DNA from: an uncultured Tropicimonas sp.
GTDB lineage: Bacteria; Pseudomonadota; Alphaproteobacteria; Rhodobacterales; Rhodobacteraceae
Assembly: GCA_947497945.1 (NCBI GenBank)
Contig: CANMIP010000011.1
Coordinates: forward strand, 62,001 to 126,000
Direction: 5' to 3'
Length of the DNA stretch: 64,000 bases
Both the position numbers and the translations under genes were made by a program. The notes beneath the pieces were generated by a model. That model did no database searches. It saw nothing but the letters and a program-made list of their open reading frames with translations, and was not told the DNA's origin. Shown here one piece after another: positions 1-64,000 of this stretch (the first letter of the stretch is position 1; each line of letters begins with the position of its first letter).

Positions 1-1878
1 CTTGTCGAGCTGGGACATCGAGGCGATGCCTGCCCGGACGCCCACGGGCATGTTCCGGAAGATGAAACTGATGATCAGGATGATCCCCGTCCCCGTGATC
101 TCGATTGGCGGCACGTTGAAGGCCAGGATATAGCTGACACCGATCACCGTGCCGGGGATGGCGAAGCTGAGCATCGTGCCGAATTCGAAGGCGTTCTTGC
201 CCGCGAATGTCTGACGGGTCAGCAGATAGGCCGTCACCAGCCCGACGATGGCGGTCAGCGGCGCGGCCGCGGCGGCGATGTAGAGCGTGGTCCAGAAGCT
301 GTCCCAGGCGGCCCCCGTCCAGCGAATGCCATCCTCGCCGAAGCCAACCTGAAAAGCAGTGATGTAGTGCTTGAAGGTCAGCGAATTGTTGACACCCCAA
401 AGCTCCACAAGGCTGCCATAGAGGATCATTGCGTAGACGACGATGGTGAAGAGCCCCCAGATCCCGGCGATGACAAAAACGGGGATGGACAGGCCGGAGG
501 GCATCAGCGGGTGTACCCCCGCATCGCCCTTGCCGGAAACGGTGGTGTAGCTCTTCTTCCCCAGCCACATGCGCTGTGCGTAGAAGGCCGAGAGGGTGAA
601 GAACAGGAGCACCATGGCGAGCACCGCCGCGCGGCCCTGGTCATATTGCGCGCCGACGATGGCAAAGAAGATCTCGGTCGAGAGCACGTCGAAATTGCCG
701 CCCAGCACCAACGGGTTTCCGAAATCGGCCATGCTTTCGATGAAGCCGAGCAGGAAAGCGTTGGCAAGGCCGGGGCGCATCAGTGGCAGCGAGACGGTGC
801 GGAAGGTCTGCCAGCGGCTGGCCCGCAGGGTCTGTGCGGCTTCCTCCATCGAGGGCGAAACGCCTTCGACCACGCCGATCAGCACGAGGAAAGCGATGGG
901 CGTGAAGGCCAGCAACTGGGCGATCAGCACGCCGGGAAGCCCGTAGAGCCAGCGCGTCGGTTGGATACCGAAGAGATCGGACATGAAGACGGTGACCGAG
1001 CCCGAGAGGCCGAACATCAGGATCAGTGCCAGCCCGATCACGAAGGGCGGCGTGATGATCGGCAGGACGGTCAGCGCGCGAAGCGCACGTTTGTGACGGA
1101 AGCCCGAGCGGGTCACCACGAGTGCGAAGACCAGGCCGAGGATCGTCGTCAGAAGGCCGACGAGGATGGCGAGGAACAGCGAGTTCCAGGCGACACCACA
1201 GCGCGCGCCTGACAGGCATCCCAACCCCCAGAGGCGGTCGTCGAAGAACTTCGATGCAAAAACGGTGACCGAATAACTGCCCTCTTCGGTCACGAATGCC
1301 GCCAGCAGCATTTTCGCAATCGGGAAGAAGACGAAAGTCGTGACGATGACGATCACGCCGGCAATCGCACTGACGACAAAGACATCGCCATTGATTGCCC
1401 CCCGCGCGGCGATGCCTTGCGTGAACAGGAACAGGAAGGCCGTCGCGACGATCATGGCACCGTAGCCCATGCCGAACTGGCGGTCCCCCAACTCCCCAAA
1501 CAGCGCGTTCAGCCAGTCGGCGGTAAACCCGCGGATGCCAATGCCGAACCCCTGCGCGATCAGCCATCCAAAGCCGAGACTTCCTGCAAGGATCAGGACC
1601 TTCGCATAGAGCGGGTCGGTCTTCTTTCGGCCAATGACGAGAAGTGGCAAGGCCAACGGAATGAAGAGCGGTGCAAGCCAGAGCTTCTTGGCCTGGCCGA
1701 CCAGGAACGCGGCGGGGGCGTAATCGTCTTCGAACGGGTAGCCGTCAAACAGCCACCCGAACGAGAAGAATCCGTCTTCGACCGCATACCACGGCAAAAG
1801 ACAGAACCCGACCCAACCGGCGATGATCCAGAAGATCAGCACCGGCTGGGCGGATTTTTTGCTGGCGATGGTGCGCAT
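1..1878 (-). CDS. Fe(III)-type ABC transporter permease, fused two-domain, C-terminus cut by window edge
   Basis: Inner-membrane channel of a binding-protein-dependent importer of the FbpB/AfuB type, probably for ferric iron or a related anion or chelate. The reading frame stays open for 626 codons from the ATG at 1878 to the window edge and is made of many hydrophobic helices. A permease coupling (EAA) loop lies around 870-790, followed by the motif ESMADFGNPLVLGG, typical of this family. A second permease half starts near 350 and is incomplete. The gene begins 3 bp after the stop of the binding-protein gene, so the two are co-transcribed. The ATPase gene would be expected beyond the left edge. 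The substrate cannot be read from the sequence. Confidence 0.85.
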   Translation of the reverse strand, partial: MRTIASKKSAQPVLIFWIIAGWVGFCLLPWYAVEDGFFSFGWLFDGYPFEDDYAPAAFLVGQAKKLWLAPLFIPLALPLLVIGRKKTDPLYAKVLILAGSLGFGWLIAQGFGIGIRGFTADWLNALFGELGDRQFGMGYGAMIVATAFLFLFTQGIAARGAINGDVFVVSAIAGVIVIVTTFVFFPIAKMLLAAFVTEEGSYSVTVFASKFFDDRLWGLGCLSGARCGVAWNSLFLAILVGLLTTILGLVFALVVTRSGFRHKRALRALTVLPIITPPFVIGLALILMFGLSGSVTVFMSDLFGIQPTRWLYGLPGVLIAQLLAFTPIAFLVLIGVVEGVSPSMEEAAQTLRASRWQTFRTVSLPLMRPGLANAFLLGFIESMADFGNPLVLGGNFDVLSTEIFFAIVGAQYDQGRAAVLAMVLLFFTLSAFYAQRMWLGKKSYTTVSGKGDAGVHPLMPSGLSIPVFVIAGIWGLFTIVVYAMILYGSLVELWGVNNSLTFKHYITAFQVGFGEDGIRWTGAAWDSFWTTLYIAAAAAPLTAIVGLVTAYLLTRQTFAGKNAFEFGTMLSFAIPGTVIGVSYILAFNVPPIEITGTGIILIISFIFRNMPVGVRAGIASMSQLDK

Positions 1879-1881
1879 GTC

Positions 1882-2907
1882 TTACTGAGGCAGAGTTGAG
1901 ACCTCTTCATCCCATTTCTGCAACAGGCGCTTGCGCTCGGCCGAAGAGCCGTACTTCTTGAAGTCGTAATCGATCAGCTTGATCGTCGACATGTCGGGGG
2001 CGGATTCCGAGGATTCGGCGCCGGTGTTGGATTGCACCTGGTAGGCCTTGACCTGCAGAGCAAGGTTCTGCGCATCGACCGAGAGCGCCCAGTCATAGAA
2101 CTTCTTGGCCTCTTCCATGTTGCGTGCGCCCTTGATGATCGACATCGAACCGATCTCGTAGCCGGTGCCTTCGCAGGGTGCCACGACCTTGACCGGGAAG
2201 CCGGAGACCGCCTGTTTCACGGCGTCATGCATGAAGACGATGCCGATTGTGGTCTCGCCGCGACCCGCGGCCTTGATCGGCGCGGAGCCGGATTTGGTGT
2301 ACTGGTTGATATTTGCGTGCAGGCCTTTCATGAACTCGAAGCCGTCCTCCTCGCCAAAGATCTGCACCATCGAGGCAAGTGTCGTATAGGCGGTGCCCGA
2401 CGAGTTCGGGTTCGCCATCTGCACATGGCCCTTGTATTCGGGCTTCAGCAGGTCCTTCCAGCAGGACGGCTCGGGCAGATTGTTGGAAGCCAGAAGCTCG
2501 GTGTTGTAACCATAGCCAAGCGCACCCGAATAGATCCCGATGGTCTTGTTTCCGGCGCTTTCGGCCTGGCTGATCGCCCAGTCATGCAACTCGCCCCGCA
2601 TCGGCGATTCATAGGGTTCGGTCAGGTCTTCTTCCGCTGCCTGGAGATGCGGATCACCCGTGCCGCCCCACCAGACGTCTCCCTTGGGGTTGGTGGCCTC
2701 GGCGCGGATCTGCGCGAATGTCTCGCCGGAGGACTTGCGGGTCATGTTCACGTCTATCCCGCTCGCCTCTTCGAAGCTGCGCGCCATCAACTGGCACCAG
2801 TCTTCCTGCGCCGAGCAGTAAAAGGTCAGCTTGTCGGCCTGCGCGGCCGTGACACCGGACGCCAATGCAATGACCGATGTCATCGCCAGCAGTTTCACCT
2901 TGTTCAT
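1882..2907 (-). CDS. Periplasmic Fe(III)-type substrate-binding protein
   Basis: 341-residue extracellular solute-binding protein of the FbpA/AfuA class. A Sec signal peptide covers about residues 1-24 (MNKVKLL...AAQA). The mature protein opens with LTFYCSAQEDW and carries the family stretch DVWWGGTGDPHLQAA near residue 78. It would capture the ligand in the periplasm and deliver it to the permease encoded next. A strong Shine-Dalgarno (GGGAGGAAG) lies just before the ATG. Upstream, 45 bp away, is a Nudix gene on the same strand. Ferric iron is the default guess, but members of this family also carry 2-aminoethylphosphonate and other ligands. Confidence 0.87.
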   Translation of the reverse strand: MNKVKLLAMTSVIALASGVTAAQADKLTFYCSAQEDWCQLMARSFEEASGIDVNMTRKSSGETFAQIRAEATNPKGDVWWGGTGDPHLQAAEEDLTEPYESPMRGELHDWAISQAESAGNKTIGIYSGALGYGYNTELLASNNLPEPSCWKDLLKPEYKGHVQMANPNSSGTAYTTLASMVQIFGEEDGFEFMKGLHANINQYTKSGSAPIKAAGRGETTIGIVFMHDAVKQAVSGFPVKVVAPCEGTGYEIGSMSIIKGARNMEEAKKFYDWALSVDAQNLALQVKAYQVQSNTGAESSESAPDMSTIKLIDYDFKKYGSSAERKRLLQKWDEEVSTLPQ

Positions 2908-2952
2908 GTCTTCCTCCCTGGTTTTGTCTTGAGTCTTGCTATGAAATTCCTG

Positions 2953-3438
2953 TCAGCAATGCTTGAGCAGTCTCCTGATTGCCGGTTGTTTGTGCGGCTT
3001 GTTCGCCAGTGACAGCAGGATCTCCCGCAATTCCGGTTCTCCGACGCGCCGCGCCGCGCTCTTGAAGCTGAACCAGCGTCGCTGCCGCTCTTCGCGTTCC
3101 TTCCAGCGTTTCTTCAGGTGTTCGACGACAAGCGGGTACAGCCTGACGCGAACCAGGATTTTGGCTCCATCATCGAGCTTCTTGTCGTAGCTGTATTCGC
3201 CAATCGGATCCGATCCCATCGCCCCGACGGCGCCGGCTTCTTCCAGCGCCTCGATCTCAGCGGCATGCCAGGGCTTCCTGCCATCCATCAGCCAGCCTTT
3301 CGGCATGACCCACCGGCCGGTTTCCCGAGAGGTGATCATCAGCACGCGCGGCGTCTTCGCAACCTTCCAGGTGATCGGAAGCGCAGCGCTCTGCAGGACA
3401 GTCCCGTTTGCGATCTTGCTTGGCTTCGTGGCCGTCAT
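2953..3438 (-). CDS. Nudix hydrolase, DIPP-like
   Basis: 161-residue Nudix-fold pyrophosphohydrolase resembling the diphosphoinositol-polyphosphate/diadenosine-polyphosphate group. The Nudix helix is visible as GRKPWHAAEIEALEEAGA with the metal-binding EE pair. The arginine of the textbook Nudix box is replaced, as is common in alphaproteobacterial members. PKGW precedes the box, and a basic helical stretch (KKRWKEREERQRRW) follows the sheet domain. It lies upstream of the binding-protein gene on the same strand with a 45 bp gap, so co-transcription is possible but no functional link is evident. The substrate is unknown. Confidence 0.82.
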   Translation of the reverse strand: MTATKPSKIANGTVLQSAALPITWKVAKTPRVLMITSRETGRWVMPKGWLMDGRKPWHAAEIEALEEAGAVGAMGSDPIGEYSYDKKLDDGAKILVRVRLYPLVVEHLKKRWKEREERQRRWFSFKSAARRVGEPELREILLSLANKPHKQPAIRRLLKHC

Positions 3439-3722
3439 CGGAGAAGCTCCGCCGGATCGGTCGACCGGATCCGGTCTTGATAGCGGGCAATGATGTGCGC
3501 GCGCGTCAGTGAAGCCGTTCCAGGCGCTGTACGGTTCACCTCACCAACTCGCTCCATCCTTGCCACCTCGATATCATTCTCTGCGGGCCAACCCGTCTTC
3601 GCAAGCGTCCTGAACGGGCGTCGACGACGATCTGCTTCACAGCGTTCCCGTCAACGGAAAAAATGCAGTTTCCCTCAACTGAAGCGTCAAAATCTCCGTT
3701 ATGCAATCTTTTTTCTTGATCC
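3439..3722. promoter_or_regulatory. Divergent intergenic region with a 23 bp interrupted palindrome
   Basis: Gap of 284 bp between the leftward Nudix gene and the rightward DeoR-type regulator. It holds an inverted repeat with 7 bp arms (CCGGATC at 3452-3458 and GATCCGG at 3468-3474) around a self-complementary GGTCGACC core. DeoR-type regulators often bind such repeats near their own gene, so this is a candidate operator. That role is inferred from position only. No convincing coding frame was seen. Confidence 0.35.
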
Positions 3723-4586
3723 ATGTGGGAAGGTCCACAAAATCCGGGAGCGGTGTTCAATCTGTTTTCCGATTCGTGGAGCGCAAAAGTCTTGGCGACC
3801 AACGATCTCGAGGCGCGGCCCCGGCTTCGCAAGGACGACCGGCGACGGCAGATTCTGCTTGATCTGCGATTGCGCCCGCATGTCCGGGTGTCAGACCTGG
3901 CCGAGAGGTTTCAGGTGTCGTCGGAAACCGTTCGCCGCGACCTCGAGAAGCTGAGCGCTGACGGGCTGCTTGATCGCGCCCATGGCGGCGCATCGGCCCC
4001 GGCAGCCGGGCATTATCCGACATTTGACGAGCGCGCGAATGCGCGCATCCTGGAGCGTGAGAAGATCGGGCGGCTGGCGGCCGGACTGGTGAAGCCGGGG
4101 GAGACCTTGATGGTGGATTCCGGCTCGACCACGCTGATGATGGCGCGATCCCTCGCCTTCGCAGGCACGCCCTGCACAGTGGTCACGAACAGCTTTCCGG
4201 TTGCGATGGCGCTTGGTCAGAGCGATGCGGTGAAGATCATCTTCTGTCCGGGCGACTACCTGTCGTCGGAATCTGCCGTGGTCGGGTCCGAAACCGTCGA
4301 GTTCCTTCAGCGATACGTGGTCGACCGGTGCCTGATCGGGTCCTCGGGATTCTCCGAGGTTGGACCGTCAGAAACTGTCGGCGGGTTCGCGGCGGTCAAG
4401 CGCGCAATGCTGCGGCAGAGCGTGGACTCCCAGCTTCTGGTCGATTGCGAGAAATTCGGGCGTACGAACCTGGCCCTGGTCGGGGCGCTGTCGGAGATCA
4501 GTTCGGTGGTCTGCGACGTGGCGCCGGTTGGGGGGCTTGCCGAGGCCCTCGATTTGGCTGGGGTTGAAGTGTTGGTCGCTAAGTAG
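3723..4586 (+). CDS. DeoR/GlpR-family transcriptional regulator
   Basis: 287-residue DNA-binding regulator. An N-terminal winged helix-turn-helix shows the family signature RVSDLAERFQVSSETVRRDL followed by LDRAHGGA. The C-terminal DeoR sensor domain shows the phosphosugar-site pattern (MVDSGSTTLMMA, VVTNSFPVA). Such proteins usually repress genes for uptake or breakdown of a phosphorylated sugar or polyol and are relieved by the phosphorylated ligand. The HAD phosphatase and ugp genes directly downstream make glycerol-3-phosphate or a related metabolite the likely inducer. The annotated ATG has no clear ribosome-binding site and gives about 30 unusual N-terminal residues, so translation may start later, for example at a TTG near 3793. 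Confidence 0.88.
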   Translation: MWEGPQNPGAVFNLFSDSWSAKVLATNDLEARPRLRKDDRRRQILLDLRLRPHVRVSDLAERFQVSSETVRRDLEKLSADGLLDRAHGGASAPAAGHYPTFDERANARILEREKIGRLAAGLVKPGETLMVDSGSTTLMMARSLAFAGTPCTVVTNSFPVAMALGQSDAVKIIFCPGDYLSSESAVVGSETVEFLQRYVVDRCLIGSSGFSEVGPSETVGGFAAVKRAMLRQSVDSQLLVDCEKFGRTNLALVGALSEISSVVCDVAPVGGLAEALDLAGVEVLVAK

Positions 4587-4771
4587 CTGTTACAAAACCC
4601 GGTCATAAGAGGCACCGGACCCGTTTTTTGAGGAAACGCAAGAATGATCCTGGCTGACACAGACATTCCGAGATCGGTGGACAAGGCCACCATGGGTCCG
4701 CAGCCTGCTCATGCGTTTTCGTGGAGCCGCTTCGGTCGGCGAGTGCCGCATAGCAACGGAGACGTCGCCGC

Positions 4772-5680
4772 GTGACCCGGATGGATATGGCAACAGCCCT
4801 TGCGGCGTATGAGGCGGTCCGGCATCGCCTGCCGACGCCCGTGGCGCCCCGGGCGGCACCGCAGCATGCCGCGTCGCTTGCCGCAATCGCCGACCGGTTC
4901 GACGTCTTCCTTCTGGATGCCTTTGGCGTGCTCAATATCGGCGAAACAGCGATCCCCGGGGTGATCGACCGTATCGACGATCTGACCCGGGCCGGGAAGC
5001 GGGTGATCGTGGTGTCGAACGCGGCCGGGTTCCCGCATGCCAGGCTGATGGAGAAATATGCGCGGCTGGGATACAGCCTTGCGGCCGAGGACGTCATCAC
5101 CAGCCGGGCGACGCTCATGGCGGCACTGCAGGCCGAGCCGAAACGGCATTGGGGACTGATGGCAACGCCAAGCGCAGGGCTTGGCGAACTGGCGGGCTTC
5201 GATGTGACCTATCTGGAGGATGACCCTGCACCCTATCGGGCGGCGGAAGGGATCCTGATGATCGGCAGCGCCGCCTGGACCGAGACGCGGCAGGCTCTGC
5301 TGGCCGAGGCTCTCGCCGAGCGGGCGCGCCCGATCTGGGTCGGGAACCCGGATATCGTTGCCCCGCGCGAAGTGGGGTTTTCGATCGAGCCGGGGCATTA
5401 CGCGCATCGTCTTGCCGACATGACCGGGATCAGACCCAGCTTCTTTGGCAAGCCCTTCGGCGGCATTTTCGAACTGGCATTCCAGCGGCTCGGCACGGAC
5501 ATTCCACGCGAGCGGATCGTCATGGTGGGCGACAGCCTGCACACCGACATCCTCGGCGCACAGGCCGCAGGCATCGCTTCGGCCCTGATTGCGGATTACG
5601 GGTTCTTTGCCGGTCACGATGCGCCGGACGCGATCGACCGCACCGGCATCTCGCCCGATTTCATTCTGGAGCGGCCATGA
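4772..5680 (+). CDS. HAD-superfamily class IIA phosphatase
   Basis: 302-residue sugar- or polyol-phosphate phosphatase-like protein. Motif I reads FLLDAFGVL, with the nucleophile Asp but a Phe where the usual second Asp sits. This substitution (Asp-x-aromatic-Gly) is known in one HAD-IIA subgroup. The C-terminal metal site is GDSLHTDILGAQAAG, and VVSNAAGFP supplies motif II. It starts at a GTG with GGAGA about 9 bp upstream. An ATG three codons later is an alternative. Placement between the DeoR regulator and ugpBAEC suggests it dephosphorylates imported glycerol-3-phosphate or a related ester, which is an inference. Confidence 0.85.
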   Translation: MTRMDMATALAAYEAVRHRLPTPVAPRAAPQHAASLAAIADRFDVFLLDAFGVLNIGETAIPGVIDRIDDLTRAGKRVIVVSNAAGFPHARLMEKYARLGYSLAAEDVITSRATLMAALQAEPKRHWGLMATPSAGLGELAGFDVTYLEDDPAPYRAAEGILMIGSAAWTETRQALLAEALAERARPIWVGNPDIVAPREVGFSIEPGHYAHRLADMTGIRPSFFGKPFGGIFELAFQRLGTDIPRERIVMVGDSLHTDILGAQAAGIASALIADYGFFAGHDAPDAIDRTGISPDFILERP

Positions 5681-5706
5681 CGGTTCGGACGGGATATGAC
5701 GGGACA

Positions 5707-5723
5707 GGCCGGCCTTGCCGGCC
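5707..5723 (+). promoter_or_regulatory. Stem-loop after the HAD phosphatase gene
   Basis: GGCCGGC, CTT, GCCGGCC forms a perfect 7 bp GC stem with a 3-base loop, 27 bp after the HAD stop codon and about 170 bp before ugpB. There is no T-run after it, so it is better read as an attenuating or mRNA-stabilising hairpin than as an intrinsic terminator. Confidence 0.4.
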
Positions 5724-5891
5724 GGACAGTTGGAGGGGGCCGCTCTTTGGCACCCTGAAGACAGGAACACCCGCAAGGATGCCCAGCCCGGGCACCGTTG
5801 CGGTCCATAGTCGTTGGGTAGCGGAACCCGGCATCGCGCTGTGGAAAACAAATTTCAAAAGTGGATCAACCACGTTCAAGGGAGGAAGACC

Positions 5892-7202
5892 ATGAAACTG
5901 CAAACCTCGATGCTGGCATTTGCCGCTGTCGCCACCACCGCGGGCACCGCAAGCGCCCAGACAGAAGTCGAATTCTGGCATGCCTTTACCGGCCGCCTCG
6001 GCGAACTGGTCGCTGAGCAGGTTGAGACCTTCAACGCCAGTCAGAGCGACTATGTCGTGACGGCCAGCCACAAGGGCAACTATTCCGAGACATTGAACGC
6101 CGGGATCGCGGCCTTCAGGGCCGGTGAGCAACCTGACATCCTGATGGTGTTCGAAGTTGGCACCGCGACGATGATGGCCGCGAAGGGGGCCGTCAAACCC
6201 GTCTACGAGGTGATGGAAGAAGCCGGCGCAGAGTTCGATCAGGACGCTTTCATCGGTTCGGTCAAGGGTTATTACACCAGCAGTGACGGCCAGATGCTGT
6301 CGCTGCCGTTCAACTCCTCGACGCCGGTTCTCTGGGTCAACCGCGACGCGCTCAGCGCTGCGGGCATCGACCCCGATACCGATCTGTCCACATGGCAGAA
6401 AGTCGGCGAGACGCTGGACGCGCTCAAGGCCGCCGGTCAGGAATGCCCGATGACCACAGCCTGGCAGAGCTGGATTCATCTTGAGAATCTCAGCGCCTAT
6501 CACAACGTGCCTTTCGCGACGAAGGATAACGGCTTTTCCGGCACCGATACCGAGCTTGCGCTCAACGGACCGGTCCAGGTTCAGCACATCGCGCAGATGG
6601 GCGAATGGGCCAAGGATGGCAAGTTCATCTATGCCGGGCGCCGGAACGAAGGCGGGGCGAATTTCCGCGCCGGCGAATGCGCGCTCTTCACCGAAAGCTC
6701 CGCGGGCTATGCCGGTATCAAGGCCGAAGCCGAGTTCGATTTCGAAGTGCGTCCGCTGCCCTATTGGGAAGGCGTCGAGGGCGCGCCGCAGAACACGATC
6801 ATCGGCGGTGCCTCGCTTTGGGTAATGGAAGGTCAGAGCGACGAGGAATACAAGGGCGTGGCCGCGTTCCTGAACTTCCTTTCCTCGGTTGATATCCAGG
6901 CCAAGTGGCACCAGGACACCGGCTACCTGCCGATCACCACGGCCGCCGGCGAGAAGACCAAGGAAATGGGCTTCTACGACGAGAACCCGGGCACGGATAT
7001 TGCCGTCATGCAAATGACCGCGAACGAACCGACCGCCAATTCCAAGGGTCTGCGCCTTGGCTCCTTCGACCAGATCCGCGGCATCATCGACGAGGAGCTC
7101 GAGGGTGTGTGGTCCGGCGACAAGACCGCCCAGGAAGCGATGGATTCCGCGGCCGAACGTGGCAACGCGCTGCTGCGTCGTTTCGAGCAATCTGCACGTT
7201 AA
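5892..7202 (+). CDS. ugpB: Glycerol-3-phosphate ABC transporter, periplasmic binding protein
   Basis: 436-residue extracellular solute-binding protein. The Sec signal peptide MKLQTSMLAFAAVATTAGTA ends at ASAQ. The mature protein begins TEVEFWHAFTGRLGELV, very close to UgpB of other bacteria, which binds sn-glycerol-3-phosphate and glycerophosphodiesters. The ATG at 5892 was chosen because GGGAGGAAG lies just upstream and the signal peptide starts there. Further upstream in-frame codons do not give a sensible leader. It is the first gene of the ugpBAEC transport operon. Confidence 0.93.
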   Translation: MKLQTSMLAFAAVATTAGTASAQTEVEFWHAFTGRLGELVAEQVETFNASQSDYVVTASHKGNYSETLNAGIAAFRAGEQPDILMVFEVGTATMMAAKGAVKPVYEVMEEAGAEFDQDAFIGSVKGYYTSSDGQMLSLPFNSSTPVLWVNRDALSAAGIDPDTDLSTWQKVGETLDALKAAGQECPMTTAWQSWIHLENLSAYHNVPFATKDNGFSGTDTELALNGPVQVQHIAQMGEWAKDGKFIYAGRRNEGGANFRAGECALFTESSAGYAGIKAEAEFDFEVRPLPYWEGVEGAPQNTIIGGASLWVMEGQSDEEYKGVAAFLNFLSSVDIQAKWHQDTGYLPITTAAGEKTKEMGFYDENPGTDIAVMQMTANEPTANSKGLRLGSFDQIRGIIDEELEGVWSGDKTAQEAMDSAAERGNALLRRFEQSAR

Positions 7203-7244
7203 GGGGTTTCGGCGCCCCGGTCCGCCGGGGCGCCACCAAAGAAC

Positions 7245-8126
7245 ATGGAAAAACGCGTTACATTCAAGGGGATCTGGTTGCCGCTGTTGCTGGTATTGCC
7301 GCAACTGCTGATCACGGCCGTCTTCTTCTTCTACCCGGCGGGCCAGGCGGTCTGGCAATCGCTCTTCATCCCCGATCCGTTCGGCTTGTCGATGCAATGG
7401 GTGGGGCTGGGCAATTTCGAGTACCTGCTCTCGGACAAGTATTACCGCGCATCGTTTCAGACCACGGCGGTCTTCTCGATCCTCGTAACGGTGGTTTCGA
7501 TGGGCGTGGCACTCTATCTCGCGGTGCTTGCGGACCGACTGATCAAGGGATCCGGCACGTATCGCACGCTGCTGATCTGGCCCTATGCGGTCGCTCCGGC
7601 CGTTGCCGGTGTGCTCTGGCTGTTCATGTTCAACACCCGCGTCGGCGTCGTCGCCTGGTATCTGGGCGTGTTGGGGTATGACTGGAACCATGTTCTCAAT
7701 GAAGGCGAAGCCATGGGGCTTGTCGTCGTCGCATCGTCCTGGGGCCGCATCAGCTACAATTTCCTGTTCTTCCTCGCCGGGCTGCAGGCGATCCCGAAAT
7801 CGGTGATCGAGGCGGCGGCCATCGACGGCGCGCGTTTCTGGATGCGGTTCCGCACCATCGTCTTCCCGCTGCTGTCACCGACCACTTTCTTCCTGTTGGT
7901 GGTCAACATCGTCTATGCCTTCTTCGAGACCTTCGGCGTGATCCACACGATCACCAGCGGCGGCCCGCAACAGGCAACGACGATCCTTGTCTACAAGGTC
8001 TTTGCGGACGGGTTCGTCGGCCAGGACCTCGGCTCCTCGGCCGCGCAATCGGTGATCCTGCTGCTGATCGTCAGCGTGCTTACGGTCGTCCAGTTCAAGT
8101 TCGTCGAACGAAGGGTGCATTACTGA
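7245..8126 (+). CDS. ugpA: Glycerol-3-phosphate ABC transporter permease UgpA
   Basis: 293-residue inner-membrane permease with six predicted helices. The family N-terminus [20 protein letters not shown] and the EAA coupling loop [15 protein letters not shown] (around residue 186) are both present. It forms a heterodimer with UgpE and receives substrate from UgpB. It follows ugpB by 42 bp, and its stop codon overlaps the start of ugpE by one base. Confidence 0.93.
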
Positions 8127-8986
8127 TGGCCCGCGATTCAAACACAGGCATGGTCGAACGCCGCGGCACCGGATTGTGGCTCACCCATCTGGGCCTTATC
8201 ATTGGTGTGGCGTTCATCTTCTTCCCGATCTGGCTGGCTTTCGTCGCCTCGACGGTCACGCAGGCCGATATCGTGCGTCCGCCGATGCCGCTCTGGCCGG
8301 GTGAACATCTGGTCGAGAACTACACCAAGGCGCTACGCTCGGGCATCAACGCGCCTGTCGCACGGATGCTCTTCAACTCGGCGGTGATGGCGCTGGGCAT
8401 CTCGCTGGGAAAGATCGTGATCTCGTTGCTCTCGGCCTTTGCCATCGTCTATTTCCGCTTCCCCGGGCGGAAGACCTTCTTCTGGCTGATCTTCCTGACC
8501 CTGATGCTCCCGGTCGAGGTGCGGATCGTGCCGACCTATCAGGTCGCGGCGAATTTCGGCATGCTCAACAGCTATTCCGGCCTGATCTTCCCGCTGATCG
8601 CCTCCGCCACCGCAACTTTCCTGTTCCGACAGTTCTTCATGACCGTGCCGGACGAGTTGGCCGAGGCCGCGCGGGTCGACGGTGCAAGGCCAATGCGGTT
8701 CTTTGTCGATATCCTGTTGCCGATGAGCCGGACGAATATCGCCGCGCTCTTTGTCATCCTCTTCATCTATGGCTGGAACCAGTATCTCTGGCCGCTTCTC
8801 ATCACGACCGACCCGGAGATGAACACCATCGTCATGGGCATCAAGCAGATGTTCCCCAGCGGTGACGATTATGCGGATTGGCCGGTCATCATGGCGACCT
8901 CGATCCTGGCGATGCTCCCGCCGGTGGTGGTGGTGGTCGGAATGCAGAAGCTTTTCATCCGTGGCCTTGTGGACAGCGAGAAATAA
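8126..8986 (+). CDS. ugpE: Glycerol-3-phosphate ABC transporter permease UgpE
   Basis: 286-residue second permease half. Hydrophobic helices run throughout, and the EAA loop appears as [16 protein letters not shown] near residue 178. The C-terminal [14 protein letters not shown] is typical of UgpE and related MalG-like proteins (MQKLFVRGL). It overlaps ugpA by one base and abuts ugpC without a gap, indicating translational coupling in one operon. Confidence 0.93.
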
Positions 8987-9991
8987 ATGGCGACCGTATC
9001 CCTTGAATCCCTGAAAAAGTCCTACGGCAAGACCGAGGTGATCCACGGCGTCGATATCGACATCGAGGATGGCGAGTTCATCGTTATCGTCGGCCCGTCC
9101 GGCTGTGGCAAGTCCACGCTCCTGCGCATGGTCGCTGGGCTTGAGGGGGTCTCGGAGGGGGAGATCCGCATCAACGGGCAGCGCGTGAACGAGAAGGAAC
9201 CGATGGATCGCGACATCGCGATGGTGTTCCAGAACTACGCGCTCTATCCGCATATGTCGGTGTCCCAGAACATGGCTTATGGCCTCAAGATCGCCGGTAC
9301 GCCGAAGCTCGAGATCGAAGAACGGGTCGGCGAAGCGGCTCGGCTCTTGCAGCTCGAGCCCTATCTCAAGCGTCGCCCGCGTGAGCTTTCGGGGGGACAG
9401 CGCCAGCGCGTCGCCATGGGGCGCGCGATCGTCCGGCGTCCATCGGTTTTCCTGTTCGACGAGCCTTTGTCCAACCTGGATGCGAAACTCAGGGTCCAGA
9501 TGCGGCTGGAGATCAAGAAGCTCCAGCGGGACCTTGGTGTCACGGCGCTTTACGTGACCCACGACCAGGTTGAGGCGATGACGCTGGCCGACCGGATGAT
9601 CGTGATGAACGATGGCGTCGCGGACCAGATCGGCGCGCCGTTGGAGGTCTATGCCAATCCACAGACCGAGTTCGTCGCCGGGTTCATCGGATCTCCACCG
9701 ACCAATTTCATCGAGTCCGGCGTAGCGGGCAAATCACCTGGCACGAAGGTCGGTATCCGCCCCGAACATGTGGCAATCGTGCCCACGGGGCAGGGAAATA
9801 CCACCGGACGGGTTATCTATGCCGAACCGCTGGGAGCGGAAACGCTCGTTCACCTGACGCTCGGCGACGGTCAGTTGGTCACTGTGCGCCAGGACGGCTC
9901 AGTTGAGATCCCGTCCGAAGGTCAGGAGGTTGGCCTGTCCTGGAGCGAACAGGACGAGATGCGGTTCGATACGGACGGCCGACGCCTTTGA
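8987..9991 (+). CDS. ugpC: Glycerol-3-phosphate ABC transporter ATPase UgpC
   Basis: 334-residue ATPase of the MalK/UgpC group. Walker A is GPSGCGKST (about residues 37-45), the signature motif is [14 protein letters not shown], and Walker B is [12 protein letters not shown], with a switch histidine in [10 protein letters not shown]. The C-terminal regulatory TOBE domain starts near residue 235 and is slightly short for the family. It energises UgpAE. The start codon follows the ugpE stop directly. It is the last gene of the transport operon. Confidence 0.94.
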
Positions 9992-10156
9992 GTTCTCTTG
10001 CCCACGGGAAGAATTGCCGCCTGTGAGCAGGCGTGCAGAGCTTTCCATGACAGGCGCTCGGCGCGAGCGCGGTTAGGCCGTACGGTTTCCGGCCTGCCGA
10101 TGGGCCAAGCTGTGGTTCATGCAGCGGATCGTCGGTCCGGGACAGCGGCGGAGCCG

Positions 10157-10414
10157 TTACGCATCCACAACAAACGTCTTGTCACGAGACGTCTGTCCTT
10201 TCGACAGATGCATGTGACTCGGCGGGATGCCCAAAGCATCGGCGAGGATCTCCCTGGCCGAATCGTTGGCCTGTTCGCTGGCGATGTCTTCGGTGATGAA
10301 AACCCTAAGCCCCATGCATTCGACCAGCAGGTCGCCCTGCGTGGCATTTGGCGTAACCCGGACTTCAACCTCGGTTCCGGGGACCGACAGGTCAGACAAG
10401 ATACCATGTTTCAT
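10157..10414 (-). CDS. DUF167/YggU-like small protein
   Basis: 85-residue protein with the DUF167 pattern: VRVTPNA near the start, then AND...LADALGI and a closing GQTSRDKTFVVD. The fold is known from YggU-like proteins but the biochemical role is not. GGGAGG lies about 8 bp before the ATG. It is oriented away from the hydrogenase operon, whose upstream region it borders, and convergent with ugpC. The central Ala-Asn pair keeps the family's most conserved asparagine. Confidence 0.7.
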   Translation of the reverse strand: MKHGILSDLSVPGTEVEVRVTPNATQGDLLVECMGLRVFITEDIASEQANDSAREILADALGIPPSHMHLSKGQTSRDKTFVVDA

Positions 10415-11122
10415 GATTTCAGCCTCCCAGGGCGCTTTCGTCGCCGTGTAGATGTAAAATCAATATATCATAATTTGCGATTCAAGCCACCTCCTTGTCT
10501 GGCCGGAAGGAGAATCTTTCCGCCTTCGTCATCCTCCGGACGCACCCCTTCGGCAGGGTCTGGGCTGAACCAGCCCGGAAGCTGGAACGTCCCGTCCGAG
10601 CGACTCGGTGTCGCTTTTCCGAGATGTTTTGAGCCCAATCTCCGGGGCAACGACCGTCGCTCTGCGAGGGCGTTCGAAGAACGACGCGGCAGGAGGTTCA
10701 GGGACCGAAAATTGCGGTGAAGTGGCGGAACTGAAATGCTGCAATGCAGCAGGATTTGAACCTTAATTACGAATACGTCAATTTATCTTGCCAGGGCTGG
10801 CATTGACCACCCGCAATCGTCAAATCTGACAAATTTTCTCTTCTAAAGAGGGGTTGGAAAATTTTCCAAAAGATGCATTCGCATAACCCAATATGTCGCA
10901 GACGGCGCGGCATTCCAGAAAAATTCTTTTGATAGTTCAATAATATAGGATCCTTCTTTCAAACTTTCGATAGCGATAACCTATTCCGCATGTGCGCTTA
11001 ATGCCTGTTGTATACGCATTCGAATTTTTGCATGACGCAGATCAAAGACGAGGCTGTCCGGATTTGTCACAAAATTCGCGAACCGGCCCAGAGAGCCGGA
11101 AAGAAATATCGGGATCGGATAA
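10415..11122. promoter_or_regulatory. 708 bp AT-richer regulatory region upstream of the hydrogenase operon, two perfect palindromes
   Basis: No credible gene is seen here and base composition is clearly more AT-rich than the flanks. Two perfect inverted repeats stand out: TGCTGCA-A-TGCAGCA at 10737-10751 and TTGGAAAATTTTCCAA at 10854-10869. The region lies between the leftward DUF167 gene and the rightward hydrogenase operon and is the obvious place for the operon promoter and its operators. I found no clear sigma-54 (GG-N10-GC type) or FNR-like site by eye. Regulator identity is unknown. Confidence 0.5.
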
Positions 11123-11557
11123 TTGAACAATTCGTCGAGATCTGGAGCGGACCTTGTCCAGCTCAAGGAGGCGGTGGCGAACCTTCCTACCGGAAACGCC
11201 CTGCCGATCCTTTCCGAGGTCCTCGAAGCGCTTGGGCAGTTGGTCGAAAATGGCCGGACAACGGTCATCGATCTCGGGGCGATCCCCTTCACCGGTGGCG
11301 ATGAAAACCTGCTCCATGAGATCCTGGGAACCGGCGAGGTGAATGCCGTCCTGAACGCGATGGGCGAGAGCCATGTCCAGGAAACCGAGATACCGGGGGT
11401 CTGGCGGGTCGATCACTACGACCAGACCGGCGAGACACAATCCCGGTTCATCGAAATCGCCGTGATCCCCGAGATCCTGAAAACGCAGATCGAAGATGCG
11501 GTCCGCGGACGCGAACTATTGGCCGAACGCCTGAACGACAGGAAGGGCGGGGCCTAA
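11123..11557 (+). CDS. HupH/HyaF C-terminal-domain hydrogenase expression protein
   Basis: 144-residue protein made essentially of one HupH C-terminal domain: VIDLGAIPFTGGDENLLHEI, then GTGEVNAVL, then ETEIPGVWRVDHYD and IEIAVIPEIL. HupH/HyaF proteins assist maturation of the hydrogenase small subunit or its Fe-S clusters. Full-length homologues are about twice as long, so this is a compact form. The frame opens directly after a TAA, with TTG at 11123 as first start. A GTG at 11174 is an alternative with AAGGAGG very close to it. It sits 19 bp before hynS and is probably the first gene of the operon. Confidence 0.75.
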   Translation: MNNSSRSGADLVQLKEAVANLPTGNALPILSEVLEALGQLVENGRTTVIDLGAIPFTGGDENLLHEILGTGEVNAVLNAMGESHVQETEIPGVWRVDHYDQTGETQSRFIEIAVIPEILKTQIEDAVRGRELLAERLNDRKGGA

Positions 11558-11576
11558 ACAAGGGAGGGTTGTGCTG

Positions 11577-12674
11577 ATGCCGAGCAGTCCACTGTTACCG
11601 AAGATGATGAAGGCTCATGGGGTCAGTCGCAGGAGTTTCCTGAAATACTGCGCGACCCTGACCTCCGTCATGGCATTGCCGCCGGCAATGGCTCCGAAGA
11701 TCGCCCACGCGCTTGAGACAGCGCCCCGGCCTTCGGTGATCTGGCTGTCCTTCCAGGAATGCACGGGCTGCACGGAAGCGATCACAAGATCGAGCGCGCC
11801 CTCGCTTGAAGAGCTGATCTTCGACTCGATATCGCTGGACTACCACCACACCCTGCAGGCCGCTTCCGGCGATGCCGCCGAGCACGCTCGCGAAGAGGCG
11901 ATGAAGGCGCATCACGGCAAGTATCTTGTGATCGTGGACGGCTCCATCCCGCTGGACGAGCCGGGCTATTCCGCCATTGCCGGGATTTCCAATCTCGACA
12001 TGCTGAAGGAAACGGCTGCAGGCGCGGCCGCCATCGTCAGCATCGGCACCTGCGCAGCCTATGGCGGACTGCCACAGGCAAACCCGAACCCGACCGGCGC
12101 AGTGGCGGTCTCGGACATCATCACCGACAAGCCGATCATCAACGTGCCCGGCTGCCCGCCGATCCCGCTGGTGATGACGGCGGTGCTGGCGCATTACCTG
12201 ACCTTCGGCATTCCGGAGCTGGACGAGCTGGGCCGCCCGAAGGCCTTCTTTGCCGAGTCGATCCACGACCGCTGCTATCGCCGCCCGTTCTACGACAAGG
12301 GTCTCTTCGCCGAGAGCTTCGACGACGAAGGCGCGCGCGCTGGCTGGTGCCTCTACAAGCTCGGCTGCAAGGGACCGACCACCAAGAGCGTCTGCGCCAC
12401 GGTGAAGTGGAACGACTCCACGAGCTTCCCGATCCAGGCCGGGCATGGCTGCCTTGGCTGCACGGAGCCGGATTTCTGGGACAATGGCGGCTTCTACAAG
12501 CCGCTCTCGGCCCCGGCCGGGAATTATCGCCGTGTTGGCCAGGCGGCCGTCGTGGCCGGCGTCGCCGCCGGTGCGGGGGGCGCATATCTCGCCAAGAAGA
12601 ACAAGGCGAAAGCGCTCGCGGAACACGAAACCGTCGACGCCTTCACGCTCGAGAAGGAGGAGGGTGAGTCATGA
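11577..12674 (+). CDS. hynS: [NiFe] hydrogenase small subunit, Isp-type (group 1e-like)
   Basis: 365-residue electron-transfer subunit. It has a Tat signal with SRRSFLK (residues 17-23) and a cleavable hydrophobic stretch. The proximal cluster motif is ECTGCTEA. The distal cluster follows H-x2-C-x24-C-x5-C, and the medial cluster follows C-x11-P-x6-C-x2-C, as in standard periplasmic hydrogenases. The extra cysteines of oxygen-tolerant enzymes are absent. A C-terminal hydrophobic helix (VGQAAVVAGVAAGAGGAYLA) probably anchors it to the membrane. The ATG at 11577 was preferred over an in-frame GTG at 11571 because AGGGAGGG is then 8 bp away. Its stop overlaps isp1. Confidence 0.93.
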   Translation: MPSSPLLPKMMKAHGVSRRSFLKYCATLTSVMALPPAMAPKIAHALETAPRPSVIWLSFQECTGCTEAITRSSAPSLEELIFDSISLDYHHTLQAASGDAAEHAREEAMKAHHGKYLVIVDGSIPLDEPGYSAIAGISNLDMLKETAAGAAAIVSIGTCAAYGGLPQANPNPTGAVAVSDIITDKPIINVPGCPPIPLVMTAVLAHYLTFGIPELDELGRPKAFFAESIHDRCYRRPFYDKGLFAESFDDEGARAGWCLYKLGCKGPTTKSVCATVKWNDSTSFPIQAGHGCLGCTEPDFWDNGGFYKPLSAPAGNYRRVGQAAVVAGVAAGAGGAYLAKKNKAKALAEHETVDAFTLEKEEGES

Positions 12675-13336
12675 ACAATCCGAATTTCGACCTTCTGATG
12701 TTCGCGCGCGGACCGCTCTTCGACATCGCGCTGCTCGTCTTTGTCGCCGGGGTCCTGATCCGCGTGGTGGAGATCCTGATCCTTGGCCGGAAGAAGGACT
12801 TCTCCAAGGCCAAGGGACAGCCGGTGCAGCAGGGGATCAAGACGATCTTCACCCGCACCTTCCCGCGCCCCGGCGCGATCAAGGCCAACCCGATCACCAT
12901 CGTCGGCGGCTATGTGTTCCATATCGGCTTCTTCATCGCCTTCCTGCTCTTCGTGCCGCATATCGCGCTGATCGAGGAGCTGACGGGGCTAAGCTGGCCG
13001 GGCGTGGGCCGGGTCGTCATCGAGGGCGCGACCGTCCTGGCCGTGATCGCGGGGCTCGCCCTGCTCTACACACGCTGGAAAGACCCGGTGCGGCGCAAGC
13101 TGACGACCTGGGTGGATTACCTCGTGCTGATCCTCAGCCTGCTGCCGCTGATCACCGGCTACGTGGCCGTCAACAAGCTCTTCGGCGATCCGACCTTCAT
13201 GATGGCGCTGCATGTGCTTTCGGTCGACATCCTGATGATCGTCTTCCCCTTCACCAAGCTGATGCACGCTTTCACGTTTGCGATGGCGCGCTACTACAAC
13301 GGATCGATCCAGGGCCGCAAGGGAGCTGAATCATGA
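12671..13336 (+). CDS. isp1: Hydrogenase membrane cytochrome b subunit Isp1
   Basis: 221-residue integral membrane protein of the NarI/DsrM-like cytochrome b type, with about five hydrophobic helices. Histidines inside helices (YVFHIGFF, LMALHVLSVD-like segment, LMHAFTFAM) are candidate haem ligands. In Isp-type hydrogenases it links the periplasmic enzyme to the cytoplasmic Isp2 and the quinone pool. The start overlaps the hynS stop (ATGA) and the stop overlaps isp2, so all three are translationally coupled. A gene between the two hydrogenase subunit genes is diagnostic of this hydrogenase class. Confidence 0.9.
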   Translation: MNNPNFDLLMFARGPLFDIALLVFVAGVLIRVVEILILGRKKDFSKAKGQPVQQGIKTIFTRTFPRPGAIKANPITIVGGYVFHIGFFIAFLLFVPHIALIEELTGLSWPGVGRVVIEGATVLAVIAGLALLYTRWKDPVRRKLTTWVDYLVLILSLLPLITGYVAVNKLFGDPTFMMALHVLSVDILMIVFPFTKLMHAFTFAMARYYNGSIQGRKGAES

Positions 13337-14595
13337 GTGCGACTGTCGAACGTGGCGTGAATGCCCTGCGCGAGCAGGTCGACGCCCCGGTTGCGAGCTT
13401 CTTTTCGAGCTGTGTGAGCTGCGGTCTGTGCGCCGATGCCTGCATCTTCTTCCAGGAAACGCAGGACCCGCAATACACGCCGATCCGCAAGGTCGAACTG
13501 CTGCGGCGGGTCTGGGAGAACGAGTACACGCTCTTCGGGCGGGTGAAGAACATGGTCGGGCTTGGCAACAGGATCACCGAGGAGGATTTCACCGAAATGG
13601 AGCAGCTCGTCTATGACAGCTGCACCATGTGCGGGCGCTGCACTATGGTCTGCCCGGTGGGCAATGACATCACGATGATGATCCGCAAGATGCGCGAGGG
13701 CATGTCCGCGGCGGGCCATGCGCCGGTCGAGCTGATCGGGGCGGCCAAGCGGCATACAACGGGCAACAGCCCGATGGGAGACTTGAGCAAGGCCATTGAG
13801 GCACAGGTCAAACATGCAATCGCCGATACTGGCATCGAGATCGCGTTCGACAAGCCGGGCGTGGACTACCTCGTGATCCTCTCGGCCCAGGAGATTGCGG
13901 AATACCCCGAAGTCATCGGCGCCATGGCGCAGATCTTCGACAAGGCCGGCGTCACCTGGACCATCGCCAGCGAGGCTTTCGAGGCCACGAATGTTGGCGT
14001 CCAGATCGGCAACCGCGACGTGGCCAAATACCTCGTCACGCGGGTGGTCGAGGCGGCCGAGAAGCTGAAGGTCAAGAAGGTCATCAGCCCCGAATGCGGC
14101 CATGCCTACCAGGCGCTCCGCTGGGAGGGGCCGAACCTGATCGGGCGCGAATACGGCTTCGAGGTGGTGCATATCATCGAGCTGCTCGACCAGCTTCGGG
14201 CCGAGGGCAAGCTCAAGACCTCCGGCAAGGATAGCGACAAGATCACCTTCCACGATCCCTGCCAGATCAATCGCCGCGGCGGCATCAACAAGGAGCCGCG
14301 CCGGCTCTTGAACATGGTGGCCGAGAACTTCGTGGAGACCGAGGATGCCGGCACCATGAACTGGTGCTGCTCGGCCGGCGGCGGCGTCGGCGCGAATGAG
14401 CGGGCCGGGCATCTCAAGGATGCCGCCTTCCAGCTCAAGAAGCGCCAGTTCGAGAAGGTCGCGCCCGACAAGATCGTGACCATGTGCGCGTTCTGCCACC
14501 ACACGCTGGAGAACGCCCTGGAAGACAATGACATGGATATCGAGGTGGCCGGCCTGACCGAGATGATGGCCGAATACCTGGAAGACGAGGATTGA
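13333..14595 (+). CDS. isp2: HdrD/DsrK-like iron-sulfur subunit Isp2
   Basis: 420-residue cytoplasmic protein. The N-terminal ferredoxin domain has SCVSCGLCADAC and CTMCGRCTMVCPVG for two [4Fe-4S] clusters. Two cysteine-rich CCG domains follow, with SPECGHAYQALRW near residue 255 and the second set NWCCSAGGG and CAFCHHTLENAL near 345-390. This is the heterodisulfide-reductase HdrD/DsrK design, in which a special [4Fe-4S] cluster cleaves or forms a disulfide. It therefore offers a thiol/disulfide-active site on the cytoplasmic side of the hydrogenase. It overlaps isp1 and precedes hynL by 13 bp. Confidence 0.9.
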   Translation: MSATVERGVNALREQVDAPVASFFSSCVSCGLCADACIFFQETQDPQYTPIRKVELLRRVWENEYTLFGRVKNMVGLGNRITEEDFTEMEQLVYDSCTMCGRCTMVCPVGNDITMMIRKMREGMSAAGHAPVELIGAAKRHTTGNSPMGDLSKAIEAQVKHAIADTGIEIAFDKPGVDYLVILSAQEIAEYPEVIGAMAQIFDKAGVTWTIASEAFEATNVGVQIGNRDVAKYLVTRVVEAAEKLKVKKVISPECGHAYQALRWEGPNLIGREYGFEVVHIIELLDQLRAEGKLKTSGKDSDKITFHDPCQINRRGGINKEPRRLLNMVAENFVETEDAGTMNWCCSAGGGVGANERAGHLKDAAFQLKKRQFEKVAPDKIVTMCAFCHHTLENALEDNDMDIEVAGLTEMMAEYLEDED

Positions 14596-14608
14596 GGGGA
14601 GATACGAG

Positions 14609-16327
14609 ATGGCAGAAAGACTGGTCGTAGACCCCATCACACGGATCGAGGGGCACCTGCGCGTCGAAGCGCAGATGGATGGCAACACCATCGCCGAGGC
14701 CTATTCCTCGGGCACCATGGTGCGCGGGCTGGAAATCATCCTGCGCGACCGTGACCCGCGCGATGCCTGGGCTTTTGCCCAGCGGATCTGCGGTGTCTGC
14801 ACGCTGGTGCACGGGCTCGCCTCCGTGCGCGCGGTCGAAGACGCGCTGAACTGGAAGATCCCGAAAAACGCGCAGCTGATCCGCAACCTGATGATCGCCT
14901 CGCAATATGTGCATGACCACGTGATGCACTTCTACCACCTGCATGCGCTCGATTGGGTGGACGTGGTTTCGGCGCTGGAGGCGGACCCGAAGGCGACATC
15001 CGAACTGGCGCAGTCGCTCAGCAATTACCCGCGTTCCTCGCCGGGGCATTTCTCGGATGTGAAGAAGAAGCTGAAGGGCTTCGTCGAGAGCGGCCAGCTC
15101 GGCATCTTCTCCGGCGGTTACTGGGGGCACCCGGGCTACAAGCTGCCGGCGGAAGCGAACCTGATGGCGGTCTCGCATTACCTCGACGCTTTGGCATGGC
15201 AGCGCGAAGTGGCCAAGCTGCACACGATTTTCGGCGGCAAGAACCCGCATCCGAACTTCGTCTGTGGCGGCGTGCCATGCCCGGTCGACCCGAATGCCGA
15301 AGGCGCGATCAACATGGCCGCGCTGAGCCAGGTCTCCTCGCTCATCACCCAGATGGAAGATTTCGTGAACCAGGCCTACCTGCCGGACACGCTGGCGATT
15401 GCGGGCTTCTACAAGGAATGGGGCGCGCTCGGCGAGGGTGTGGGCAATTTCCTCTGCTATGGCGATTTCCCGACCGGCGAATACAACGACCCCTCGACTT
15501 TCCTGGTGCCGCGCGGCGTGATCCTCGATCGCGACCTCTCGACCATCCACGACGTGGACCTGCACGAGGAAAACCAGATCGAGGAATATGTCGACCACGC
15601 CTGGTACAAATACGAGGGCGGCAAGGGCACCGGCCTGCACCCCTATGATGGCGAGACCGAGCTGAACTATACCGGGCCGAAGCCGCCCTATACCCAGCTC
15701 AATGTCGACCAGGAGTATTCCTGGCTCAAGTCGCCGCGCTGGAAGGGCAAGCCGATGGAGGTCGGCCCGCTTTCCCGGATGCTGATGCTCTATGCCAAGG
15801 GGCATGACCAGGCGAAGGAGCTGGTGGACAGCACGCTCTCCACGTTGGATGTGCCCGTCGAGGCGCTCTTCTCGACGCTCGGCCGGACCGCGGCGCGGAC
15901 GCTGGAAACCAAGATCTATCTCGACATGATGCGCGGCTGGTACAACGATCTGGTCGCCAATATCGCCGCCGGCGACCTGAAGACCCATAATGACGAGTTC
16001 TGGGATCCCTCCACCTGGCCCTCCAAGGCGCAAGGGGCGGGCTACATGGAAGCCCCGCGCGGTGCGCTTGGCCACTGGATCGTCATCAAGAACCGCAAGA
16101 TCGACAATTACCAGGCCATCGTTCCGACGACCTGGAATGCCGGTCCGCGCGATGCCGAAGGGGTCTCCGGCCCCTATGAGGCCGCGCTGAAGGGGCACAC
16201 GCTGGCCAATCCGGACCAGCCTCTGGAGATCCTGCGCACCATCCACAGCTTTGACCCCTGCATTGCCTGCGCGGTGCACATGGTCGGTCCGGATGGCGAC
16301 GAGCAATTGAAGATCAAGGTCCGCTAG
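14609..16327 (+). CDS. hynL: [NiFe] hydrogenase large subunit
   Basis: 572-residue catalytic subunit that splits or forms H2 at a NiFe(CN)2CO site in the periplasm. The L1 motif RICGVCTLVH (Cys61, Cys64) and the L2 motif DPCIACAVH (Cys551, Cys554, His557) provide the four nickel ligands. Fifteen residues follow His557 and should be cut off by the maturation protease after nickel insertion. That protease is encoded at 22095-22571. The subunit has no signal of its own and is exported with the Tat-bearing HynS. The gene order small-isp1-isp2-large matches Thiocapsa-type Hyn hydrogenases. Confidence 0.95.
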   Translation: MAERLVVDPITRIEGHLRVEAQMDGNTIAEAYSSGTMVRGLEIILRDRDPRDAWAFAQRICGVCTLVHGLASVRAVEDALNWKIPKNAQLIRNLMIASQYVHDHVMHFYHLHALDWVDVVSALEADPKATSELAQSLSNYPRSSPGHFSDVKKKLKGFVESGQLGIFSGGYWGHPGYKLPAEANLMAVSHYLDALAWQREVAKLHTIFGGKNPHPNFVCGGVPCPVDPNAEGAINMAALSQVSSLITQMEDFVNQAYLPDTLAIAGFYKEWGALGEGVGNFLCYGDFPTGEYNDPSTFLVPRGVILDRDLSTIHDVDLHEENQIEEYVDHAWYKYEGGKGTGLHPYDGETELNYTGPKPPYTQLNVDQEYSWLKSPRWKGKPMEVGPLSRMLMLYAKGHDQAKELVDSTLSTLDVPVEALFSTLGRTAARTLETKIYLDMMRGWYNDLVANIAAGDLKTHNDEFWDPSTWPSKAQGAGYMEAPRGALGHWIVIKNRKIDNYQAIVPTTWNAGPRDAEGVSGPYEAALKGHTLANPDQPLEILRTIHSFDPCIACAVHMVGPDGDEQLKIKVR

Positions 16328-16328
16328 G

Positions 16329-16359
16329 GCCGCCCGTCGCTCCGGGAAACCGGGGCGGC
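16329..16359 (+). promoter_or_regulatory. Intercistronic stem-loop between hynL and the sulfur genes
   Basis: GCCGCCC (16329-16335) pairs with GGGCGGC (16353-16359). The loop contains a small CCGG-GAAA-CCGG hairpin that competes with it at one base. It begins 2 bp after the hynL stop. Without a T-run, it is likely an mRNA processing or stability element that marks the border between hydrogenase and sulfur-relay genes. Confidence 0.45.
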
Positions 16360-16417
16360 GAACCATCGGGGACGCGCGACTGCCCCGGCAAGAAAAAAAC
16401 AGGACTGGAGAAAACAG

Positions 16418-16921
16418 ATGCTGGACGACAGCCAACTTGAGAACGCCAAGAGCATGTCGATCATCGTCACCAAGGGAACGCTGGACTGGGCCTATCCGCC
16501 CTTCATCCTCGGCACGACCGCTGCGGCGATGGATGTGGAGGTGACGATGTTCTTCACCTTCTATGGCCTCGTCCTGCTCAAGAAGGATCTCGATCTCGGC
16601 TTCTCGACGCTCGGCAATGCGGCGATGGAGATGCCGATGATGGGCGGGCATATGAAAATGCCGAACATGCTCTCGATGCTGCCCGGAGCGGGATCGCTCG
16701 CAGGCACCATGATGAAGAACCTCATGGCCAGGAAGGGCGTGGCTTCCATCGAGGATCTGCGCGAGGCGGCGGTGGATCTCGAGATCCGCATGATCGCCTG
16801 CCAGATGACGCTCGATCTCTTCGAATACTCGAAGGACGACATGATCGACGGCATCGAGCTGGGGGGGGCGGCCACCTACATGGAAACCGCCCTCAATTCC
16901 GACATCAACCTGTTCATCTGA
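16418..16921 (+). CDS. DsrE2-like sulfur-carrier/sulfurtransferase protein
   Basis: 167-residue protein of the DsrE/DsrF superfamily, DsrE2 branch. It has the Rossmann-like start SMSIIVTKGTLDWAYPPFIL, a methionine-rich insert (MEMPMMGGHMKMPNMLSML) and the conserved late motif IRMIACQMTLDLF, whose cysteine is the probable persulfide carrier. DsrE2 proteins in sulfur oxidisers are usually encoded beside tusA and rhodanese genes and pass sulfane sulfur with TusA, as is the case here. GGAG precedes the ATG. One hydrophobic segment may allow membrane association. Confidence 0.83.
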   Translation: MLDDSQLENAKSMSIIVTKGTLDWAYPPFILGTTAAAMDVEVTMFFTFYGLVLLKKDLDLGFSTLGNAAMEMPMMGGHMKMPNMLSMLPGAGSLAGTMMKNLMARKGVASIEDLREAAVDLEIRMIACQMTLDLFEYSKDDMIDGIELGGAATYMETALNSDINLFI

Positions 16922-16947
16922 ACGTAGTACCACCAAGGAGACGAAAC

Positions 16948-17172
16948 GTGGCTGACCAAACCCTCAACGCCCAAGGCCTGAACTGTCCGCTGCCGATCCT
17001 GAAGGCGAAGAAAGCGCTCAAGGGCATGGGCGCGGGCCAGGTGCTCGAGATCACCGCGACCGATCCCGGCTCCGTGGCCGACATGGCCGCTTTCTGCAAC
17101 CAGACCGGCAACGAACTGCTGAGCACGAGCAACGAAGGCGACGTCTACACCTACGAAATCAAGAAGGCCTGA
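16948..17172 (+). CDS. tusA: TusA sulfur-carrier protein
   Basis: 74-residue TusA-family persulfide carrier. The active motif CPLP (in GLNCPLPILKAKKAL) carries the sulfur-accepting cysteine at residue 12. The family end EITATDPGSVADM is intact. It starts at GTG with AAGGAG about 8 bp upstream. In sulfur oxidisers TusA hands sulfur to DsrEFH and then DsrC, whose genes follow immediately. Genome copies acting in tRNA thiolation are usually elsewhere, so this copy probably serves energy metabolism. Confidence 0.92.
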   Translation: MADQTLNAQGLNCPLPILKAKKALKGMGAGQVLEITATDPGSVADMAAFCNQTGNELLSTSNEGDVYTYEIKKA

Positions 17173-17226
17173 CATAACGCGTGGATCGCGACCGTTCACG
17201 TCCGGTCAGTCGCCCCAAAGGTGGCT

Positions 17227-17250
17227 GGCCCGGCCCTTGCAAGAGGCCGG
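17227..17250 (+). promoter_or_regulatory. Stem-loop between tusA and dsrE
   Basis: CCGGCC and GGCCGG arms flank a self-complementary CTTGCAAG centre in the 154 bp gap between tusA and dsrE. It belongs to the series of hairpins found in the larger gaps of this operon. Coordinates are approximate by a few bases. Confidence 0.35.
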
Positions 17251-17326
17251 ACGACAGAACGCCCGACGGCAAGGACCGACACGACCACGACGCAACCGAT
17301 CCCTTCCATCCAGGAAAGGATAAACC

Positions 17327-17719
17327 GTGAAATTCGGAATTGTCGTCAGCGAGGGCCCGTATACCCATCAGGCCGCTGACACCGCCTATCACTTCGCGAA
17401 GGCGGCGCTGGACAAGGGGCACGAGGTGCCGCGCGTCTTCTTCTACCATGACGGGGTCAATGTCTCGTCGAGCCTCACCGTTCCGCCACAGGACGAGCGC
17501 CATATCCAGAAGAACTGGAGCACGCTCGCCAGCGAAAACGAGATCGATCTGGTCGTCTGCATCGCCGCCGCACAGCGCCGCGGCATCCTCGACGAGAACG
17601 AAGCCAAGCGACAGGGCAAGGATGCCGCCAACCTCGCCGAAGGCTTCCGCATCTCCGGCCTCGGACAGCTCATCGAGATGGGCATCGAATATGACCGCAT
17701 GGTCATGTTCGGCGATTGA
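17327..17719 (+). CDS. dsrE: DsrE sulfurtransferase subunit
   Basis: 130-residue subunit of the DsrEFH hexamer, also similar to TusD. The sequence VVCIAAAQRRG around residue 83 holds the persulfide-accepting cysteine with the surrounding AAQRRG that defines DsrE/TusD. It begins at GTG with GGAAAGGA upstream. It stands first in the dsrEFH set and its stop is 11 bp from the dsrF start. Together with the two-cysteine DsrC nearby, this favours the dissimilatory DsrE role over tRNA 2-thiolation. Confidence 0.92.
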   Translation: MKFGIVVSEGPYTHQAADTAYHFAKAALDKGHEVPRVFFYHDGVNVSSSLTVPPQDERHIQKNWSTLASENEIDLVVCIAAAQRRGILDENEAKRQGKDAANLAEGFRISGLGQLIEMGIEYDRMVMFGD

Positions 17720-17730
17720 GGGAGCAACAC

Positions 17731-18138
17731 ATGCCTGACGCCAAGAAGTTTCTCTACGTGAACCGCAAGGCCCCCTACGGGACGATCTATGCGCTCGAAA
17801 GCCTCGAGGTCGTGCTGATCGCCGCCGCCTTTGAACAGGATGTGAGCCTCGCCTTCCTCGATGACGGCGTATTCCAGCTCACGAAGGACCAGAACACCGA
17901 CGGGATCGGCGTGAAGAATTTCTCGCCCACCTTCCGCGCGCTCGGCGATTACGAGGTCACCAAGCTCTTCGTCGAGAAGGAATCGCTCGAGGAACGTGGG
18001 CTGGACCCGTCCGACCTGCAGGAAATCACGTGGGAAGACGAGGACGCGGACTGGGAGGAGAAACCATCCATCCGCATCGTCTCGCGCGCCGAGATGGCCG
18101 ACATCATGGCCGACCAGGACGTGGTCCTGAGTTTCTGA
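17731..18138 (+). CDS. dsrF: DsrF sulfurtransferase subunit
   Basis: 135-residue DsrF/TusC-like subunit. It begins FLYVNRKAPYGTIYALESLE, the normal pattern of this family, followed by LAFLDDGVFQL. I see no cysteine in the whole chain, so it is probably structural in the DsrE2F2H2 hexamer. The ATG at 17731 with GAGGGAG upstream was chosen over an in-frame TTG at 17716 that overlaps dsrE. Confidence 0.9.
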   Translation: MPDAKKFLYVNRKAPYGTIYALESLEVVLIAAAFEQDVSLAFLDDGVFQLTKDQNTDGIGVKNFSPTFRALGDYEVTKLFVEKESLEERGLDPSDLQEITWEDEDADWEEKPSIRIVSRAEMADIMADQDVVLSF

Positions 18139-18149
18139 GGGAAGAACCG

Positions 18150-18458
18150 ATGTCCACTTTACACACTGTCAACAAGTCTCCCTTCGGTGATGGCGCGCTT
18201 CTGAGCTGCATCGAGCACTGCAAGCCCGGCGACGGCGTGCTGCTGATCGAGGATGGCGTCTATGGCGCGCTCTCCGGCTCGGCGATCTCCGATGCCGTGG
18301 TGGCGCGCGCCGCCGACGTGACCTTCTACCTTCTCGAGGGCGACGCGAAGGCGCGCGGCCTGCCGGAGGGCAAGCTGCTCGGGCAGGTTACGCCCGTTGG
18401 CTATGACGGCTTCGTCGATCTCGTCACCGAACATGACCGCTCCCAATCCTGGCTTTGA
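18150..18458 (+). CDS. dsrH: DsrH sulfurtransferase subunit
   Basis: 102-residue DsrH/TusB subunit. It starts LHTVNKSPFGDGALLSCIEH, with the conserved cysteine near residue 20, then GDGVLLIEDGVYGAL. It completes the DsrEFH complex that relays sulfur from TusA to DsrC. GAGGGAAGAA precedes the ATG. Its end lies about 50 bp before dsrC. Confidence 0.9.
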   Translation: MSTLHTVNKSPFGDGALLSCIEHCKPGDGVLLIEDGVYGALSGSAISDAVVARAADVTFYLLEGDAKARGLPEGKLLGQVTPVGYDGFVDLVTEHDRSQSWL

Positions 18459-18508
18459 ACGCCCGGCCTGAAACCAGGCCGAAACGACTGAAAGAAGAGG
18501 AAAACATC

Positions 18509-18841
18509 ATGGCCTATCAAGTGAATGGCACCGCCATCGAAGCGGACGAGGAAGGCTACATCGTCAATCTCGATGAGTGGTCCAAGGAGCTGGCCGCGGA
18601 AATCGCCAAGGCAGAGAATGTTGAGATGACCGAGAACCACTGGAAAGTCATCGAGTTCCTGCGGAACTATTATGACGAGTTCCAGCTCGCCCCCGCGGTG
18701 CGCGTCCTGGTCAAGAATGCCAAGAAGAAGCTCGGCGCCGACATCGGCAATTCCAAGACGCTCGAAGCGATGTTCCCCGATGGGGCCGCCAAGCAGGGCT
18801 GCAAGATTGCCGGCCTTCCCAAGCCGACGGGCTGCGTCTGA
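18509..18841 (+). CDS. dsrC: DsrC with both redox cysteines
   Basis: 110-residue DsrC. The flexible C-terminal arm reads QGCKIAGLPKPTGCV with CysB at 98 and CysA at 109, the full pair needed to form the intramolecular disulfide or trisulfide. TusE-type relatives used only for tRNA keep just the last cysteine. The N-terminal core (VNLDEWSKELAAEIAK, ENHWKVIEFLRNYY) is standard. The ATG at 18509 follows AAGAGG. An upstream in-frame start inside dsrH was rejected. DsrC is the substrate of DsrMK-like membrane complexes, and Isp1/Isp2 in this operon have that design. Confidence 0.95.
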   Translation: MAYQVNGTAIEADEEGYIVNLDEWSKELAAEIAKAENVEMTENHWKVIEFLRNYYDEFQLAPAVRVLVKNAKKKLGADIGNSKTLEAMFPDGAAKQGCKIAGLPKPTGCV

Positions 18842-18851
18842 ACGACCGGAT

Positions 18852-18906
18852 CCGGCGCCCGTCCCGGGATCACCCCGGGACCTTTCCTCCTCGAAAAGGG
18901 CGCCGG
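18852..18906 (+). promoter_or_regulatory. Nested stem-loops after dsrC
   Basis: An inner hairpin GTCCCGGG (18861-18868) with CCCGGGAC (18874-18881) lies inside an outer perfect 9 bp pairing of CCGGCGCCC (18852-18860) with GGGCGCCGG (18898-18906). It starts 10 bp after the dsrC stop. It could stabilise the dsrC message or partly terminate transcription before the cytochrome gene. Confidence 0.5.
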
Positions 18907-19091
18907 GCCGCGACAGGGGCTGTCCCAAAAGCGGCTCCAGCAGAACATATGCCGCAAGGGACATGCCCTTTCGAAGCGCGGTGAGACCCGGCTTCGAGAG
19001 TGCAATGGGTGGAGAAACCCGGCAGGGCTCCACATTTGCAGCAGCGAGAAATGCCTGCCGGGCACGTGATTGCAAACCCACGGAGCCAATC

Positions 19092-19478
19092 ATGAAAGCC
19101 ACCATGACCTGCCTTTTCGCCGCCTCGGCGATGCTGATCCTGCCCGCCCTGCCAAGCTCTGCCGAGGGCGACGGGAACTGGAAACGCGGCCGTATCTACT
19201 ATCGCGCCGCCTGCACCTCCTGCCACACCGATGAAGTCGGGGAAGCCATTTCACCCGCCTCCAAGAAGATCGCGGAGTGGGAGGAATGGATCAAGACGCC
19301 CGAGGGTGCCGAGCACCTGGCCGAATATGTGAGCCAGGACTACCGGGCCAAGATCGCGCCCGACAACAAGGTCGCCGAGAAGTTCGCCCCCATCGCCAAT
19401 GACGATCTCTGGGCCGATATCCGCGCCTTCGTCGTCTATGGCGCCGCGGATTCCGCCACACCGGCAACCTGCAACTGA
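19092..19478 (+). CDS. Periplasmic monohaem cytochrome c lacking a methionine ligand
   Basis: 128-residue c-type cytochrome. The Sec signal peptide (MKATMTCLFAASAMLILPAL, cleaved near PSSAEG) is followed by one haem site CTSCH at residues 41-45. No methionine occurs after the haem motif, so the usual His/Met coordination is impossible. His75 or a lysine is the likely sixth ligand. A single extra cysteine sits next to the end (Cys127). It lies between dsrC and the YeeE/YedE transporter and may move electrons in periplasmic sulfur chemistry. The exact family was not recognised. Confidence 0.85.
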   Translation: MKATMTCLFAASAMLILPALPSSAEGDGNWKRGRIYYRAACTSCHTDEVGEAISPASKKIAEWEEWIKTPEGAEHLAEYVSQDYRAKIAPDNKVAEKFAPIANDDLWADIRAFVVYGAADSATPATCN

Positions 19479-19482
19479 CAAG

Positions 19483-19514
19483 AGCCCGGCCTCGCACCTG
19501 CGCGGTGCGGGGCT
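19483..19514 (+). promoter_or_regulatory. Stem-loop between cytochrome c and yeeE/yedE-like genes
   Basis: CGCACC (19493-19498) pairs with GGTGCG (19504-19509) over a 5-base loop. AGCCC (19483-19487) and GGGCT (19510-19514) extend the stem across a bulge. It occupies most of the 56 bp gap and has no T-run. Confidence 0.4.
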
Positions 19515-19534
19515 ACGGAGGATAGGGACACGAG

Positions 19535-20818
19535 ATGGCTACCAACGAGACAGCCGCAGGCGCACCACCCGAAGAGAAGCGGTCGCTGCCCGAATGGGCA
19601 GAAGGGTTCGCCGAGGATTACAAGAAGATCTTCATCGACGAGTGGTCGCCATATCTGGGCTTCATGCTGCTCGTCAGCCTCGCCATGATGCTCATGGCCA
19701 GCGGCGTCTTCTGGGGCGTCTTTGGCGGCTTGAAGCTCTGGGGAGACCACTTCAACAACGCCATCGGCCTCGGGGCCGCGCTGGGCATCAGCGAAAATCT
19801 CAAGGGGCCGCTGGAGCACCAGATGTCGGTGATGAACATCGCGCTTCTGCTCGGCGCCTTCACCGCCGCGCTGATGTCGATGCAATTCGCCATCCGCAAG
19901 GCGCCGCTGAGCGAATACGCCTATGGCGCCGTCGGCGGCTCGCTGATGGGCATCGGCGCAACCATCGCCGGCGGCTGCACCACGGGCGGCTTCTTCATCC
20001 CGCTGACCTTCAGCGCACCCGCGGGCTGGGCAATGTGGGTCGGACTTCTGGCCGGCGCCTTCCTCGGGCTCAAGATCCTGCTTTGGGGCATGGAAAACAT
20101 CACCTGGGGCACCTCGGCGCCAAAGAACAAGACGCCCGCGATGAAGCCCTATTTCCCCTATATCGGGCTGATCGTGGCAATCGGCGTGCTCTGGTGGGGC
20201 ATCGGCTGGCTCCGGAGCGAGGACAACTACACCTCGATCCTCGCCCTGATGATGCTCGCAGGCTTCGGCATCGGCTTCGTGATGCACCGCTCGCGGCTCT
20301 GCTTCGCGCGGGCCATTCGCGAGCCCTTCATGACCGCCGAGGGCATGATGACCAAGGCGATGATCCTCGCGATCTTCGTCGGTTGCCTGTTTGGTTCGAT
20401 CCTGATCCAGAAGGGCAATATCGACCCCTATGTCGCGCTCTCGACGCGCTTCTGGCTGGGCTCGCTGATCGGCGGCCTGATCTTCGGCGTCGGCATGGTG
20501 CTTGCAGGGGGCTGCGCTTCCGGCACGCTCTGGCGGATCGGCGAGGGCCACCTGAAGCTGGTCGTGGTGCTGTTCTTCTTCGCCTGGATAGGCTCCATCG
20601 CCAGCGCGCTTTTCGGCAATCTCGGCATCACCACCGGGGACCTGGATCTCGATTTCATGGACGGCATGGTCGAGTTCTCCAAGCTCGGCTACCAGGCCTT
20701 CCTGCCCGACATGCTGGGCGGCTGGGGTCCGACCTACATGGTGATGATCACCATCCTCGCGATCTGGTGGTGCCTCGTTCGCTACAACGAGACCACCGAG
20801 AAATTCACCGTCATCTGA
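19535..20818 (+). CDS. YeeE/YedE-family sulfur-compound transporter
   Basis: 427-residue membrane protein with about nine or ten helices, comprising two YeeE/YedE repeats. Conserved transport cysteines are present in IAGGCTTGGFF, HRSRLCFARAI and VLAGGCASGTLWRIGEG. The family (including thiosulfate importer YeeE and SoxT) moves thiosulfate or sulfane sulfur across the inner membrane. A hydrophilic 40-residue N-terminus precedes the first helix. It sits between a periplasmic cytochrome and a periplasmic rhodanese protein, so it probably imports the sulfur atom that TusA and DsrEFH then carry. Confidence 0.88.
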   Translation: MATNETAAGAPPEEKRSLPEWAEGFAEDYKKIFIDEWSPYLGFMLLVSLAMMLMASGVFWGVFGGLKLWGDHFNNAIGLGAALGISENLKGPLEHQMSVMNIALLLGAFTAALMSMQFAIRKAPLSEYAYGAVGGSLMGIGATIAGGCTTGGFFIPLTFSAPAGWAMWVGLLAGAFLGLKILLWGMENITWGTSAPKNKTPAMKPYFPYIGLIVAIGVLWWGIGWLRSEDNYTSILALMMLAGFGIGFVMHRSRLCFARAIREPFMTAEGMMTKAMILAIFVGCLFGSILIQKGNIDPYVALSTRFWLGSLIGGLIFGVGMVLAGGCASGTLWRIGEGHLKLVVVLFFFAWIGSIASALFGNLGITTGDLDLDFMDGMVEFSKLGYQAFLPDMLGGWGPTYMVMITILAIWWCLVRYNETTEKFTVI

Positions 20819-20825
20819 CGAATTC

Positions 20826-20849
20826 GCGCCCCGGTGAGAACCGGGGCGC
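20826..20849 (+). promoter_or_regulatory. Perfect 10 bp stem with GAGA tetraloop
   Basis: GCGCCCCGGT (20826-20835) and ACCGGGGCGC (20840-20849) are exact reverse complements around a GAGA loop, a GNRA-type tetraloop that makes very stable hairpins. It lies 8 bp after the transporter stop and before the rhodanese gene. No T-run follows, so an mRNA stability or processing role is more likely than termination. Confidence 0.55.
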
Positions 20850-20884
20850 AACACGCTCTCCAATACAGCAAACAGGAGGAGAAT

Positions 20885-22033
20885 ATGAACGCCAGGACCA
20901 AGTTGACAGGACTTGCCATGGCCGTTGCGGTGGCATTCGTGCCGGTCTCGATGGCATGGGCCGAACAGGCCGCGCCGACCGCAGAGGACAAGGCCGGCTG
21001 GTTCCACGAGGAACATGTGGTCGCCTATGACTTCATCGCGCCCTATGCCGTGCTGCCGCAGCGCGACGACGTGATGATCGTCGATTCCCGTCCCGAGCGC
21101 ATGTTCGGCCCGGGCCACATCCCGACCTCGGTACTGATCCCGGACAGCAAGTTCGAAGAAATGACCGGCATGCTGCCCGAAGCCAAGGACCAGATGCTGA
21201 TCTTCTATTGCGGCGGCTACGCCTGCAAGCTCAGCCACAAGTCCGCCTTCAAGGCGGAGAAGATGGGCTACACCAATGTGAAGGTCTATGCGGCCGGTTT
21301 CCCGGACTGGAAGGAAAACGGCGGCTCGGTCTCGATCGACACCGCTTATGTGCAGCAGCTGATGGCGGGCGAAGAGCCTGTTATGGTGTTCGACTCGCGC
21401 CCGAAGGGCAGCAAGTATGACAAGGGCTACATCCCCGGTGCAGTCAGCCTGCCCGACAGCAAGTTCGACGCCATGAAGGGCCTGCTTCCGGCCAACAAGG
21501 ACACCGCGCTGGTGTTCTATTGCGGTGGCTTCATCTGCAAGCTGTCCGACAATTCCGCACAGGCCGCGATGAAGATGGGTTACACCAAGGTCTTCACCTA
21601 TCCCGCCGGCTACCCGGAGTGGAAGAAGCTCGTCGGTGTGGTCGCCATGCTGGTCTCGCCTGACGCCAACGGCGCCGCCGTGGCCATGCCGGAAATGGCC
21701 GCCCCGGGCGAAGGCGCGATCGATCTCGAGGAGTTCAAGGGCCTGCTCGCCGAGCGTCCCGATAACCTGGTGATCGTCGATGTGCGCGATGACGAAGAAC
21801 GCGCCGTTGCCTTCCTCGAGGGATCGCTTCACATCCCGGTCGGTGCGCTCGAGGACAAGGTGTTCGACCTGCCCGATGACAAGAAGATCGTCTTCATCTG
21901 CACCGCCGGTGGCCGCAGCGGTGAGGCCTATGATCTTGCCAAGCTGCTGAACCCGGGTCTGGACGTCGCCTTTGTCGACGCCGTGGTGAAATACAACAAG
22001 GACGGCACGATCGAAGTCACGCCGCACGGCTGA
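20885..22033 (+). CDS. Exported protein with three rhodanese domains
   Basis: 382-residue protein. A Sec signal peptide ends at SMAWA (about residue 25). Three rhodanese-like domains follow. The first two are close copies with active loops CGGYACKLS and CGGFICKLS, each carrying two cysteines. The third has CTAGGRSGEA after a linker rich in Ala, Met and Pro (about residues 258-280). It would handle sulfane sulfur in the periplasm before or after the adjacent transporter. The ATG at 20885 was chosen for its Shine-Dalgarno (AGGAGG) and signal peptide. It is the last gene of the operon. Confidence 0.88.
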   Translation: MNARTKLTGLAMAVAVAFVPVSMAWAEQAAPTAEDKAGWFHEEHVVAYDFIAPYAVLPQRDDVMIVDSRPERMFGPGHIPTSVLIPDSKFEEMTGMLPEAKDQMLIFYCGGYACKLSHKSAFKAEKMGYTNVKVYAAGFPDWKENGGSVSIDTAYVQQLMAGEEPVMVFDSRPKGSKYDKGYIPGAVSLPDSKFDAMKGLLPANKDTALVFYCGGFICKLSDNSAQAAMKMGYTKVFTYPAGYPEWKKLVGVVAMLVSPDANGAAVAMPEMAAPGEGAIDLEEFKGLLAERPDNLVIVDVRDDEERAVAFLEGSLHIPVGALEDKVFDLPDDKKIVFICTAGGRSGEAYDLAKLLNPGLDVAFVDAVVKYNKDGTIEVTPHG

Positions 22034-22055
22034 CCGATATCGCAAGGAACCGTCG

Positions 22056-22083
22056 GAAACGGTCCGCAATTGCGGGCCGTTTC
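22056..22083 (+). terminator. Stem-loop closing the hydrogenase-sulfur operon
   Basis: GAAACGG (22056-22062) and CCGTTTC (22077-22083) form the outer stem. CCGC and GCGG extend it inward over an AATT loop with one mismatch. It starts 23 bp after the rhodanese stop, between two convergent genes. The short T stretch lies inside the arm, so it may serve as a bidirectional or Rho-assisted terminator. Confidence 0.55.
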
Positions 22084-22094
22084 ACGTTCGGACA

Positions 22095-22571
22095 TCAGGC
22101 GCCTTCAGCGTTCCAGCGATCCAGGACCTCTTTCGCCAGCGCAACGGCCTGCGGAATGGCCGCGTCCACTTTCGGGCTCAACTCCATTCCCCAGCCAAGC
22201 GTTTCCGGCTCGATCCCGACAAGCACACGCCGCTCCGGCAGGTCACCGCTCAGGCGCGACATGTCAAACAGGTCCGCGAGGCCGACCTCGTGCACGCTGA
22301 GCTTGCCCGAGCGGACAAAGGCATCCATCTCCTCGCCTTCCAGCCGACGCACGGTGCCGGCTCCGGAGTGAAACTGCGCGGCGTCAAAGACGATCAGCTC
22401 ATCGGCCGCCCCGATCGGCTCCGCGAGCGTGAAGCTGAGCGTGCCGCCATCGATGCAGGTGATGTCGTCGTCATCCCCGTGAAGCGTTTCGAACATCTCC
22501 ACGGCCCGGATCCCGGCCGCCTCATCTGACATTATGGAGTTTCCGATTCCCAGAATCAGTATCCGTGCCAT
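22095..22571 (-). CDS. hupD: Hydrogenase maturation protease
   Basis: 158-residue endopeptidase of the HyaD/HybD/HupD family that removes the C-terminal tail of the hydrogenase large subunit after nickel insertion. It has the family start ILILGIGNSIMSDEAAGIRAVE with the nickel-sensing Glu/Asp, VFDAAQF in the middle and HEVGLADLF carrying the conserved histidine. The ATG at 22571 gives the normal length. An earlier in-frame start would add 20 non-conserved residues. It is divergent from hypC and convergent with the operon that encodes its substrate, HynL, which has a 15-residue tail. Confidence 0.92.
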   Translation of the reverse strand: MARILILGIGNSIMSDEAAGIRAVEMFETLHGDDDDITCIDGGTLSFTLAEPIGAADELIVFDAAQFHSGAGTVRRLEGEEMDAFVRSGKLSVHEVGLADLFDMSRLSGDLPERRVLVGIEPETLGWGMELSPKVDAAIPQAVALAKEVLDRWNAEGA

Positions 22572-22705
22572 CGTAGATCTCCGTTCTTGTTTTGGGGGCG
22601 ATGACCGTGTCTCATCGAGCGGGCGAGACAATAAGTCAGCCTGTAACCGCCGCTAAAACGTATTACAAATCCAGAATATAAGAACAACAAAAAAGGACGC
22701 GACCT
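22572..22705. promoter_or_regulatory. Divergent promoter region hupD / hypC
   Basis: 134 bp between divergent genes. The half next to hypC is AT-rich (22650-22695) and ends in AAAAAAGGA, a Shine-Dalgarno for hypC. It must contain start signals for the hyp operon and probably for the protease gene. No textbook -35/-10 pair or known operator was assigned. Confidence 0.4.
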
Positions 22706-22933
22706 ATGTGCCTTGCCGTGCCCATGCGTATCCGTGAAATCGACGGTTTTGTCGCCACCTGCGAGGCCTGCGGGATCGAGCGGGACGTGAACCTGTTCAT
22801 GATGCAGGGCGAAGAACTGGCGATCGGCGATCACGTGTTGATCCATGTCGGATATGCCATCAAGAAGGTCTCGGAGGAGGAAGCCCGGCTGAGCTGGGAG
22901 AGCTTCGAAGAGATCCTGTCGGCCGATGCATGA
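22706..22933 (+). CDS. hypC: Hydrogenase assembly chaperone HypC
   Basis: 75-residue HypC. It begins MCLAVPMRI with the essential cysteine at residue 2 that binds the Fe(CN)2CO unit together with HypD and then escorts it to the large subunit. First gene of hypCABDFE. Its stop overlaps the start of hypA. Confidence 0.95.
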   Translation: MCLAVPMRIREIDGFVATCEACGIERDVNLFMMQGEELAIGDHVLIHVGYAIKKVSEEEARLSWESFEEILSADA

Positions 22934-23318
22934 ACTCGCCATCTGCCAGGCGCTGATCGACCAGGTGACCAGCGTCGCCAGGAGCAACGGGGCGCGAAAG
23001 GTCTCCGAGATCCTGCTCGATATCGGCCCGCTCGCCGGGGTGGAGCCGGACCTGCTCGCCAACGCCTTTCCCGTCGCCTCTGCCGGGACCGTGGCCGAGG
23101 GGGCGGTCCTGAACGTCACCCCCGCGCCGGTGCGCGTCTGGTGCCGGTCCTGCGAGCTCGAAAGCGACGCGAAGGTGAACCGGCTTGTCTGCGGCCAATG
23201 TGGCGACTGGCGCACCGAGCTGCGCTCCGGAGATGAATTGCTGTTAAGGTCCGTGGTGCTGGAGGACGCGAAGTCCGATCCACCCGCGCGCCGCCCCGAG
23301 GAGAACGAAAATGTGTGA
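22926..23318 (+). CDS. hypA: Nickel-insertion metallochaperone HypA
   Basis: 130-residue HypA. It starts MHELAICQALID with the nickel-binding MHE end. The zinc site is formed by two CxxC pairs (VWCRSCEL and LVCGQCGDW). It works with HypB to load nickel into HynL. It overlaps hypC and hypB by 8 bp each, indicating coupled translation. Confidence 0.94.
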   Translation: MHELAICQALIDQVTSVARSNGARKVSEILLDIGPLAGVEPDLLANAFPVASAGTVAEGAVLNVTPAPVRVWCRSCELESDAKVNRLVCGQCGDWRTELRSGDELLLRSVVLEDAKSDPPARRPEENENV

Positions 23319-24060
23319 CACCTGTGGATGCAACGTTACCCCCGGCAACAGGGACCTCGCCGAGGGCAGGCAGGCGACCCAGGTCCTCGGCAATCTGCTT
23401 CAGGTCAATGACAACCAGGCCTCCCACAACCGGGTGCATTTCAACGGCCATGGTGTGCTGTCGGTCAATCTCATGTCCTCGCCCGGCGCCGGCAAGACCG
23501 CGCTCCTGGAGGCGACGGCGGAGCTGCTCGAGGACGGGCTGCGGATCGGTGTGATCGAGGGCGACCTGGAGACCGAGAATGATGCCGATCGTATCCGCGC
23601 CTGCGGAGTGCCGGTGGTGCAGATCTGCACCGGCACGGCCTGTCATCTGGACGCGCATATGGTGCATGATGCCCTGCACCAGCTCGATCTCGACACTCTC
23701 GATGTGCTCTTCGTGGAGAATGTCGGCAACCTCGTCTGCCCGGCGAGCTTCGACCTTGGCCAGCACAGGAATGTGGCCTTGCTCTCGACGCCCGAAGGCG
23801 ATGACAAGCCGGCGAAATACCCGGTGATGTTCCGCTCTGCCGACCTCGTGTTGCTGACAAAGCGCGACCTCGCCCCCTATATGCCGGAATTCGACGCCGC
23901 CAAGGCCGCGAATTACGTCCGGCAACTGGGCAACGCGGCGCCGATCCTCGAGCTTTCGTCAAAGTCCGGCGACGGGATGGAGGGCTGGACCAGCTGGCTG
24001 AAGCGCGGTGTCGCCGAGCTGAGGGACAATCTCGGCCTGCCCGCCACGACGGGAGCCTGA
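23311..24060 (+). CDS. hypB: Nickel-insertion GTPase HypB
   Basis: 249-residue HypB. The N-terminal high-affinity nickel motif CDTCGC is present. There is no histidine-rich stretch, so nickel storage is not expected. The G1 motif is MSSPGAGKTALLE, the nucleotide region includes VIEGDLETENDADRI, and the specificity motif is LTKRDL. GTP hydrolysis drives nickel release to the large subunit. It overlaps hypA and precedes hypD by 2 bp. Confidence 0.95.
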   Translation: MCDTCGCNVTPGNRDLAEGRQATQVLGNLLQVNDNQASHNRVHFNGHGVLSVNLMSSPGAGKTALLEATAELLEDGLRIGVIEGDLETENDADRIRACGVPVVQICTGTACHLDAHMVHDALHQLDLDTLDVLFVENVGNLVCPASFDLGQHRNVALLSTPEGDDKPAKYPVMFRSADLVLLTKRDLAPYMPEFDAAKAANYVRQLGNAAPILELSSKSGDGMEGWTSWLKRGVAELRDNLGLPATTGA

Positions 24061-24062
24061 CC

Positions 24063-25172
24063 ATGACCCTTTCTGCTGCCGACTGGCTGGAGCGCATCCG
24101 GACGCTCGATCTGCCGAAAAAGGTCCGGATCATGAATGTCTGTGGTGGCCATGAGAGGTCCATTACCCAGGCCGGGCTGCGCAACGCCCTGCCGGACAGT
24201 ATCGAGCTGATCCCGGGGCCCGGCTGCCCGGTCTGTGTCTGCCCGGAAGAGGATGTCTACCAGGCGATCCAGCTTGCCATGCGCGAGGACCTGACGCTCG
24301 CGACCTTCGGTGACATGCTCCGCGTGCCGGTCAATGTCCGCAAGAACGAGATCCGCTCGCTGGAACAGGCGAAGGCCGCGGGGGGCGATGTGGTGCCCGT
24401 CGCCAGCCCGCAGGAGGTCGTGGCACTTGCCCGCGCCAATCCGGATCGCCGCGTGGTGTTCTTTGCCGCCGGTTTCGAGACCACCACCGCCCCGGTCGCC
24501 GCGATGATGGCGCAGGGCGTGCCGGACAACCTGCTGCTGCTGCTGTCGGGACGGCTCACATGGCCAGCGGTCTCGATGCTGCTCAATTCGGGCGAGGTCG
24601 GCTTCGATGCGCTGATCGCCCCCGGCCATGTCGGGACCGTCATGGGGCCGGAGGAATGGGAGTTCGTTGTTGCCGACCACAAGGTGCCGGCGGCCATTGC
24701 CGGCTTTGACAGCGAGAGCCTGCTTGCCTCCATGTATTCGGTGCTGCGGCAGTTGCAGGACGGCAAACCCTTCCTCGACAATTGCTACCCCAGCGTGGTC
24801 CAGCCCGGCGGCAACCCGATGGCCCGCAAGTTCCTGAGCGATGTCATGGAGGTGACGGATGCCACCTGGCGCGGGATCGGCACGATCCCCGGGTCCGGCT
24901 TCACGCTCCGGCCGGAATTCGCGGCGCATGACGCACAGAAGATCCTGCCGGATTACGGCGACGAGGCGCGCAGGCGCGTGGGTGAGATGCCGGCCGGCTG
25001 CGACTGCGCCGGCGTCGTGCTCGGCCGGATCTATCCGGACCAGTGCCGGATCTTCGGCGCCCCCTGCACGCCGCGAAACCCGGTCGGCCCCTGCATGGTC
25101 TCCGACGAGGGCGCCTGCCGGATCTGGTGGTCGAGCGGCCGGCGCACCCGCGTGGAGCAAGCCGCCGAATGA
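24063..25172 (+). CDS. hypD: Hydrogenase cofactor scaffold HypD
   Basis: 369-residue HypD, the Fe-S protein on which Fe(CN)2CO is assembled with HypC. It shows the conserved MNVCGGHERSI, then GPGCPVCVCP, the FAAGFETTTAPVA block and a cysteine-rich end (CDCAGVVLGRIYPDQC, then APC and GPCMVSDEGAC) that holds the [4Fe-4S] cluster. Length is normal. It overlaps hypF by 4 bp. Confidence 0.95.
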   Translation: MTLSAADWLERIRTLDLPKKVRIMNVCGGHERSITQAGLRNALPDSIELIPGPGCPVCVCPEEDVYQAIQLAMREDLTLATFGDMLRVPVNVRKNEIRSLEQAKAAGGDVVPVASPQEVVALARANPDRRVVFFAAGFETTTAPVAAMMAQGVPDNLLLLLSGRLTWPAVSMLLNSGEVGFDALIAPGHVGTVMGPEEWEFVVADHKVPAAIAGFDSESLLASMYSVLRQLQDGKPFLDNCYPSVVQPGGNPMARKFLSDVMEVTDATWRGIGTIPGSGFTLRPEFAAHDAQKILPDYGDEARRRVGEMPAGCDCAGVVLGRIYPDQCRIFGAPCTPRNPVGPCMVSDEGACRIWWSSGRRTRVEQAAE

Positions 25173-27475
25173 CGAAACGGCCGGACGCGCTGGACCAGTC
25201 CCGAGACGCGCTGGCAGCGCGAGAGATCGTGTTGACGGGGCATGTCCAGGGCGTCGGGTTTCGCCCCCATGTCTACCGCGTAGCCACCGGGCTTGGGCTG
25301 CGCGGCTGGGTCCAGAACAGGATGGGCGAGGTCTATGCAAGGGTCGAAGGCCCCGGCGCGGCCGTCCGCGCCTTTCTGCGCGATGTCGTGGACAAGGCCC
25401 CGCCGCTGTCGAAGCCGACCCTGACCCAATGTGTCGAGACGGAGCCGCAACAGATCTCCGGTTTCGAGATCCTCGACAGCGATGAAGGCTCGGATGCCTC
25501 CATCTTCGTGCCGGCAGACACCTCGGTCTGCCAGGATTGCCTGCGCGAAATGCGCGCCCCGGGGGACCGTCGGTATCGCTACCCTTTCATCAACTGCACC
25601 CAATGCGGGCCGCGCTACACGCTGATCGAGGCCATGCCCTATGACCGGCCGAACACGACGATGGCCGGTTTCCCGCTCTGCGAGGCCTGCCGGGCAGAGT
25701 ACGAAGATCCGACCAACCGCCGTTTCCACGCCGAACCGGTTGCCTGCCCGGATTGTGGCCCATCGCTGTGCTTCTCCCGGTCCGGTGCGCCGGAGATCGC
25801 CGATACAGAAGAGGCGCTGACCGCCGCCGTCGCGGCGCTGGCCGCCGGCGAGATTCTCGCCATTCGCGGCATTGGCGGCTACCACCTGATCTGTGACGCC
25901 GGCAACGAAGCGAGCGTGGATCGGCTGCGCCAGCGCAAGCGCCGCCCCGACAAACCCTTCGCCATCATGGTTCCGCAACGCGGGCAGGACGACCTCGAAG
26001 CCGTGCGGGCGCTTGTTGCGGTGTCGGAGGCCGCAGGGGCGGCCTTGGCAACTCCGCACCGGCCCATCGTGCTCATGCCGCGGCGCGCCACCGCGCAAAT
26101 CGCGCCCTCCGTCGCGCCGGATTGTGGCGAGCTTGGACTGTTCCTGCCCTACAGCCCGCTGCATGTCCTGCTGCTGGACGCGCTCGACCGGCCGCTCGTG
26201 GCGACTTCGGCAAATCTCAGCGGCGAACCGGTCCTGATCGCGCCCGCGGAGGTCGAGGACCGGCTCAGCGGCGTCGCCGACGCCATCCTGCATCACACCC
26301 GTCCGATTGCGCGCCCCGCCGATGACCCGGTCCTGCGGGAGATCGCCGGGCACATCACGCCCATTCGCCTCGGCCGCGGCAATGCCCCGGTGGAGCAGGC
26401 CCTGCCATTTCCCCTTCCAATGACGGCGCTGGCTCTCGGGTCGCAGATGAAGGCGACCGTCGCGCTCGGTTTTGGCGACCGCGCGGTGATCTCGCCCCAT
26501 ATCGGTGAAATGGACGGCCCACGCAGTCTGCAGGTGCTCGAAGAGGTCTCGGCCAGCCTGCAGGGGCTCTATGGAGAAGCCGCCAGCCTTCTCCTCTGCG
26601 ATGCCCATCCCGGCTACACGACGCATCGTTGGGCGCGAAAGCAGGACCTGCCGGTGGTGCCGATCTATCACCATCACGCGCATGCCTCCGCGCTTGCCGC
26701 GGAGCATCCCGGCGACACAGGCCGCTGGCTCACCTTCGCCTGGGACGGGGTCGGGCTTGGCGAGGACGGGATGCTCTGGGGCGGCGATGTGCTCTGGGGG
26801 CGGCCGGGCGGCTGGCGCCGGGTTGCCCGGTTCCGGCCGTTCCGCCTCACCGGTGGCGATCGTGCCGGCCGCGAACCCTGGCGGAGCGCGGCGGCGCTTT
26901 GCTGGGCCGAGGGGCGCGACTTGCCCCATCCCCCGGACGGTATCGAGATCGCCCGGCATGCCTGGGAGACCGGGATCAATACCTTCGAGACCACCGCGGC
27001 CGGGAGAATCTTCGACGCCGCCGCCTGTATCGTGACAGGCAGGACCCATGGGAGTTTCGAGGCCCAGGGGCCGATGCGACTCGAGAGCCTCGCGGCGGGC
27101 GTCACAGGGCAAGCGACGGCGCTGCCGGTCAGCCGGATCGACGCCGAACTCTGGGAGGTCGACTGGGCACCTCTGCTCGCCGGCCTCTCCGACAGGTCGC
27201 AGGAACCGGCCCGGCGGGCCGCCGATTTTCATGCCAGCATGGCACAGCTCATCCCGGACCTCGCCCGCAAGCTGGCGCCCGACTTTCCGCATGCCCAGAT
27301 CGGCCTGACCGGGGGCGTGTTCCAGAACGCCCGCCTCGTGCAGGACATTCTGGACCGGACATCCGACATGGAGACGCCGCTGCGCCTGCACCGGCGGGTC
27401 CCATGCAACGACGCCGCCATCTCCTTCGGGCAATTGGTGGAATATGCCGCACAGGCAGGAGGACAGGATTCATGA
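25169..27475 (+). CDS. hypF: Carbamoyltransferase HypF
   Basis: 768-residue HypF that makes the cyanide ligand precursor from carbamoyl phosphate. Domains in order: acylphosphatase (GHVQGVGFRPHVYRVA, about residues 20-100), two zinc fingers (CQDCLREMRAP, then CTQCGPRYT; CEAC, then CPDCGP), YrdC-like domain, and the Kae1-like domain with YHHHAHASALAAEH and LTGGVFQNARLV. The ATG at 25169 overlaps the hypD stop. Its stop overlaps hypE. Confidence 0.95.
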   Translation: MTKRPDALDQSRDALAAREIVLTGHVQGVGFRPHVYRVATGLGLRGWVQNRMGEVYARVEGPGAAVRAFLRDVVDKAPPLSKPTLTQCVETEPQQISGFEILDSDEGSDASIFVPADTSVCQDCLREMRAPGDRRYRYPFINCTQCGPRYTLIEAMPYDRPNTTMAGFPLCEACRAEYEDPTNRRFHAEPVACPDCGPSLCFSRSGAPEIADTEEALTAAVAALAAGEILAIRGIGGYHLICDAGNEASVDRLRQRKRRPDKPFAIMVPQRGQDDLEAVRALVAVSEAAGAALATPHRPIVLMPRRATAQIAPSVAPDCGELGLFLPYSPLHVLLLDALDRPLVATSANLSGEPVLIAPAEVEDRLSGVADAILHHTRPIARPADDPVLREIAGHITPIRLGRGNAPVEQALPFPLPMTALALGSQMKATVALGFGDRAVISPHIGEMDGPRSLQVLEEVSASLQGLYGEAASLLLCDAHPGYTTHRWARKQDLPVVPIYHHHAHASALAAEHPGDTGRWLTFAWDGVGLGEDGMLWGGDVLWGRPGGWRRVARFRPFRLTGGDRAGREPWRSAAALCWAEGRDLPHPPDGIEIARHAWETGINTFETTAAGRIFDAAACIVTGRTHGSFEAQGPMRLESLAAGVTGQATALPVSRIDAELWEVDWAPLLAGLSDRSQEPARRAADFHASMAQLIPDLARKLAPDFPHAQIGLTGGVFQNARLVQDILDRTSDMETPLRLHRRVPCNDAAISFGQLVEYAAQAGGQDS

Positions 27476-28488
27476 CGCTTCAGGACAGCCACATCTCCCT
27501 CGCGCATGGCAACGGCGGGCGTTACATGCGCGAGCTGATCGAGGAGGTCTTCGCCCGCCACCTGTCGAGCGACACGCTGGACACCTCGGCCGATTCCGTG
27601 GCCCTGACGCTGCCCGGCGAACAGATCATGTTCACGACCGACGGCTTCACCGTCCAGCCGCTGGAATTCCCCGGCGGCTCCATCGGGTCGCTCGCGGTGC
27701 ACGGGACGACCAATGACCTCGCGGTATCCGGCGCCGATCCGCTCTACCTGAGCCTGAACGCCTTCATCGAGGAAGGGTTCGACGTGGCCCAGCTCGAGCG
27801 CATCGTGGCCGATCTCGGCCGCGCCGCCGCCGAGATCGGGGTTTCGGTTGCCGCCGGGGACACGAAGGTCCTGCCCAGGGGGCATGGCGGCGGGCTGTAC
27901 CTGGCCACGACCGGCATCGGGGTGTTCCGGCACAAGGGCAAGCTGGCGATGAGCGAGGTCCGGGAGGGGGATGTCGTGCTGGTGAGCGGACCGATCGGCG
28001 ATCACGGCATCTCGGTGATGCTGGCGCGGGAGCAGTTCGGGCTGCGCGGCGATATCCTCTCCGACGCGGCCAGCGTGCTGCCCCTGACCAAGGCGCTCCG
28101 CGATATGCCCGGCATTCGTTTCATGCGCGATCCAACGCGCGGCGGGCTGGTGTCGGTTGCCCATGAGATCGCCCGGGCGACCGGGTTCGAGATCACGCTC
28201 GACGAGGCGTCGATTCCCGTGCGACCCGCCGTCACCGCGGTCTGCGACATGCTCGGATATGATCCCTATTACCTGGCGTGCGAGGGGCGTGTCGTCGCGG
28301 TCGTCGCCGAAGAGGCTGCCGAGGCCGTCCTGTCCGTCTGGAAGGCGTTGGCCGGGGCGGAGGACGCCGCCATTATCGGCAAGGTTCATGCCGCCGGGCA
28401 GGGCCGGCAGGTCTCCCTGAGAACCGAGGTCGGCGGGTTGCGGTTCCTCGAGGAGCTGGAAGACGATCCGTTGCCGCGTATCTGCTGA
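27472..28488 (+). CDS. hypE: Thiocarbamate dehydratase HypE
   Basis: 338-residue HypE. It begins HISLAHGNGGRYMRELI and ends LPRIC, whose terminal cysteine receives the carbamoyl group from HypF and is dehydrated to thiocyanate. The ATP-binding AIR-synthase-like core is visible (VAAGDTKVLPRG, MRDPTRGGL). It closes the hyp operon, overlapping hypF by 4 bp. No terminator is obvious before the convergent RND gene. Confidence 0.95.
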   Translation: MTLQDSHISLAHGNGGRYMRELIEEVFARHLSSDTLDTSADSVALTLPGEQIMFTTDGFTVQPLEFPGGSIGSLAVHGTTNDLAVSGADPLYLSLNAFIEEGFDVAQLERIVADLGRAAAEIGVSVAAGDTKVLPRGHGGGLYLATTGIGVFRHKGKLAMSEVREGDVVLVSGPIGDHGISVMLAREQFGLRGDILSDAASVLPLTKALRDMPGIRFMRDPTRGGLVSVAHEIARATGFEITLDEASIPVRPAVTAVCDMLGYDPYYLACEGRVVAVVAEEAAEAVLSVWKALAGAEDAAIIGKVHAAGQGRQVSLRTEVGGLRFLEELEDDPLPRIC

Positions 28489-28595
28489 CCGATCCTCCTG
28501 CGATACCAGGCTGGACGCTGCGAAGACATGCCGGGCCGCCCGGAACAGCCGTCGCCCGGGGGGGCAAGGATTACAGGCCTGAACGGGCAGTGCAA

Positions 28596-31500
28596 TCATG
28601 CGGATGCAGTCGGTGTGCGCCGCTCCGAAGATGGCCGGCCGAGGGCGCGGGCAAGGGCGTTCCGGATATCCGTCTGAACGACCACGAGGGACGGCACCAT
28701 GAGAAGGACGATCAGGAACCCGAAGGCGAGGCCGAAGCACAGCGTGACGGCGGTGGGTTTCAGGAACTCGGCCTGGGTGCTGGTCTCGAAGAGCAGGGGC
28801 GCAAGACCGAGAACCGTGGTCAGGGTTGTCAGCAGGACCGGGCGCAGCCGTTCGGACACGGCCTGGACGATGGCTTCGCGCTCCGGCAAACTCTTCAGCT
28901 TCTCCGAATAGGCGGCGACGAGGACGATGGAATCGTTCACGATGATGCCGCTCATGCCGATGAATCCGACGATGGAGAAGATCGAAAGCGTCATGTCCCA
29001 CCAGGCATGTCCCCAGATCACCCCGGTCAGCCCGACAGGGATGACGCACATGATCGAGAGCGGCCAGACCCAGTGGCCGAGCACCAGCGCCAGCGTCATG
29101 TAGATGAGCAGGAGGCAGATCCCGTATCCGATGATGGCATCGGAGAGGAACTCCCGCTCCTGCGCGGCAAGACCCTCGAGGCTCCAGGTCACGCCGTGAT
29201 CCGTGGCAAGCTGCGGCAGTTCCACGGTCCTGATGGCCTCAAGCACCTGCTCGGCGACACTGTCATCCTCCGTCGAGATCTCCCCGCGGACGCGTACGAC
29301 AGCTTGCCCCAGATCGGTGTGGATGGCCTTGACCGTCGGATCTGCGGTGACGGAGACGATCTCGCCCAGCTCGGCCCAGCGTTGGGAGGGGGATTGCAGG
29401 AGGATCTCCTCCAGGTAGGCGGCGCTCAAGGCTTCTTCGGGCAGCCCGACATCGATGCTGGCGGTCAGCTTGCCGATCTGGAAGGTCGTGGCCTCGATGC
29501 CGCCGAGCCGCGCCTGCAGTTCCTCGGCCAGCTCGGCTTCCTCGAACCCCATCGCCGCGCCGAGCCCGGTCAGGTGCAGGGACTGGCCGGTCGTCGAGAG
29601 CGTCAGGTCATCTTCGAGGCCGGTGATCTCGGGATAGGCGGCAAGGGCGTCCTGCAGCGTTTCCGCAGCCGCGTCGACCACGTCCGGGCTTGGACCGTAG
29701 AGCGCGATATCGAGCCCCTGGCCCCCCGGACCGGAGCGTTGGGCGCGGAAACTGAAGATTTCCAGCGTCTCGGGACGGCGCAATTCCTGCTCCAGGGCGA
29801 GGACGAACGCATCGGTCTCATAGGGCCGCTCCTGAGCGGGAATAAGCTCGATGGTGAGCGCGCCGAGCTGGTCCGCGTCCTTGTCCTCGGCAATCTGCAG
29901 GCCGGGGCCCGCGGTGCCGCCGATCTCGGTCAGCACCACCTTCACCGGATCGGCGCCGTATTCGACCTCGAAATCCGCACGGACCGCGTTTGTGGCGCGC
30001 AGCAACTCCTCCAGCATCCCGATGGTGTCTTCGCGGGTTGCATCGTCCCGCATCGCGATATTGGCCGAGATCGTGGGCTGCTGCGGGGCGTCGAAGAACC
30101 GCCATTTCACGTCCCGCTCCAGCACCATCAGCAGCGCCTGCAGCAATGCGCCGACCGCCAGCAGGAGCACGGCATAGCGGGCCGCGATGACCGCGCGGAT
30201 GAAGGGCACGAAGACCGCCTGCCGCATCCGGTCGAAGCCACGGTTCAGCCAGCGCGAGGGCCAGGCGAGCGGCGAGCGGTCGAGCCGTTTGCCGCCATGG
30301 GCGAGGTGATGCGGCAGCACGAGGAAGCATTCGCCGAGCGACGCGATGAGCACGGCCCCCACGACCAGCGGGATCGTGGCGATGAAGGCGCCGAAATCGC
30401 CCTCGATCGCGCGCAGCGACAGGAAGGCGACGATCGTCGTGACGGTAGAGGCAAGCACGGGCGCCAGCATCCGCCGTGCCGCGCGTTCGGCGGCCCTTGC
30501 CGGCGGCTCGCCGAGACGGCGGCGGCGGGCCTCCGCGTTCTCGGCAATGACGATGGCGTCATCGACGATGATGCCGAGACAGATGAGCAGCGCAAAGAGC
30601 GAGATCATGTTGATCGACTGATCCGTCACCCACATCAGCCCGAGGCTGGCGGACATGGCGACCGGGATGCCGGCAGCAACCCAGATCGCAGCGGAAGGCG
30701 ACAGGAAGACGAAGAGCAGGGCCAGCACGAGGATGAGGCCGAAGACGGCATTCTCGACCAGAATGGCGAGGCGTTCCTCGATCTCGGCCGCGTTGTTGCG
30801 CAACAGGTCGACTTGCAGGTCGTCGGGCGCCTGCGCGAGGAAAGCGTCCGCCACCTCCATCGCCGTGGCATGGATCTCGAGCGCATCGCCGCCGATCCCG
30901 CGCTCGACGCTGATCGACACGGCGGGGCGGCCTTCGAGGAAATAGGCCCGTTCGGAGCCGGGCTCGGCTTCGGTGAAGGTCGCGATCTCTCCCAGCGGCA
31001 CCGCGCCCCGGTCGGTATGCAGGACAAGCTCCGACAGGCCGCCGACCGAGAGCCGGTCCTGCCCGACCCGCACGGGTGTCGCCGTGTCGCCGGCCTCCCC
31101 GGCGGCCGCGTCGCGGGCGCTCGCCTCGATGGCCTCTGCCACGTCGCCCAGGGTGGTGCCGTGTTCGGCCAGCCGCGCCGCCGAAATCTCGACGGAGATC
31201 TCCGGCGAGGTCTGCCCGCGCAGCTCCGCCTTGGTCAACCCGGCCTTCAGAAGCGCATGTTCGAGATCGGCGCCAAGCGCCTCCATCCGGGCGACGCTGG
31301 TGCCGGGGGCGCCGGAGAGGACGATGTCGAACACCCGGTCGCGCCAATGCCCCCGCTCGATTTCCGGGTCATCGGCATCCTCGGGCAGCGACTTGCTCGA
31401 CGGCAGGGCGGCATCGACCTCCTCCACCGCCGTGTCGAGATCCCAATCCGGTTCGAATTCCAGCGTCAGGCGGGCCTTGCCATCCTGCGCCTTGGCGGTC

Positions 31501-31739
31501 AGCGCGGTGAGCCCCTCGACGCCGAGCAGTGATGGGCTGACCACCTCGACAATGTCGCGCGAGACATCTTCGGCGGACGCATCGTCCCACGCGATCCGGA
31601 CATTGATCTCCTCGGTCACCACGTCCGGCATGAACTGTGCCCGGATCTGTGTGCTGGCATAGAGACCGAAGCCGGTCACGAGGAGCATCAGCAGGTTGGC
31701 GGCCGTCGCGTGGCGGGCAAAGAAGGAGAGAATACGCAT
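28596..31739 (-). CDS. RND-family efflux permease
   Basis: 1047-residue inner-membrane pump of the AcrB/MexF superfamily. It has one helix at the N-terminus (FARHATAANLLMLLVTGFGLYA), a large porter domain, the central helix bundle with VDDAIVIAENAEARRR, a second porter domain, and a C-terminal bundle with GMSGIIVNDSIVLV. The adaptor gene lies 4 bp upstream on the same strand. No outer-membrane channel is encoded here. Substrate is unknown. The divergent two-component system probably controls it. Confidence 0.92.
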   Translation of the reverse strand: MRILSFFARHATAANLLMLLVTGFGLYASTQIRAQFMPDVVTEEINVRIAWDDASAEDVSRDIVEVVSPSLLGVEGLTALTAKAQDGKARLTLEFEPDWDLDTAVEEVDAALPSSKSLPEDADDPEIERGHWRDRVFDIVLSGAPGTSVARMEALGADLEHALLKAGLTKAELRGQTSPEISVEISAARLAEHGTTLGDVAEAIEASARDAAAGEAGDTATPVRVGQDRLSVGGLSELVLHTDRGAVPLGEIATFTEAEPGSERAYFLEGRPAVSISVERGIGGDALEIHATAMEVADAFLAQAPDDLQVDLLRNNAAEIEERLAILVENAVFGLILVLALLFVFLSPSAAIWVAAGIPVAMSASLGLMWVTDQSINMISLFALLICLGIIVDDAIVIAENAEARRRRLGEPPARAAERAARRMLAPVLASTVTTIVAFLSLRAIEGDFGAFIATIPLVVGAVLIASLGECFLVLPHHLAHGGKRLDRSPLAWPSRWLNRGFDRMRQAVFVPFIRAVIAARYAVLLLAVGALLQALLMVLERDVKWRFFDAPQQPTISANIAMRDDATREDTIGMLEELLRATNAVRADFEVEYGADPVKVVLTEIGGTAGPGLQIAEDKDADQLGALTIELIPAQERPYETDAFVLALEQELRRPETLEIFSFRAQRSGPGGQGLDIALYGPSPDVVDAAAETLQDALAAYPEITGLEDDLTLSTTGQSLHLTGLGAAMGFEEAELAEELQARLGGIEATTFQIGKLTASIDVGLPEEALSAAYLEEILLQSPSQRWAELGEIVSVTADPTVKAIHTDLGQAVVRVRGEISTEDDSVAEQVLEAIRTVELPQLATDHGVTWSLEGLAAQEREFLSDAIIGYGICLLLIYMTLALVLGHWVWPLSIMCVIPVGLTGVIWGHAWWDMTLSIFSIVGFIGMSGIIVNDSIVLVAAYSEKLKSLPEREAIVQAVSERLRPVLLTTLTTVLGLAPLLFETSTQAEFLKPTAVTLCFGLAFGFLIVLLMVPSLVVVQTDIRNALARALGRPSSERRTPTASA

Positions 31740-31743
31740 GCGC

Positions 31744-33075
31744 CTATTCCCCGCCCTCGGTCGGCTCCCGGCGGATCCCGGCCCGCGCGGTCACATCGGC
31801 CGGGCCACCCGGGGGCGCGGTCGTCGATACACGCATCCCGCTTTCCATCTCCCCGCTTGGAAGCAACACGATCTTCCGTTCGGCCAGATCGTTCGATGCA
31901 AGGATGACAGTCTCGCCCTGTCGTCGGAGGACGGGCGCGGGCAGCCGTTCAAGCAGGCCGTTGCGCACCGCAAGGACCTCGTCGCCGGGCAGGACAGCGG
32001 AGGCAGGAAGCGAGAGCAGGCCCTCCAGGGCGGGTTCGGTGATCCGGACCTCGACAAAATCACCCGGACGCAGGCGCGCCGCGCGATGGCCGTCAATCCG
32101 TGCGATCGCGATCGTCTGGTCCGCCATGTCCGCGCCGTCCTCGAATGTCAGCCGGTCCAGCACCCCGGTGGCGGAGACCTCCACACCCGGGCGTGTTGCC
32201 GTGACCGGAAGCGGGCGGACCTCCCCGTCCGGACCGGTGATGCGCAGCACTGCCACCTGGGTGAGGTCGAGGCGGATTTCGAGCGCGTCCATGTCGATGA
32301 TGCTGCCGATTGCGGTCTCGGAGAGGTGCTGGCCGAGTATCGGCCTGTCGCCGGAGAAGATCCCGGAGATCGGCGCGGTGATGCGGTGATCCGCGACGGT
32401 CTTTTCGGCGCGCGCCACGTCCAGAGACGCCTGCTCAAGCGCGATCCTGCCCTGGCTGGCGAGATCCTCGGCGGCCGCCAGGGCCGCGCCGTGCTCGGAG
32501 ACGGATTGGCGGGCGGCCAGGAGCGCGGCCTTGCTGGTCTCCACCAGGGTCTTCGAATAGGTGCCTTTCTCGATCAGCGCCGTGGTGCGGGCAAGATCGG
32601 CTTCCTTCAGCGCCAACAGCTCCTGAACGAAGGTCAACTCCGTCCGGGCTTCCTCGATATTGCGCTCCCGCTCGGCAAGTGTCGTCTCCGCGGAGGCCCG
32701 CTCGGCCTGCGCCTCCCGCAGGTCCAGCCGCGCCTCCGTGTCGTCGATCCGCAGCAGGAGGTCGCCCGCGTCCACCCGTGCGCCGTCCCGTAACCCGTCC
32801 ATGAGGGCCGTGATTCGGCCGGAGACAGACGGCGTCACATCGACCCGGTTCGGTGCGGTGACCTGCCCATAGACTGTGGTGACCGGACGGAGGGAGGCCG
32901 GTTCCGGCGTCACGACGGAAAGCTCCGTCCTGCCAGAGCCCCCCCGTCCGAGGCGGTTCGGCCGCGCGCTGGCGCCGGAAATGGCCGCTTCAAGGCGCTC
33001 CACCTGCCAGACGGCAAAACCGCCCGCCGACAGGATCGCGGTCGCGAGAAGGAGGGGGCTGACGAGGCGTGGCAT
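31744..33075 (-). CDS. RND periplasmic adaptor (membrane fusion protein)
   Basis: 443-residue adaptor of the AcrA/HlyD type. It has an N-terminal signal-anchor (LVSPLLLATAILSAGGFAVW), a barrel start VTTVYGQVTAPNRVDVTPSV, a long coiled-coil hairpin (about residues 110-210, EAQAERASAETTLAERERN and following) and the returning lipoyl half ITAPISGIFSG. It bridges the RND pump encoded next to an outer-membrane channel not present here. The ATG at 33075 was preferred. A GTG at 33117 would add 14 residues before the anchor. Confidence 0.88.
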   Translation of the reverse strand: MPRLVSPLLLATAILSAGGFAVWQVERLEAAISGASARPNRLGRGGSGRTELSVVTPEPASLRPVTTVYGQVTAPNRVDVTPSVSGRITALMDGLRDGARVDAGDLLLRIDDTEARLDLREAQAERASAETTLAERERNIEEARTELTFVQELLALKEADLARTTALIEKGTYSKTLVETSKAALLAARQSVSEHGAALAAAEDLASQGRIALEQASLDVARAEKTVADHRITAPISGIFSGDRPILGQHLSETAIGSIIDMDALEIRLDLTQVAVLRITGPDGEVRPLPVTATRPGVEVSATGVLDRLTFEDGADMADQTIAIARIDGHRAARLRPGDFVEVRITEPALEGLLSLPASAVLPGDEVLAVRNGLLERLPAPVLRRQGETVILASNDLAERKIVLLPSGEMESGMRVSTTAPPGGPADVTARAGIRREPTEGGE

Positions 33076-33265
33076 GGCGGTGGCACCTGTTATGGGGCGT
33101 GACGGGACTGACCGCACCGGAATGCCGCGCCTGCCTGACGGCGTCCTGACGGAAAAAGGAAATCCGCTTCAGCTTCCGGTAAGGTTGGGGGCGCAACAGG
33201 GGACGAAAGGCGATTCAGCTTCCCGCCGAAACGGCCTAGTCTGCGGGGGAAAACCGGGGAGAGTG

Positions 33266-33925
33266 ATGCGCATCCTGTTGATCGAAGACGATATGGTTCT
33301 GGGCGCCGCGGTGAACGACCAGCTGCTCGCAGACGGTCACTCGGCCGATTGGGTCACGCGGCTGGACAGCGCGGGCGGGGCCCTGGCTGCCGGCATGTTC
33401 GAGCTTGTGCTGCTGGACCTGATGTTGCCCGACGGGCATGGCATCGCCTTCCTCAAGGAGCTGCGCGCGCGGGGCGACGTGACGCCGGTGATTATCCTGA
33501 CCGCGCTCGACCAGGTGTCGGACCGGATTGCGGGGCTGAATGCGGGGGCCGATGACTACATGGTCAAACCTTTCGATCTCAGCGAGCTGTCCGCCCGCAT
33601 CGGCTCGGTTGCGCGGCGCTATAGCGGAAATCCCAACCCCCTGGTCCGGCTCGGTCCGTTGCAGGTCGATCTTGCCGCCCGGAAAATCCGGCGGGACGGT
33701 GCGCCCGCCACGCTCACCTCCCGCGAATGGGCGCTCTTTGAAGCCCTGGTGCAGGCCCCCGGCCGGGTGCTGTCGAAAGCGCAGCTGGAGGAACATCTCT
33801 ACAGTTTCGACGATTCCATCGAGAGCAACACGATCGAGGTTCATGTCAGTCGGCTGCGCAAGAAACTCGGCCGCGCGGTGATCGAGACCGAACGGGGCCT
33901 TGGCTACCGGCTGGGCAATCCGTGA
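33266..33925 (+). CDS. OmpR-family response regulator
   Basis: 219-residue two-component regulator. The receiver domain has the acidic pair in LLIEDD, phospho-acceptor Asp51 in LLDLMLPDGHG and the lysine in MVKPFD. The C-terminal winged helix shows LTSREWALFEALVQAPG and SNTIEVHVSRLRKKLG. It overlaps the kinase gene by 4 bp and is divergent from the RND adaptor gene, whose 190 bp shared upstream region is its probable target. Confidence 0.93.
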   Translation: MRILLIEDDMVLGAAVNDQLLADGHSADWVTRLDSAGGALAAGMFELVLLDLMLPDGHGIAFLKELRARGDVTPVIILTALDQVSDRIAGLNAGADDYMVKPFDLSELSARIGSVARRYSGNPNPLVRLGPLQVDLAARKIRRDGAPATLTSREWALFEALVQAPGRVLSKAQLEEHLYSFDDSIESNTIEVHVSRLRKKLGRAVIETERGLGYRLGNP

Positions 33926-35271
33926 CGGGGTTGCGGTCCCTCCAGCTTCGGCTTGCGATCACCGTCGGTCTCGCGGTGAGCGTGATGTGGCTGGGCGCGG
34001 TGGCCTACACGACGCAGAAGCTGCGGGTCGAGATGGAAGGGGTCTATGACAGCGCATTGCGCGATTCCGGCCGCCGGTTGCTCATGCTGGCGGGGGCAGG
34101 ACCCGGCGGACGGCCGCCGCAACGGAGCGATGGCGCGCCGGAGCGGTTGGAGCCGGAAATTCGCGGCGAGGCCCGTTTCAGCTATGTCATCTCCGGGGCC
34201 GGTGGGGATGTGATCCTGCAGTCGGATGGCACGGATCCGTCGCAATTCCCGCCCTTCGACCGCAAGGGATTCGACAGGACCGAGGACCACGCGCTGTTCT
34301 ATGACCGTGCGCGACGGGACGAAGAGGTCCTGACCATTGTCGTTGCCGAGCCGCTGAGCTGGCGGGCCGCCAAGACACGCGACATCGCGATCAGCCTGAG
34401 CCTGCCGCTCCTGCTCGTGATCCCGCCGAGCCTTCTGGTCATTTTCCTGGTGGTCGGCCGCAGCCTTGCCCCGGTGCACCAGCTTCGGCGCGAGCTGAAG
34501 GACCGGAGCGCGCATAACCTCGCGCCGCTGGAGCGGCTCGACCTGCCCAGCGAACTGGCTCCGATTGTCCGCAGCATCAATGAGTTGCTGGCCCGTCTCG
34601 ATGCCGCCTTCGAGGCGGAACGAAGCTTTGCTGCCAACGCCGCGCATGAGCTGCGCACTCCCGTGGCCGGCGCCATCGCGCAGGCGCAACGCCTGTTGGC
34701 CGAGACCGGGGATCCGCAGGCCGCGGCACGGGCGGGCGAGATCGAGAGCACCCTGAAGCGGCTGAACGGTCTGTCGGAGAAGCTGATGCAACTGGCTCGG
34801 GCGGAGGGGGCGCAGCTGCGCACCGGCGCCGCGACCGACCTGCGCCCGATCCTGCGGATGGTTGCCGATGATTTCGAGCGGCTCGGGGCCGCCGGGCGGC
34901 TGGAGCTGTCGGTCGCGGAAGAACCCGTCCTGTCCGATCTCGACCCGGATGCCTTTGGCATTCTCTTGCGCAACCTGATCGAAAACGCGCTCCGGCACGG
35001 AGCCGCGGATGCGGCGGTCAGGGTGTCGCTGATGCGCCCGGCCAGTCTCGCGGTCTCGAATGCCGGGCCGGTCATCGCCCCCGGCGACCTTGCGCAGATG
35101 ACAACGCGCTTTGCCCGCGGGGCGGCGGCACGGCAGGGGGCGGGCCTCGGCCTTGCCATCGTTCGGACCATTGCCGAGCGGGCCAATGCGGATCTGAGCC
35201 TGCACTCCCCGGCGAGCGATCGCCGCGACGGGGTGGAGGTCAGGGTCGCGCTGCCGGCGAGCGGTGCCTGA
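33922..35271 (+). CDS. Sensor histidine kinase
   Basis: 449-residue membrane sensor. Two helices (about 9-29 and 155-178) flank a periplasmic domain of about 120 residues with no recognised fold. A HAMP-like linker follows, then the phospho-acceptor His242 in NAAHELRTP, and the ATPase domain with N-box RNLIENALRHG and G-box GAGLGLAIV. It starts at GTG overlapping the regulator's stop. The pair likely senses envelope stress or a drug and controls the divergent efflux pump, an inference from arrangement. Confidence 0.92.
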   Translation: MTGLRSLQLRLAITVGLAVSVMWLGAVAYTTQKLRVEMEGVYDSALRDSGRRLLMLAGAGPGGRPPQRSDGAPERLEPEIRGEARFSYVISGAGGDVILQSDGTDPSQFPPFDRKGFDRTEDHALFYDRARRDEEVLTIVVAEPLSWRAAKTRDIAISLSLPLLLVIPPSLLVIFLVVGRSLAPVHQLRRELKDRSAHNLAPLERLDLPSELAPIVRSINELLARLDAAFEAERSFAANAAHELRTPVAGAIAQAQRLLAETGDPQAAARAGEIESTLKRLNGLSEKLMQLARAEGAQLRTGAATDLRPILRMVADDFERLGAAGRLELSVAEEPVLSDLDPDAFGILLRNLIENALRHGAADAAVRVSLMRPASLAVSNAGPVIAPGDLAQMTTRFARGAAARQGAGLGLAIVRTIAERANADLSLHSPASDRRDGVEVRVALPASGA

Positions 35272-35383
35272 CCGGGGAGGGCCCCGGTTCGACCCTGTTC
35301 CGGAGACAGCCGTCCGGCGCTCCGGCCCCGGGATTTCTGGTGGTCGGGCCGTCCCTGATGCCGTTTGGGGCCGCGATCTCGGA

Positions 35384-35420
35384 TAGAAAAGGAAGAAACG
35401 CGAGGCTGTCCCCGCGTTTC
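35384..35420 (-). terminator. Intrinsic terminator of the nuclease gene
   Basis: Read on the minus strand, GAAACGCG and CGCGTTTC form an 8 bp stem (35413-35420 with 35395-35402), with GG/CC pairs further in. It is followed directly by TTCCTTTTCT. It lies 22 bp after the nuclease stop codon, a typical intrinsic terminator. Confidence 0.75.
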
Positions 35421-35441
35421 CTCAGGTCTTGGTGAGGCTCG

Positions 35442-38400
35442 TCACACGATGGCGAGCGTGTCGAACTCCAGGCCGATAATGAGCGGGTCATGGTCGGAAG
35501 ACGCATAGACACCGTCATTGTAGAAGTCGGGATTGTTGAAGTCGGTGTCATAGCCGATGAGGTCCGGTTCATCGGCATTGATGTGCCACTCGGTGGCGCC
35601 TGTCACGTTCCCGGCCAGCGCGCTATCCGCAAATCCCTGGTCGAGCGTGCCCCTCTGCCCGTCAAAGACAAAGGAATAGGCGTCGTCCTGGCCGATGAAG
35701 CTGTCGATGAGATCGACCAGGCCGGCATCGTCGTCGAGATACTGGACCGGGTCCTCTTCCGCATAGGCGTTCATGTCGCCCAGCAGCAGGTAGTTTTCCA
35801 CGCCGGTGCCATCCGCGCCATACTCGGTCGAGATCCACTCGGCGAGCTCCTGCGAGGCATCGAGGCGGACGGCGTTCCAGAAACCCTGTCCGTCGCCCTG
35901 GTCGAAATTCGGATCGGCATAGAGATCGGCCAGCAGCCCGGTCACCGTGTCGAAATCCGCCGAGCCGGCATTGGCGCCATCCGCGAGCCAGGATTCGGCT
36001 GCGTCGGCCACGTCCTGCAGATTGCTGTCGCCCTTCGACTTGAAATGCGAGGAGGTCACCGTGAAGATCTCGCCGCTCTCATTGTCCGCGAAGGTCGCGG
36101 CGACGGTGGGACGGTTTCGATCGAAGTCGTCGAAGCCCTCGCCCACGAGACTGCCTAGCGCCGAAGCGATGGAATAGGTCGCGTCGGCCGAGGCTTCCTC
36201 GAAGACGATGAAGTCGGAATGGAGCAGGGTCACCGCGTTGCTGTCATAGACGATGCCGGTGGTGATCGCGTCGGTGCCGATGAAATCGCCGCTGCCGGTC
36301 GGATCGACAAAGGCATAGTTCGCCGCCGTGCCTTCCGCGTTCAGCAGGTCGACCAGTGCCCCGATCGCCTCGGTGCCGTTATTCTCGATCTCCTGCAGCG
36401 CCAGGACCTCGGCGCCGGTGGCGATGATGCCATCGACGATCTTGGACGACTGGCGTTCGAACTCTTCCAGGTTGTCGGCGCCACGCGGGTTGAGCGTGCC
36501 GTCCGGCCCGGTGCCGCCGGTGAAGGTGGTGAAGAAGTTCAGCACGTTGTAGGAGGCCACCTGCAGCGAGCCGCCCACATCCTCGGGGCTGTCTGTGCGC
36601 GGGTTGGAGCTGTCGTCGAAGGAGACCAGCTCGGTCGGGATGACCTGGTAGATGTCGTCAAAAGTGTCGACGGACATCACGCCGGTGATCTCGTTGCCCA
36701 CCACCGTCGAGCCGAGGCGCGCCGTGTAGCCGTCATCACCGAAATTGTCGCCGCTATCGACATAGGCATTGTCGTCGCTGGCGTCGTTATCGGCGAGGAA
36801 GACGAAGGAGTCGGGGTTCTGGGCGGTGGCCGCATCGGCGATCTGCAACGCGGCATAGGCGTTTGCCTGCGCCAGTGCCTCGATCTCCGCCGCCTCGGTC
36901 TGGGCGTCGTAAAGCTGGGTCGGCTGGGTCAGGTTGCCGGCGGCGATTTCGATCTCGGCATAGCGATCGAGATTGAAGTTCGTCGTCAGTGTCAGCGGGG
37001 TGTCGGCCGCCGATGTGACGGTGACCAGCATCCCCTCCAGCGCCTCGTAATTCGTCAGGCTGTCGGGGGAGAGCGTAATCACGGCCGCCCCTGGCAGCGC
37101 GTTGCCCGAGGAGATCACCTCGACCGCCGAGACGGAGGTGATCTCGGTGAGGCCGAAAAACTCCGTCACGGACCCTGTCACCTCGACGAGATCACCCAGC
37201 GTGACCGCGTAGCCGCCGCCGGTGAAGACATAGATCCCTTCCGAGGTCAGCGCGTCGGCATCGTAGTCGGCCTCCTCTTCCTGCAGGTAGAAGCCGTCAT
37301 CGGTGACAAGGGTGACGATGGCGGAGACGGCAAGGGTCTCGCCGATGAAGGGCGAGCTGTCGCCCGCGCCCTGGATCGCGGAAATCAGGGTGAGCTCCGG
37401 GTCCACATCATCCGGCACGCTGGCATCCGGGTCGTTGGTGACGGCGACATTGTCGATATAGAGCGCCTCGGAGGAAGAGTTGCTGTCCAGCTCGACGATC
37501 AGTGTCGCCTCGGAGACAGCCTCGTCCAGCGTCGCGGCCAGCGAGAGCCAGCTGCCCTCGATGCCGAGATCGTCGATATCCTCGCCGGTGCTGTCGAGCA
37601 GCGTCACCGTGCCGAGATCGGTCTCGACGCGGATGCTCACGAGGTCGTCGGCCTCCCATCCGGTGGACTGGACGAAGGCGTCGAGCGAGACAGTAACCTC
37701 GCCGATTTGCGACAGGTCGAGCGTGTCGAAGCTCAGGCTCAGCAGCCCGTCAGCGTCGGAGAGCTGGTAGCCCTGGAAGCCATCGGAGAAGCTGCCGACC
37801 GTGCCGGCAAAGCTGGTCACGCCGATGAAATCTTCATCCGACAGGCCGACATCGTTGCGGGTGTCGGTCCAGGTGAGGTCGTAGCCCCAGAAGCCGTCGG
37901 AGGCCGCGGTGCTGTCCACGGAGGCAAGCCCGTCGACATTGGTCACATCCACCGTCGTGCCGTCCTCGACAAGCGCGCCATCGGCGGCGTCGAAGTCGAA
38001 CTTGCCGCCCGTTGCCTCGATCTCGAAGCTCTGGGTGAGCTGGAAGAACTCCTGCACGGCGACATTGTCGATATAGAGCGATTCCGAAGCGGAATTGCTG
38101 TCCAGCTCGACGATGAGGGTCGCCTCGCTGACATCGGCGGCCAGCGTGGTCGAGAGCGTCAGCCAGGCATCCTCGATATCGAGATCGTCGATATCGGAGC
38201 CGGTGCTGTCGAGCAGCGTGATGTCGCCCAGATCAGTCGCGACATAGATCCGGACGAGGTCATCGGTTTCCCAGCCGGTGGATTGCAGGAAGGCGTCGAG
38301 CGAGATCTTGACGACGCTGCTTTCGTTGCGCGCCGAGAGATCGACCGTGTCGAAGGTCAGCCGCAGCAGCCCGTCGGAATCCTGCAGCTCGTAGCCCTGC

Positions 38401-39683
38401 TCGCCGTCGCTGAAGGCGTCGACCGTGCCGGTGAAGCTGGTCACGCCGACGAAGTCGCCATCGGTCAACCCGCTGTCGCCGCGGGTGTTTTCCCAGCTCA
38501 GGTCGAAGCCGAGAAAGCCGTCGGAGGCCGCGGTGCTGTCGACGGTTCCGTCGGCCGTGTTCTCGAGGTCGACCACCGTGCCGATGGCGAGCGTGGAACC
38601 GTCCGTGTCCGCGGCGAAGTACCTGCCGCCGGCGGTCTCCAGCTCGAAGCTCTGCGTCAGCTGGATCGGATCCCAGAGATCCTCGACCGCAACTGTCAAC
38701 GCCACACTGTCGGACGCGCCATGTTCGTCGGTGACGACCAGGGTCAGCTCATAGACATTGTCGCCATCGGCATCCGCCGGCGCCTCGAAATCCGGGCCGC
38801 TGGCAAAGGCGACCGTGCCGGTGGCGGCATCGACGGTGAAGAGCGCCGCGTCGTCGCCCTCGAGCGAGAAGCTCAGGACAGCGCCGTTGTCGACATCCGT
38901 GGCCGTGAGATCCAGCGCCAGCGCGGTGCTGTTCTCGTCGAGGCTGAGCGTGGTCGAGGCCAGGCTCAGGACCGGGGCGTCGTTCTCGCCGGTGATGGTC
39001 ACGGTCACGGTGGCGGTGTCGGTGCCGCCCTTTCCGTCATCGACCGTGTAGGTGAAGCTGTCCGTCGCGGTTTCGCCAAGCGCGAGCCCATCGAATGTGC
39101 TCCCGGGCGTATAGAGGATCTGGTCCCCGTCCAGGGTGACCGTGACGCCCATCTCGGAGGTCGCGGAGACGCCGATAATGCTCATCTCGTCGCCATCGAA
39201 CTCGGTATCATTCGCCAGCAAGTCAGCGGCGGAAAGCGTGAGCGCGGCGTTCTCGGAGGTCGAGGCCGCGTCATCGCCGGCCAGGACGGCGTTATTGGTG
39301 CCGTCGAGATGGAGCGTATAGTCATCGGCCTCGAAATAGAGGGCCTCGATGCCCGTCAGCAGGTCGCGGCCAGCATCCGCCACCGCGCCGGTAGAAGTCA
39401 CGGTCAGCGCGATCGGCGAGGCTCCCCACCAACAGCCGAAGGAGCGGATCTCGTAATCGAAGATGGACCCGGAATAGACGGCTGTGTCAAAGCCGCGGCC
39501 GCCGCTGATAGAATCGTTGCCGGCGCCGCCGAAGATCGTGTCATCGCCTCTCAGGCCCAGGATCCGGTCATTCCGGTCCGTGCCGGTCAGGGTGTCGTCG
39601 AAACGGGAACCGACGGTGGTTTCCCCACGGTCATGCGACCTCCAATCGGACCGGCCGGCCCCATGCTCAAACCTCTTGTTCAT
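35442..39683 (-). CDS. Large secreted ExeM/NucH-type nuclease with RTX, cadherin-like and duplicated modules
   Basis: 1413-residue acidic protein. There is no Sec signal. The N-terminus has RTX calcium repeats (GDDTIFGGAGNDSISGGRG), then VCBS/cadherin-like domains (about 140-310), then two near-identical modules of about 190 residues, each opening LTQSFE and ending LYIDNVAV. An OB-like domain follows, and the C-terminal third is an endonuclease/exonuclease/phosphatase domain (ASYNVLNFFTTF, LALQEIENNG, LLGDMNAYAEEDP, SSDHDPLI). Type I secretion is likely. It probably digests extracellular DNA. ATG 39683 has GGAG 8 bp upstream. An in-frame GTG 12 bp earlier is less likely. Confidence 0.85.
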   Translation of the reverse strand: MNKRFEHGAGRSDWRSHDRGETTVGSRFDDTLTGTDRNDRILGLRGDDTIFGGAGNDSISGGRGFDTAVYSGSIFDYEIRSFGCWWGASPIALTVTSTGAVADAGRDLLTGIEALYFEADDYTLHLDGTNNAVLAGDDAASTSENAALTLSAADLLANDTEFDGDEMSIIGVSATSEMGVTVTLDGDQILYTPGSTFDGLALGETATDSFTYTVDDGKGGTDTATVTVTITGENDAPVLSLASTTLSLDENSTALALDLTATDVDNGAVLSFSLEGDDAALFTVDAATGTVAFASGPDFEAPADADGDNVYELTLVVTDEHGASDSVALTVAVEDLWDPIQLTQSFELETAGGRYFAADTDGSTLAIGTVVDLENTADGTVDSTAASDGFLGFDLSWENTRGDSGLTDGDFVGVTSFTGTVDAFSDGEQGYELQDSDGLLRLTFDTVDLSARNESSVVKISLDAFLQSTGWETDDLVRIYVATDLGDITLLDSTGSDIDDLDIEDAWLTLSTTLAADVSEATLIVELDSNSASESLYIDNVAVQEFFQLTQSFEIEATGGKFDFDAADGALVEDGTTVDVTNVDGLASVDSTAASDGFWGYDLTWTDTRNDVGLSDEDFIGVTSFAGTVGSFSDGFQGYQLSDADGLLSLSFDTLDLSQIGEVTVSLDAFVQSTGWEADDLVSIRVETDLGTVTLLDSTGEDIDDLGIEGSWLSLAATLDEAVSEATLIVELDSNSSSEALYIDNVAVTNDPDASVPDDVDPELTLISAIQGAGDSSPFIGETLAVSAIVTLVTDDGFYLQEEEADYDADALTSEGIYVFTGGGYAVTLGDLVEVTGSVTEFFGLTEITSVSAVEVISSGNALPGAAVITLSPDSLTNYEALEGMLVTVTSAADTPLTLTTNFNLDRYAEIEIAAGNLTQPTQLYDAQTEAAEIEALAQANAYAALQIADAATAQNPDSFVFLADNDASDDNAYVDSGDNFGDDGYTARLGSTVVGNEITGVMSVDTFDDIYQVIPTELVSFDDSSNPRTDSPEDVGGSLQVASYNVLNFFTTFTGGTGPDGTLNPRGADNLEEFERQSSKIVDGIIATGAEVLALQEIENNGTEAIGALVDLLNAEGTAANYAFVDPTGSGDFIGTDAITTGIVYDSNAVTLLHSDFIVFEEASADATYSIASALGSLVGEGFDDFDRNRPTVAATFADNESGEIFTVTSSHFKSKGDSNLQDVADAAESWLADGANAGSADFDTVTGLLADLYADPNFDQGDGQGFWNAVRLDASQELAEWISTEYGADGTGVENYLLLGDMNAYAEEDPVQYLDDDAGLVDLIDSFIGQDDAYSFVFDGQRGTLDQGFADSALAGNVTGATEWHINADEPDLIGYDTDFNNPDFYNDGVYASSDHDPLIIGLEFDTLAIV

Positions 39684-40243
39684 GACTATCTCCACATTTC
39701 CTGCAAATTTGAACGATTGCCTGACAGTATCAGGTCACAGGAAAGTGACACCGAAAATTTTTCTCGTGGAAATCCGGCTGCCGGAGCGGGGCCTTGCGGG
39801 GCGTCGGGCGGGTACCGGTAAGCATGACACGGTGACACGGCCATCCGGCGCGAGAATTGTCGTCGCATCAACGCGCCGGGCGGATCAAATCCGATCGGGG
39901 CGCTCCGGTATGTGCCGAGACGGGCCTGCCGCGCGCGCTGCGGGGGTGGGCCGACTACTGCCTTGTCTTCGAACGTTTATCGCTTGCGAGCCGGACACCG
40001 CGCAGTGGCTTCGCGGGGCCGTTCGGTGACGCGAAACCGTCCCGGCCGGATGTTTCGTCAGGGCCGTTGGGGCGATGTGGCGGCAGGGGATGTGCCGATC
40101 TTGATATCCTCCGGGGATTGTCGCATGTGTCGTCCACCCGCTGCGGTGGATCGCCGGCTCGTGAAACGCGAAAAAGGCGGCGAAACCGCTTGGGGGAACG
40201 CCGACCGACTGCTCGGCGAAGAGGAAGGCGAGACGTTACCGGA
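39684..40243. other. 560 bp divergent gap without a supported gene
   Basis: The region between the leftward nuclease gene and the rightward methyltransferase gene should hold both promoters. The 60 bp next to the nuclease gene are AT-rich. An open frame runs through the right part in phase with the methyltransferase, but its translation looks like non-coding sequence and no family features were seen. Confidence 0.4.
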
Positions 40244-41389
40244 ATGAATAGTTTTTTGCAGATCGACGTTGTGGAGCCCAGTTTCAAACCGGAGACGGCA
40301 TGGCTCGAACATGGTGCGTTTGCCATGTGGCTCGTCAAGAAGATGTGGCCCGGGAAGATCGTCGAGCTGGGCACCCATTGGGGCTATTCCTATTTCGCTT
40401 TCTGCGAGGACGTGGTGCAGGCAGGGCTCAGCACGCAATGCGTTGCCGTCGACACATGGGATGGCGATGTTCACGCAGGTGAGTACGACGAGCAGGTCTA
40501 CGAGAATGTCCTTGCCGAGAACCAGAAATACGCGAAATTCAGCACACTTCTCCGGAAGACCTTCGACGAGGCGCTTGCCGATGTCGAGGACGGGTCCATC
40601 GACCTGCTGCATGTCGATGGCAGGCATTTCTATAACGACGTCAAGCACGACTACGAATCCTGGATTCCGAAGCTCAGTGAACGGGCCGTGGTCATGTTTC
40701 ACGACACGATGGTGCGAAAGCGCGGCTTCGGCGTGTACCGATACTGGGCCGAACTGGCCGAAAAACATCCCGCTTTCAACTTCATTCACGGGCATGGCCT
40801 GGGAGTCCTCTTCTACGGCGACAGCGTGGCGCCGGAGCTCTCTGAGCTGGTGAGCCTGTCCGAGGCGAAGGGCGGACCGGGCGTGATCGAGGATTTCTTC
40901 AAGATGGCGGGCAGCGTCACCGCGGAGCGCCTGCATTTGCGCAACCAGATCGAGGCGAAACAGGCCGAATTGTCCGCTGCAAATGGTGCGCTGGCGGCGG
41001 TCCGGGGCGAGACCGAAACGCTTGCCCGGGCTGTCGAGAGGGAGACAGAGAGCCTGTCCGCGGAACTGGCGGGCGCCGGGGAGCAACTCTCCCGACAGGA
41101 CCAGCGCGCGCTTGCGCTCGAGGCCGATTTGCAGGCGGTGACAGCGTCTGCGCAGAAGCTTGCCCACAAGGCGGAAAAGGCGGAACGACGCCCGATGCAA
41201 ATGTTGCTTCGCCGTATCCGCAGCAGGGCGGCAAAGGTGGCGCTCGCGTTTCCTTTCATCCGAAACGGAAGCTCCGGACCGAATCTCCGCAAGACGGTCG
41301 AGAAATACGATCCGAGCCGGTTCCGGACGATGATCGCTGACCGGAGATCGGCGCCGGAACCCAAAGACCGGTCTGACACCCAGGCCTGA
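40244..41389 (+). CDS. Class I methyltransferase-like protein with coiled-coil C-terminus
   Basis: 381-residue protein. The first about 230 residues resemble SAM-dependent methyltransferases of the Methyltransf_24 type: GKIVELGTHWGYSYFAFCED is the glycine-rich SAM loop, VAVDTWDGD and IDLLHVDGRHFYNDVKHDYE the later strands, and VVMFHDTMV a conserved end. A coiled coil (about 225-310) and a basic tail follow. Such proteins are common in polysaccharide and surface-glycan loci, where they modify sugars. The ATG at 40244 lacks a strong Shine-Dalgarno but starts the conserved part. No partner genes are adjacent. Confidence 0.72.
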   Translation: MNSFLQIDVVEPSFKPETAWLEHGAFAMWLVKKMWPGKIVELGTHWGYSYFAFCEDVVQAGLSTQCVAVDTWDGDVHAGEYDEQVYENVLAENQKYAKFSTLLRKTFDEALADVEDGSIDLLHVDGRHFYNDVKHDYESWIPKLSERAVVMFHDTMVRKRGFGVYRYWAELAEKHPAFNFIHGHGLGVLFYGDSVAPELSELVSLSEAKGGPGVIEDFFKMAGSVTAERLHLRNQIEAKQAELSAANGALAAVRGETETLARAVERETESLSAELAGAGEQLSRQDQRALALEADLQAVTASAQKLAHKAEKAERRPMQMLLRRIRSRAAKVALAFPFIRNGSSGPNLRKTVEKYDPSRFRTMIADRRSAPEPKDRSDTQA

Positions 41390-41606
41390 AGCGGTCGCTT
41401 CCAGCGCTGCAGGCCATTTCTGTCATTGATATCCGAGAAGGCCCCGTCCGGACAGCGTCGGGCGAGATCACCCGTTGCGGCGGATCTGCCCGGGCGCTGG
41501 GCATTGACAGAGGCGCCGGGGCAAATGCCGGATTTCGGATAGTTTGGGCTGGAACTCCCGCCGACGACCTGCCAATTTCGGCCGAAACGGGGAGGGGGTT
41601 CCACGA

Positions 41607-42311
41607 ATGAGCGATCTTTGGAGCGGCCTCGCCCAGGCTGTCTGGCTGGTCGTGACGCTTGATGCGGCCCTTGTCGAAATCGCGCTGCGCTCGTTGAGAG
41701 TCTCCTTTTCGGCCCTTCTCATTGCCTCGTTCATTGCCATGCCGCTCGCGGCCCTGCTCGCGATCAAGCGGTTTCGCTGGCGCCGGGTGATTATCGCGGT
41801 GCTGAATGCGTTGATGGGCTTGCCGCCCGTGGTTGTGGGCCTCGTCGTCTATGTGCTGCTCTCGCGCTCCGGTCCTCTGGGCGTGTTCGGCCTGCTCTTT
41901 ACCCCGACCGCGATGATCATCGCGCAGGTTGTCATCATCGTCCCGCTGATCGCGAGCATCTCCCACCAGGCGTTGCGCGATCTTTGGCATGATTACCACG
42001 ACCTGCTGATCTCGATGAACGTCACCCAGATGCAGAAGATCCGGACCCTGTTGTGGGATGCACGCCGGGCCTTGCTGACAGCGGCGCTTGCCGGGTTCGG
42101 GCGCGCCATTGGCGAGGTTGGCGCGATCATGGTTGTGGGGGGCAATATCGATCACGCGACCCGGGTGCTGACCACGGCTATTGCGCTGGAGACCGGCAAG
42201 GGCGATTTCGCCCTCGCCCTGGCGCTCGGCTTCGTGTTGATCGCGCTGGCAATCTCCGTGAGCCTGGCCATTCACTGGCTGAGCCGAACCGAACGGGAGG
42301 GACGATGGTGA
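41607..42311 (+). CDS. tupB: Tungstate ABC transporter permease TupB
   Basis: 234-residue permease with five or six helices. It begins MSDLWSGLAQAVWLVVTLD and carries the coupling loop RRALLTAALAGFGRAIGEVG followed by IMVVGGNIDHATRVLTTAI, the pattern of TupB/WtpB-like permeases for tungstate or molybdate. A strong GGGGAGGGGG precedes the ATG. It overlaps tupC by 7 bp. Identification as tungstate rather than molybdate transport rests on the three-gene order and the TupA protein. Confidence 0.9.
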   Translation: MSDLWSGLAQAVWLVVTLDAALVEIALRSLRVSFSALLIASFIAMPLAALLAIKRFRWRRVIIAVLNALMGLPPVVVGLVVYVLLSRSGPLGVFGLLFTPTAMIIAQVVIIVPLIASISHQALRDLWHDYHDLLISMNVTQMQKIRTLLWDARRALLTAALAGFGRAIGEVGAIMVVGGNIDHATRVLTTAIALETGKGDFALALALGFVLIALAISVSLAIHWLSRTEREGRW

Positions 42312-43021
42312 GCGAGATGTTCCCCCTGGTGCTGGAAGGCGCCGAGACGACGCGGCGCGGGAGGGTTCTGGTTGGTCCGGTCGACCTTGTCCTGGATGGG
42401 GTCGGGGCCTGCGTCGTGCTGGGGCCGAACGGGGCCGGCAAGACCTCGCTGCTGCGCCTGATGCACGGAACCGCGCGGCTGACGGGCGGCAGTGTCCGCT
42501 GGGCCTGCCCGACGGATACGGCGCGCCGGGCCCAGGCCTTTGTCTTCCAGCGTCCGGTGATGCTGCGCCGCACGGTGCGGGAGAACATCGCCTATCCGTT
42601 GCGCATCCGGGGCGTTGCGCGCCGCGAGGCGTTTAAGCGGGCAGAGGATTGGGCCGTGCGAGTCGGGCTCGGCGGGATGCTGGAGCGGCAGGCGCCGGGC
42701 CTCTCCGGCGGTGAGCAACAAAAGCTGGCGCTCGCGCGGGCGCTGATCACCGAACCGGACCTGCTCTTCCTCGACGAGCCCTGTGCGGCGCTCGACGGAC
42801 GGGCGATGCGGGAGATCGAGGAGATCCTGCAGGCCGCCAAGGCGGGCGGAACCCGGCTGGTCATGGCGACACATGATTTCGGACAGGCCCGTCGGCTCGC
42901 CGACAAGGTTGTCTTCCTGCTGCATGGCAGGGTGCATGAGACCGGCCCGGCCGGCGCGTTTTTCGACAGGCCCGATACGCCGCAGGCGCGGGCCTTTATC
43001 GCTGGGGAGATCGTTGAGTGA
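42305..43021 (+). CDS. tupC: Tungstate ABC transporter ATPase TupC
   Basis: 238-residue ATPase. Walker A is GPNGAGKTSL, the signature is LSGGEQQKLALARA, Walker B is LLFLDEPCAALD and the switch is ATHDFGQA. It is shorter than ModC because it lacks the molybdate-binding C-terminal domain, as expected for TupC. It overlaps tupB and tupA at its two ends, so the three genes form one tightly coupled operon. Confidence 0.91.
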   Translation: MVSEMFPLVLEGAETTRRGRVLVGPVDLVLDGVGACVVLGPNGAGKTSLLRLMHGTARLTGGSVRWACPTDTARRAQAFVFQRPVMLRRTVRENIAYPLRIRGVARREAFKRAEDWAVRVGLGGMLERQAPGLSGGEQQKLALARALITEPDLLFLDEPCAALDGRAMREIEEILQAAKAGGTRLVMATHDFGQARRLADKVVFLLHGRVHETGPAGAFFDRPDTPQARAFIAGEIVE

Positions 43022-43827
43022 TGATGAAACTGTTTGCCGCAATGCTGGCCGTGCTGACCGCTGGCAGCGCGATGGCCGAGGAGGCCATTCGCCTGGCCGT
43101 GACGACATCCTTTCACAATTCCGGGCTCTCCGAGGTGCTGTTGCCGGAGATTCGGGAGGATCTCGGCCTCGAGGTCCAGCTTCTTGTTGTCGGAACCGGG
43201 CAGGCGCTGAAGCTTGGCCGGGCAGGGGATGTCGACGCGATCTTCGTCCATTCCCGCGCCGCGGAGGAGGCCTTCGTGGCCGAGGGGTTTGCGCCGCACC
43301 GCCGGGAGATCATGTATAACGATTTTGTCGTCATCGGCCCATCGACCGACCCGGCCGGCATTGCCGCCGCCGAGACCGCCGCCGGGGCGCTGAAGAAGAT
43401 CGCCGCCGCTGAGGTCCCCTTTGTCAGCCGTGGCGATGACAGCGGCACCCACAAGAAGGAGCAAGGCCTCTGGGGCGAGGCCGGCCTGGAAACGGGGGCG
43501 TTGGGGGGCTGGTACAAGGCCGTGGGCGCGGGGATGGGCGCAGCCCTTAACACCGCCGCCGGGATGGACGCCTATATCCTGTCCGACCGGGCAAGCTGGC
43601 TGAACTTCGCCAACAAGGGAGACCTTGCCTTGCTCTTTGCCGGCGATCCGCTGCTGTTCAACCAATATGCCTTCCTGCCGGTCAACCCGGAGAAACATTC
43701 CCACGTCCGCAATGACCTGGCGATGAAGCTGGAGGACTGGCTGACCTCCGGGCGCGCCCAGGCGCTCATCGACGGCTACGAGATCGATGGCGAGACGCTT
43801 TTCGTGTTCAACGCCGTGTCGGAATAG
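43021..43827 (+). CDS. tupA: Periplasmic tungstate-binding protein TupA
   Basis: 268-residue binding protein. A signal peptide ends at GSAMAEE. The oxyanion site motif is AVTTSFHNSGLSEVLLP, followed by VSRGDDSGTHKKE, a hallmark of TupA. TupA proteins select tungstate over molybdate very strongly. The ATG at 43021 overlaps the tupC stop; GTG 43018 and ATG 43024 are alternatives. The gene converges with the formate-dehydrogenase accessory genes, leaving only 3 bp between stops. Confidence 0.92.
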   Translation: MMKLFAAMLAVLTAGSAMAEEAIRLAVTTSFHNSGLSEVLLPEIREDLGLEVQLLVVGTGQALKLGRAGDVDAIFVHSRAAEEAFVAEGFAPHRREIMYNDFVVIGPSTDPAGIAAAETAAGALKKIAAAEVPFVSRGDDSGTHKKEQGLWGEAGLETGALGGWYKAVGAGMGAALNTAAGMDAYILSDRASWLNFANKGDLALLFAGDPLLFNQYAFLPVNPEKHSHVRNDLAMKLEDWLTSGRAQALIDGYEIDGETLFVFNAVSE

Positions 43828-43830
43828 CGG

Positions 43831-44310
43831 CTACTCGTCCAGGGACCCATGGATCGCGAACTGGTCCAGCCCGGCCTCGTCGGGCTGGATCACGCGATAG
43901 CTTTCCCGGACACCGGCGGGCGTCAGTTCGCGTGCGACCGTGAGCAACGTGTTCTCGTCATGCTCGTCGCAGAGCTCGGCCATCTGCGCGAGTTCCTCGG
44001 CGGCGACCGGGCGGGCCGCCTCGGCGGAGGGGGCGCCGTAATAGGTGACGAAATGCGCCGCAAGCAGATCTGTCAGCAGGTCCATCTCGGAGGGTTCGAT
44101 CCGGGTCACGGCGACAAAGGTCACCCGCCCGCTGGTTTCCATGCCGAACCAGCCATTCGCAAAGGCCTGCCGCGCCTTGCCGCTCAGGTCGCCCTCTGTC
44201 CAGTTCGAAAACTCGAACCCGCCGGACAGGCACCATTCACCGGTGCGTGCCGGGATCGCATAGACCCGCTGGTCGCTGTCGTCGAAATGGATGGCCCGGG
44301 CGAGTTTCAT
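43831..44310 (-). CDS. DUF6505-like formate-dehydrogenase-locus protein
   Basis: 159-residue soluble protein beginning MKLARAIHFDDSDQRVYAIPA and rich in acidic residues. I recognise it as the small uncharacterised family (DUF6505) usually found beside alphaproteobacterial formate dehydrogenase genes. No catalytic motif is visible. It overlaps the ligase-like gene by 4 bp and ends the leftward four-gene set. A role in enzyme maturation is likely from context only. Confidence 0.65.
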   Translation of the reverse strand: MKLARAIHFDDSDQRVYAIPARTGEWCLSGGFEFSNWTEGDLSGKARQAFANGWFGMETSGRVTFVAVTRIEPSEMDLLTDLLAAHFVTYYGAPSAEAARPVAAEELAQMAELCDEHDENTLLTVARELTPAGVRESYRVIQPDEAGLDQFAIHGSLDE

Positions 44311-45023
44311 GACGGTGTCTCCAGAAGGCTGGTCAGCGGGAACAGGTGGGTTGTTTCATCGTCCCGGAGCAGGAGGCCGAAATCCTCGTCAACCCCGAGG
44401 AAGCTGCCGTCGCGGCCGCCAAACCGGAACGGTTCGCCGACCCCATGGGCCAGCCCGCGCCAATCGGCATGCAGCGCGCGGGGGCCTTCCTGTTCCCAGG
44501 TCGAGATCCAGTGCAGCGTGTGGCGGGCCCAGGCCTCCAAGAGGCGCGGCGGCGAGACATCGGCGCAGCCTTCGGCGAAGAGCGCGGTGCGGTCGGGTGT
44601 GTCGCCCGGATCGTCGCCATCGGGCAGCAATGGCAGCGTGAAGCCGACAACCAGCCAGTCGGGCACCTCCGTGGGATCCGCGCTATGGCAGATGGCGCGC
44701 AGGGAGCCGCAAGAGGCACCGTTGACCCGCAGGCCGCCGCCCCATTCCAGATGCACGGCGACCTCCGGCGGCGCCAGCGCCCCGAGGGCGTTCTGGAAGC
44801 TCACGCCGCAGAGCGGCAACATGGCCATGGCCTTCGCCAGCGGCACGTCCGGCGCCACGACAAGCGCGGCCTGCATCCGCGTCGGCTGCAGATTATGGGC
44901 GATCAGGCCGGAATCGCAGCCCAGCGTTGCCCGCATCACCGCGTGTTCGAAGGCATCGTCCCGCGTGGCCTCGCCCCATATCAAGGGCGGGAAGGTCAGC
45001 GGCTCGGCGTCCAGCACGCTCAT
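44307..45023 (-). CDS. Biotin/lipoate-ligase-like protein of the formate dehydrogenase locus
   Basis: 238-residue protein with a biotin/lipoate protein ligase-like fold plus a short C-terminal domain. The core includes VHLEWGGGLRVNGASCGSL, but the RRxSGGG substrate loop of lipoate ligases and the GRGR loop of biotin ligases are missing, so ordinary ligase activity is doubtful. The ATG at 45023 overlaps the Mrp-like gene stop by 4 bp. It belongs to a conserved leftward group that probably assists formate dehydrogenase assembly. Confidence 0.7.
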   Translation of the reverse strand: MSVLDAEPLTFPPLIWGEATRDDAFEHAVMRATLGCDSGLIAHNLQPTRMQAALVVAPDVPLAKAMAMLPLCGVSFQNALGALAPPEVAVHLEWGGGLRVNGASCGSLRAICHSADPTEVPDWLVVGFTLPLLPDGDDPGDTPDRTALFAEGCADVSPPRLLEAWARHTLHWISTWEQEGPRALHADWRGLAHGVGEPFRFGGRDGSFLGVDEDFGLLLRDDETTHLFPLTSLLETPS

Positions 45024-46087
45024 GCAAGCCCCTCCTCGATCAGACCCCGGGCCAGGGCCGCGAAGGCCTGTGCCTGGGACGAGTCCGGTTGGGTGACCAC
45101 GATCGGCGCGCCGCCATCCCCGGCCAGCCGGATCTGCAGGTCCAGCGGCACTTCCGCCAGCAATGGCACGCCGAGCTTTTCGGCCTCCGCCGCGACGCCG
45201 CCATGGCCGAAGACATGCTCCTCGTGGCCGCATTGGGAGCAGATATGGGTGCTCATGTTCTCGATCATGCCGAGGATCGGCACATCGAGCTGGCGGAACA
45301 TGTCGATCCCCTTGCGCGCGTCGAGAAGGGCCACGTCCTGTGGCGTCGACACAATGATCGCCCCGTCCACCTGCGCCTTCTGGCTCAGGGTCATCTGGAC
45401 ATCTCCAGTGCCCGGCGGCAGGTCGACCAGCAGCACGTCGAGCGCGCCCCATTGCACCTGGCTCATCATCTGCTGCAGCGCGCCCATCAGCATCGGCCCG
45501 CGCCAGACCACGGCCTGGTCCTCATTGGTCATCAGGCCGATGGACATCAGCGTGACGCCATGGTTGCGCAGCGGCAGGATCGTCTTGCCATCCGGGCTGG
45601 CCGGCCGGCCGGAGATGCCGAGCATGCGGGGTTGCGACGGCCCGTAGACATCGGCGTCAAGCAGGCCGACACGCCGCCCCGACTGGGCCAGCGCGCAGGC
45701 GAGATTCGCCGCCACTGTCGACTTGCCGACCCCGCCCTTGCCGCTCGCAATCGCCACGATACGGTCGATGCCGGGAATCTTCTGTGGCCCCGTCGGCTCG
45801 GCTGGCCGCTGCGGGCGCAGCTGCGGCGGGGCGGTCTCGGTGTGGCCGGTCATGACGATCGAAACCGAGGTGACGCCGTCCAGCGCGGCGAGCACGGCCT
45901 CGGCCTGCTCCTTGGCCTCCGTGTAGGGGGCGGCCTGGCTCGGCGGGATTTCGAGGACGAAGCGCACCCCGCCGGACGGGTCGATATTCAGCGCGCGCAT
46001 GACGCCGCTTGCGACGAGATCGCTGCCGGTGACAGGGTCATCGATGGTCTTGAGGGCCGCCAGTACGGCGTCGCGGTCGAGTGTCAA
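45020..46087 (-). CDS. Mrp/NBP35-family Fe-S cluster carrier ATPase
   Basis: 355-residue ApbC/Mrp protein. An N-terminal MIP18-like domain (residues 1-80) is followed by the deviant Walker A GKGGVGKST at 116-124, LLDADVYGPSQPRML, VDLPPGTGDVQM and the cluster-binding HICSQCG pair. It assembles and transfers [4Fe-4S] clusters. Located with formate dehydrogenase genes that need many clusters, it is probably a dedicated carrier, an inference. It starts 3 bp after the DUF6494-like gene stop. Confidence 0.9.
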   Translation of the reverse strand: MTLDRDAVLAALKTIDDPVTGSDLVASGVMRALNIDPSGGVRFVLEIPPSQAAPYTEAKEQAEAVLAALDGVTSVSIVMTGHTETAPPQLRPQRPAEPTGPQKIPGIDRIVAIASGKGGVGKSTVAANLACALAQSGRRVGLLDADVYGPSQPRMLGISGRPASPDGKTILPLRNHGVTLMSIGLMTNEDQAVVWRGPMLMGALQQMMSQVQWGALDVLLVDLPPGTGDVQMTLSQKAQVDGAIIVSTPQDVALLDARKGIDMFRQLDVPILGMIENMSTHICSQCGHEEHVFGHGGVAAEAEKLGVPLLAEVPLDLQIRLAGDGGAPIVVTQPDSSQAQAFAALARGLIEEGLA

Positions 46088-46090
46088 AAC

Positions 46091-46282
46091 CTACTCCTGC
46101 GTCGAGATTTCGCCGTTGACCTCGTGGACCATGCCGAGGTCCTCGATTGTCACAACGGCCTTGACTGCAAAGCTTTTTCCATCGGAGCCCGCCTCGCGCA
46201 GCGCTTCCTCGATGGCAGTTTGCGAGGTCACGCCGACCTGTTTGAGGAACTTTCGCATCGACATGTTGTAGTCATCGCTCAT
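46091..46282 (-). CDS. DUF6494-like small protein
   Basis: 63-residue protein beginning MSDDYNMSMRKFLKQVGVTSQTAIEEALREA and ending in a small beta-rich half (FAVKAVVTIEDLGMVHEV). I recognise it as an uncharacterised family seen next to Mrp and the ligase-like gene in formate dehydrogenase loci. First gene of the leftward accessory set. Its promoter must lie in the 54 bp before the divergent cytochrome gene. Function unknown. Confidence 0.65.
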   Translation of the reverse strand: MSDDYNMSMRKFLKQVGVTSQTAIEEALREAGSDGKSFAVKAVVTIEDLGMVHEVNGEISTQE

Positions 46283-46336
46283 GAGCGTCTTTCTCCCGAG
46301 ATTGACGGACGCAGCGGCATGGATCTAGGGTTACCC

Positions 46337-47083
46337 ATGGGAATGCGCGTCCTTATTTTTGTCATGCTGGTTGTTCTTTGGCCGGGCCTTGCCGGCGCGC
46401 AGGAGCGCGTCGCGCGGCTCCATGCTCCGCCCGCCCTTGTCGAAACCGGCCTGATACGGCACATCCTGCCGCGCTTCACACTCAAGACCCAGATCCGGGT
46501 GGAACTTGCGGCGACGCCGGAGGCGGCGGAGCTTGTGCTCGGCGCTGTCGGGACGCCGCTCTTCGAAGGAGAGGGGCAGGTCTGGCACCTGGAGGTGCTG
46601 GAGAATTCCGGCGAGAATGCCGGACGCCTTGCCGATTGGCTGGGCTCCGAGGTCGGCGCGCGCACCGTGACCGGATTTGCTCCCGATGGCGTGGCGCTGT
46701 TCACGCTGCCGGCCCCGACCACCGCTGTTGCCGTTGTCGCGGAGGTCGATGGCGATGCCGGGCTCGGCTGGCGCGTGTCGCGTGAGAAATGCGCCCGCTG
46801 CCACGCGGTGGATGCCGAGACCCGCATGGCAGGCATCGGCTCCACGCCCAGCTTTGCCGTGCTGCGCGGTCTCACCGACTGGCAGGAGCGGTTCGCGGGT
46901 TTCTTCGCACTCAACCCGCACCCGTCTTTTACGATGATCGCCGATGTGACGCCGCCCTTCCCGTCGAACCGGCCACCGCCGATCGCCCCTGTCGAGATGT
47001 CGCTCGAGGAGGTCGAAGCCGTGCTGGCCTATGTCGCCGCGATTCAAGCCGCGGACCTGGGAGCGCCCCTCAGACATCAGTGA
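46337..47083 (+). CDS. Exported cytochrome c with a shortened TupA-like N-terminal domain
   Basis: 248-residue protein. A signal peptide (MGMRVLIFVMLVVLWPGLAG) leads into a domain of about 100 residues, then a monohaem cytochrome c with CARCH at 142-146. Met ligand candidates lie in FTMIADV. The first domain resembles TupA encoded nearby: ETGLIRHILPRF compares with NSGLSEVLLPEI, and RLADWLGSEVGARTVTGF with KLEDWLTSGRAQALIDGY, but the second TupA lobe is missing. It may carry electrons from formate dehydrogenase or help metal handling. The start could be 46319, 46337 or 46343. It overlaps the convergent Fe-S gene by 7 bp. Confidence 0.8.
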   Translation: MGMRVLIFVMLVVLWPGLAGAQERVARLHAPPALVETGLIRHILPRFTLKTQIRVELAATPEAAELVLGAVGTPLFEGEGQVWHLEVLENSGENAGRLADWLGSEVGARTVTGFAPDGVALFTLPAPTTAVAVVAEVDGDAGLGWRVSREKCARCHAVDAETRMAGIGSTPSFAVLRGLTDWQERFAGFFALNPHPSFTMIADVTPPFPSNRPPPIAPVEMSLEEVEAVLAYVAAIQAADLGAPLRHQ

Positions 47084-49026
47084 TCGCGGCGCTTCTTGGT
47101 GTAGTCGTCGGTCGTGCGCGGTCGCGGTCGTTCGCCGCCGGCAAAGGGGTTTTCCTCGCTGTGATATTGCGCGTTTATCCGGCAGGTGTCGCACATCTGG
47201 ATCAGCCGCAACCGGTCGCCGCCGGCAAACATTGCATGCCCCTCCAGCTTCGCGGTGATTTTCTCGACAGTGGATTTCACGCCAAAGAGCGCACCGCATT
47301 CGATACAGGCGAAGGGCTCCTCTTCGTTCAGCACCACCTGTTGCAGGGCGCTGTCGTCGAGCGTGAGCCGCGGCTCGTAGGCAATGGCCGCCTCGGGACA
47401 GACGCTGGCACAGAGACCGCATTGCAGGCAGGCATCTTCCTGGAAGCGAAGCTGCGGCAGGTCCGGATTGTCGCCAAGCGCACCGGAGGGGCAGAGCGAC
47501 ACGCAGGACAGGCACAGCGTGCAGGTTTCGGTATTGACCAGCACCGCCCCATAGGGCGCCCCGTCCGGAAGTGGGAGCGTCTCGGAGCCCGGATGCAGCG
47601 CCTTCGCCGCCTGCCGCGTGATCTGCCGCCGCGTGCCCATCGGGCGGACCGGTGTCTCGACCGGTGCGGGGGCGATTTCGGCAAAGAGCAGGTCCGACAG
47701 GGCGTCGGGATCCGAAGTCGCGACTTGCGTGACCCGGGTCGGCCGCGCGATTGCCTGAGCGAGTGCGACCTGTGCGGCCATCGCGTCGAGATCCGCGCCC
47801 GGCCCCGGCAGCACATGCACGGAGGCAAACCCGGCGGCAAGGGCCGCCACCGCCTCCGCATGTCCGAAGGCGCCGATGGACCCGAGTTCCATCGGGATCA
47901 CATCCGCGGGGAGGCCACGTCCGTAGCGCGCCGAAAGCTGGATCATCTCCGCGCCGTGAGCGTCATGTGCCAGAAGCCGCGGGGCGGTGCCGCCCGCGTC
48001 TCGATAGGATGTCGCCAGGGTCTGGATGCGCCGGAACGTCAGGTCCACCGGCGGGGCATCAAAGGAGATCGCGCCGGAAGGGCAGGCCGCCGAACAGGCG
48101 CCGCAGCCGGCGCAAATGAGCGGGTCCACCGAGACATGTTCGCCGTTCGGCGTGATGGCGCCGGTCGGACAGAGGTCGAGGCAGCGGGTGCAGCCCGTCT
48201 GTTCGGCGCGGGAATGGGCGCAGAGCAGCGGCTCGGTGCGGACATGGAGCGGCTTCTCGAACGTCCCGGTCAGGTGCGAGGCCGCGAGGACGGCCGCCGC
48301 AATCGCGGGAGCGTGGCCGGGATCGGCGCGCAGGTAGCCCTCGCGTTTTTCATGCGCGGAAAACAGGGGCGCGCCGCCCCGCAGGTCGAGGATGATGTCG
48401 CATTCGGAGCGGCCTGCGTCCCGTGGCGGCGAGAAAGTCCAGACGCCACGGCCACCCGGCTCCAGCTGTTGCAGCGCGTCGATTGTCAGTTTGAAGCCGC
48501 CCAGGGCGCCGCCGGCATGGCGCAGCCGTCCGAGGATGACCTCGAAGGCGCGGGTCTCCGGCATATCGGGGGCCTCTTCCAGCAACACCGTGACGCCGAG
48601 ATGATCCTTGAGCAGGTCCGCCGCCGAAAGGGCGACATCCGGGGCGCCGAGCACGAGGCAGAGCCCCTCCGAGGTGATGTCGAGGATCTTTTCCGGCGCT
48701 GCCGGCAGGAGCGCCTCTGCGACGAGCGCCGCCATCTTGGGCGTTGTCTCGGCGGCGTCCTCGGTCCACCCGGCACGGTTCCGCAGATCCAGCACCGGTG
48801 CCGGCTCCAAGCCCAGATCGGCGGCCAGTTCCTCGAAGACCTGCGCCTCCTGAGTGCAGCACAAGATTGCCTCCCCCGTCGAAAGGGCCGCCTCGGCCTG
48901 GTCGAGGTTCCGCGTGCAGAGCGCCGAGCAGGGGGGGCGGATCTCGAGCCCCGTGGCCTTCGACAAGCCCTCGATATCAATCGCAAAACTTCCCTCGCAA
49001 TCGCAGGTTATGAGAGACTTGGGCAT
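47077..49026 (-). CDS. Multi-cluster 4Fe-4S protein of the formate dehydrogenase locus
   Basis: 649-residue cytoplasmic protein with at least four ferredoxin-type motifs in two pairs: CTRCLDLCPTGA and CAGCGACSAACPSGA (about residues 290-340), and CTLCLSCVSLCPSGA and CLQCGLCASVCPEAA (about 510-560). Extra cysteines occur near the N-terminus (CDCEG, CSALCTRN) and the C-terminus (CIECG, CDTC). It is a conserved neighbour of formate dehydrogenase and may pass electrons or assist assembly. The ATG at 49026 has AGGAGGAAGG directly upstream. Divergent from the DUF3305 gene. Confidence 0.82.
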   Translation of the reverse strand: MPKSLITCDCEGSFAIDIEGLSKATGLEIRPPCSALCTRNLDQAEAALSTGEAILCCTQEAQVFEELAADLGLEPAPVLDLRNRAGWTEDAAETTPKMAALVAEALLPAAPEKILDITSEGLCLVLGAPDVALSAADLLKDHLGVTVLLEEAPDMPETRAFEVILGRLRHAGGALGGFKLTIDALQQLEPGGRGVWTFSPPRDAGRSECDIILDLRGGAPLFSAHEKREGYLRADPGHAPAIAAAVLAASHLTGTFEKPLHVRTEPLLCAHSRAEQTGCTRCLDLCPTGAITPNGEHVSVDPLICAGCGACSAACPSGAISFDAPPVDLTFRRIQTLATSYRDAGGTAPRLLAHDAHGAEMIQLSARYGRGLPADVIPMELGSIGAFGHAEAVAALAAGFASVHVLPGPGADLDAMAAQVALAQAIARPTRVTQVATSDPDALSDLLFAEIAPAPVETPVRPMGTRRQITRQAAKALHPGSETLPLPDGAPYGAVLVNTETCTLCLSCVSLCPSGALGDNPDLPQLRFQEDACLQCGLCASVCPEAAIAYEPRLTLDDSALQQVVLNEEEPFACIECGALFGVKSTVEKITAKLEGHAMFAGGDRLRLIQMCDTCRINAQYHSEENPFAGGERPRPRTTDDYTKKRRDH

Positions 49027-49351
49027 CCTTCCTCCTGTGGCGTGACAGGGGTCGGATCCCCGTTCTGGCTTGGACTGGCGGAAAGCGTACCCACGATTCG
49101 CCTGTAGGGACAACCGGTTTTGCGACCGAAGGGGGCGGGTTGGCCGAGCCCGCCCCGATGCCCGACCTGTTCCGGGCGGACCGGGTTTTGTCGGCTGGCA
49201 ACGTTGATATGCAGGGTCGAGAGGCAGGACATTGCGTCGCAAAAGAGGCTTGTGAGGGAGTTTTTGCCTCAAAAGTGACCAGTCAAGCCCAAAAAAACGC
49301 TTTGAGCACGGAAATAGTCATCGCAATGTGGGGATCAAGGAAAGGAAACGC
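49027..49351. promoter_or_regulatory. 325 bp divergent control region of the formate dehydrogenase locus
   Basis: The gap separates the leftward 4Fe-4S gene from the rightward DUF3305-to-fdh operon. No gene was supported. A short palindrome TTGCG-T-CGCAA lies at 49232-49242 and the last 100 bp before the DUF3305 start are AT-richer. Promoters for both directions are expected. Regulators were not identified. Confidence 0.4.
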
Positions 49352-49918
49352 GTGTATCACAACCCGAGCCAGTATTGGTCCGTGCCTGTTGGTGTGGTTG
49401 TCCGTCGTGTCCCCGGAGCGACCCGATGGGCGCCGTGGGCCTGGCGGGCGACCGCCGTGCTGCCCGGGGCCGGCCCGGCGGATTGGCGGGAGCTGCGACG
49501 AGACGGGGAGGCGGTGGAGTTTCACGCTGCGACCGTGACGCTTGAACTCCACGGCGCGGAGACCGAGGCCTATCTGCATGGTCTGACGGCGGAGGTCCCA
49601 AGCATCTACATCGTGTTGCGCGAGGCGCTGGAAGGCGACGCGCCGCTCGACGTCGTTCTTGCGACGGCCTCTCCCTACGAGGCGCAGGACTACACCGACA
49701 GTGGCGAAGAGATCGTCGAGAAGGTGCCGATGCCGGCGGGGCTGGCGGCCTGGGTGCAGGAATTTGTGGAGACCTATCACGAGGAAGAGGTCTTCGTGAA
49801 ACGCAAGCGCGACAAGAAACGGATCGACATGAAGGAGGACGGGATTGGCGATCCACGGATCGGAACGGTCTCTGATGTCTATGCCTCCCCGACACTCCGC
49901 CGGAGGCGTCTGCAATGA
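49352..49918 (+). CDS. DUF3305 protein
   Basis: Protein of 188 residues, with the family core YWSVPVGVVVRRVPGATRWAP at its start and a domain that resembles ligand-handling beta proteins. DUF3305 genes are constant neighbours of periplasmic formate dehydrogenase genes in alpha- and betaproteobacteria, but their role is unknown. The GTG at 49352 was chosen because AAGGAAAGGA is 5-6 bp upstream. GTG 49328 is the alternative. It overlaps the DUF3306 gene by 4 bp. Confidence 0.82.
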   Translation: MYHNPSQYWSVPVGVVVRRVPGATRWAPWAWRATAVLPGAGPADWRELRRDGEAVEFHAATVTLELHGAETEAYLHGLTAEVPSIYIVLREALEGDAPLDVVLATASPYEAQDYTDSGEEIVEKVPMPAGLAAWVQEFVETYHEEEVFVKRKRDKKRIDMKEDGIGDPRIGTVSDVYASPTLRRRRLQ

Positions 49919-50520
49919 GTTCCACCGATTTCTGGTCTCGCCGCCGGGCGGCTGTCGAAGCGGAGGCGCGCGCCGAGGATGCGGAGACGGAGGCTGCGCT
50001 CGCGGCCCGGGAAGAGGCCGAACTGGATGCGCGCTCGGACGAGGAAGTCCTCGCGGAACTGGGGCTGGAAGCGCCGGAACTGCTTGAGACGCCCGAGCAA
50101 GTGCGGGTCTTTCTGGCGGAGGCCGTGCCGCAGCGGCTGCGGACCCGCGCCTTGCGGCGGCTCTGGCGGCTGAACCCGGTCCTGGCCAATGTCGATGGGC
50201 TGGTCGATTATGGCGAGGATTACACCGATGCCGCGACGGTCGTCGAGAACATGCAGACGGTCTACAAGGTCGGCAAAGGCATGTTCGACCGCCTGACGGA
50301 GACGGAGGTTGACGCCCCGGAGCCTGTTGTTCCGGAGGAGGAAGCCGAGCCCGAGATGGCGCAGGAGCAGGCCACGGAGGTCGTGCTTGCAAGCGTCCCG
50401 GAAATTGACACGCGGGCCCGGGGCGAGGCGGCGGAGATTGAGACCGTCGAGCCGGTCCTCGCGGCCAGAAGAATGCGCTTCCGTTTCGAGGAAGCCGGAG
50501 AACGGATGGAAGAGAGATGA
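49915..50520 (+). CDS. DUF3306 protein
   Basis: 201-residue protein. It starts DFWSRRRAAVEAEARAEDAE, the DUF3306 signature, continues with LRRLWRLNPVLANVDGLVDYGEDYTD, and ends in a long acidic low-complexity tail. It always accompanies DUF3305 upstream of formate dehydrogenase. Its function is unknown and a chaperone or assembly role is guessed from context. It overlaps the genes on both sides by 4 bp. Confidence 0.85.
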   Translation: MSSTDFWSRRRAAVEAEARAEDAETEAALAAREEAELDARSDEEVLAELGLEAPELLETPEQVRVFLAEAVPQRLRTRALRRLWRLNPVLANVDGLVDYGEDYTDAATVVENMQTVYKVGKGMFDRLTETEVDAPEPVVPEEEAEPEMAQEQATEVVLASVPEIDTRARGEAAEIETVEPVLAARRMRFRFEEAGERMEER

Positions 50521-51122
50521 CCGCAGCCCTCGAACAGACAGTCACGGAGGAGGATCGCCTGCGGGCCGATCTCTACAATTTCCTCGGCCTGATCCTGTCG
50601 GCGCCGCCCGACGAGACGCTGCTGCTGCAGACCGCGGGCCTCGCCGGCGATGACAGCGAACTGGGCCAGGCGATCGACGCGCTTGCCCGCCTGGCCAAGG
50701 TGTCCCGGCCCAAGAAGGTCGAGAGTGAATTCGGGCGGCTCTTCATCGGGCTCGGCCGGGGCGAGCTTCTGCCCTTTGCCAGCTACTACCTCACGGGCTT
50801 TCTCAACGAGAAGCCGCTGGCCACGTTGCGCCGGGACATGATTGCGCGCGGCATGGCGCGCTCGGAGACGGTCTTCGAGCCCGAGGACAGCATTGCCAGC
50901 CTCATGGAGATGATGGGCGCAATGATCGTTGGCCGGTTCGGCACCCCCGCCGACCTGGCGACGCAGAAGGAGTTTTTCAACAGGCATGTCGGGCCCTGGG
51001 CCGGGCATTTCTTCACGGATCTGGAAGGTGCGGAGCACTCGATCTTCTATGCTCCGGTCGGCACTGTCGGCCGGTTGTTCATGGAGATCGAGGCGGAAGC
51101 TTTCCGATTAAGCGCGGGATGA
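50517..51122 (+). CDS. TorD-family molybdo/tungstoenzyme chaperone
   Basis: 201-residue all-helical chaperone. LRADLYNFLGLILSAPPDE opens the domain. The family motif appears as FGRLFIGLGRGELLPFASYYLTGF, and FFNRHVGPWAGHFFTDLE lies near the end. TorD-like proteins hold the Tat-bearing catalytic subunit until its cofactor is in place. It precedes the Tat peptide and fdhA genes and probably serves FdhA. Confidence 0.88.
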   Translation: MTAALEQTVTEEDRLRADLYNFLGLILSAPPDETLLLQTAGLAGDDSELGQAIDALARLAKVSRPKKVESEFGRLFIGLGRGELLPFASYYLTGFLNEKPLATLRRDMIARGMARSETVFEPEDSIASLMEMMGAMIVGRFGTPADLATQKEFFNRHVGPWAGHFFTDLEGAEHSIFYAPVGTVGRLFMEIEAEAFRLSAG

Positions 51123-51177
51123 CACGCGCACCACGCCGGCGTTTCGACGCCAATTCACAGGGAAGGAGAAATTTCTG

Positions 51178-51369
51178 ATGACGCGGAAAACCGAGGAGGC
51201 CACGAGCCGCCGCGATTTTCTCAAGCTGGCCGGAACGGCCGCGCCCGTGGCTGCGGTTGCAGTCGCGGCCGGTGGGACGGAGGCCGAGGCCGCCGAGCCC
51301 GACCTGTCGCTTGAGAGATTGCAGGACACTGCGCATACGCGCGCCTATTACAGCGCCGCCCGGTTCTGA
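51178..51369 (+). CDS. Small formate-dehydrogenase-region Tat peptide
   Basis: 63-residue protein consisting of a twin-arginine signal (SRRDFLKLAG) and a short tail LSLERLQDTAHTRAYYSAARF. It matches the small Tat-target proteins encoded just upstream of formate dehydrogenase subunits. It may be a helper subunit exported with FdhA. GGAAGGAGAAA precedes the ATG. 189 bp without a gene separate it from fdhA. Confidence 0.85.
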   Translation: MTRKTEEATSRRDFLKLAGTAAPVAAVAVAAGGTEAEAAEPDLSLERLQDTAHTRAYYSAARF

Positions 51370-51558
51370 CCGGCGTCGATCTGCTTCGATCCATGTCGGC
51401 ACGCCTTTGTGCTCCGACAGATCCGCAGATCGAACCGACTGACCGGACGACGTCTCCCGGCCGCGGGCAACTGGTTGCGTGACGCCCGACCGCCCGAGCC
51501 AAGACAAACCTAACCAAGCAAGCAGGGCTTTTGCCTATGCAAGCAAGGGAGTGAAACC

Positions 51559-54456
51559 ATGTTGAGGAAGAAGACCAACGGGGTTGCGAGACGCCCCCAG
51601 CGGACCACCCTCCTGACCGAGGCTGCGCATGCCTCCGTCGACCGCCGCGCCTTCCTGCGCGGCTCCGGACTGGCCATTGGCGGCCTCGCGGCCATCGCCG
51701 CAACCGGCGGCACCGTGACCCAGGCAACGGCCCAGATGGCCACGCCGCGGACCGTCGATCTGAAGAAATCCGTCTGCACCCATTGTTCCGTCGGCTGTAC
51801 CGTCGTCGCGGAAGTGTCCGACGGTGTCTGGATCGGCCAGGAACCCGGCTGGGACAGCCCGTTCAATCTCGGCGCCCATTGCGCCAAGGGAGCCGCGGTG
51901 CGCGAGCATGCGCATGGCGAACGCCGCCTCAAATACCCGATGAAGAAAGAGGGCGGCGAGTGGAAGCGCATTTCCTGGGAGCAGGCGATCAACGAGATCG
52001 GCGACCAGATGATGACCATCCGCGAGGAAAGCGGTCCCGACAGCGTCTATTGGCTCGGCAGCGCCAAGCACAATAACGAGCAGGCCTACCTGTTCCGCAA
52101 GTTCGCCGCCTATTGGGGCACGAACAACGTGGATCACCAGGCGCGGATCTGTCACTCGACCACCGTTGCGGGCGTTGCGAATACATGGGGCTACGGCGCC
52201 ATGACCAACTCCTATAACGACATCCACAATTCCAAGGCGATCTTCATCATAGGCGGCAACCCGGCCGAGGCGCATCCCGTCTCGCTGCTGCATGTGCTGC
52301 GCGCCAAGGAGGTCAACAATGCGCCGCTGATCGTCTGCGATCCGCGCTTCACCCGCACCGCGGCCCATGCCGATGAATATGTGCGCTTCCGCCCGGGCTC
52401 CGATGTGGCGCTCGTCTGGGGCATTCTGTGGCACATCTTCGAGAATGGCTGGGAGGACAAGGAGTTCATCCGCACCCGAGTCTGGGGGATGGACCAGATC
52501 CGCGAAGAGGTCGCAAAGTGGACCCCCGAAGAGGTCGAGCGCGTTACCGGCACACCCGGTTCGCAGCTTCGCCGCGTTGCCCGCACCATGGCCAACAACC
52601 GTCCCGGCACGGTGATCTGGTGCATGGGCGGCACCCAGCACACCAACGGCAACAACAACACCCGCGCCTATTGCGTGCTGCAGCTTGCGCTGGGCAACAT
52701 GGGCACCTCCGGCGGTGGCACCAACATCTTCCGTGGCCATGACAACGTGCAGGGCGCGACCGATCTCGGCGTTCTGTCGCACACGCTTCCGGGTTATTAC
52801 GGTCTTTCGGCCGGGGCCTGGGGCCATTGGGCCCGCGTCTGGGGTGAGGATTCGGAATGGCTCGCCGGCCAGTTCGCCAAGACCAAGGGCGCCGACGGCA
52901 AGGAGAAGTCGCTGCAGAACCTCACCGGTATCCCGGTGTCGCGCTGGATCGACGGTGTGCTCGAAGACCCGGCGAACATGGACAATCCCGACAAGGTTCG
53001 GGCCATGGTTCTCTGGGGACATGCGCCGAACTCGCAGACCCGCATGACCGAGATGAAGAAGGCCATGGAGATGCTGGATACGCTGGTTGTGATCGACCCG
53101 TTCCCCACCGTCTCGGCTGTGCTTCACGACCGGACCGACGGCGTCTACCTGCTGCCGGCCACGACGCAGTTCGAGACCCATGGCTCGGTCACGGCATCGA
53201 ACCGCTCGATCCAGTGGCGCGAGAAGGTGATGGAGCCGCTCTTCGAATCGAAGCCGGATCACGAGATCATCGCTCTGTTCTCGCAGAAATTCGGCTTCCA
53301 TGACCGGATGTTCCGAAACATTGCGCTGGAAGAGGACGGCCTGACGCCGAATATCGAGGACACGTTGCGCGAGATCAATCGCGGCATGTGGACCGTTGGC
53401 TATACCGGTCAATCTCCGGAGCGGCTGAAGCTGCACATGGAGAACCAGCACACGTTCGACCGCACCACGCTGCAAGCGGTGGGCGGGCCGGCCGATGGCG
53501 ACTATTACGGTCTGCCCTGGCCCTGCTGGGGAACGGCCGAGATGGGGCATCCGGGCACGCCGAACCTCTACGACATGTCCAAGCCGGTGGCCGAAGGCGG
53601 CCTGACCTTCCGCGCGCGTTTCGGCGTCGAGCGGGACGGACAGAACCTGCTGGCCGATGGCGTCTACTCGGCGGGTTCGGAAATCCAGGACGGGTATCCG
53701 GAATTCACCATGCAGATGCTGATGGATCTCGGCTGGGACGGTGACCTGACCGACGAAGAACGCGCGGCGATCGACGCCGTGGCCGGACCCAAGACCAACT
53801 GGAAGACCGACCTTTCCGGCGGCATCCAGCGGGTCGCCATCGCCCATGGCTGCGCCCCGTTCGGCAACGCCAAGGCGCGGGTCGTGGTCTGGACCTTCCC
53901 GGACCCGATCCCGATCCACCGCGAGCCGCTCTACACGAACCGTCGCGATCTCGTGGAGGATTACCCGACCTACGAGGACCGGAAGTTCTATCGTCTGCCG
54001 ACGATGTATGCCTCGATCCAGAAGCAGGATTTCAGCAAGGACTACCCGATCATCCTGACCTCGGGGCGGCTTGTCGAATATGAGGGCGGGGGTGACGAGA
54101 CGCGCTCCAACCCCTGGCTGGCCGAGCTCCAGCAGGACATGTTCGTCGAGATCAACCCGCGCGACGCCAACAATCTCGGCGTGCGGGACGGCTCCCAGGT
54201 CTGGGTCGAGGGGCCCGAAGGCGGCAAGGTCAAGGTCATGGCCATGGTCACGCAACGGGTGGGCGAGGGCGTTGCCTTCATGCCCTTCCATTTCGGCGGC
54301 CATTACCAGGGCGATGATCTTCGGTCGAAATATCCTACAGGAGCCGATCCCTACGTCCTTGGGGAATCGACCAACACCGCGCAGACCTATGGCTACGACT
54401 CGGTCACCCAGATGCAGGAGACCAAGGCGACCCTCTGCAAGATCATGCCAGCGTAA
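51559..54456 (+). CDS. fdhA: Formate dehydrogenase catalytic subunit (Cys-containing, probably tungsten)
   Basis: 965-residue molybdopterin enzyme that oxidises formate to CO2 in the periplasm. Tat signal with RRAFLRG at 29-35. A [4Fe-4S] site is formed by Cys73, Cys76, Cys80 and Cys108 (CTHCSVGC and AHCAKG). The metal ligand is Cys198 next to His199 in RICHSTTVAG, so selenocysteine is not used. The cofactor-binding C-terminal domain ends QTYGYDSVTQMQETKATL. The next genes encode its beta and gamma partners. Neighbouring tupBCA makes a tungsten-pterin cofactor likely. Start codon follows GCAAGGGAG. Confidence 0.95.
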   Translation: MLRKKTNGVARRPQRTTLLTEAAHASVDRRAFLRGSGLAIGGLAAIAATGGTVTQATAQMATPRTVDLKKSVCTHCSVGCTVVAEVSDGVWIGQEPGWDSPFNLGAHCAKGAAVREHAHGERRLKYPMKKEGGEWKRISWEQAINEIGDQMMTIREESGPDSVYWLGSAKHNNEQAYLFRKFAAYWGTNNVDHQARICHSTTVAGVANTWGYGAMTNSYNDIHNSKAIFIIGGNPAEAHPVSLLHVLRAKEVNNAPLIVCDPRFTRTAAHADEYVRFRPGSDVALVWGILWHIFENGWEDKEFIRTRVWGMDQIREEVAKWTPEEVERVTGTPGSQLRRVARTMANNRPGTVIWCMGGTQHTNGNNNTRAYCVLQLALGNMGTSGGGTNIFRGHDNVQGATDLGVLSHTLPGYYGLSAGAWGHWARVWGEDSEWLAGQFAKTKGADGKEKSLQNLTGIPVSRWIDGVLEDPANMDNPDKVRAMVLWGHAPNSQTRMTEMKKAMEMLDTLVVIDPFPTVSAVLHDRTDGVYLLPATTQFETHGSVTASNRSIQWREKVMEPLFESKPDHEIIALFSQKFGFHDRMFRNIALEEDGLTPNIEDTLREINRGMWTVGYTGQSPERLKLHMENQHTFDRTTLQAVGGPADGDYYGLPWPCWGTAEMGHPGTPNLYDMSKPVAEGGLTFRARFGVERDGQNLLADGVYSAGSEIQDGYPEFTMQMLMDLGWDGDLTDEERAAIDAVAGPKTNWKTDLSGGIQRVAIAHGCAPFGNAKARVVVWTFPDPIPIHREPLYTNRRDLVEDYPTYEDRKFYRLPTMYASIQKQDFSKDYPIILTSGRLVEYEGGGDETRSNPWLAELQQDMFVEINPRDANNLGVRDGSQVWVEGPEGGKVKVMAMVTQRVGEGVAFMPFHFGGHYQGDDLRSKYPTGADPYVLGESTNTAQTYGYDSVTQMQETKATLCKIMPA

Positions 54457-54467
54457 GGAGAGAGAGA

Positions 54468-55061
54468 ATGGCTAGAGCAAAGTTTCTCTGTGACGCCGAG
54501 CGCTGCATCGAGTGCAACGCCTGTGTCACGGCCTGCAAGAACGAGCACGAGGTGCCCTGGGGCATCAACCGTCGCCGCGTGGTGACCATCCAGGATGGTC
54601 AGCCCGGCGAGCGCTCGATCTCTGTGGCCTGTATGCATTGTTCGGACGCGCCCTGCATGGCGGTCTGTCCGGTCGATTGCTTCTACCAGACCGAGGACGG
54701 GGTGGTGCTCCACTCCAAGGATCTCTGCATCGGCTGCGGCTATTGCTTCTACGCGTGCCCCTTCGGCGCGCCGCAGTATCCGCAGGCGGGCAATTTCGGA
54801 TCCCGCGGCAAGATGGACAAATGTACCTTCTGTGCCGGCGGACCGGAGGAGACCCATTCCACCGCGGAATTCGCCAAATACGGTCGCAACCGGATCGCCG
54901 AGGGCAAGCTGCCGCTCTGCGCCGAGATGTGCGCGACCAAGGCGTTGCTCGCAGGCGACGGCGATGTCGTCTCCGCGATCTATCGCGAGCGCGTGGTGGC
55001 GCGTGGCTTCGGCTCCGGCGCCTGGGGCTGGGGAACGGCCTACGACCAGAAGGGCGGCTGA
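54468..55061 (+). CDS. fdhB: Formate dehydrogenase iron-sulfur beta subunit
   Basis: 197-residue electron-transfer subunit with four [4Fe-4S] motifs: CIECNACVTACKNEH, CMHCSDAPCMAVCPVDC, CIGCGYCFYACPFGA, and the split pair CTFC with CAEMC. It lacks a C-terminal membrane helix, unlike E. coli FdnH, so it should be a soluble periplasmic subunit bound between FdhA and the cytochrome b. It follows fdhA by 11 bp with AAGGAGAGAG upstream. Confidence 0.94.
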   Translation: MARAKFLCDAERCIECNACVTACKNEHEVPWGINRRRVVTIQDGQPGERSISVACMHCSDAPCMAVCPVDCFYQTEDGVVLHSKDLCIGCGYCFYACPFGAPQYPQAGNFGSRGKMDKCTFCAGGPEETHSTAEFAKYGRNRIAEGKLPLCAEMCATKALLAGDGDVVSAIYRERVVARGFGSGAWGWGTAYDQKGG

Positions 55062-55200
55062 TCCGTCGCCTGTGTCCCGGCGCGCATTGTCGCGCCGGGA
55101 ACCAGCCGCCTCTCGGGCGGACTGGTGTTTTTGCATGAATGGATAACGAACAACAGTTGGTTGGCGGTGGGCTCACTGCGAAACCATCGGGAAAGGCGCA

Positions 55201-56436
55201 ATGAGCATGCGAGATTCCGGATTTGGCGCATTCCTGGCGTTAATTGTTGTCGGGGTGATTGTCGCGATTGTCTTCGCCATCGCGACGCCCGGTTCCGACA
55301 GCGTGGACCCGGAGACCCTGGTCGCCGCCCGCGATGCGACCGGCGGTGCACAGACGCGCGAAGACATCATGGCGCGTCAGCGGGGGCTCACGATCGACGA
55401 CAGTTTCCGCCGCGGCGCGACCGGCGATCCGGATCGCGCCGCCGCGGCGACCGGCCAGCTTGGAACGCTCGGTGGCGTGTCGGATGCGGAGATGTGGCGC
55501 GCGCTGCGTTATGGATCGGCCTCGACGAGCGCGTCCTCCGGTGGTCCGGCGGCGACGGTGCTGATCCAGGACGGAGGCATGTCCTGGCTGCTGTTGCGCG
55601 ACAAGGTCATCGCGAAATGGGGGGGCTGGCTGCTGCTGGGGATGATCGCGGTGCTGGCCATCTTCTATGCGCTGCGAGGGCGGGTGCCGATTGCCGGTGA
55701 GAAGACCGGAAACCTGATCTTGCGCTTTGGCGGTCTCGACCGGTTCTGCCACTGGCTCACGGCCGGATCCTTCATCCTGCTGGCGATCACCGGGCTCGTC
55801 TCCATGTATGGCAGGCCCTACCTGATCGCGATCATGGGCAAGGAGGCCCATGCCGATTTTGCCCAGTGGTCCAAGATCATTCACAACAATATCAGCTTCG
55901 CCTTCATGCTTGGCGTGGCGCTGATCTTCCTGAAATGGGTCCGTTTCAACATTCCCAACTGGAATGACGTCCGGTGGATGATCGTCCTGGGCGGGTTGTT
56001 CGACGATTCCATCCACCCTCCGGCGGGCAAGTTCAATGCCGGGCAGAAGATCATCTTCTGGTCGGTGATGCTGATGTCGATTGGCGTGATCGGGACCGGA
56101 TTCGGGCTGCTGCTGCCGTTCCGTTTCGAGGTTTTCGGCGATGCCTTCGCCTGGTTCAACGGGCTCGGGGTGCTGTCCTGGCTCGGGTTGGGCGATCTTC
56201 CGACACCGCTCTCGCCGCAGGAGGAAATGCAATATACCCAGCTTGTTCACGCCGGCTTCGGCTTCCTCTTCATGGCAATGATCATCGGCCATATCTATAT
56301 CGGCACGCTCGGCATGGAGGGCGCTTTCGATGCCATGGGAAGCGGCTATGTCGAGGAGCAATGGGCGCGGGAGCATCACTCGATCTGGTTGGATGAGGTA
56401 CAGGCGAAGGATGGTGCGACCCGGCCCGCGGAATAA
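55201..56436 (+). CDS. Formate dehydrogenase cytochrome b gamma subunit with extended N-terminus
   Basis: 411-residue membrane subunit that passes electrons from FdhB to quinone. An extra N-terminal helix (FLALIVVGVIVAIVFAIAT) and about 110 polar residues precede the standard four-helix cytochrome b556 domain starting around residue 145. Haem-ligand histidines are visible in RFCHWLTAGS, IHNNISF and LVHAGFGFL. The extra N-terminal part is common in alphaproteobacterial versions. It ends overlapping the WD40-cytochrome gene. Confidence 0.92.
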   Translation: MSMRDSGFGAFLALIVVGVIVAIVFAIATPGSDSVDPETLVAARDATGGAQTREDIMARQRGLTIDDSFRRGATGDPDRAAAATGQLGTLGGVSDAEMWRALRYGSASTSASSGGPAATVLIQDGGMSWLLLRDKVIAKWGGWLLLGMIAVLAIFYALRGRVPIAGEKTGNLILRFGGLDRFCHWLTAGSFILLAITGLVSMYGRPYLIAIMGKEAHADFAQWSKIIHNNISFAFMLGVALIFLKWVRFNIPNWNDVRWMIVLGGLFDDSIHPPAGKFNAGQKIIFWSVMLMSIGVIGTGFGLLLPFRFEVFGDAFAWFNGLGVLSWLGLGDLPTPLSPQEEMQYTQLVHAGFGFLFMAMIIGHIYIGTLGMEGAFDAMGSGYVEEQWAREHHSIWLDEVQAKDGATRPAE

Positions 56437-57712
56437 CCCCCTGACGATCCTTGCGGCTTTCGTGCTGTCACTCTCGGCCGGGTCCCTTCCGGCGCAGGAG
56501 TTCACGACGCTGAAGGGGCATGGCGGCCCGATCATGGGGATCGCCGTCTCGCAGGACGGCGAGGTCGCGACGGCGAGTTTCGACAACTCGGTCGGGATCT
56601 GGCGTGATGGTGTGCCGGCCTGGCTGGAGGGGCATGATGCGGCGGTGACGGCGATCGCCTTCGGGCCGGATGGCATGTTGGTCACGGGGGGCGACGACTA
56701 TTCCGTCCGCATCTGGGGGGATGCTCCGCGCGTTCTTGGCCGGCATGCAGGCAAGGTCTCCGGACTGGCCGTCTCGCCCGATGGCGACTGGATCGCGAGC
56801 AGCAGCTGGGATGGAAGCGTTCGCCTGTGGTCCGCGGATGGCGCGCGCCATCGTCTGCTGGCCGAGCCGGGGGCAGGGGTCAACGATGTCGCCTTCGACC
56901 TTGCTGGGCAGCACCTGTTTATCGGCACCAGCGATGGGCTCCTGTTGAAATATCCGCTTGGCGGCGGCTCGCCGGAGCCGTTGGCGCGTCATGGGTTCGG
57001 TGTCAATCGCCTCGCCGTCGGAGATGGATGGATCGTTTATGGTGCGGTTGATGGCGGCACCCGGGTGATCGACAGCAAAACCGGTGCACTTGTCGCCGAT
57101 TTCACCCTCGACCGGCGTCCGATCCTCGCCCTGTCCTATCATGAGCCGACCGGCCAGATCGCCATCGGCGACGGCCAGGGCTATATCATGATGCTCGACA
57201 CGCTGGCCTGGCGGATCGCGCGGGACTTTCGCGCGACCCTGCATGGACCTGTCTGGGCGCTGGACTTCTCGGCGGACGGGGCGGTGATCCACGCCGGGGG
57301 GCTCGACGATGTGGTCTATGGCTGGCCGGTCGCGTCGCTCGACAAGTTCGATCCGGCGATCGGGGCGCAGCGCTCCTTTTTGCGCGATGCGGCGAGCATG
57401 CCGAATGGAGAGCGCCAGTTCATGCGGAAATGCTCGATCTGCCACGCGCTGGAGCCGGGGGAGTCGCGCAAGGCCGGCCCGACGCTTTACGGGCTGTTCG
57501 GGCGCGGCGCGGGCGACATCCCTGGATATGCCTATTCGCAAACGCTCGCAGGGTCGAAGATCGTCTGGACCGAAGAAACGGTGAACCAGCTCTTCGACGA
57601 AGGGCCGGATCATTACATTCCAGGCTCGAAGATGCCGATGCAGGTGATCGCGGATGCGGAAGACAGGTTGGATCTGATCGACTATCTTAGACAGGCAACC
57701 AAGGGAGAGTGA
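56411..57712 (+). CDS. Exported WD40 beta-propeller fused to cytochrome c
   Basis: 433-residue protein. A signal peptide (PLTILAAFVLSLSAGSLPAQ) is followed by about seven WD40-type repeats (GHGGPIMGIAVSQDG, GHDAAVTAIAFGPDG, GRHAGKVSGLAVSPDG and so on) covering residues 30-310, then a C-terminal monohaem cytochrome c with CSICH near 344, GPTLYGLFGR, and the methionine site PGSKMPM. The propeller may dock it on the dehydrogenase while the haem takes electrons to an acceptor. ATG 56411 overlaps the gamma subunit gene by 26 bp. GTG 56414 is an alternative. Confidence 0.85.
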   Translation: MVRPGPRNNPLTILAAFVLSLSAGSLPAQEFTTLKGHGGPIMGIAVSQDGEVATASFDNSVGIWRDGVPAWLEGHDAAVTAIAFGPDGMLVTGGDDYSVRIWGDAPRVLGRHAGKVSGLAVSPDGDWIASSSWDGSVRLWSADGARHRLLAEPGAGVNDVAFDLAGQHLFIGTSDGLLLKYPLGGGSPEPLARHGFGVNRLAVGDGWIVYGAVDGGTRVIDSKTGALVADFTLDRRPILALSYHEPTGQIAIGDGQGYIMMLDTLAWRIARDFRATLHGPVWALDFSADGAVIHAGGLDDVVYGWPVASLDKFDPAIGAQRSFLRDAASMPNGERQFMRKCSICHALEPGESRKAGPTLYGLFGRGAGDIPGYAYSQTLAGSKIVWTEETVNQLFDEGPDHYIPGSKMPMQVIADAEDRLDLIDYLRQATKGE

Positions 57713-57719
57713 GCCAGAG

Positions 57720-57845
57720 ATGAAAGCAATGCTTGCAGGTTTCACGGCAGCGATCCTGATTTTCTTCGGTGCCTGGTATGCGCTGGACGAGGTCGGAACC
57801 TCCTCACAGGACGCCACTTCCGGGCCCAACGTCCGGCTGGAATAG
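57720..57845 (+). CDS. 41-residue single-helix membrane peptide at the end of the fdh operon
   Basis: Short frame MKAMLAGFTAAILIFFGAWY continuing with a polar end (ALDEVGTSSQDATSGPNVRLE). It is one hydrophobic helix with a short periplasm-facing tail. It begins 8 bp after the WD40-cytochrome stop, with AGGGAGAG 12-13 bp upstream, and ends the rightward operon. Codon use looks normal for the region. It may be a small subunit of the formate dehydrogenase membrane complex. Confidence 0.6.
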   Translation: MKAMLAGFTAAILIFFGAWYALDEVGTSSQDATSGPNVRLE

Positions 57846-58105
57846 GCGCTGTTCCTGTCAGGCGTAGAAAAGGGGATCGAACCGAGCCGTTCTTTCGCCT
57901 GAGAGCCGGGGTTGGCTGATGCCAACCGCTGTGCAATTGTATCGGGACGCTGGGTTCCCTGTTTCAAGCGGGCCGCGATCATGCGTCCTTGCGGGAAGGC
58001 GCCGGCGTTCAGGTCCTGGACATGGATTGACCCTATCCTGGCTTTAGGCGTTGCAAACGAGCCGCCGAAGCATGATATCCGCAGGAACCTCGCGAAAGGA
58101 ATACA

Positions 58106-58726
58106 ATGGACAGCCAGCCAGGGAGGCCAAAGAGGCTTTCGCTTTCTCTCCCTCTCCTGAGAACCTCGCGCGACCACCATCGTGCCGGGACCCTGACGCT
58201 TGGCAATCTCATTTCGTCGCTGGGCGAGGCGTCTTTCGGTTGGGCGCTCGTGTTGTTCTCGCTTCTGACGCTTCTGCCGCTTCCCCCGGGATCGTCAATC
58301 CTGACCGCCATTCCGCTTTTGGTGACGACGGTTCAGATGATGCTCGGCTACCCCTTTGTCCGGCTTCCAGGCTTTCTGGCGCGTATGAAGGTCGACCAGG
58401 AGAAGCTGAGACGAAAAGTGCTTCGCCTCCGCCCCGTAACGCGCAGGTTGGAACGCGTGCTGAGGCGGCGGCACACTATCCTCTTCGAACGGCGAAATGA
58501 GCGGGCCATCGGCGCGCTGCTCTTCGTGATTTCCTTTGCGCTCTTCCTGCCAGTGCCTTTCAGCGGCTGGTTCCCGGCGGCTTCACTGCTCATCGTGGGG
58601 GTCGGTTTTGTTGAGCAAGACGGTTTGGTCGCTGCAGTCGGCCTTGCCTTCGGCGTCCTTTCTGTCGTGCTAACGGTTACGCTCTTGATATCCATTTCTG
58701 CGGGATTTGAAGCCATTCTCCACTGA
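58106..58726 (+). CDS. exoD: ExoD-family membrane protein
   Basis: 206-residue membrane protein. It has the family blocks LISSLGEASFGWALVLFSLLTLLPLPPGSS, LTAIPLLVTTVQMMLGY and, near the end, three or four more hydrophobic helices. ExoD is associated with exopolysaccharide synthesis and alkaline tolerance in rhizobia, but the molecular role is unknown. It stands alone, with 260 bp upstream and 450 bp downstream free of genes. Confidence 0.82.
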   Translation: MDSQPGRPKRLSLSLPLLRTSRDHHRAGTLTLGNLISSLGEASFGWALVLFSLLTLLPLPPGSSILTAIPLLVTTVQMMLGYPFVRLPGFLARMKVDQEKLRRKVLRLRPVTRRLERVLRRRHTILFERRNERAIGALLFVISFALFLPVPFSGWFPAASLLIVGVGFVEQDGLVAAVGLAFGVLSVVLTVTLLISISAGFEAILH

Positions 58727-59178
58727 GTGGAAAGCGTGTTCCAAGTTCCTTGGCATGCAGAGGGCTCCGTTGCGCAACTCCCAAGACTGTTGAACATCGT
58801 AAGCGTTGCAATCAGTCCCGATTCAAGCACTTTCCGCCGCGCTTCAACCATTAAAGATTGGCGCTACGCGCCAATTCGGAACAAAGAATCCCATCAACCA
58901 AGGCGCGAGACACGCCCATCGCGTGTCTCCATTTCAATGCTCCTGGTTCTGCGGTGGCACGGGGCATTGGAGTAGAGTGCTCTACCGGCAAACCAAGTCA
59001 TGGAAAGAGCAACAGAAGATTGGCCAGTTGCGTCGTCGGGTCGCATGCTCTGAGCCAAGTAATCACAATGAGATCAGGGTGATGTTCTGGTGGACGCCAA
59101 CAAACCAGCACGCCCAACTGTTCCCAAACTTGGTCGGTGTGATCTGAGCAGGCCCACTTGAGTGGTCCAAACTGAAAG
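58727..59178. other. Gene-poor 452 bp with two perfect hairpins beside IS remnants
   Basis: No supported gene. Two perfect inverted repeats occur close together: ATTGGCGC-TAC-GCGCCAAT at 58857-58875 and GAGACACGC-CCATC-GCGTGTCTC at 58907-58929. The right part (about 59100-59178) appears to belong to the terminal non-coding end of the degraded insertion sequence that follows. Confidence 0.45.
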
Positions 59179-59250
59179 TTAGTGCATGGTTGGCCCTTGG
59201 TCCCTCTGGACGATGGCTTCCGGCGCAGGTGGGCGATAGCCCAAGGTCGG
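59179..59250 (-). pseudogene. Tail fragment of an integrase-core (IS3-like) transposase
   Basis: On the minus strand the codons before the stop at 59179 read TLGYRPPAPEAIVQRDQG and then PTMH, the characteristic C-terminal end of rve-type transposases. Only about 24 codons remain. The frame upstream (higher coordinates) is replaced by an IS110-type sequence in the opposite direction. The downstream sequence to about 59128 looks like the matching IS end. Confidence 0.55.
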
Positions 59251-59992
59251 GGTTTCCACCCGGCAACTGCCACCAGCGCAGATCAAGGCGGTCGCTGCCA
59301 ACCACGGCACGCGTGCCAAGACAGGCCGGATCGACGCTGAGTTGATCGCTTGCTTCATGGCGTTCCGACCGGAGGCGGGGTGCTGCCTTCCGCAGAAAAA
59401 GCGGCGCCTTCTCAGAGCACTGACTTCCAAGCGCAGGCAACTCGTCGAGACGCGCAAGCGCCTCCTGGCGCGGGTAAAGGTACATGATAAACTCGGGACA
59501 GCGGACTTGTTCACGGATATGGATCGCGATCTCAGGACGTTGCTCGGCGACCAGATCGAAGAGTTGGAACAACGTATCGAGCAGACAATCGCGACCGATT
59601 GCGAGTTGGCTCAAACCGCCACCATTCTGCGATCAGTTCCAGGGACCGGTCCTGTCGACAGCACCATGCTGATCGCTGAGATGCGCGAGTTGGGGCAAAT
59701 CACCGGCGAGCAGGCCGCTGCCCTGACAGGTCTCGCACCAATCGCACACAACAGCGGCACATTGCGCGGCAAACGTGCCATTGGTGGGGGACGAAGGCTT
59801 CTGCGCCATGTGATGTTCCTGGCCGCGCTCGTTGCCGCACACCATAATCCTGATTTGAAGAATTTCGCCGATCGTCTCCGAGCCACAGGAAAGCCGCACA
59901 AGGTCATCATCACTGCGGTCGCCCGAAAGCTCGTGACAATCGCCAATGCTCTGTGCAGATCACGGCAGAAATGGGCGCCCCAGCTCTCGTAA
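59251..59992 (+). pseudogene. IS110-family transposase, N-terminally truncated
   Basis: The remnant covers roughly the last 245 residues of a transposase about 340 residues long. It shows the end of the DEDD domain (AKTGRIDAELIACFMAFRP, where the usual KTDRIDA has Asp changed to Gly), a coiled linker (IEELEQRIEQTIATD) and the Transposase_20 domain with ILRSVPGTGPVDSTMLIAEM, GLAPIAHNSGTLRGKR and a normal end at QKWAPQLS. The N-terminal catalytic part is absent, so it should be inactive. It joins directly to a fragment of another element. Confidence 0.8.
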
Positions 59993-60004
59993 CGAATACA
60001 GTTG

Positions 60005-62299
60005 CTAGTGAATCTCCGGACTTGGAATATCAGCGAGCAGTGCCTTGATCAAATCCCTCGTCCTTTTGCTGTGAGACAAAACTGCTTTGCCGGAGTTTAT
60101 TCCAGCGGGTGGAGACGATTTAGAGGCGTATGTTTCTTCATCAACGGATCCGTTTTTACTTGGTTTTGAGATGTCAGTGCCATGATCTGTTTGAACCGTA
60201 CTTGCCGAATTCAATCTTGCGAAATCAATCTGGGCCGAGGTGCTGTTTTTGACGATCTGTTGGATATCTCCCGACAACCAAGCCTCTCGGGCTATCTCCC
60301 CCTTGTCTCCGGATAACTCTTCGAGAATTCTTGTGGCCTCACCGTGATTTCCCAATTTTGAAAGTGCTTTTGCCCTAAGGTGGAGGCTGATGGGGTCAGT
60401 TTCCGCGGCGACTTGAGATAGCGCAAGGGAAAAATCATTTTTTTGCAGGGAAAGCTCGGCGCCAAGTTGCCGGTCTTCAAGAGAATATGTCTCTGTTGGG
60501 TTTGAAGGAAGTTGAATCACTTGCCGTGTATCTCCAATTTTCAGTTGCCAAGCAATGGCGGACGCAATGGCAGATCTATCGAGATTGCGCTTGTTTTCTT
60601 CGAAGAGATTTGAATGAATAAATGTAGCGATCTGCCGATCGTTTCCTTTTTGGATAATTTGTTGAGTGAGCGATGAAAAAAACCTATCAGGACTCGGTCT
60701 CGATTTTGAATTTTTGTCAACTTCACTCCAAGCGCCGATAGCTTGTTCAACCTCTCCGAGCGCCGCCCAAGATAGAGCTGCGCTTTCAAGCAATGCTAGG
60801 CCCAATGCGGTGTCACGATATTCGAACGAAACGGCCGCCGCGTCCAATATGTCGTTTTCAGAAAGAGTGCCGCGTTCACGGTTGCCGTTTAGCAGCTTCA
60901 GCATGGCACGCGGAGACCCCTCACCACGAGCCGTAGCCGCACTGCCAAGGTGTTCCATTGCTTGTTCCAGGGCGCCGCGTTGCATTGCGGCTTCCGCATC
61001 CACCATTAATAGCTTGGGTGGTGAAGAAACAGAGTAACGGGAAATGGCGCTCCGGATCGTCGTTGCCAGAGAGGCGTTCCCAGAAAGCGAAAGTTTTTCC
61101 ACCAGAGTTGCGCCGATATGTGCTCTCAACGGAAGTGGAAGCCTCAGGAAAGATGCGTGAATAGCTTGATAGTTCGGTTTCGAACCGCGTTTGTTTTCAG
61201 GAACTGAAATGAAAGCCCAAAGGGAAGTTGGGTCGTCGCAGGACTCACCTCCTTCAAGTGTATTCGGATTGTTGGGGTAGTGCCCGTCGACAATATCGGA
61301 GAGTTCAAGAAAGAGTTGTTCGTTCCTTATAATGCCATCGCTTTCCTGAATCGTCGCCCGGGCTTCTGCGCCAAAGCCGAGGGCCAGGAATGTTTGAACC
61401 ATTCTGCGAACCGAGTCGTCGCTCGGAACGTCAAATTCCGAAGTCATTGTACGCCTCGCCATGGCGATTGCGGTTGCAGGGTCTTTGTCCAGCAACCAGC
61501 TTGAGACATCCCAGAAGTCCTGACCAAAACAGACGACCTTTTTTAGTTCGGCAGTCCCCTGCGCCTCGGAACCAAAGTCGAATGCTGTGCGGGCGGAAAC
61601 GTGTTGGCCATTTGCTTTTGCGTCAAGTGTTCCTTGGAAAACTCGTGAGACGTTACTGTCTTGGGACTTTGAGTGGCCAGAACCTACAGTCGCCATTCCC
61701 TGACTTGCGGCGCGTCCGAGTTGCTCAAGGAGTGCTGCTTCCAAAGATAGAATGTTGCGGGTCGCAAGGGCTTTTTGCTCGTTTGGTGCCTGTGCAAAGG
61801 TCGTTGGGAACGGAGCGACGACCGTTGAGAGTTTAGACCCAGGTGTCCTTGTAACCGCCCACCGGCTTGCGGGACTTCCGAGGGGAAAGGCATCAGGAAG
61901 ATTGGATCTTGAGAGTTTGGATGCCCGAGTGTGCGGTTCTGCCAAATTCCTTACATCAATCGCGATTGTGTTCCGTCCTGCAGAAAAAACCTCTATTTCA
62001 CGGTCTTTATCTGTATTGATCTTCAGGGTTTGACTATTTGTGTCGAATTTGACGTCTTGTACTCTGGTTTTCGGGATTTTTTCGAATATTTTGGTTAGGT
62101 CCATCGATGCATTTTGGGTGTCAAACTGAAGTTCCAGGCCGGAAGGGGTTTCTGCTTTGGACCAGCTGGAGGCTTCCTCAAAGACAAGTACTATTCTTGT
62201 AAAGTCCTCATGTTCTCCGGAATATGCCTTTATTTCTGAGGCGGTGGAGGGAAGAGGGGCAAGGCATAGCAGGAGGCAGGCCAGGAGAAATTTCATCAT
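60005..62299 (-). CDS. Large unrecognised periplasmic protein in the motA operon
   Basis: 764-residue protein with a signal peptide (MMKFLLACLLLCLAPLPSTA). Residues 20-120 form a beta-rich domain (FTRIVLVFEEASSW, LELQFDTQNASMDLTKIF, NTIAIDVRN) that recalls AMIN-type domains. The rest, from about 230, is mostly helical with alanine- and leucine-rich units like tetratricopeptide or Sel1 arrays. Its start overlaps the motA stop by 4 bp. In rhizobia MotA works with the periplasmic MotC and its chaperone MotE. With a MotE-like gene nearby, this protein is a candidate MotC counterpart, an inference. Codon use is less GC-rich than in the rest of the window. Confidence 0.75.
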   Translation of the reverse strand: MMKFLLACLLLCLAPLPSTASEIKAYSGEHEDFTRIVLVFEEASSWSKAETPSGLELQFDTQNASMDLTKIFEKIPKTRVQDVKFDTNSQTLKINTDKDREIEVFSAGRNTIAIDVRNLAEPHTRASKLSRSNLPDAFPLGSPASRWAVTRTPGSKLSTVVAPFPTTFAQAPNEQKALATRNILSLEAALLEQLGRAASQGMATVGSGHSKSQDSNVSRVFQGTLDAKANGQHVSARTAFDFGSEAQGTAELKKVVCFGQDFWDVSSWLLDKDPATAIAMARRTMTSEFDVPSDDSVRRMVQTFLALGFGAEARATIQESDGIIRNEQLFLELSDIVDGHYPNNPNTLEGGESCDDPTSLWAFISVPENKRGSKPNYQAIHASFLRLPLPLRAHIGATLVEKLSLSGNASLATTIRSAISRYSVSSPPKLLMVDAEAAMQRGALEQAMEHLGSAATARGEGSPRAMLKLLNGNRERGTLSENDILDAAAVSFEYRDTALGLALLESAALSWAALGEVEQAIGAWSEVDKNSKSRPSPDRFFSSLTQQIIQKGNDRQIATFIHSNLFEENKRNLDRSAIASAIAWQLKIGDTRQVIQLPSNPTETYSLEDRQLGAELSLQKNDFSLALSQVAAETDPISLHLRAKALSKLGNHGEATRILEELSGDKGEIAREAWLSGDIQQIVKNSTSAQIDFARLNSASTVQTDHGTDISKPSKNGSVDEETYASKSSPPAGINSGKAVLSHSKRTRDLIKALLADIPSPEIH

Positions 62300-63174
62300 G
62301 CCGTTTCTCGTTGCTTTACTTCCTTGAGGGCTTCTTCCAACTCGGAAAATGTCGGTCGAATGTGCCGAGGTGTGTTTTGCCGTCCAACTTCGATGCAGAT
62401 ATTGGTCGAGTGACTATGTAGGTTCGCCACGAGCACTTCCCTAATGAGTTGGTAGAAATGGCCGTCCTCATCCGTTACGTCTTTCACCTTTGCGGCGAAG
62501 GGGCCAACGAGGCCGTAAGCAAGAAAGACGCCCAAGAACGTTCCGACAAGTGCACCACCAATCAACTTCCCAAGAATTTCAGGCGGTTGATCGATTGATC
62601 CCATCGTCTTGATGACACCTAGTACTGCAGCCACAATTCCGAGGGCTGGCAATCCATCTGCCATGGTCTGAAGAGCGTGGCTGGAGTGAAGTGCGGCTTC
62701 CTGGTTCGCATCCATGCGTTTCTCCAAAACTTCTTCGACCTGATGTGGATCATCATAGTTCATTGAAGCGGATCTGAGAGTGTCGCAAATAAGGTCGATT
62801 GCTTCGCCATCGCTCAAGATTCTGGGGTAGTTGGAGAATATCGATGATTCCGCGGGGTTTTCGATGTGTTCTTCCAGGCCGACCGGGTTTTGGCGCGCCA
62901 GCCTAATAAGCTCAAAGAGAAGGCAGAGTAGGTCGCGATAATCGTCAGGCTTCCAGCGTGGACCTTTAAAAACTTTTCCGACATCTTTTAGGGTGTGCTT
63001 GATTCCTGCGATGTCGTTTGAAATCACGAAGGCGCCGATGGCTGCTCCGCCGATCATGGTCATCTCATAGGGTAGCGATTTCAGAATGATTGCCATCTTG
63101 CCGCCGGCGGCAATATAGCCACCAAAGACCATCACAAAGATCACAATGATACCAATGATTCCAATCATTCGCAC
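62296..63174 (-). CDS. motA: Flagellar motor stator protein MotA
   Basis: 292-residue proton-channel stator subunit. It begins MIGIIGIIVIFVMVFGGYIAAGG, with IGGAAIGAFVISN as second helix. The cytoplasmic loop and the last two helices (LPALGIVAAVLGVIKTMG, LIGGALVGTFLGVFLAYGLVGP) are typical, including the conserved prolines. It uses MotB, not present in the window, to drive rotation. The gene is followed by the large periplasmic protein and preceded by the MotE-like gene, 68 bp away. Confidence 0.94.
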   Translation of the reverse strand: MRMIGIIGIIVIFVMVFGGYIAAGGKMAIILKSLPYEMTMIGGAAIGAFVISNDIAGIKHTLKDVGKVFKGPRWKPDDYRDLLCLLFELIRLARQNPVGLEEHIENPAESSIFSNYPRILSDGEAIDLICDTLRSASMNYDDPHQVEEVLEKRMDANQEAALHSSHALQTMADGLPALGIVAAVLGVIKTMGSIDQPPEILGKLIGGALVGTFLGVFLAYGLVGPFAAKVKDVTDEDGHFYQLIREVLVANLHSHSTNICIEVGRQNTPRHIRPTFSELEEALKEVKQRETA

Positions 63175-63242
63175 TCTCCATTTTCGGACCCCATTCTCTG
63201 GGAAAAACCTGTCTGGCCGGTTAAGATCGGACTGAGAGTGCC

Positions 63243-63851
63243 TTATTCTGTCGGCACGCCTGTGTTTCTTCCGGCCAGCAGGATGCTTATGGAGTAGGCT
63301 TTGGTGGGCGTCATTCCAGCCATGACTTCAGCCGAGACGTCTGGGCGCATGCGTGCCAGAAAACCAGCTGCAAATGTCGAGTCCATCGCTTCGAAAAGAT
63401 TCGCCGCATCCTTTGGCTTCATCTTTTCATACATCGCGATAAGCCGCTCGATGTCTTTCTCAGCCGCACCATCGGCTTGCGCAATCGTTGCCGACAGGCT
63501 TTCCTCGGCCTGGACCAAGGCCGTCAGGTTCTTCTGGATCTCTACTTCCGCGCGCTGCAAGGTCACCATTCTGATCTCAAATTGCTTTTCGCGCTCATCC
63601 AGTTCAGCCATCCTTCTACGTACCGTCGCCAATGCGCGGGACAAGCCGTCTTCGGTTGCGCATTCCTGAGGCTGGGCTGTTTCGTCTTCGGTTGTGGACG
63701 CTTCGGCGCGGGACGAGAACGCTTTCACTTCCCGGGCAACCGCGTTTCCTGTTCCATCTGCAATCCGGATAACCCCGGATGCGAAGAACAACGCGCCGAT
63801 GATAAGTAGGGTTCCGCGGCCGGGCCCCTTTTTTCTGGTTCTGGAGCTCAT
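63243..63851 (-). CDS. MotE-like periplasmic chaperone
   Basis: 202-residue protein with an N-terminal anchor or signal (GTLLIIGALFFASGVIRIADG), a charged coiled coil (about residues 70-135) and a C-terminal MgtE-N-like domain (MYEKMKPKDAANLFEAMD, then FLARMRPDVSAEVMAGM). MotE in Sinorhizobium is a chaperone for periplasmic MotC. Position beside motA supports the name. Its start overlaps the end of the next gene upstream by a few bases. Confidence 0.82.
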   Translation of the reverse strand: MSSRTRKKGPGRGTLLIIGALFFASGVIRIADGTGNAVAREVKAFSSRAEASTTEDETAQPQECATEDGLSRALATVRRRMAELDEREKQFEIRMVTLQRAEVEIQKNLTALVQAEESLSATIAQADGAAEKDIERLIAMYEKMKPKDAANLFEAMDSTFAAGFLARMRPDVSAEVMAGMTPTKAYSISILLAGRNTGVPTE

Positions 63852-64000
63852 TCTGCTGCGTCCATCTCTGCCGGCGCCTTGGCGCGGCGGCTCCGCCGAA
63901 CGGCTCCACGTGCTCCCTTCGGGGAATCATCGCGCTTGTCCGGCTCTTCGAGGTCGTGCATCGAGGCAAGTACCAGTTCGATCCTGGCGGCCGCGGCTTC
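63848..64000 (-). CDS. C-terminal end of an unidentified gene in the flagellar block
   Basis: The last 50 codons of a gene entering from the right edge: ARIELVLASMHDLEEPDKRD, then a basic stretch GAVRRSRRAKAPAEMDAAE before the stop. The charged tail looks cytoplasmic. A flagellar basal-body or export gene is expected here from context. The fragment is too short to identify. Confidence 0.6.
   Translation of the reverse strand, partial: EAAAARIELVLASMHDLEEPDKRDDSPKGARGAVRRSRRAKAPAEMDAAE

What the first reader, a model, noticed from the sequence alone, without database searches (positions are those of the whole stretch)
11123..22033. Hydrogenase-DsrC module: Isp-type [NiFe] hydrogenase in one operon with TusA, DsrE2, DsrEFH, two-cysteine DsrC, sulfur importer and rhodaneses
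Seen: hynS-isp1-isp2-hynL runs straight into DsrE2-like, tusA, dsrEFH, dsrC, cytochrome c, YeeE/YedE and triple-rhodanese genes, all on one strand, with no dsrA, dsrB, soxB or rDsr genes in the window. Known: DsrMK, a NarI-like cytochrome b plus an HdrD-like protein, exchanges electrons with DsrC; Isp1 and Isp2 have the same two architectures. Inference: the hydrogenase reduces (or is driven by) a DsrC disulfide or trisulfide through Isp2, giving a hydrogen-linked sulfane-sulfur pathway that bypasses sulfite reductase. I am not aware of a described system with this composition.
Basis: partly seen in the sequence, partly recalled or inferred. Interest (0 to 1): 0.92.

Follow-up and report, generated by a model that had tools for sequence, protein, structure and literature searches.

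The report
Hydrogenase wired to a sulfur-carrier relay
A small group of marine bacteria carries, in one gene block, a hydrogen-oxidising enzyme and the sulfur-carrier half of a well-known sulfur pathway without that pathway's central enzyme, which suggests a short route from hydrogen to hydrogen sulfide that can be tested in culturable relatives.

Summary
Window 11123-22033 carries hupH-hynS-isp1-isp2-hynL-dsrE2-tusA-dsrEFH-dsrC-cytochrome c-yeeE-triple rhodanese on one strand. The order recurs in three relatives (Tropicimonas marinistellae, Aliiruegeria sabulilitoris, an uncultured Tropicimonas), and the 13 genes tested are under purifying selection. The genome has no dsrA at the family cut-off and no DsrK or sHdrB among its CCG-domain proteins, but has SoxB and SoxC. 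The dsrEFHC block descends from a Rhodobacteraceae reverse-Dsr operon. DsrE, DsrF and DsrH stayed ordinary while DsrC was remodelled: five residues invariant in 43 of 43 rDsr rows (42 distinct) changed, yet both redox cysteines and the terminal arm stayed. Tested genomes with this Isp2 clade carry a DsrC-family gene in 62 of 62 cases, against 3 of 8 outside it. Best reading: H2 electrons pass through Isp1/Isp2 to DsrC-bound sulfane sulfur and release H2S, without sulfite reductase. The H2-Isp-DsrC step is already a published hypothesis (PMC5944118); the stand-alone module appears new. Isp2-DsrC contact is unproven, and a quinone-linked rival remains.

The parts
11123..11557 (+). hupH-like hydrogenase expression gene (start may be 11174)
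   Evidence: HupH_C 98.7 bits; start
11604..12674 (+). hynS, small subunit of an exported [NiFe] hydrogenase with Tat signal (RRSFLK); ORF opens at 11571
   Evidence: TIGR00391 411.7 bits, TAT_signal_seq over cut-off
12671..13336 (+). isp1, membrane cytochrome b of NarI/DsrM/TmcC type
   Evidence: best NCBIfam TmcC 132.9 (cut-off 240); NarI 18.8 bits, below cut-off
13333..14595 (+). isp2, HdrD/DsrK-like protein, two [4Fe-4S] motifs and one intact CCG motif (C310, C345, C346, C385, C388)
   Evidence: CCG 58.8 bits; best NCBIfam DsrK 227.7 (cut-off 400); Cys positions
14609..16327 (+). hynL, [NiFe] hydrogenase large subunit with both CxxC motifs and C-terminal extension
   Evidence: PF00374 790.3 bits; Cys61/64, 551/554
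16418..16921 (+). dsrE2-like sulfurtransferase
   Evidence: PF13686 171.6 bits; 75% identical over 67 aa to the one near an rDsr cluster in L164
16948..17172 (+). tusA sulfur carrier (Cys13)
   Evidence: PF01206 81.9 bits; 70% identical to L164 TusA
17327..17719 (+). dsrE (Cys78 kept)
   Evidence: TIGR03012 161.8 bits; Cys78 in 47 of 47 rows
17731..18138 (+). dsrF
   Evidence: TIGR03010 110.9 bits
18150..18458 (+). dsrH (Cys20 kept)
   Evidence: TIGR03011 90.2 bits; Cys20 in 4 of 4 module rows and 35 of 43 others
18509..18841 (+). dsrC with both redox cysteines (98, 109) but five otherwise invariant residues changed; the only DsrC match in the genome
   Evidence: PF04358; substitutions
19092..19478 (+). 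cytochrome c with signal-like start and one CxxCH
   Evidence: weak Cytochrome_CBB3/Cytochrom_C matches below cut-off; Cys41/44
19535..20818 (+). YeeE/YedE-type sulfur transporter
   Evidence: PF04143 146.2 bits; 54-58% relatives in three other sampled genomes, 44-46% in six more, of 385
20885..22033 (+). protein of three rhodanese domains with signal-like start
   Evidence: PF00581, three stretches; in 2 of 149 family genomes at E<=1e-40, both with the module
22095..22532 (-). hydrogenase maturation protease (HycI family), accessory
   Evidence: PF01750 83.4 bits
22706..27475 (+). hypC, hypA, hypB, hypD, hypF hydrogenase maturation genes, accessory
   Evidence: Pfam

Best explanation
A self-contained hydrogen:sulfane-sulfur reductase. 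Shown by sequence: a Tat-exported [NiFe] hydrogenase (HynSL), a membrane cytochrome b (Isp1), an HdrD/DsrK-like protein with an intact CCG cluster motif (Isp2), and a complete TusA-DsrEFH-DsrC sulfur relay with its known sulfur-carrying cysteines, in one conserved gene block; no dsrA and no DsrK found in the genome. Inferred: sulfane sulfur (polysulfide, or sulfur from thiosulfate or Sox intermediates) is handled outside by the triple rhodanese and imported by YeeE, passed TusA to DsrEFH to DsrC, and ends as a DsrC persulfide or trisulfide between Cys98 and Cys109. H2 is oxidised in the periplasm; electrons cross through Isp1 to Isp2, which reduces DsrC, releasing H2S and returning the DsrC dithiol. 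Protons released outside and consumed inside would conserve energy. The module arose when an rDsr relay block was left without dsrAB and dsrMKLJOPN and was joined to an Isp hydrogenase and to a cytochrome-YeeE-rhodanese trio that has a counterpart in another Pseudomonadota genome. DsrC then changed residues that sulfite reductase and/or DsrMK had held fixed, keeping the redox arm.
For: Gene block conserved in 4 genomes with dN/dS 0.018-0.183 for 13 genes in all 6 pairs. dsrA below family cut-off in G000, G661 and G797, three genomes with the module, over it in 5 of 5 searched genomes without it. CCG proteins of G000: Isp2, GlcF (468.5 bits, cut-off 333) and a GlpC-position protein beside GlpA/GlpB; none is DsrK over cut-off or sHdrB. 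dsrEFHC nested among Rhodobacteraceae rDsr operons (support 0.96). DsrC accelerated alone: module-to-family identity 65.0% against 83.3% within the family, while DsrE is 81.1/85.2, DsrF 84.3/86.4, DsrH 60.6/65.2; Y84T, Y86E, L88M, P93A, A97G at sites invariant in 43 of 43 rDsr rows (42 distinct), Cys98/Cys109 kept. Co-occurrence in the same 149 family genomes: 10 of 10 Isp2-clade genomes have DsrC against 6 of 139 others, Fisher 7e-12; 8 of 8 against 6 of 139 without the window's genus. DsrC-family gene in 62 of 62 tested clade tips against 3 of 8 outside. In print: Thiocapsa Hyd reduces S0 with H2 in the dark (PMC10892978, passage); DsrEFH to DsrC sulfur transfer is one-way in vitro in a cable-bacterial set (PMC13293266, passage).
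Against: No Isp2-DsrC contact or activity shown. The full synteny is rare (3 of 80 named loci; 0 of 17 others). In the clade genomes outside the module whose best DsrC locus was fetched, DsrC sits beside dsrM (and dsrK where the stretch reaches it), so co-occurrence may reflect a shared sulfur lifestyle. Isp1-Isp2 of this clade also sit in formate dehydrogenase operons. Sulfolobales with hynS-isp1-isp2-hynL are thought to pass electrons by quinones to a sulfur reductase, with Isp2 of unknown function (PMC8551704, passage). Isp2 shows only six module-specific changes and none makes its CCG motif more DsrK-like: no co-evolution signal there. Another HmcF/TmcB-like CCG protein exists in the genome (about 27% identical to Isp2). 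Co-transcription of all genes is inferred.
Confidence: 0.55

Rival explanations
1. Two systems side by side: the hydrogenase feeds electrons from H2 through Isp1 into the quinone pool for respiration, and the TusA-DsrEFH-DsrC relay separately supplies sulfur for biosynthesis or detoxification (tRNA, Fe-S, Moco, persulfide control).
For: In Sulfolobales a hynS-isp1-isp2-hynL hydrogenase is thought to reach the sulfur reductase through quinones (PMC8551704, passage); Isp1-Isp2 also sit with formate dehydrogenase; DsrE, F and H score above the joint TusD/DsrE, TusC/DsrF and TusB/DsrH cut-offs.
Against: 133 of 149 family genomes have no DsrC-family match at E<=0.001, so ordinary tRNA thiolation there does not need it; the DsrC keeps both cysteines and scores under the TusE cut-off (114.3 against 191); the association of Isp2 with DsrC is strong in the family.
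Confidence: 0.23
2. The flow is the other way: DsrC dithiols loaded by the relay are oxidised to trisulfide by Isp2 and the electrons leave as H2 or go to quinone, a first step of sulfur oxidation.
For: TusA-DsrEFH-DsrC come from an rDsr operon; 8 of the 9 other genomes with the YeeE relative also have full-length DsrC at 1e-38, and one such stretch (L238) carries SoxY- and SoxZ-like genes by sequence reading; Hyd is described as reversible (PMC10892978, passage).
Against: Without DsrAB a DsrC trisulfide has no known oxidative outlet; SoxC is present for sulfane oxidation outside; H2 evolution from thiols is uphill at usual H2 levels (recalled potentials).
Confidence: 0.1
3. DsrC acts here mainly as a sulfur-sensing regulator or sulfur buffer for the hydrogenase operon, not as an electron acceptor.
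For: DsrC of A. vinosum is reported to bind DNA upstream of dsr (PMC5944118, passage); DsrC-family genes with altered tails lie beside Isp hydrogenases in L119, L120 and L130; DsrC changed many residues.
Against: Both redox cysteines and the whole arm are the same in the four module DsrCs; a regulator would not need DsrEFH, TusA, YeeE and rhodaneses.
Confidence: 0.07
4. A decaying remnant of an rDsr operon that happens to lie beside a hydrogenase.
For: The dsrEFHC block does descend from an rDsr operon.
Against: The 13 genes tested are open in 4 genomes, dN/dS 0.018-0.183, sulfur-binding cysteines kept.
Confidence: 0.03

Closest known systems
Isp-type [NiFe] hydrogenase HydSL/HynSL-Isp1-Isp2 of Thiocapsa, Allochromatium and Thiodictyon
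   Same: Same four genes in the same order in Thiocapsa (PMC10892978, passage); in print as linked to sulfur (H2-dependent S0 reduction in the dark) and with a proposed electron path from H2 through Isp to a DsrC disulfide (PMC5944118, passage).
   Different: Those organisms have a dsr operon with dsrAB and dsrMK elsewhere (same passages); here the relay genes are in the hydrogenase block and dsrA and DsrK were not found.
Reverse Dsr (rDsr) sulfur oxidation pathway
   Same: dsrE2, tusA, dsrEFH and dsrC match rDsr-cluster genes; DsrE and DsrF 84% and 87% identical to a Rhodobacteraceae rDsr cluster.
   Different: No dsrA at family cut-off; no DsrK; DsrC has lost five residues invariant in 43 of 43 rDsr rows, 42 distinct.
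DsrMK, TmcBC and HmcEF complexes of sulfate reducers
   Same: Isp1 and Isp2 resemble TmcC/HmcE and DsrK/TmcB/HmcF; DsrMK is a described DsrC partner (PMC5944118, PMC13293266, passages); a DsrC role for Tmc/Hmc is recalled, not looked up.
   Different: All matches are far below the family cut-offs; Isp2 and DsrK are separated by a long branch.
hynS-isp1-isp2-hynL hydrogenase of Sulfolobales
   Same: Same gene order and a link to S0 reduction (PMC8551704, passage).
   Different: There electrons are thought to go by quinones to SreABC; no DsrC relay is mentioned in that passage.
Formate dehydrogenase-Isp1-Isp2 operons of Rhodobacteraceae
   Same: Isp1-Isp2 of the same clade, in DsrC-bearing genomes.
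   Different: Electron donor is formate; no sulfur relay genes found beside them; DsrC lies in an rDsr operon elsewhere.
DsrEFH type II relay with YeeE in cable bacteria (PMC13293266, passages)
   Same: TusA to DsrEFH to DsrC relay with a YeeE-like importer.
   Different: That system feeds DsrAB and DsrMKJ; the word hydrogenase does not occur in the paper's main text (term search).

Membership tests
Isp-type [NiFe] hydrogenase (group 1) | hynS and hynL of the [NiFe] type with isp1 and isp2 between them | tested here: met
   gene order
Isp-type [NiFe] hydrogenase (group 1) | Tat signal on the small subunit, CxxC pairs in the large subunit | tested here: met
   TAT_signal_seq over cut-off; Cys61/64 and 551/554
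Isp-type [NiFe] hydrogenase (group 1) | HydDB subgroup assignment (1e, recalled) | not tested
   no HydDB tool here
rDsr sulfur oxidation pathway | dsrAB present | tested here: not met
   TIGR02064 (dsrA) below cut-off in G000, G661, G797 (best 50.7 bits against 392.85), over cut-off in the other 5 of 8 genomes searched; dsrB had no search of its own; genome of L056 not held
rDsr sulfur oxidation pathway | DsrMKJOP present | tested here: not met
   DsrK absent among the CCG proteins of G000; M, J, O and P not searched
rDsr sulfur oxidation pathway | dsrEFH and two-cysteine dsrC of rDsr descent | tested here: met
DsrMK/Tmc/Hmc family | Isp2 over the DsrK, TmcB or HmcF cut-off | tested here: not met
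   227.7/400, 208.4/735, 201.2/750
DsrMK/Tmc/Hmc family (works-like) | Exchanges electrons with DsrC | not testable with these tools
TusBCDE tRNA thiolation | TusE over its own cut-off | tested here: not met
   PRK11508 114.3 bits, cut-off 191; both arm cysteines present
sHdr sulfur oxidation system | sHdrB-type CCG subunit in the genome | tested here: not met
   CCG scan of G000 gives only Isp2, GlcF and a GlpC-position protein
Sox system (elsewhere in the genome) | SoxXAYZ, SoxB, SoxC | tested here: met
   SoxB 828.4 bits; SoxX, Y, Z, A, C over cut-off; SoxD only by position and haem motifs

The most novel reading that the evidence does not exclude
DsrC has been freed from sulfite reductase and turned into a dedicated cytoplasmic electron and sulfur acceptor for periplasmic H2: a DsrAB-independent hydrogen-sulfur respiration, built from rDsr spare parts. 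More broadly, one clade of Isp1-Isp2 (with hydrogenase or formate dehydrogenase) would be a general entry port for periplasmic electrons into DsrC, parallel to DsrMK.
Probability: 0.4. Interest if true: 0.8.

Novelty: new variant of a known kind. Interest (0 to 1): 0.66.

Why it matters
Whether Isp2 talks to DsrC has stayed a proposal; the purple sulfur bacteria for which it was proposed (passages of PMC5944118 and PMC10892978) also have dsrAB and dsrMK, which use DsrC too. The genomes described here look like a natural knock-out of both: Isp2 is the best candidate partner left for DsrC, in species that include named isolates. That makes the question directly testable. If right, DsrC is not only a sulfite-reductase co-substrate but a free-standing redox carrier, and H2 can drive sulfide release in Sox-bearing marine Rhodobacterales whose genomes would otherwise be read as sulfur oxidisers only.

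Tried and rejected
Looked for an Isp2 signature of DsrC coupling in the module clade: six weak positions, not convincing. CCSAGGG in the module's CCG motif looked special, but a relative has CCSGGGG, so I do not use it. PDB search by sequence listed no chain named DsrK to map contacts on. DsrC-family genes beside hydrogenases in L119, L120 and L130 first looked like independent synteny, but their tails lack KPTGCV, so they are listed only as noticed. I first took the C18 CCG protein for a plain GlpC; NCBIfam scores it higher as HmcF/TmcB, though it sits with GlpA and GlpB; it is kept as a weak alternative partner. Promoter and terminator scans were uninformative. The DsrC-only tree leaves the module's exact place unresolved (support 0.34), inside a 31-tip group (0.905) with alphaproteobacterial rDsr DsrCs, on a long stem; the origin claim rests on the four-protein tree. 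Four of the 52 in-clade genomes (G353, G817, G818, G819) have only weaker DsrC-family matches; counting full-length DsrC at 1e-38, the phylum sample gives 9 of 10 against 95 of 388, p = 3e-5. In Gammaproteobacteria TusE also matches PF04358, so the alphaproteobacterial counts carry the weight. The 35 tips not tested for DsrC were left out of the 62-of-62 count. L164 and L170 are the same cluster, so the 47 rows are 46 distinct and the 43 rDsr rows are 42; no two Isp2 tips are identical. Structure prediction and fold search were not used.

Full report
WHAT IS THERE. The window lies in an unnamed 5.79 Mb, 115-contig genome. The closest Isp2 matches among named genomes are Tropicimonas marinistellae (95%), Aliiruegeria sabulilitoris (93%) and an uncultured Tropicimonas (92%); NCBI places Tropicimonas in Rhodobacterales. 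On the + strand the order is hupH, hynS, isp1, isp2, hynL, dsrE2, tusA, dsrE, dsrF, dsrH, dsrC, cytochrome c, yeeE, triple rhodanese; then hycI on - and hypC, A, B, D, F on +. Catalytic features are intact: Tat signal in HynS, both CxxC pairs in HynL, two [4Fe-4S] motifs and the five CCG cysteines in Isp2, TusA Cys13, DsrE Cys78, DsrH Cys20, DsrC Cys98 and Cys109. The roles of these motifs and residues are recalled.

IS IT REAL AND SELECTED. I mapped 18 window proteins on 89 loci by tblastn: 80 from the named-genome scan and 9 fetched from family genomes. The complete block recurs in L055, L056 and L057 (L046 is the same genome as L057), so in 3 of the 80 named loci plus the window. Many of the others are cut by contig ends. 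In the 17 loci from the class and phylum searches, some also cut, no tusA, dsrE, dsrF, dsrH or dsrC match lies near isp2. For 13 genes and all 6 pairs among window, L046, L055 and L056, dN/dS is 0.018 to 0.183 with no internal stops.

WHAT THE GENOME LACKS. dsrA (TIGR02064) does not reach its cut-off in G000, G661 or G797 (T. marinistellae); the best matches are partial, at most 50.7 bits against 392.85. It is over cut-off in the other 5 of the 8 genomes of that search. SoxB is over cut-off in 8 of 8, and in G000 SoxX, Y, Z, A and C are over cut-off. CCG-domain proteins in G000 at E<=0.001 are Isp2, GlcF, and a 431-aa protein directly upstream of GlpA and GlpB that scores best as HmcF (188.6 bits, cut-off 750). 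So no DsrK and no sHdrB was found. That third protein is about 27% identical to Isp2, lies about 4 kb upstream of hupH in T. marinistellae, and is a weak alternative DsrC partner.

WHERE THE PARTS CAME FROM. In a Rhodobacteraceae MAG (L164) the operon reads dsrA-B-E-F-H-C-M-K-L-J-O-P with dsrE2-tusA close by. Its DsrE and DsrF are 84% and 87% identical to the window's, TusA 70%, DsrE2 75% over 67 aa, DsrC 64%, DsrH 62%. A concatenated DsrE-F-H-C tree of 47 rows (46 distinct) puts the four module sequences (support 1.0) inside the Rhodobacteraceae rDsr clusters, with L171 (0.83) and L169 (0.96) as nearest. The module's Isp2 falls in a clade of 26 tips (25 DsrC-positive, one untested; support 1.0) that by record title is mostly alphaproteobacterial. 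A YeeE relative occurs in 9 other genomes of a 385-genome sample, 8 of which have full-length DsrC. In one of them (L237) cytochrome, YeeE and rhodanese matches follow each other in the window's order, and in L237 and L238 a multihaem cytochrome of the Cytochrome_cB family is near. The triple rhodanese is in 2 of 149 family genomes at E<=1e-40, both with the module.

DSRC WAS REMODELLED, THE RELAY WAS NOT. Mean identity of the module to 16 family rDsr clusters is close to the within-family mean for DsrE (81.1 against 85.2), DsrF (84.3 against 86.4) and DsrH (60.6 against 65.2), but not for DsrC (65.0 against 83.3); the DsrC stem is 0.34 substitutions per site. Five sites invariant in 43 of 43 rDsr rows (42 distinct) have changed in all four module DsrCs (Y84T, Y86E, L88M, P93A, A97G), and Y58F at a 42-of-43 site, while Cys98, Cys109 and the tail CKIAGLPKPTGCV are kept. 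In the three solved DsrCs whose alignments were shown (1yx3, 1sau, 2xsj, of 8 hits) Y86, L88, P93 and A97 are kept in all three and Y84 in two. My inference is that a constraint from sulfite reductase and/or DsrMK has gone and the redox arm still has a partner. The DsrC-only tree keeps the module in a 31-tip group with alphaproteobacterial rDsr DsrCs (0.905) but does not place it finely.

CO-OCCURRENCE. With an Isp2 cut-off (1e-110) chosen before DsrC was searched in that sample, 10 of 149 family genomes carry an Isp2 of the window's clade and 16 of the 149 carry a DsrC-family gene: all 10 Isp2 genomes are among the 16, against 6 of 139 others (Fisher 7e-12; 8 of 8 against 6 of 139 without the window's genus, 7e-10). 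Six of the ten have Isp1-Isp2 in a formate dehydrogenase operon, one is cut at a contig end, and three carry the hydrogenase. In the handles search 52 of 52 in-clade genomes have a DsrC-family gene and 3 of 8 out-of-clade ones. On the Isp2 tree this is 62 of 62 tested tips inside one clade (support 1.0; 35 tips untested) against 3 of 8 outside. Of the out-of-clade pairs, two linked to formate dehydrogenase (L030, L031) lie in genomes without DsrC, while L036, beside a formate-dehydrogenase-type cytochrome b, lies in one with DsrC. In the phylum sample full-length DsrC is in 9 of 10 Isp2-clade genomes and 95 of 388 others. These counts do not correct for shared ancestry, and outside the module genomes the fetched DsrC loci lie beside dsrM, so lifestyle is a confounder. 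The module genomes are the case where rDsr is gone and the Isp-DsrC link remains.

HOW IT MOST LIKELY WORKS. Sulfane sulfur enters through YeeE (rhodanese outside) and goes TusA to DsrEFH to DsrC. The last transfer was one-way in vitro for a cable-bacterial set (PMC13293266, passages). Without DsrAB the DsrC-bound sulfur has no known way to sulfite. H2 oxidised outside supplies electrons through Isp1 to Isp2, whose CCG cluster is of the kind used by heterodisulfide reductases and DsrK (recalled), and DsrC is reduced with release of H2S. The hydrogenase side has precedent: Thiocapsa Hyd reduces S0 with H2 in the dark (PMC10892978, passages). Against it, Sulfolobales with the same four hydrogenase genes are thought to use quinones (PMC8551704, passage). 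The role of the cytochrome c is unknown. Direction, Isp2-DsrC contact and energy conservation are inferred.

WHAT IS KNOWN. The H2-to-HydSL-to-Isp-to-DsrC-disulfide path is stated as a possibility for a purple sulfur bacterium (PMC5944118, passage). A related proposal for A. vinosum is cited in PMC7787665 (passages); its source, PMC3993150, is not held. Isp1 and Isp2 are described as giving the electron transfer needed for hydrogenase activity in vivo in Thiocapsa (PMC3102683, passage). The listings of paper searches showed no title or abstract start about a hydrogenase-tusA-dsrEFH-dsrC operon without dsrAB. They cover open-licence papers only; for only the first 20 of 57, 40, 48 and 80 papers were listed; and apart from passages of seven papers no text was read. 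So the mechanism is a known hypothesis, and the stand-alone module, its rDsr origin, the remodelled DsrC and the Isp2-DsrC co-occurrence are, as far as these searches show, not described: a new variant of a known kind.

Noticed in passing
window 51559-57712: Formate dehydrogenase genes fdhA-fdhB-cytochrome b-WD40/cytochrome c. In DsrC-bearing relatives (L052-L054) the same operon has isp1-isp2 between the cytochrome b and WD40 genes; here that pair is missing.
   Followed up: partly
L048, L050-L054: Isp1-Isp2 of the hydrogenase clade attached to formate dehydrogenase in Rhodobacteraceae, all six in DsrC-bearing genomes: a possible formate-to-DsrC route.
   Followed up: partly
L119:10701-11069, L120:11349-11681, L130:6954-7196: DsrC-family genes beside Isp hydrogenase genes in Gammaproteobacteria MAGs, with altered tails (GLPDCHCRG, GLPAPVGRSCG) instead of KPTGCV.
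   Followed up: partly
L159:8802-10097 (own genome, contig C18); L055:2171-3463: A GlpC-position CCG protein beside GlpA and GlpB that scores as HmcF/TmcB rather than GlpC; in T. marinistellae it is about 4 kb upstream of the module.
   Followed up: partly
L237:4840-10114, L238:6543-9906: Cytochrome c-YeeE (with rhodanese in L237) next to a multihaem cytochrome of the Cytochrome_cB family in DsrC-bearing genomes.
   Followed up: partly
L200-L203, L215, L224: Isp2-clade genomes whose DsrC stands in a dsrC-dsrM-dsrK order without dsrEFH in the stretch held.
   Followed up: no
window 46091-46282: Short DUF6494 gene next to an Mrp-type ATPase and formate dehydrogenase accessory genes; by reading, a like protein follows isp2 in L030.
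   Followed up: no
window 41607-43827: Probable ABC transporter with a PBP_like_2 binding protein, by reading of tungstate type, near the formate dehydrogenase genes.
   Followed up: no
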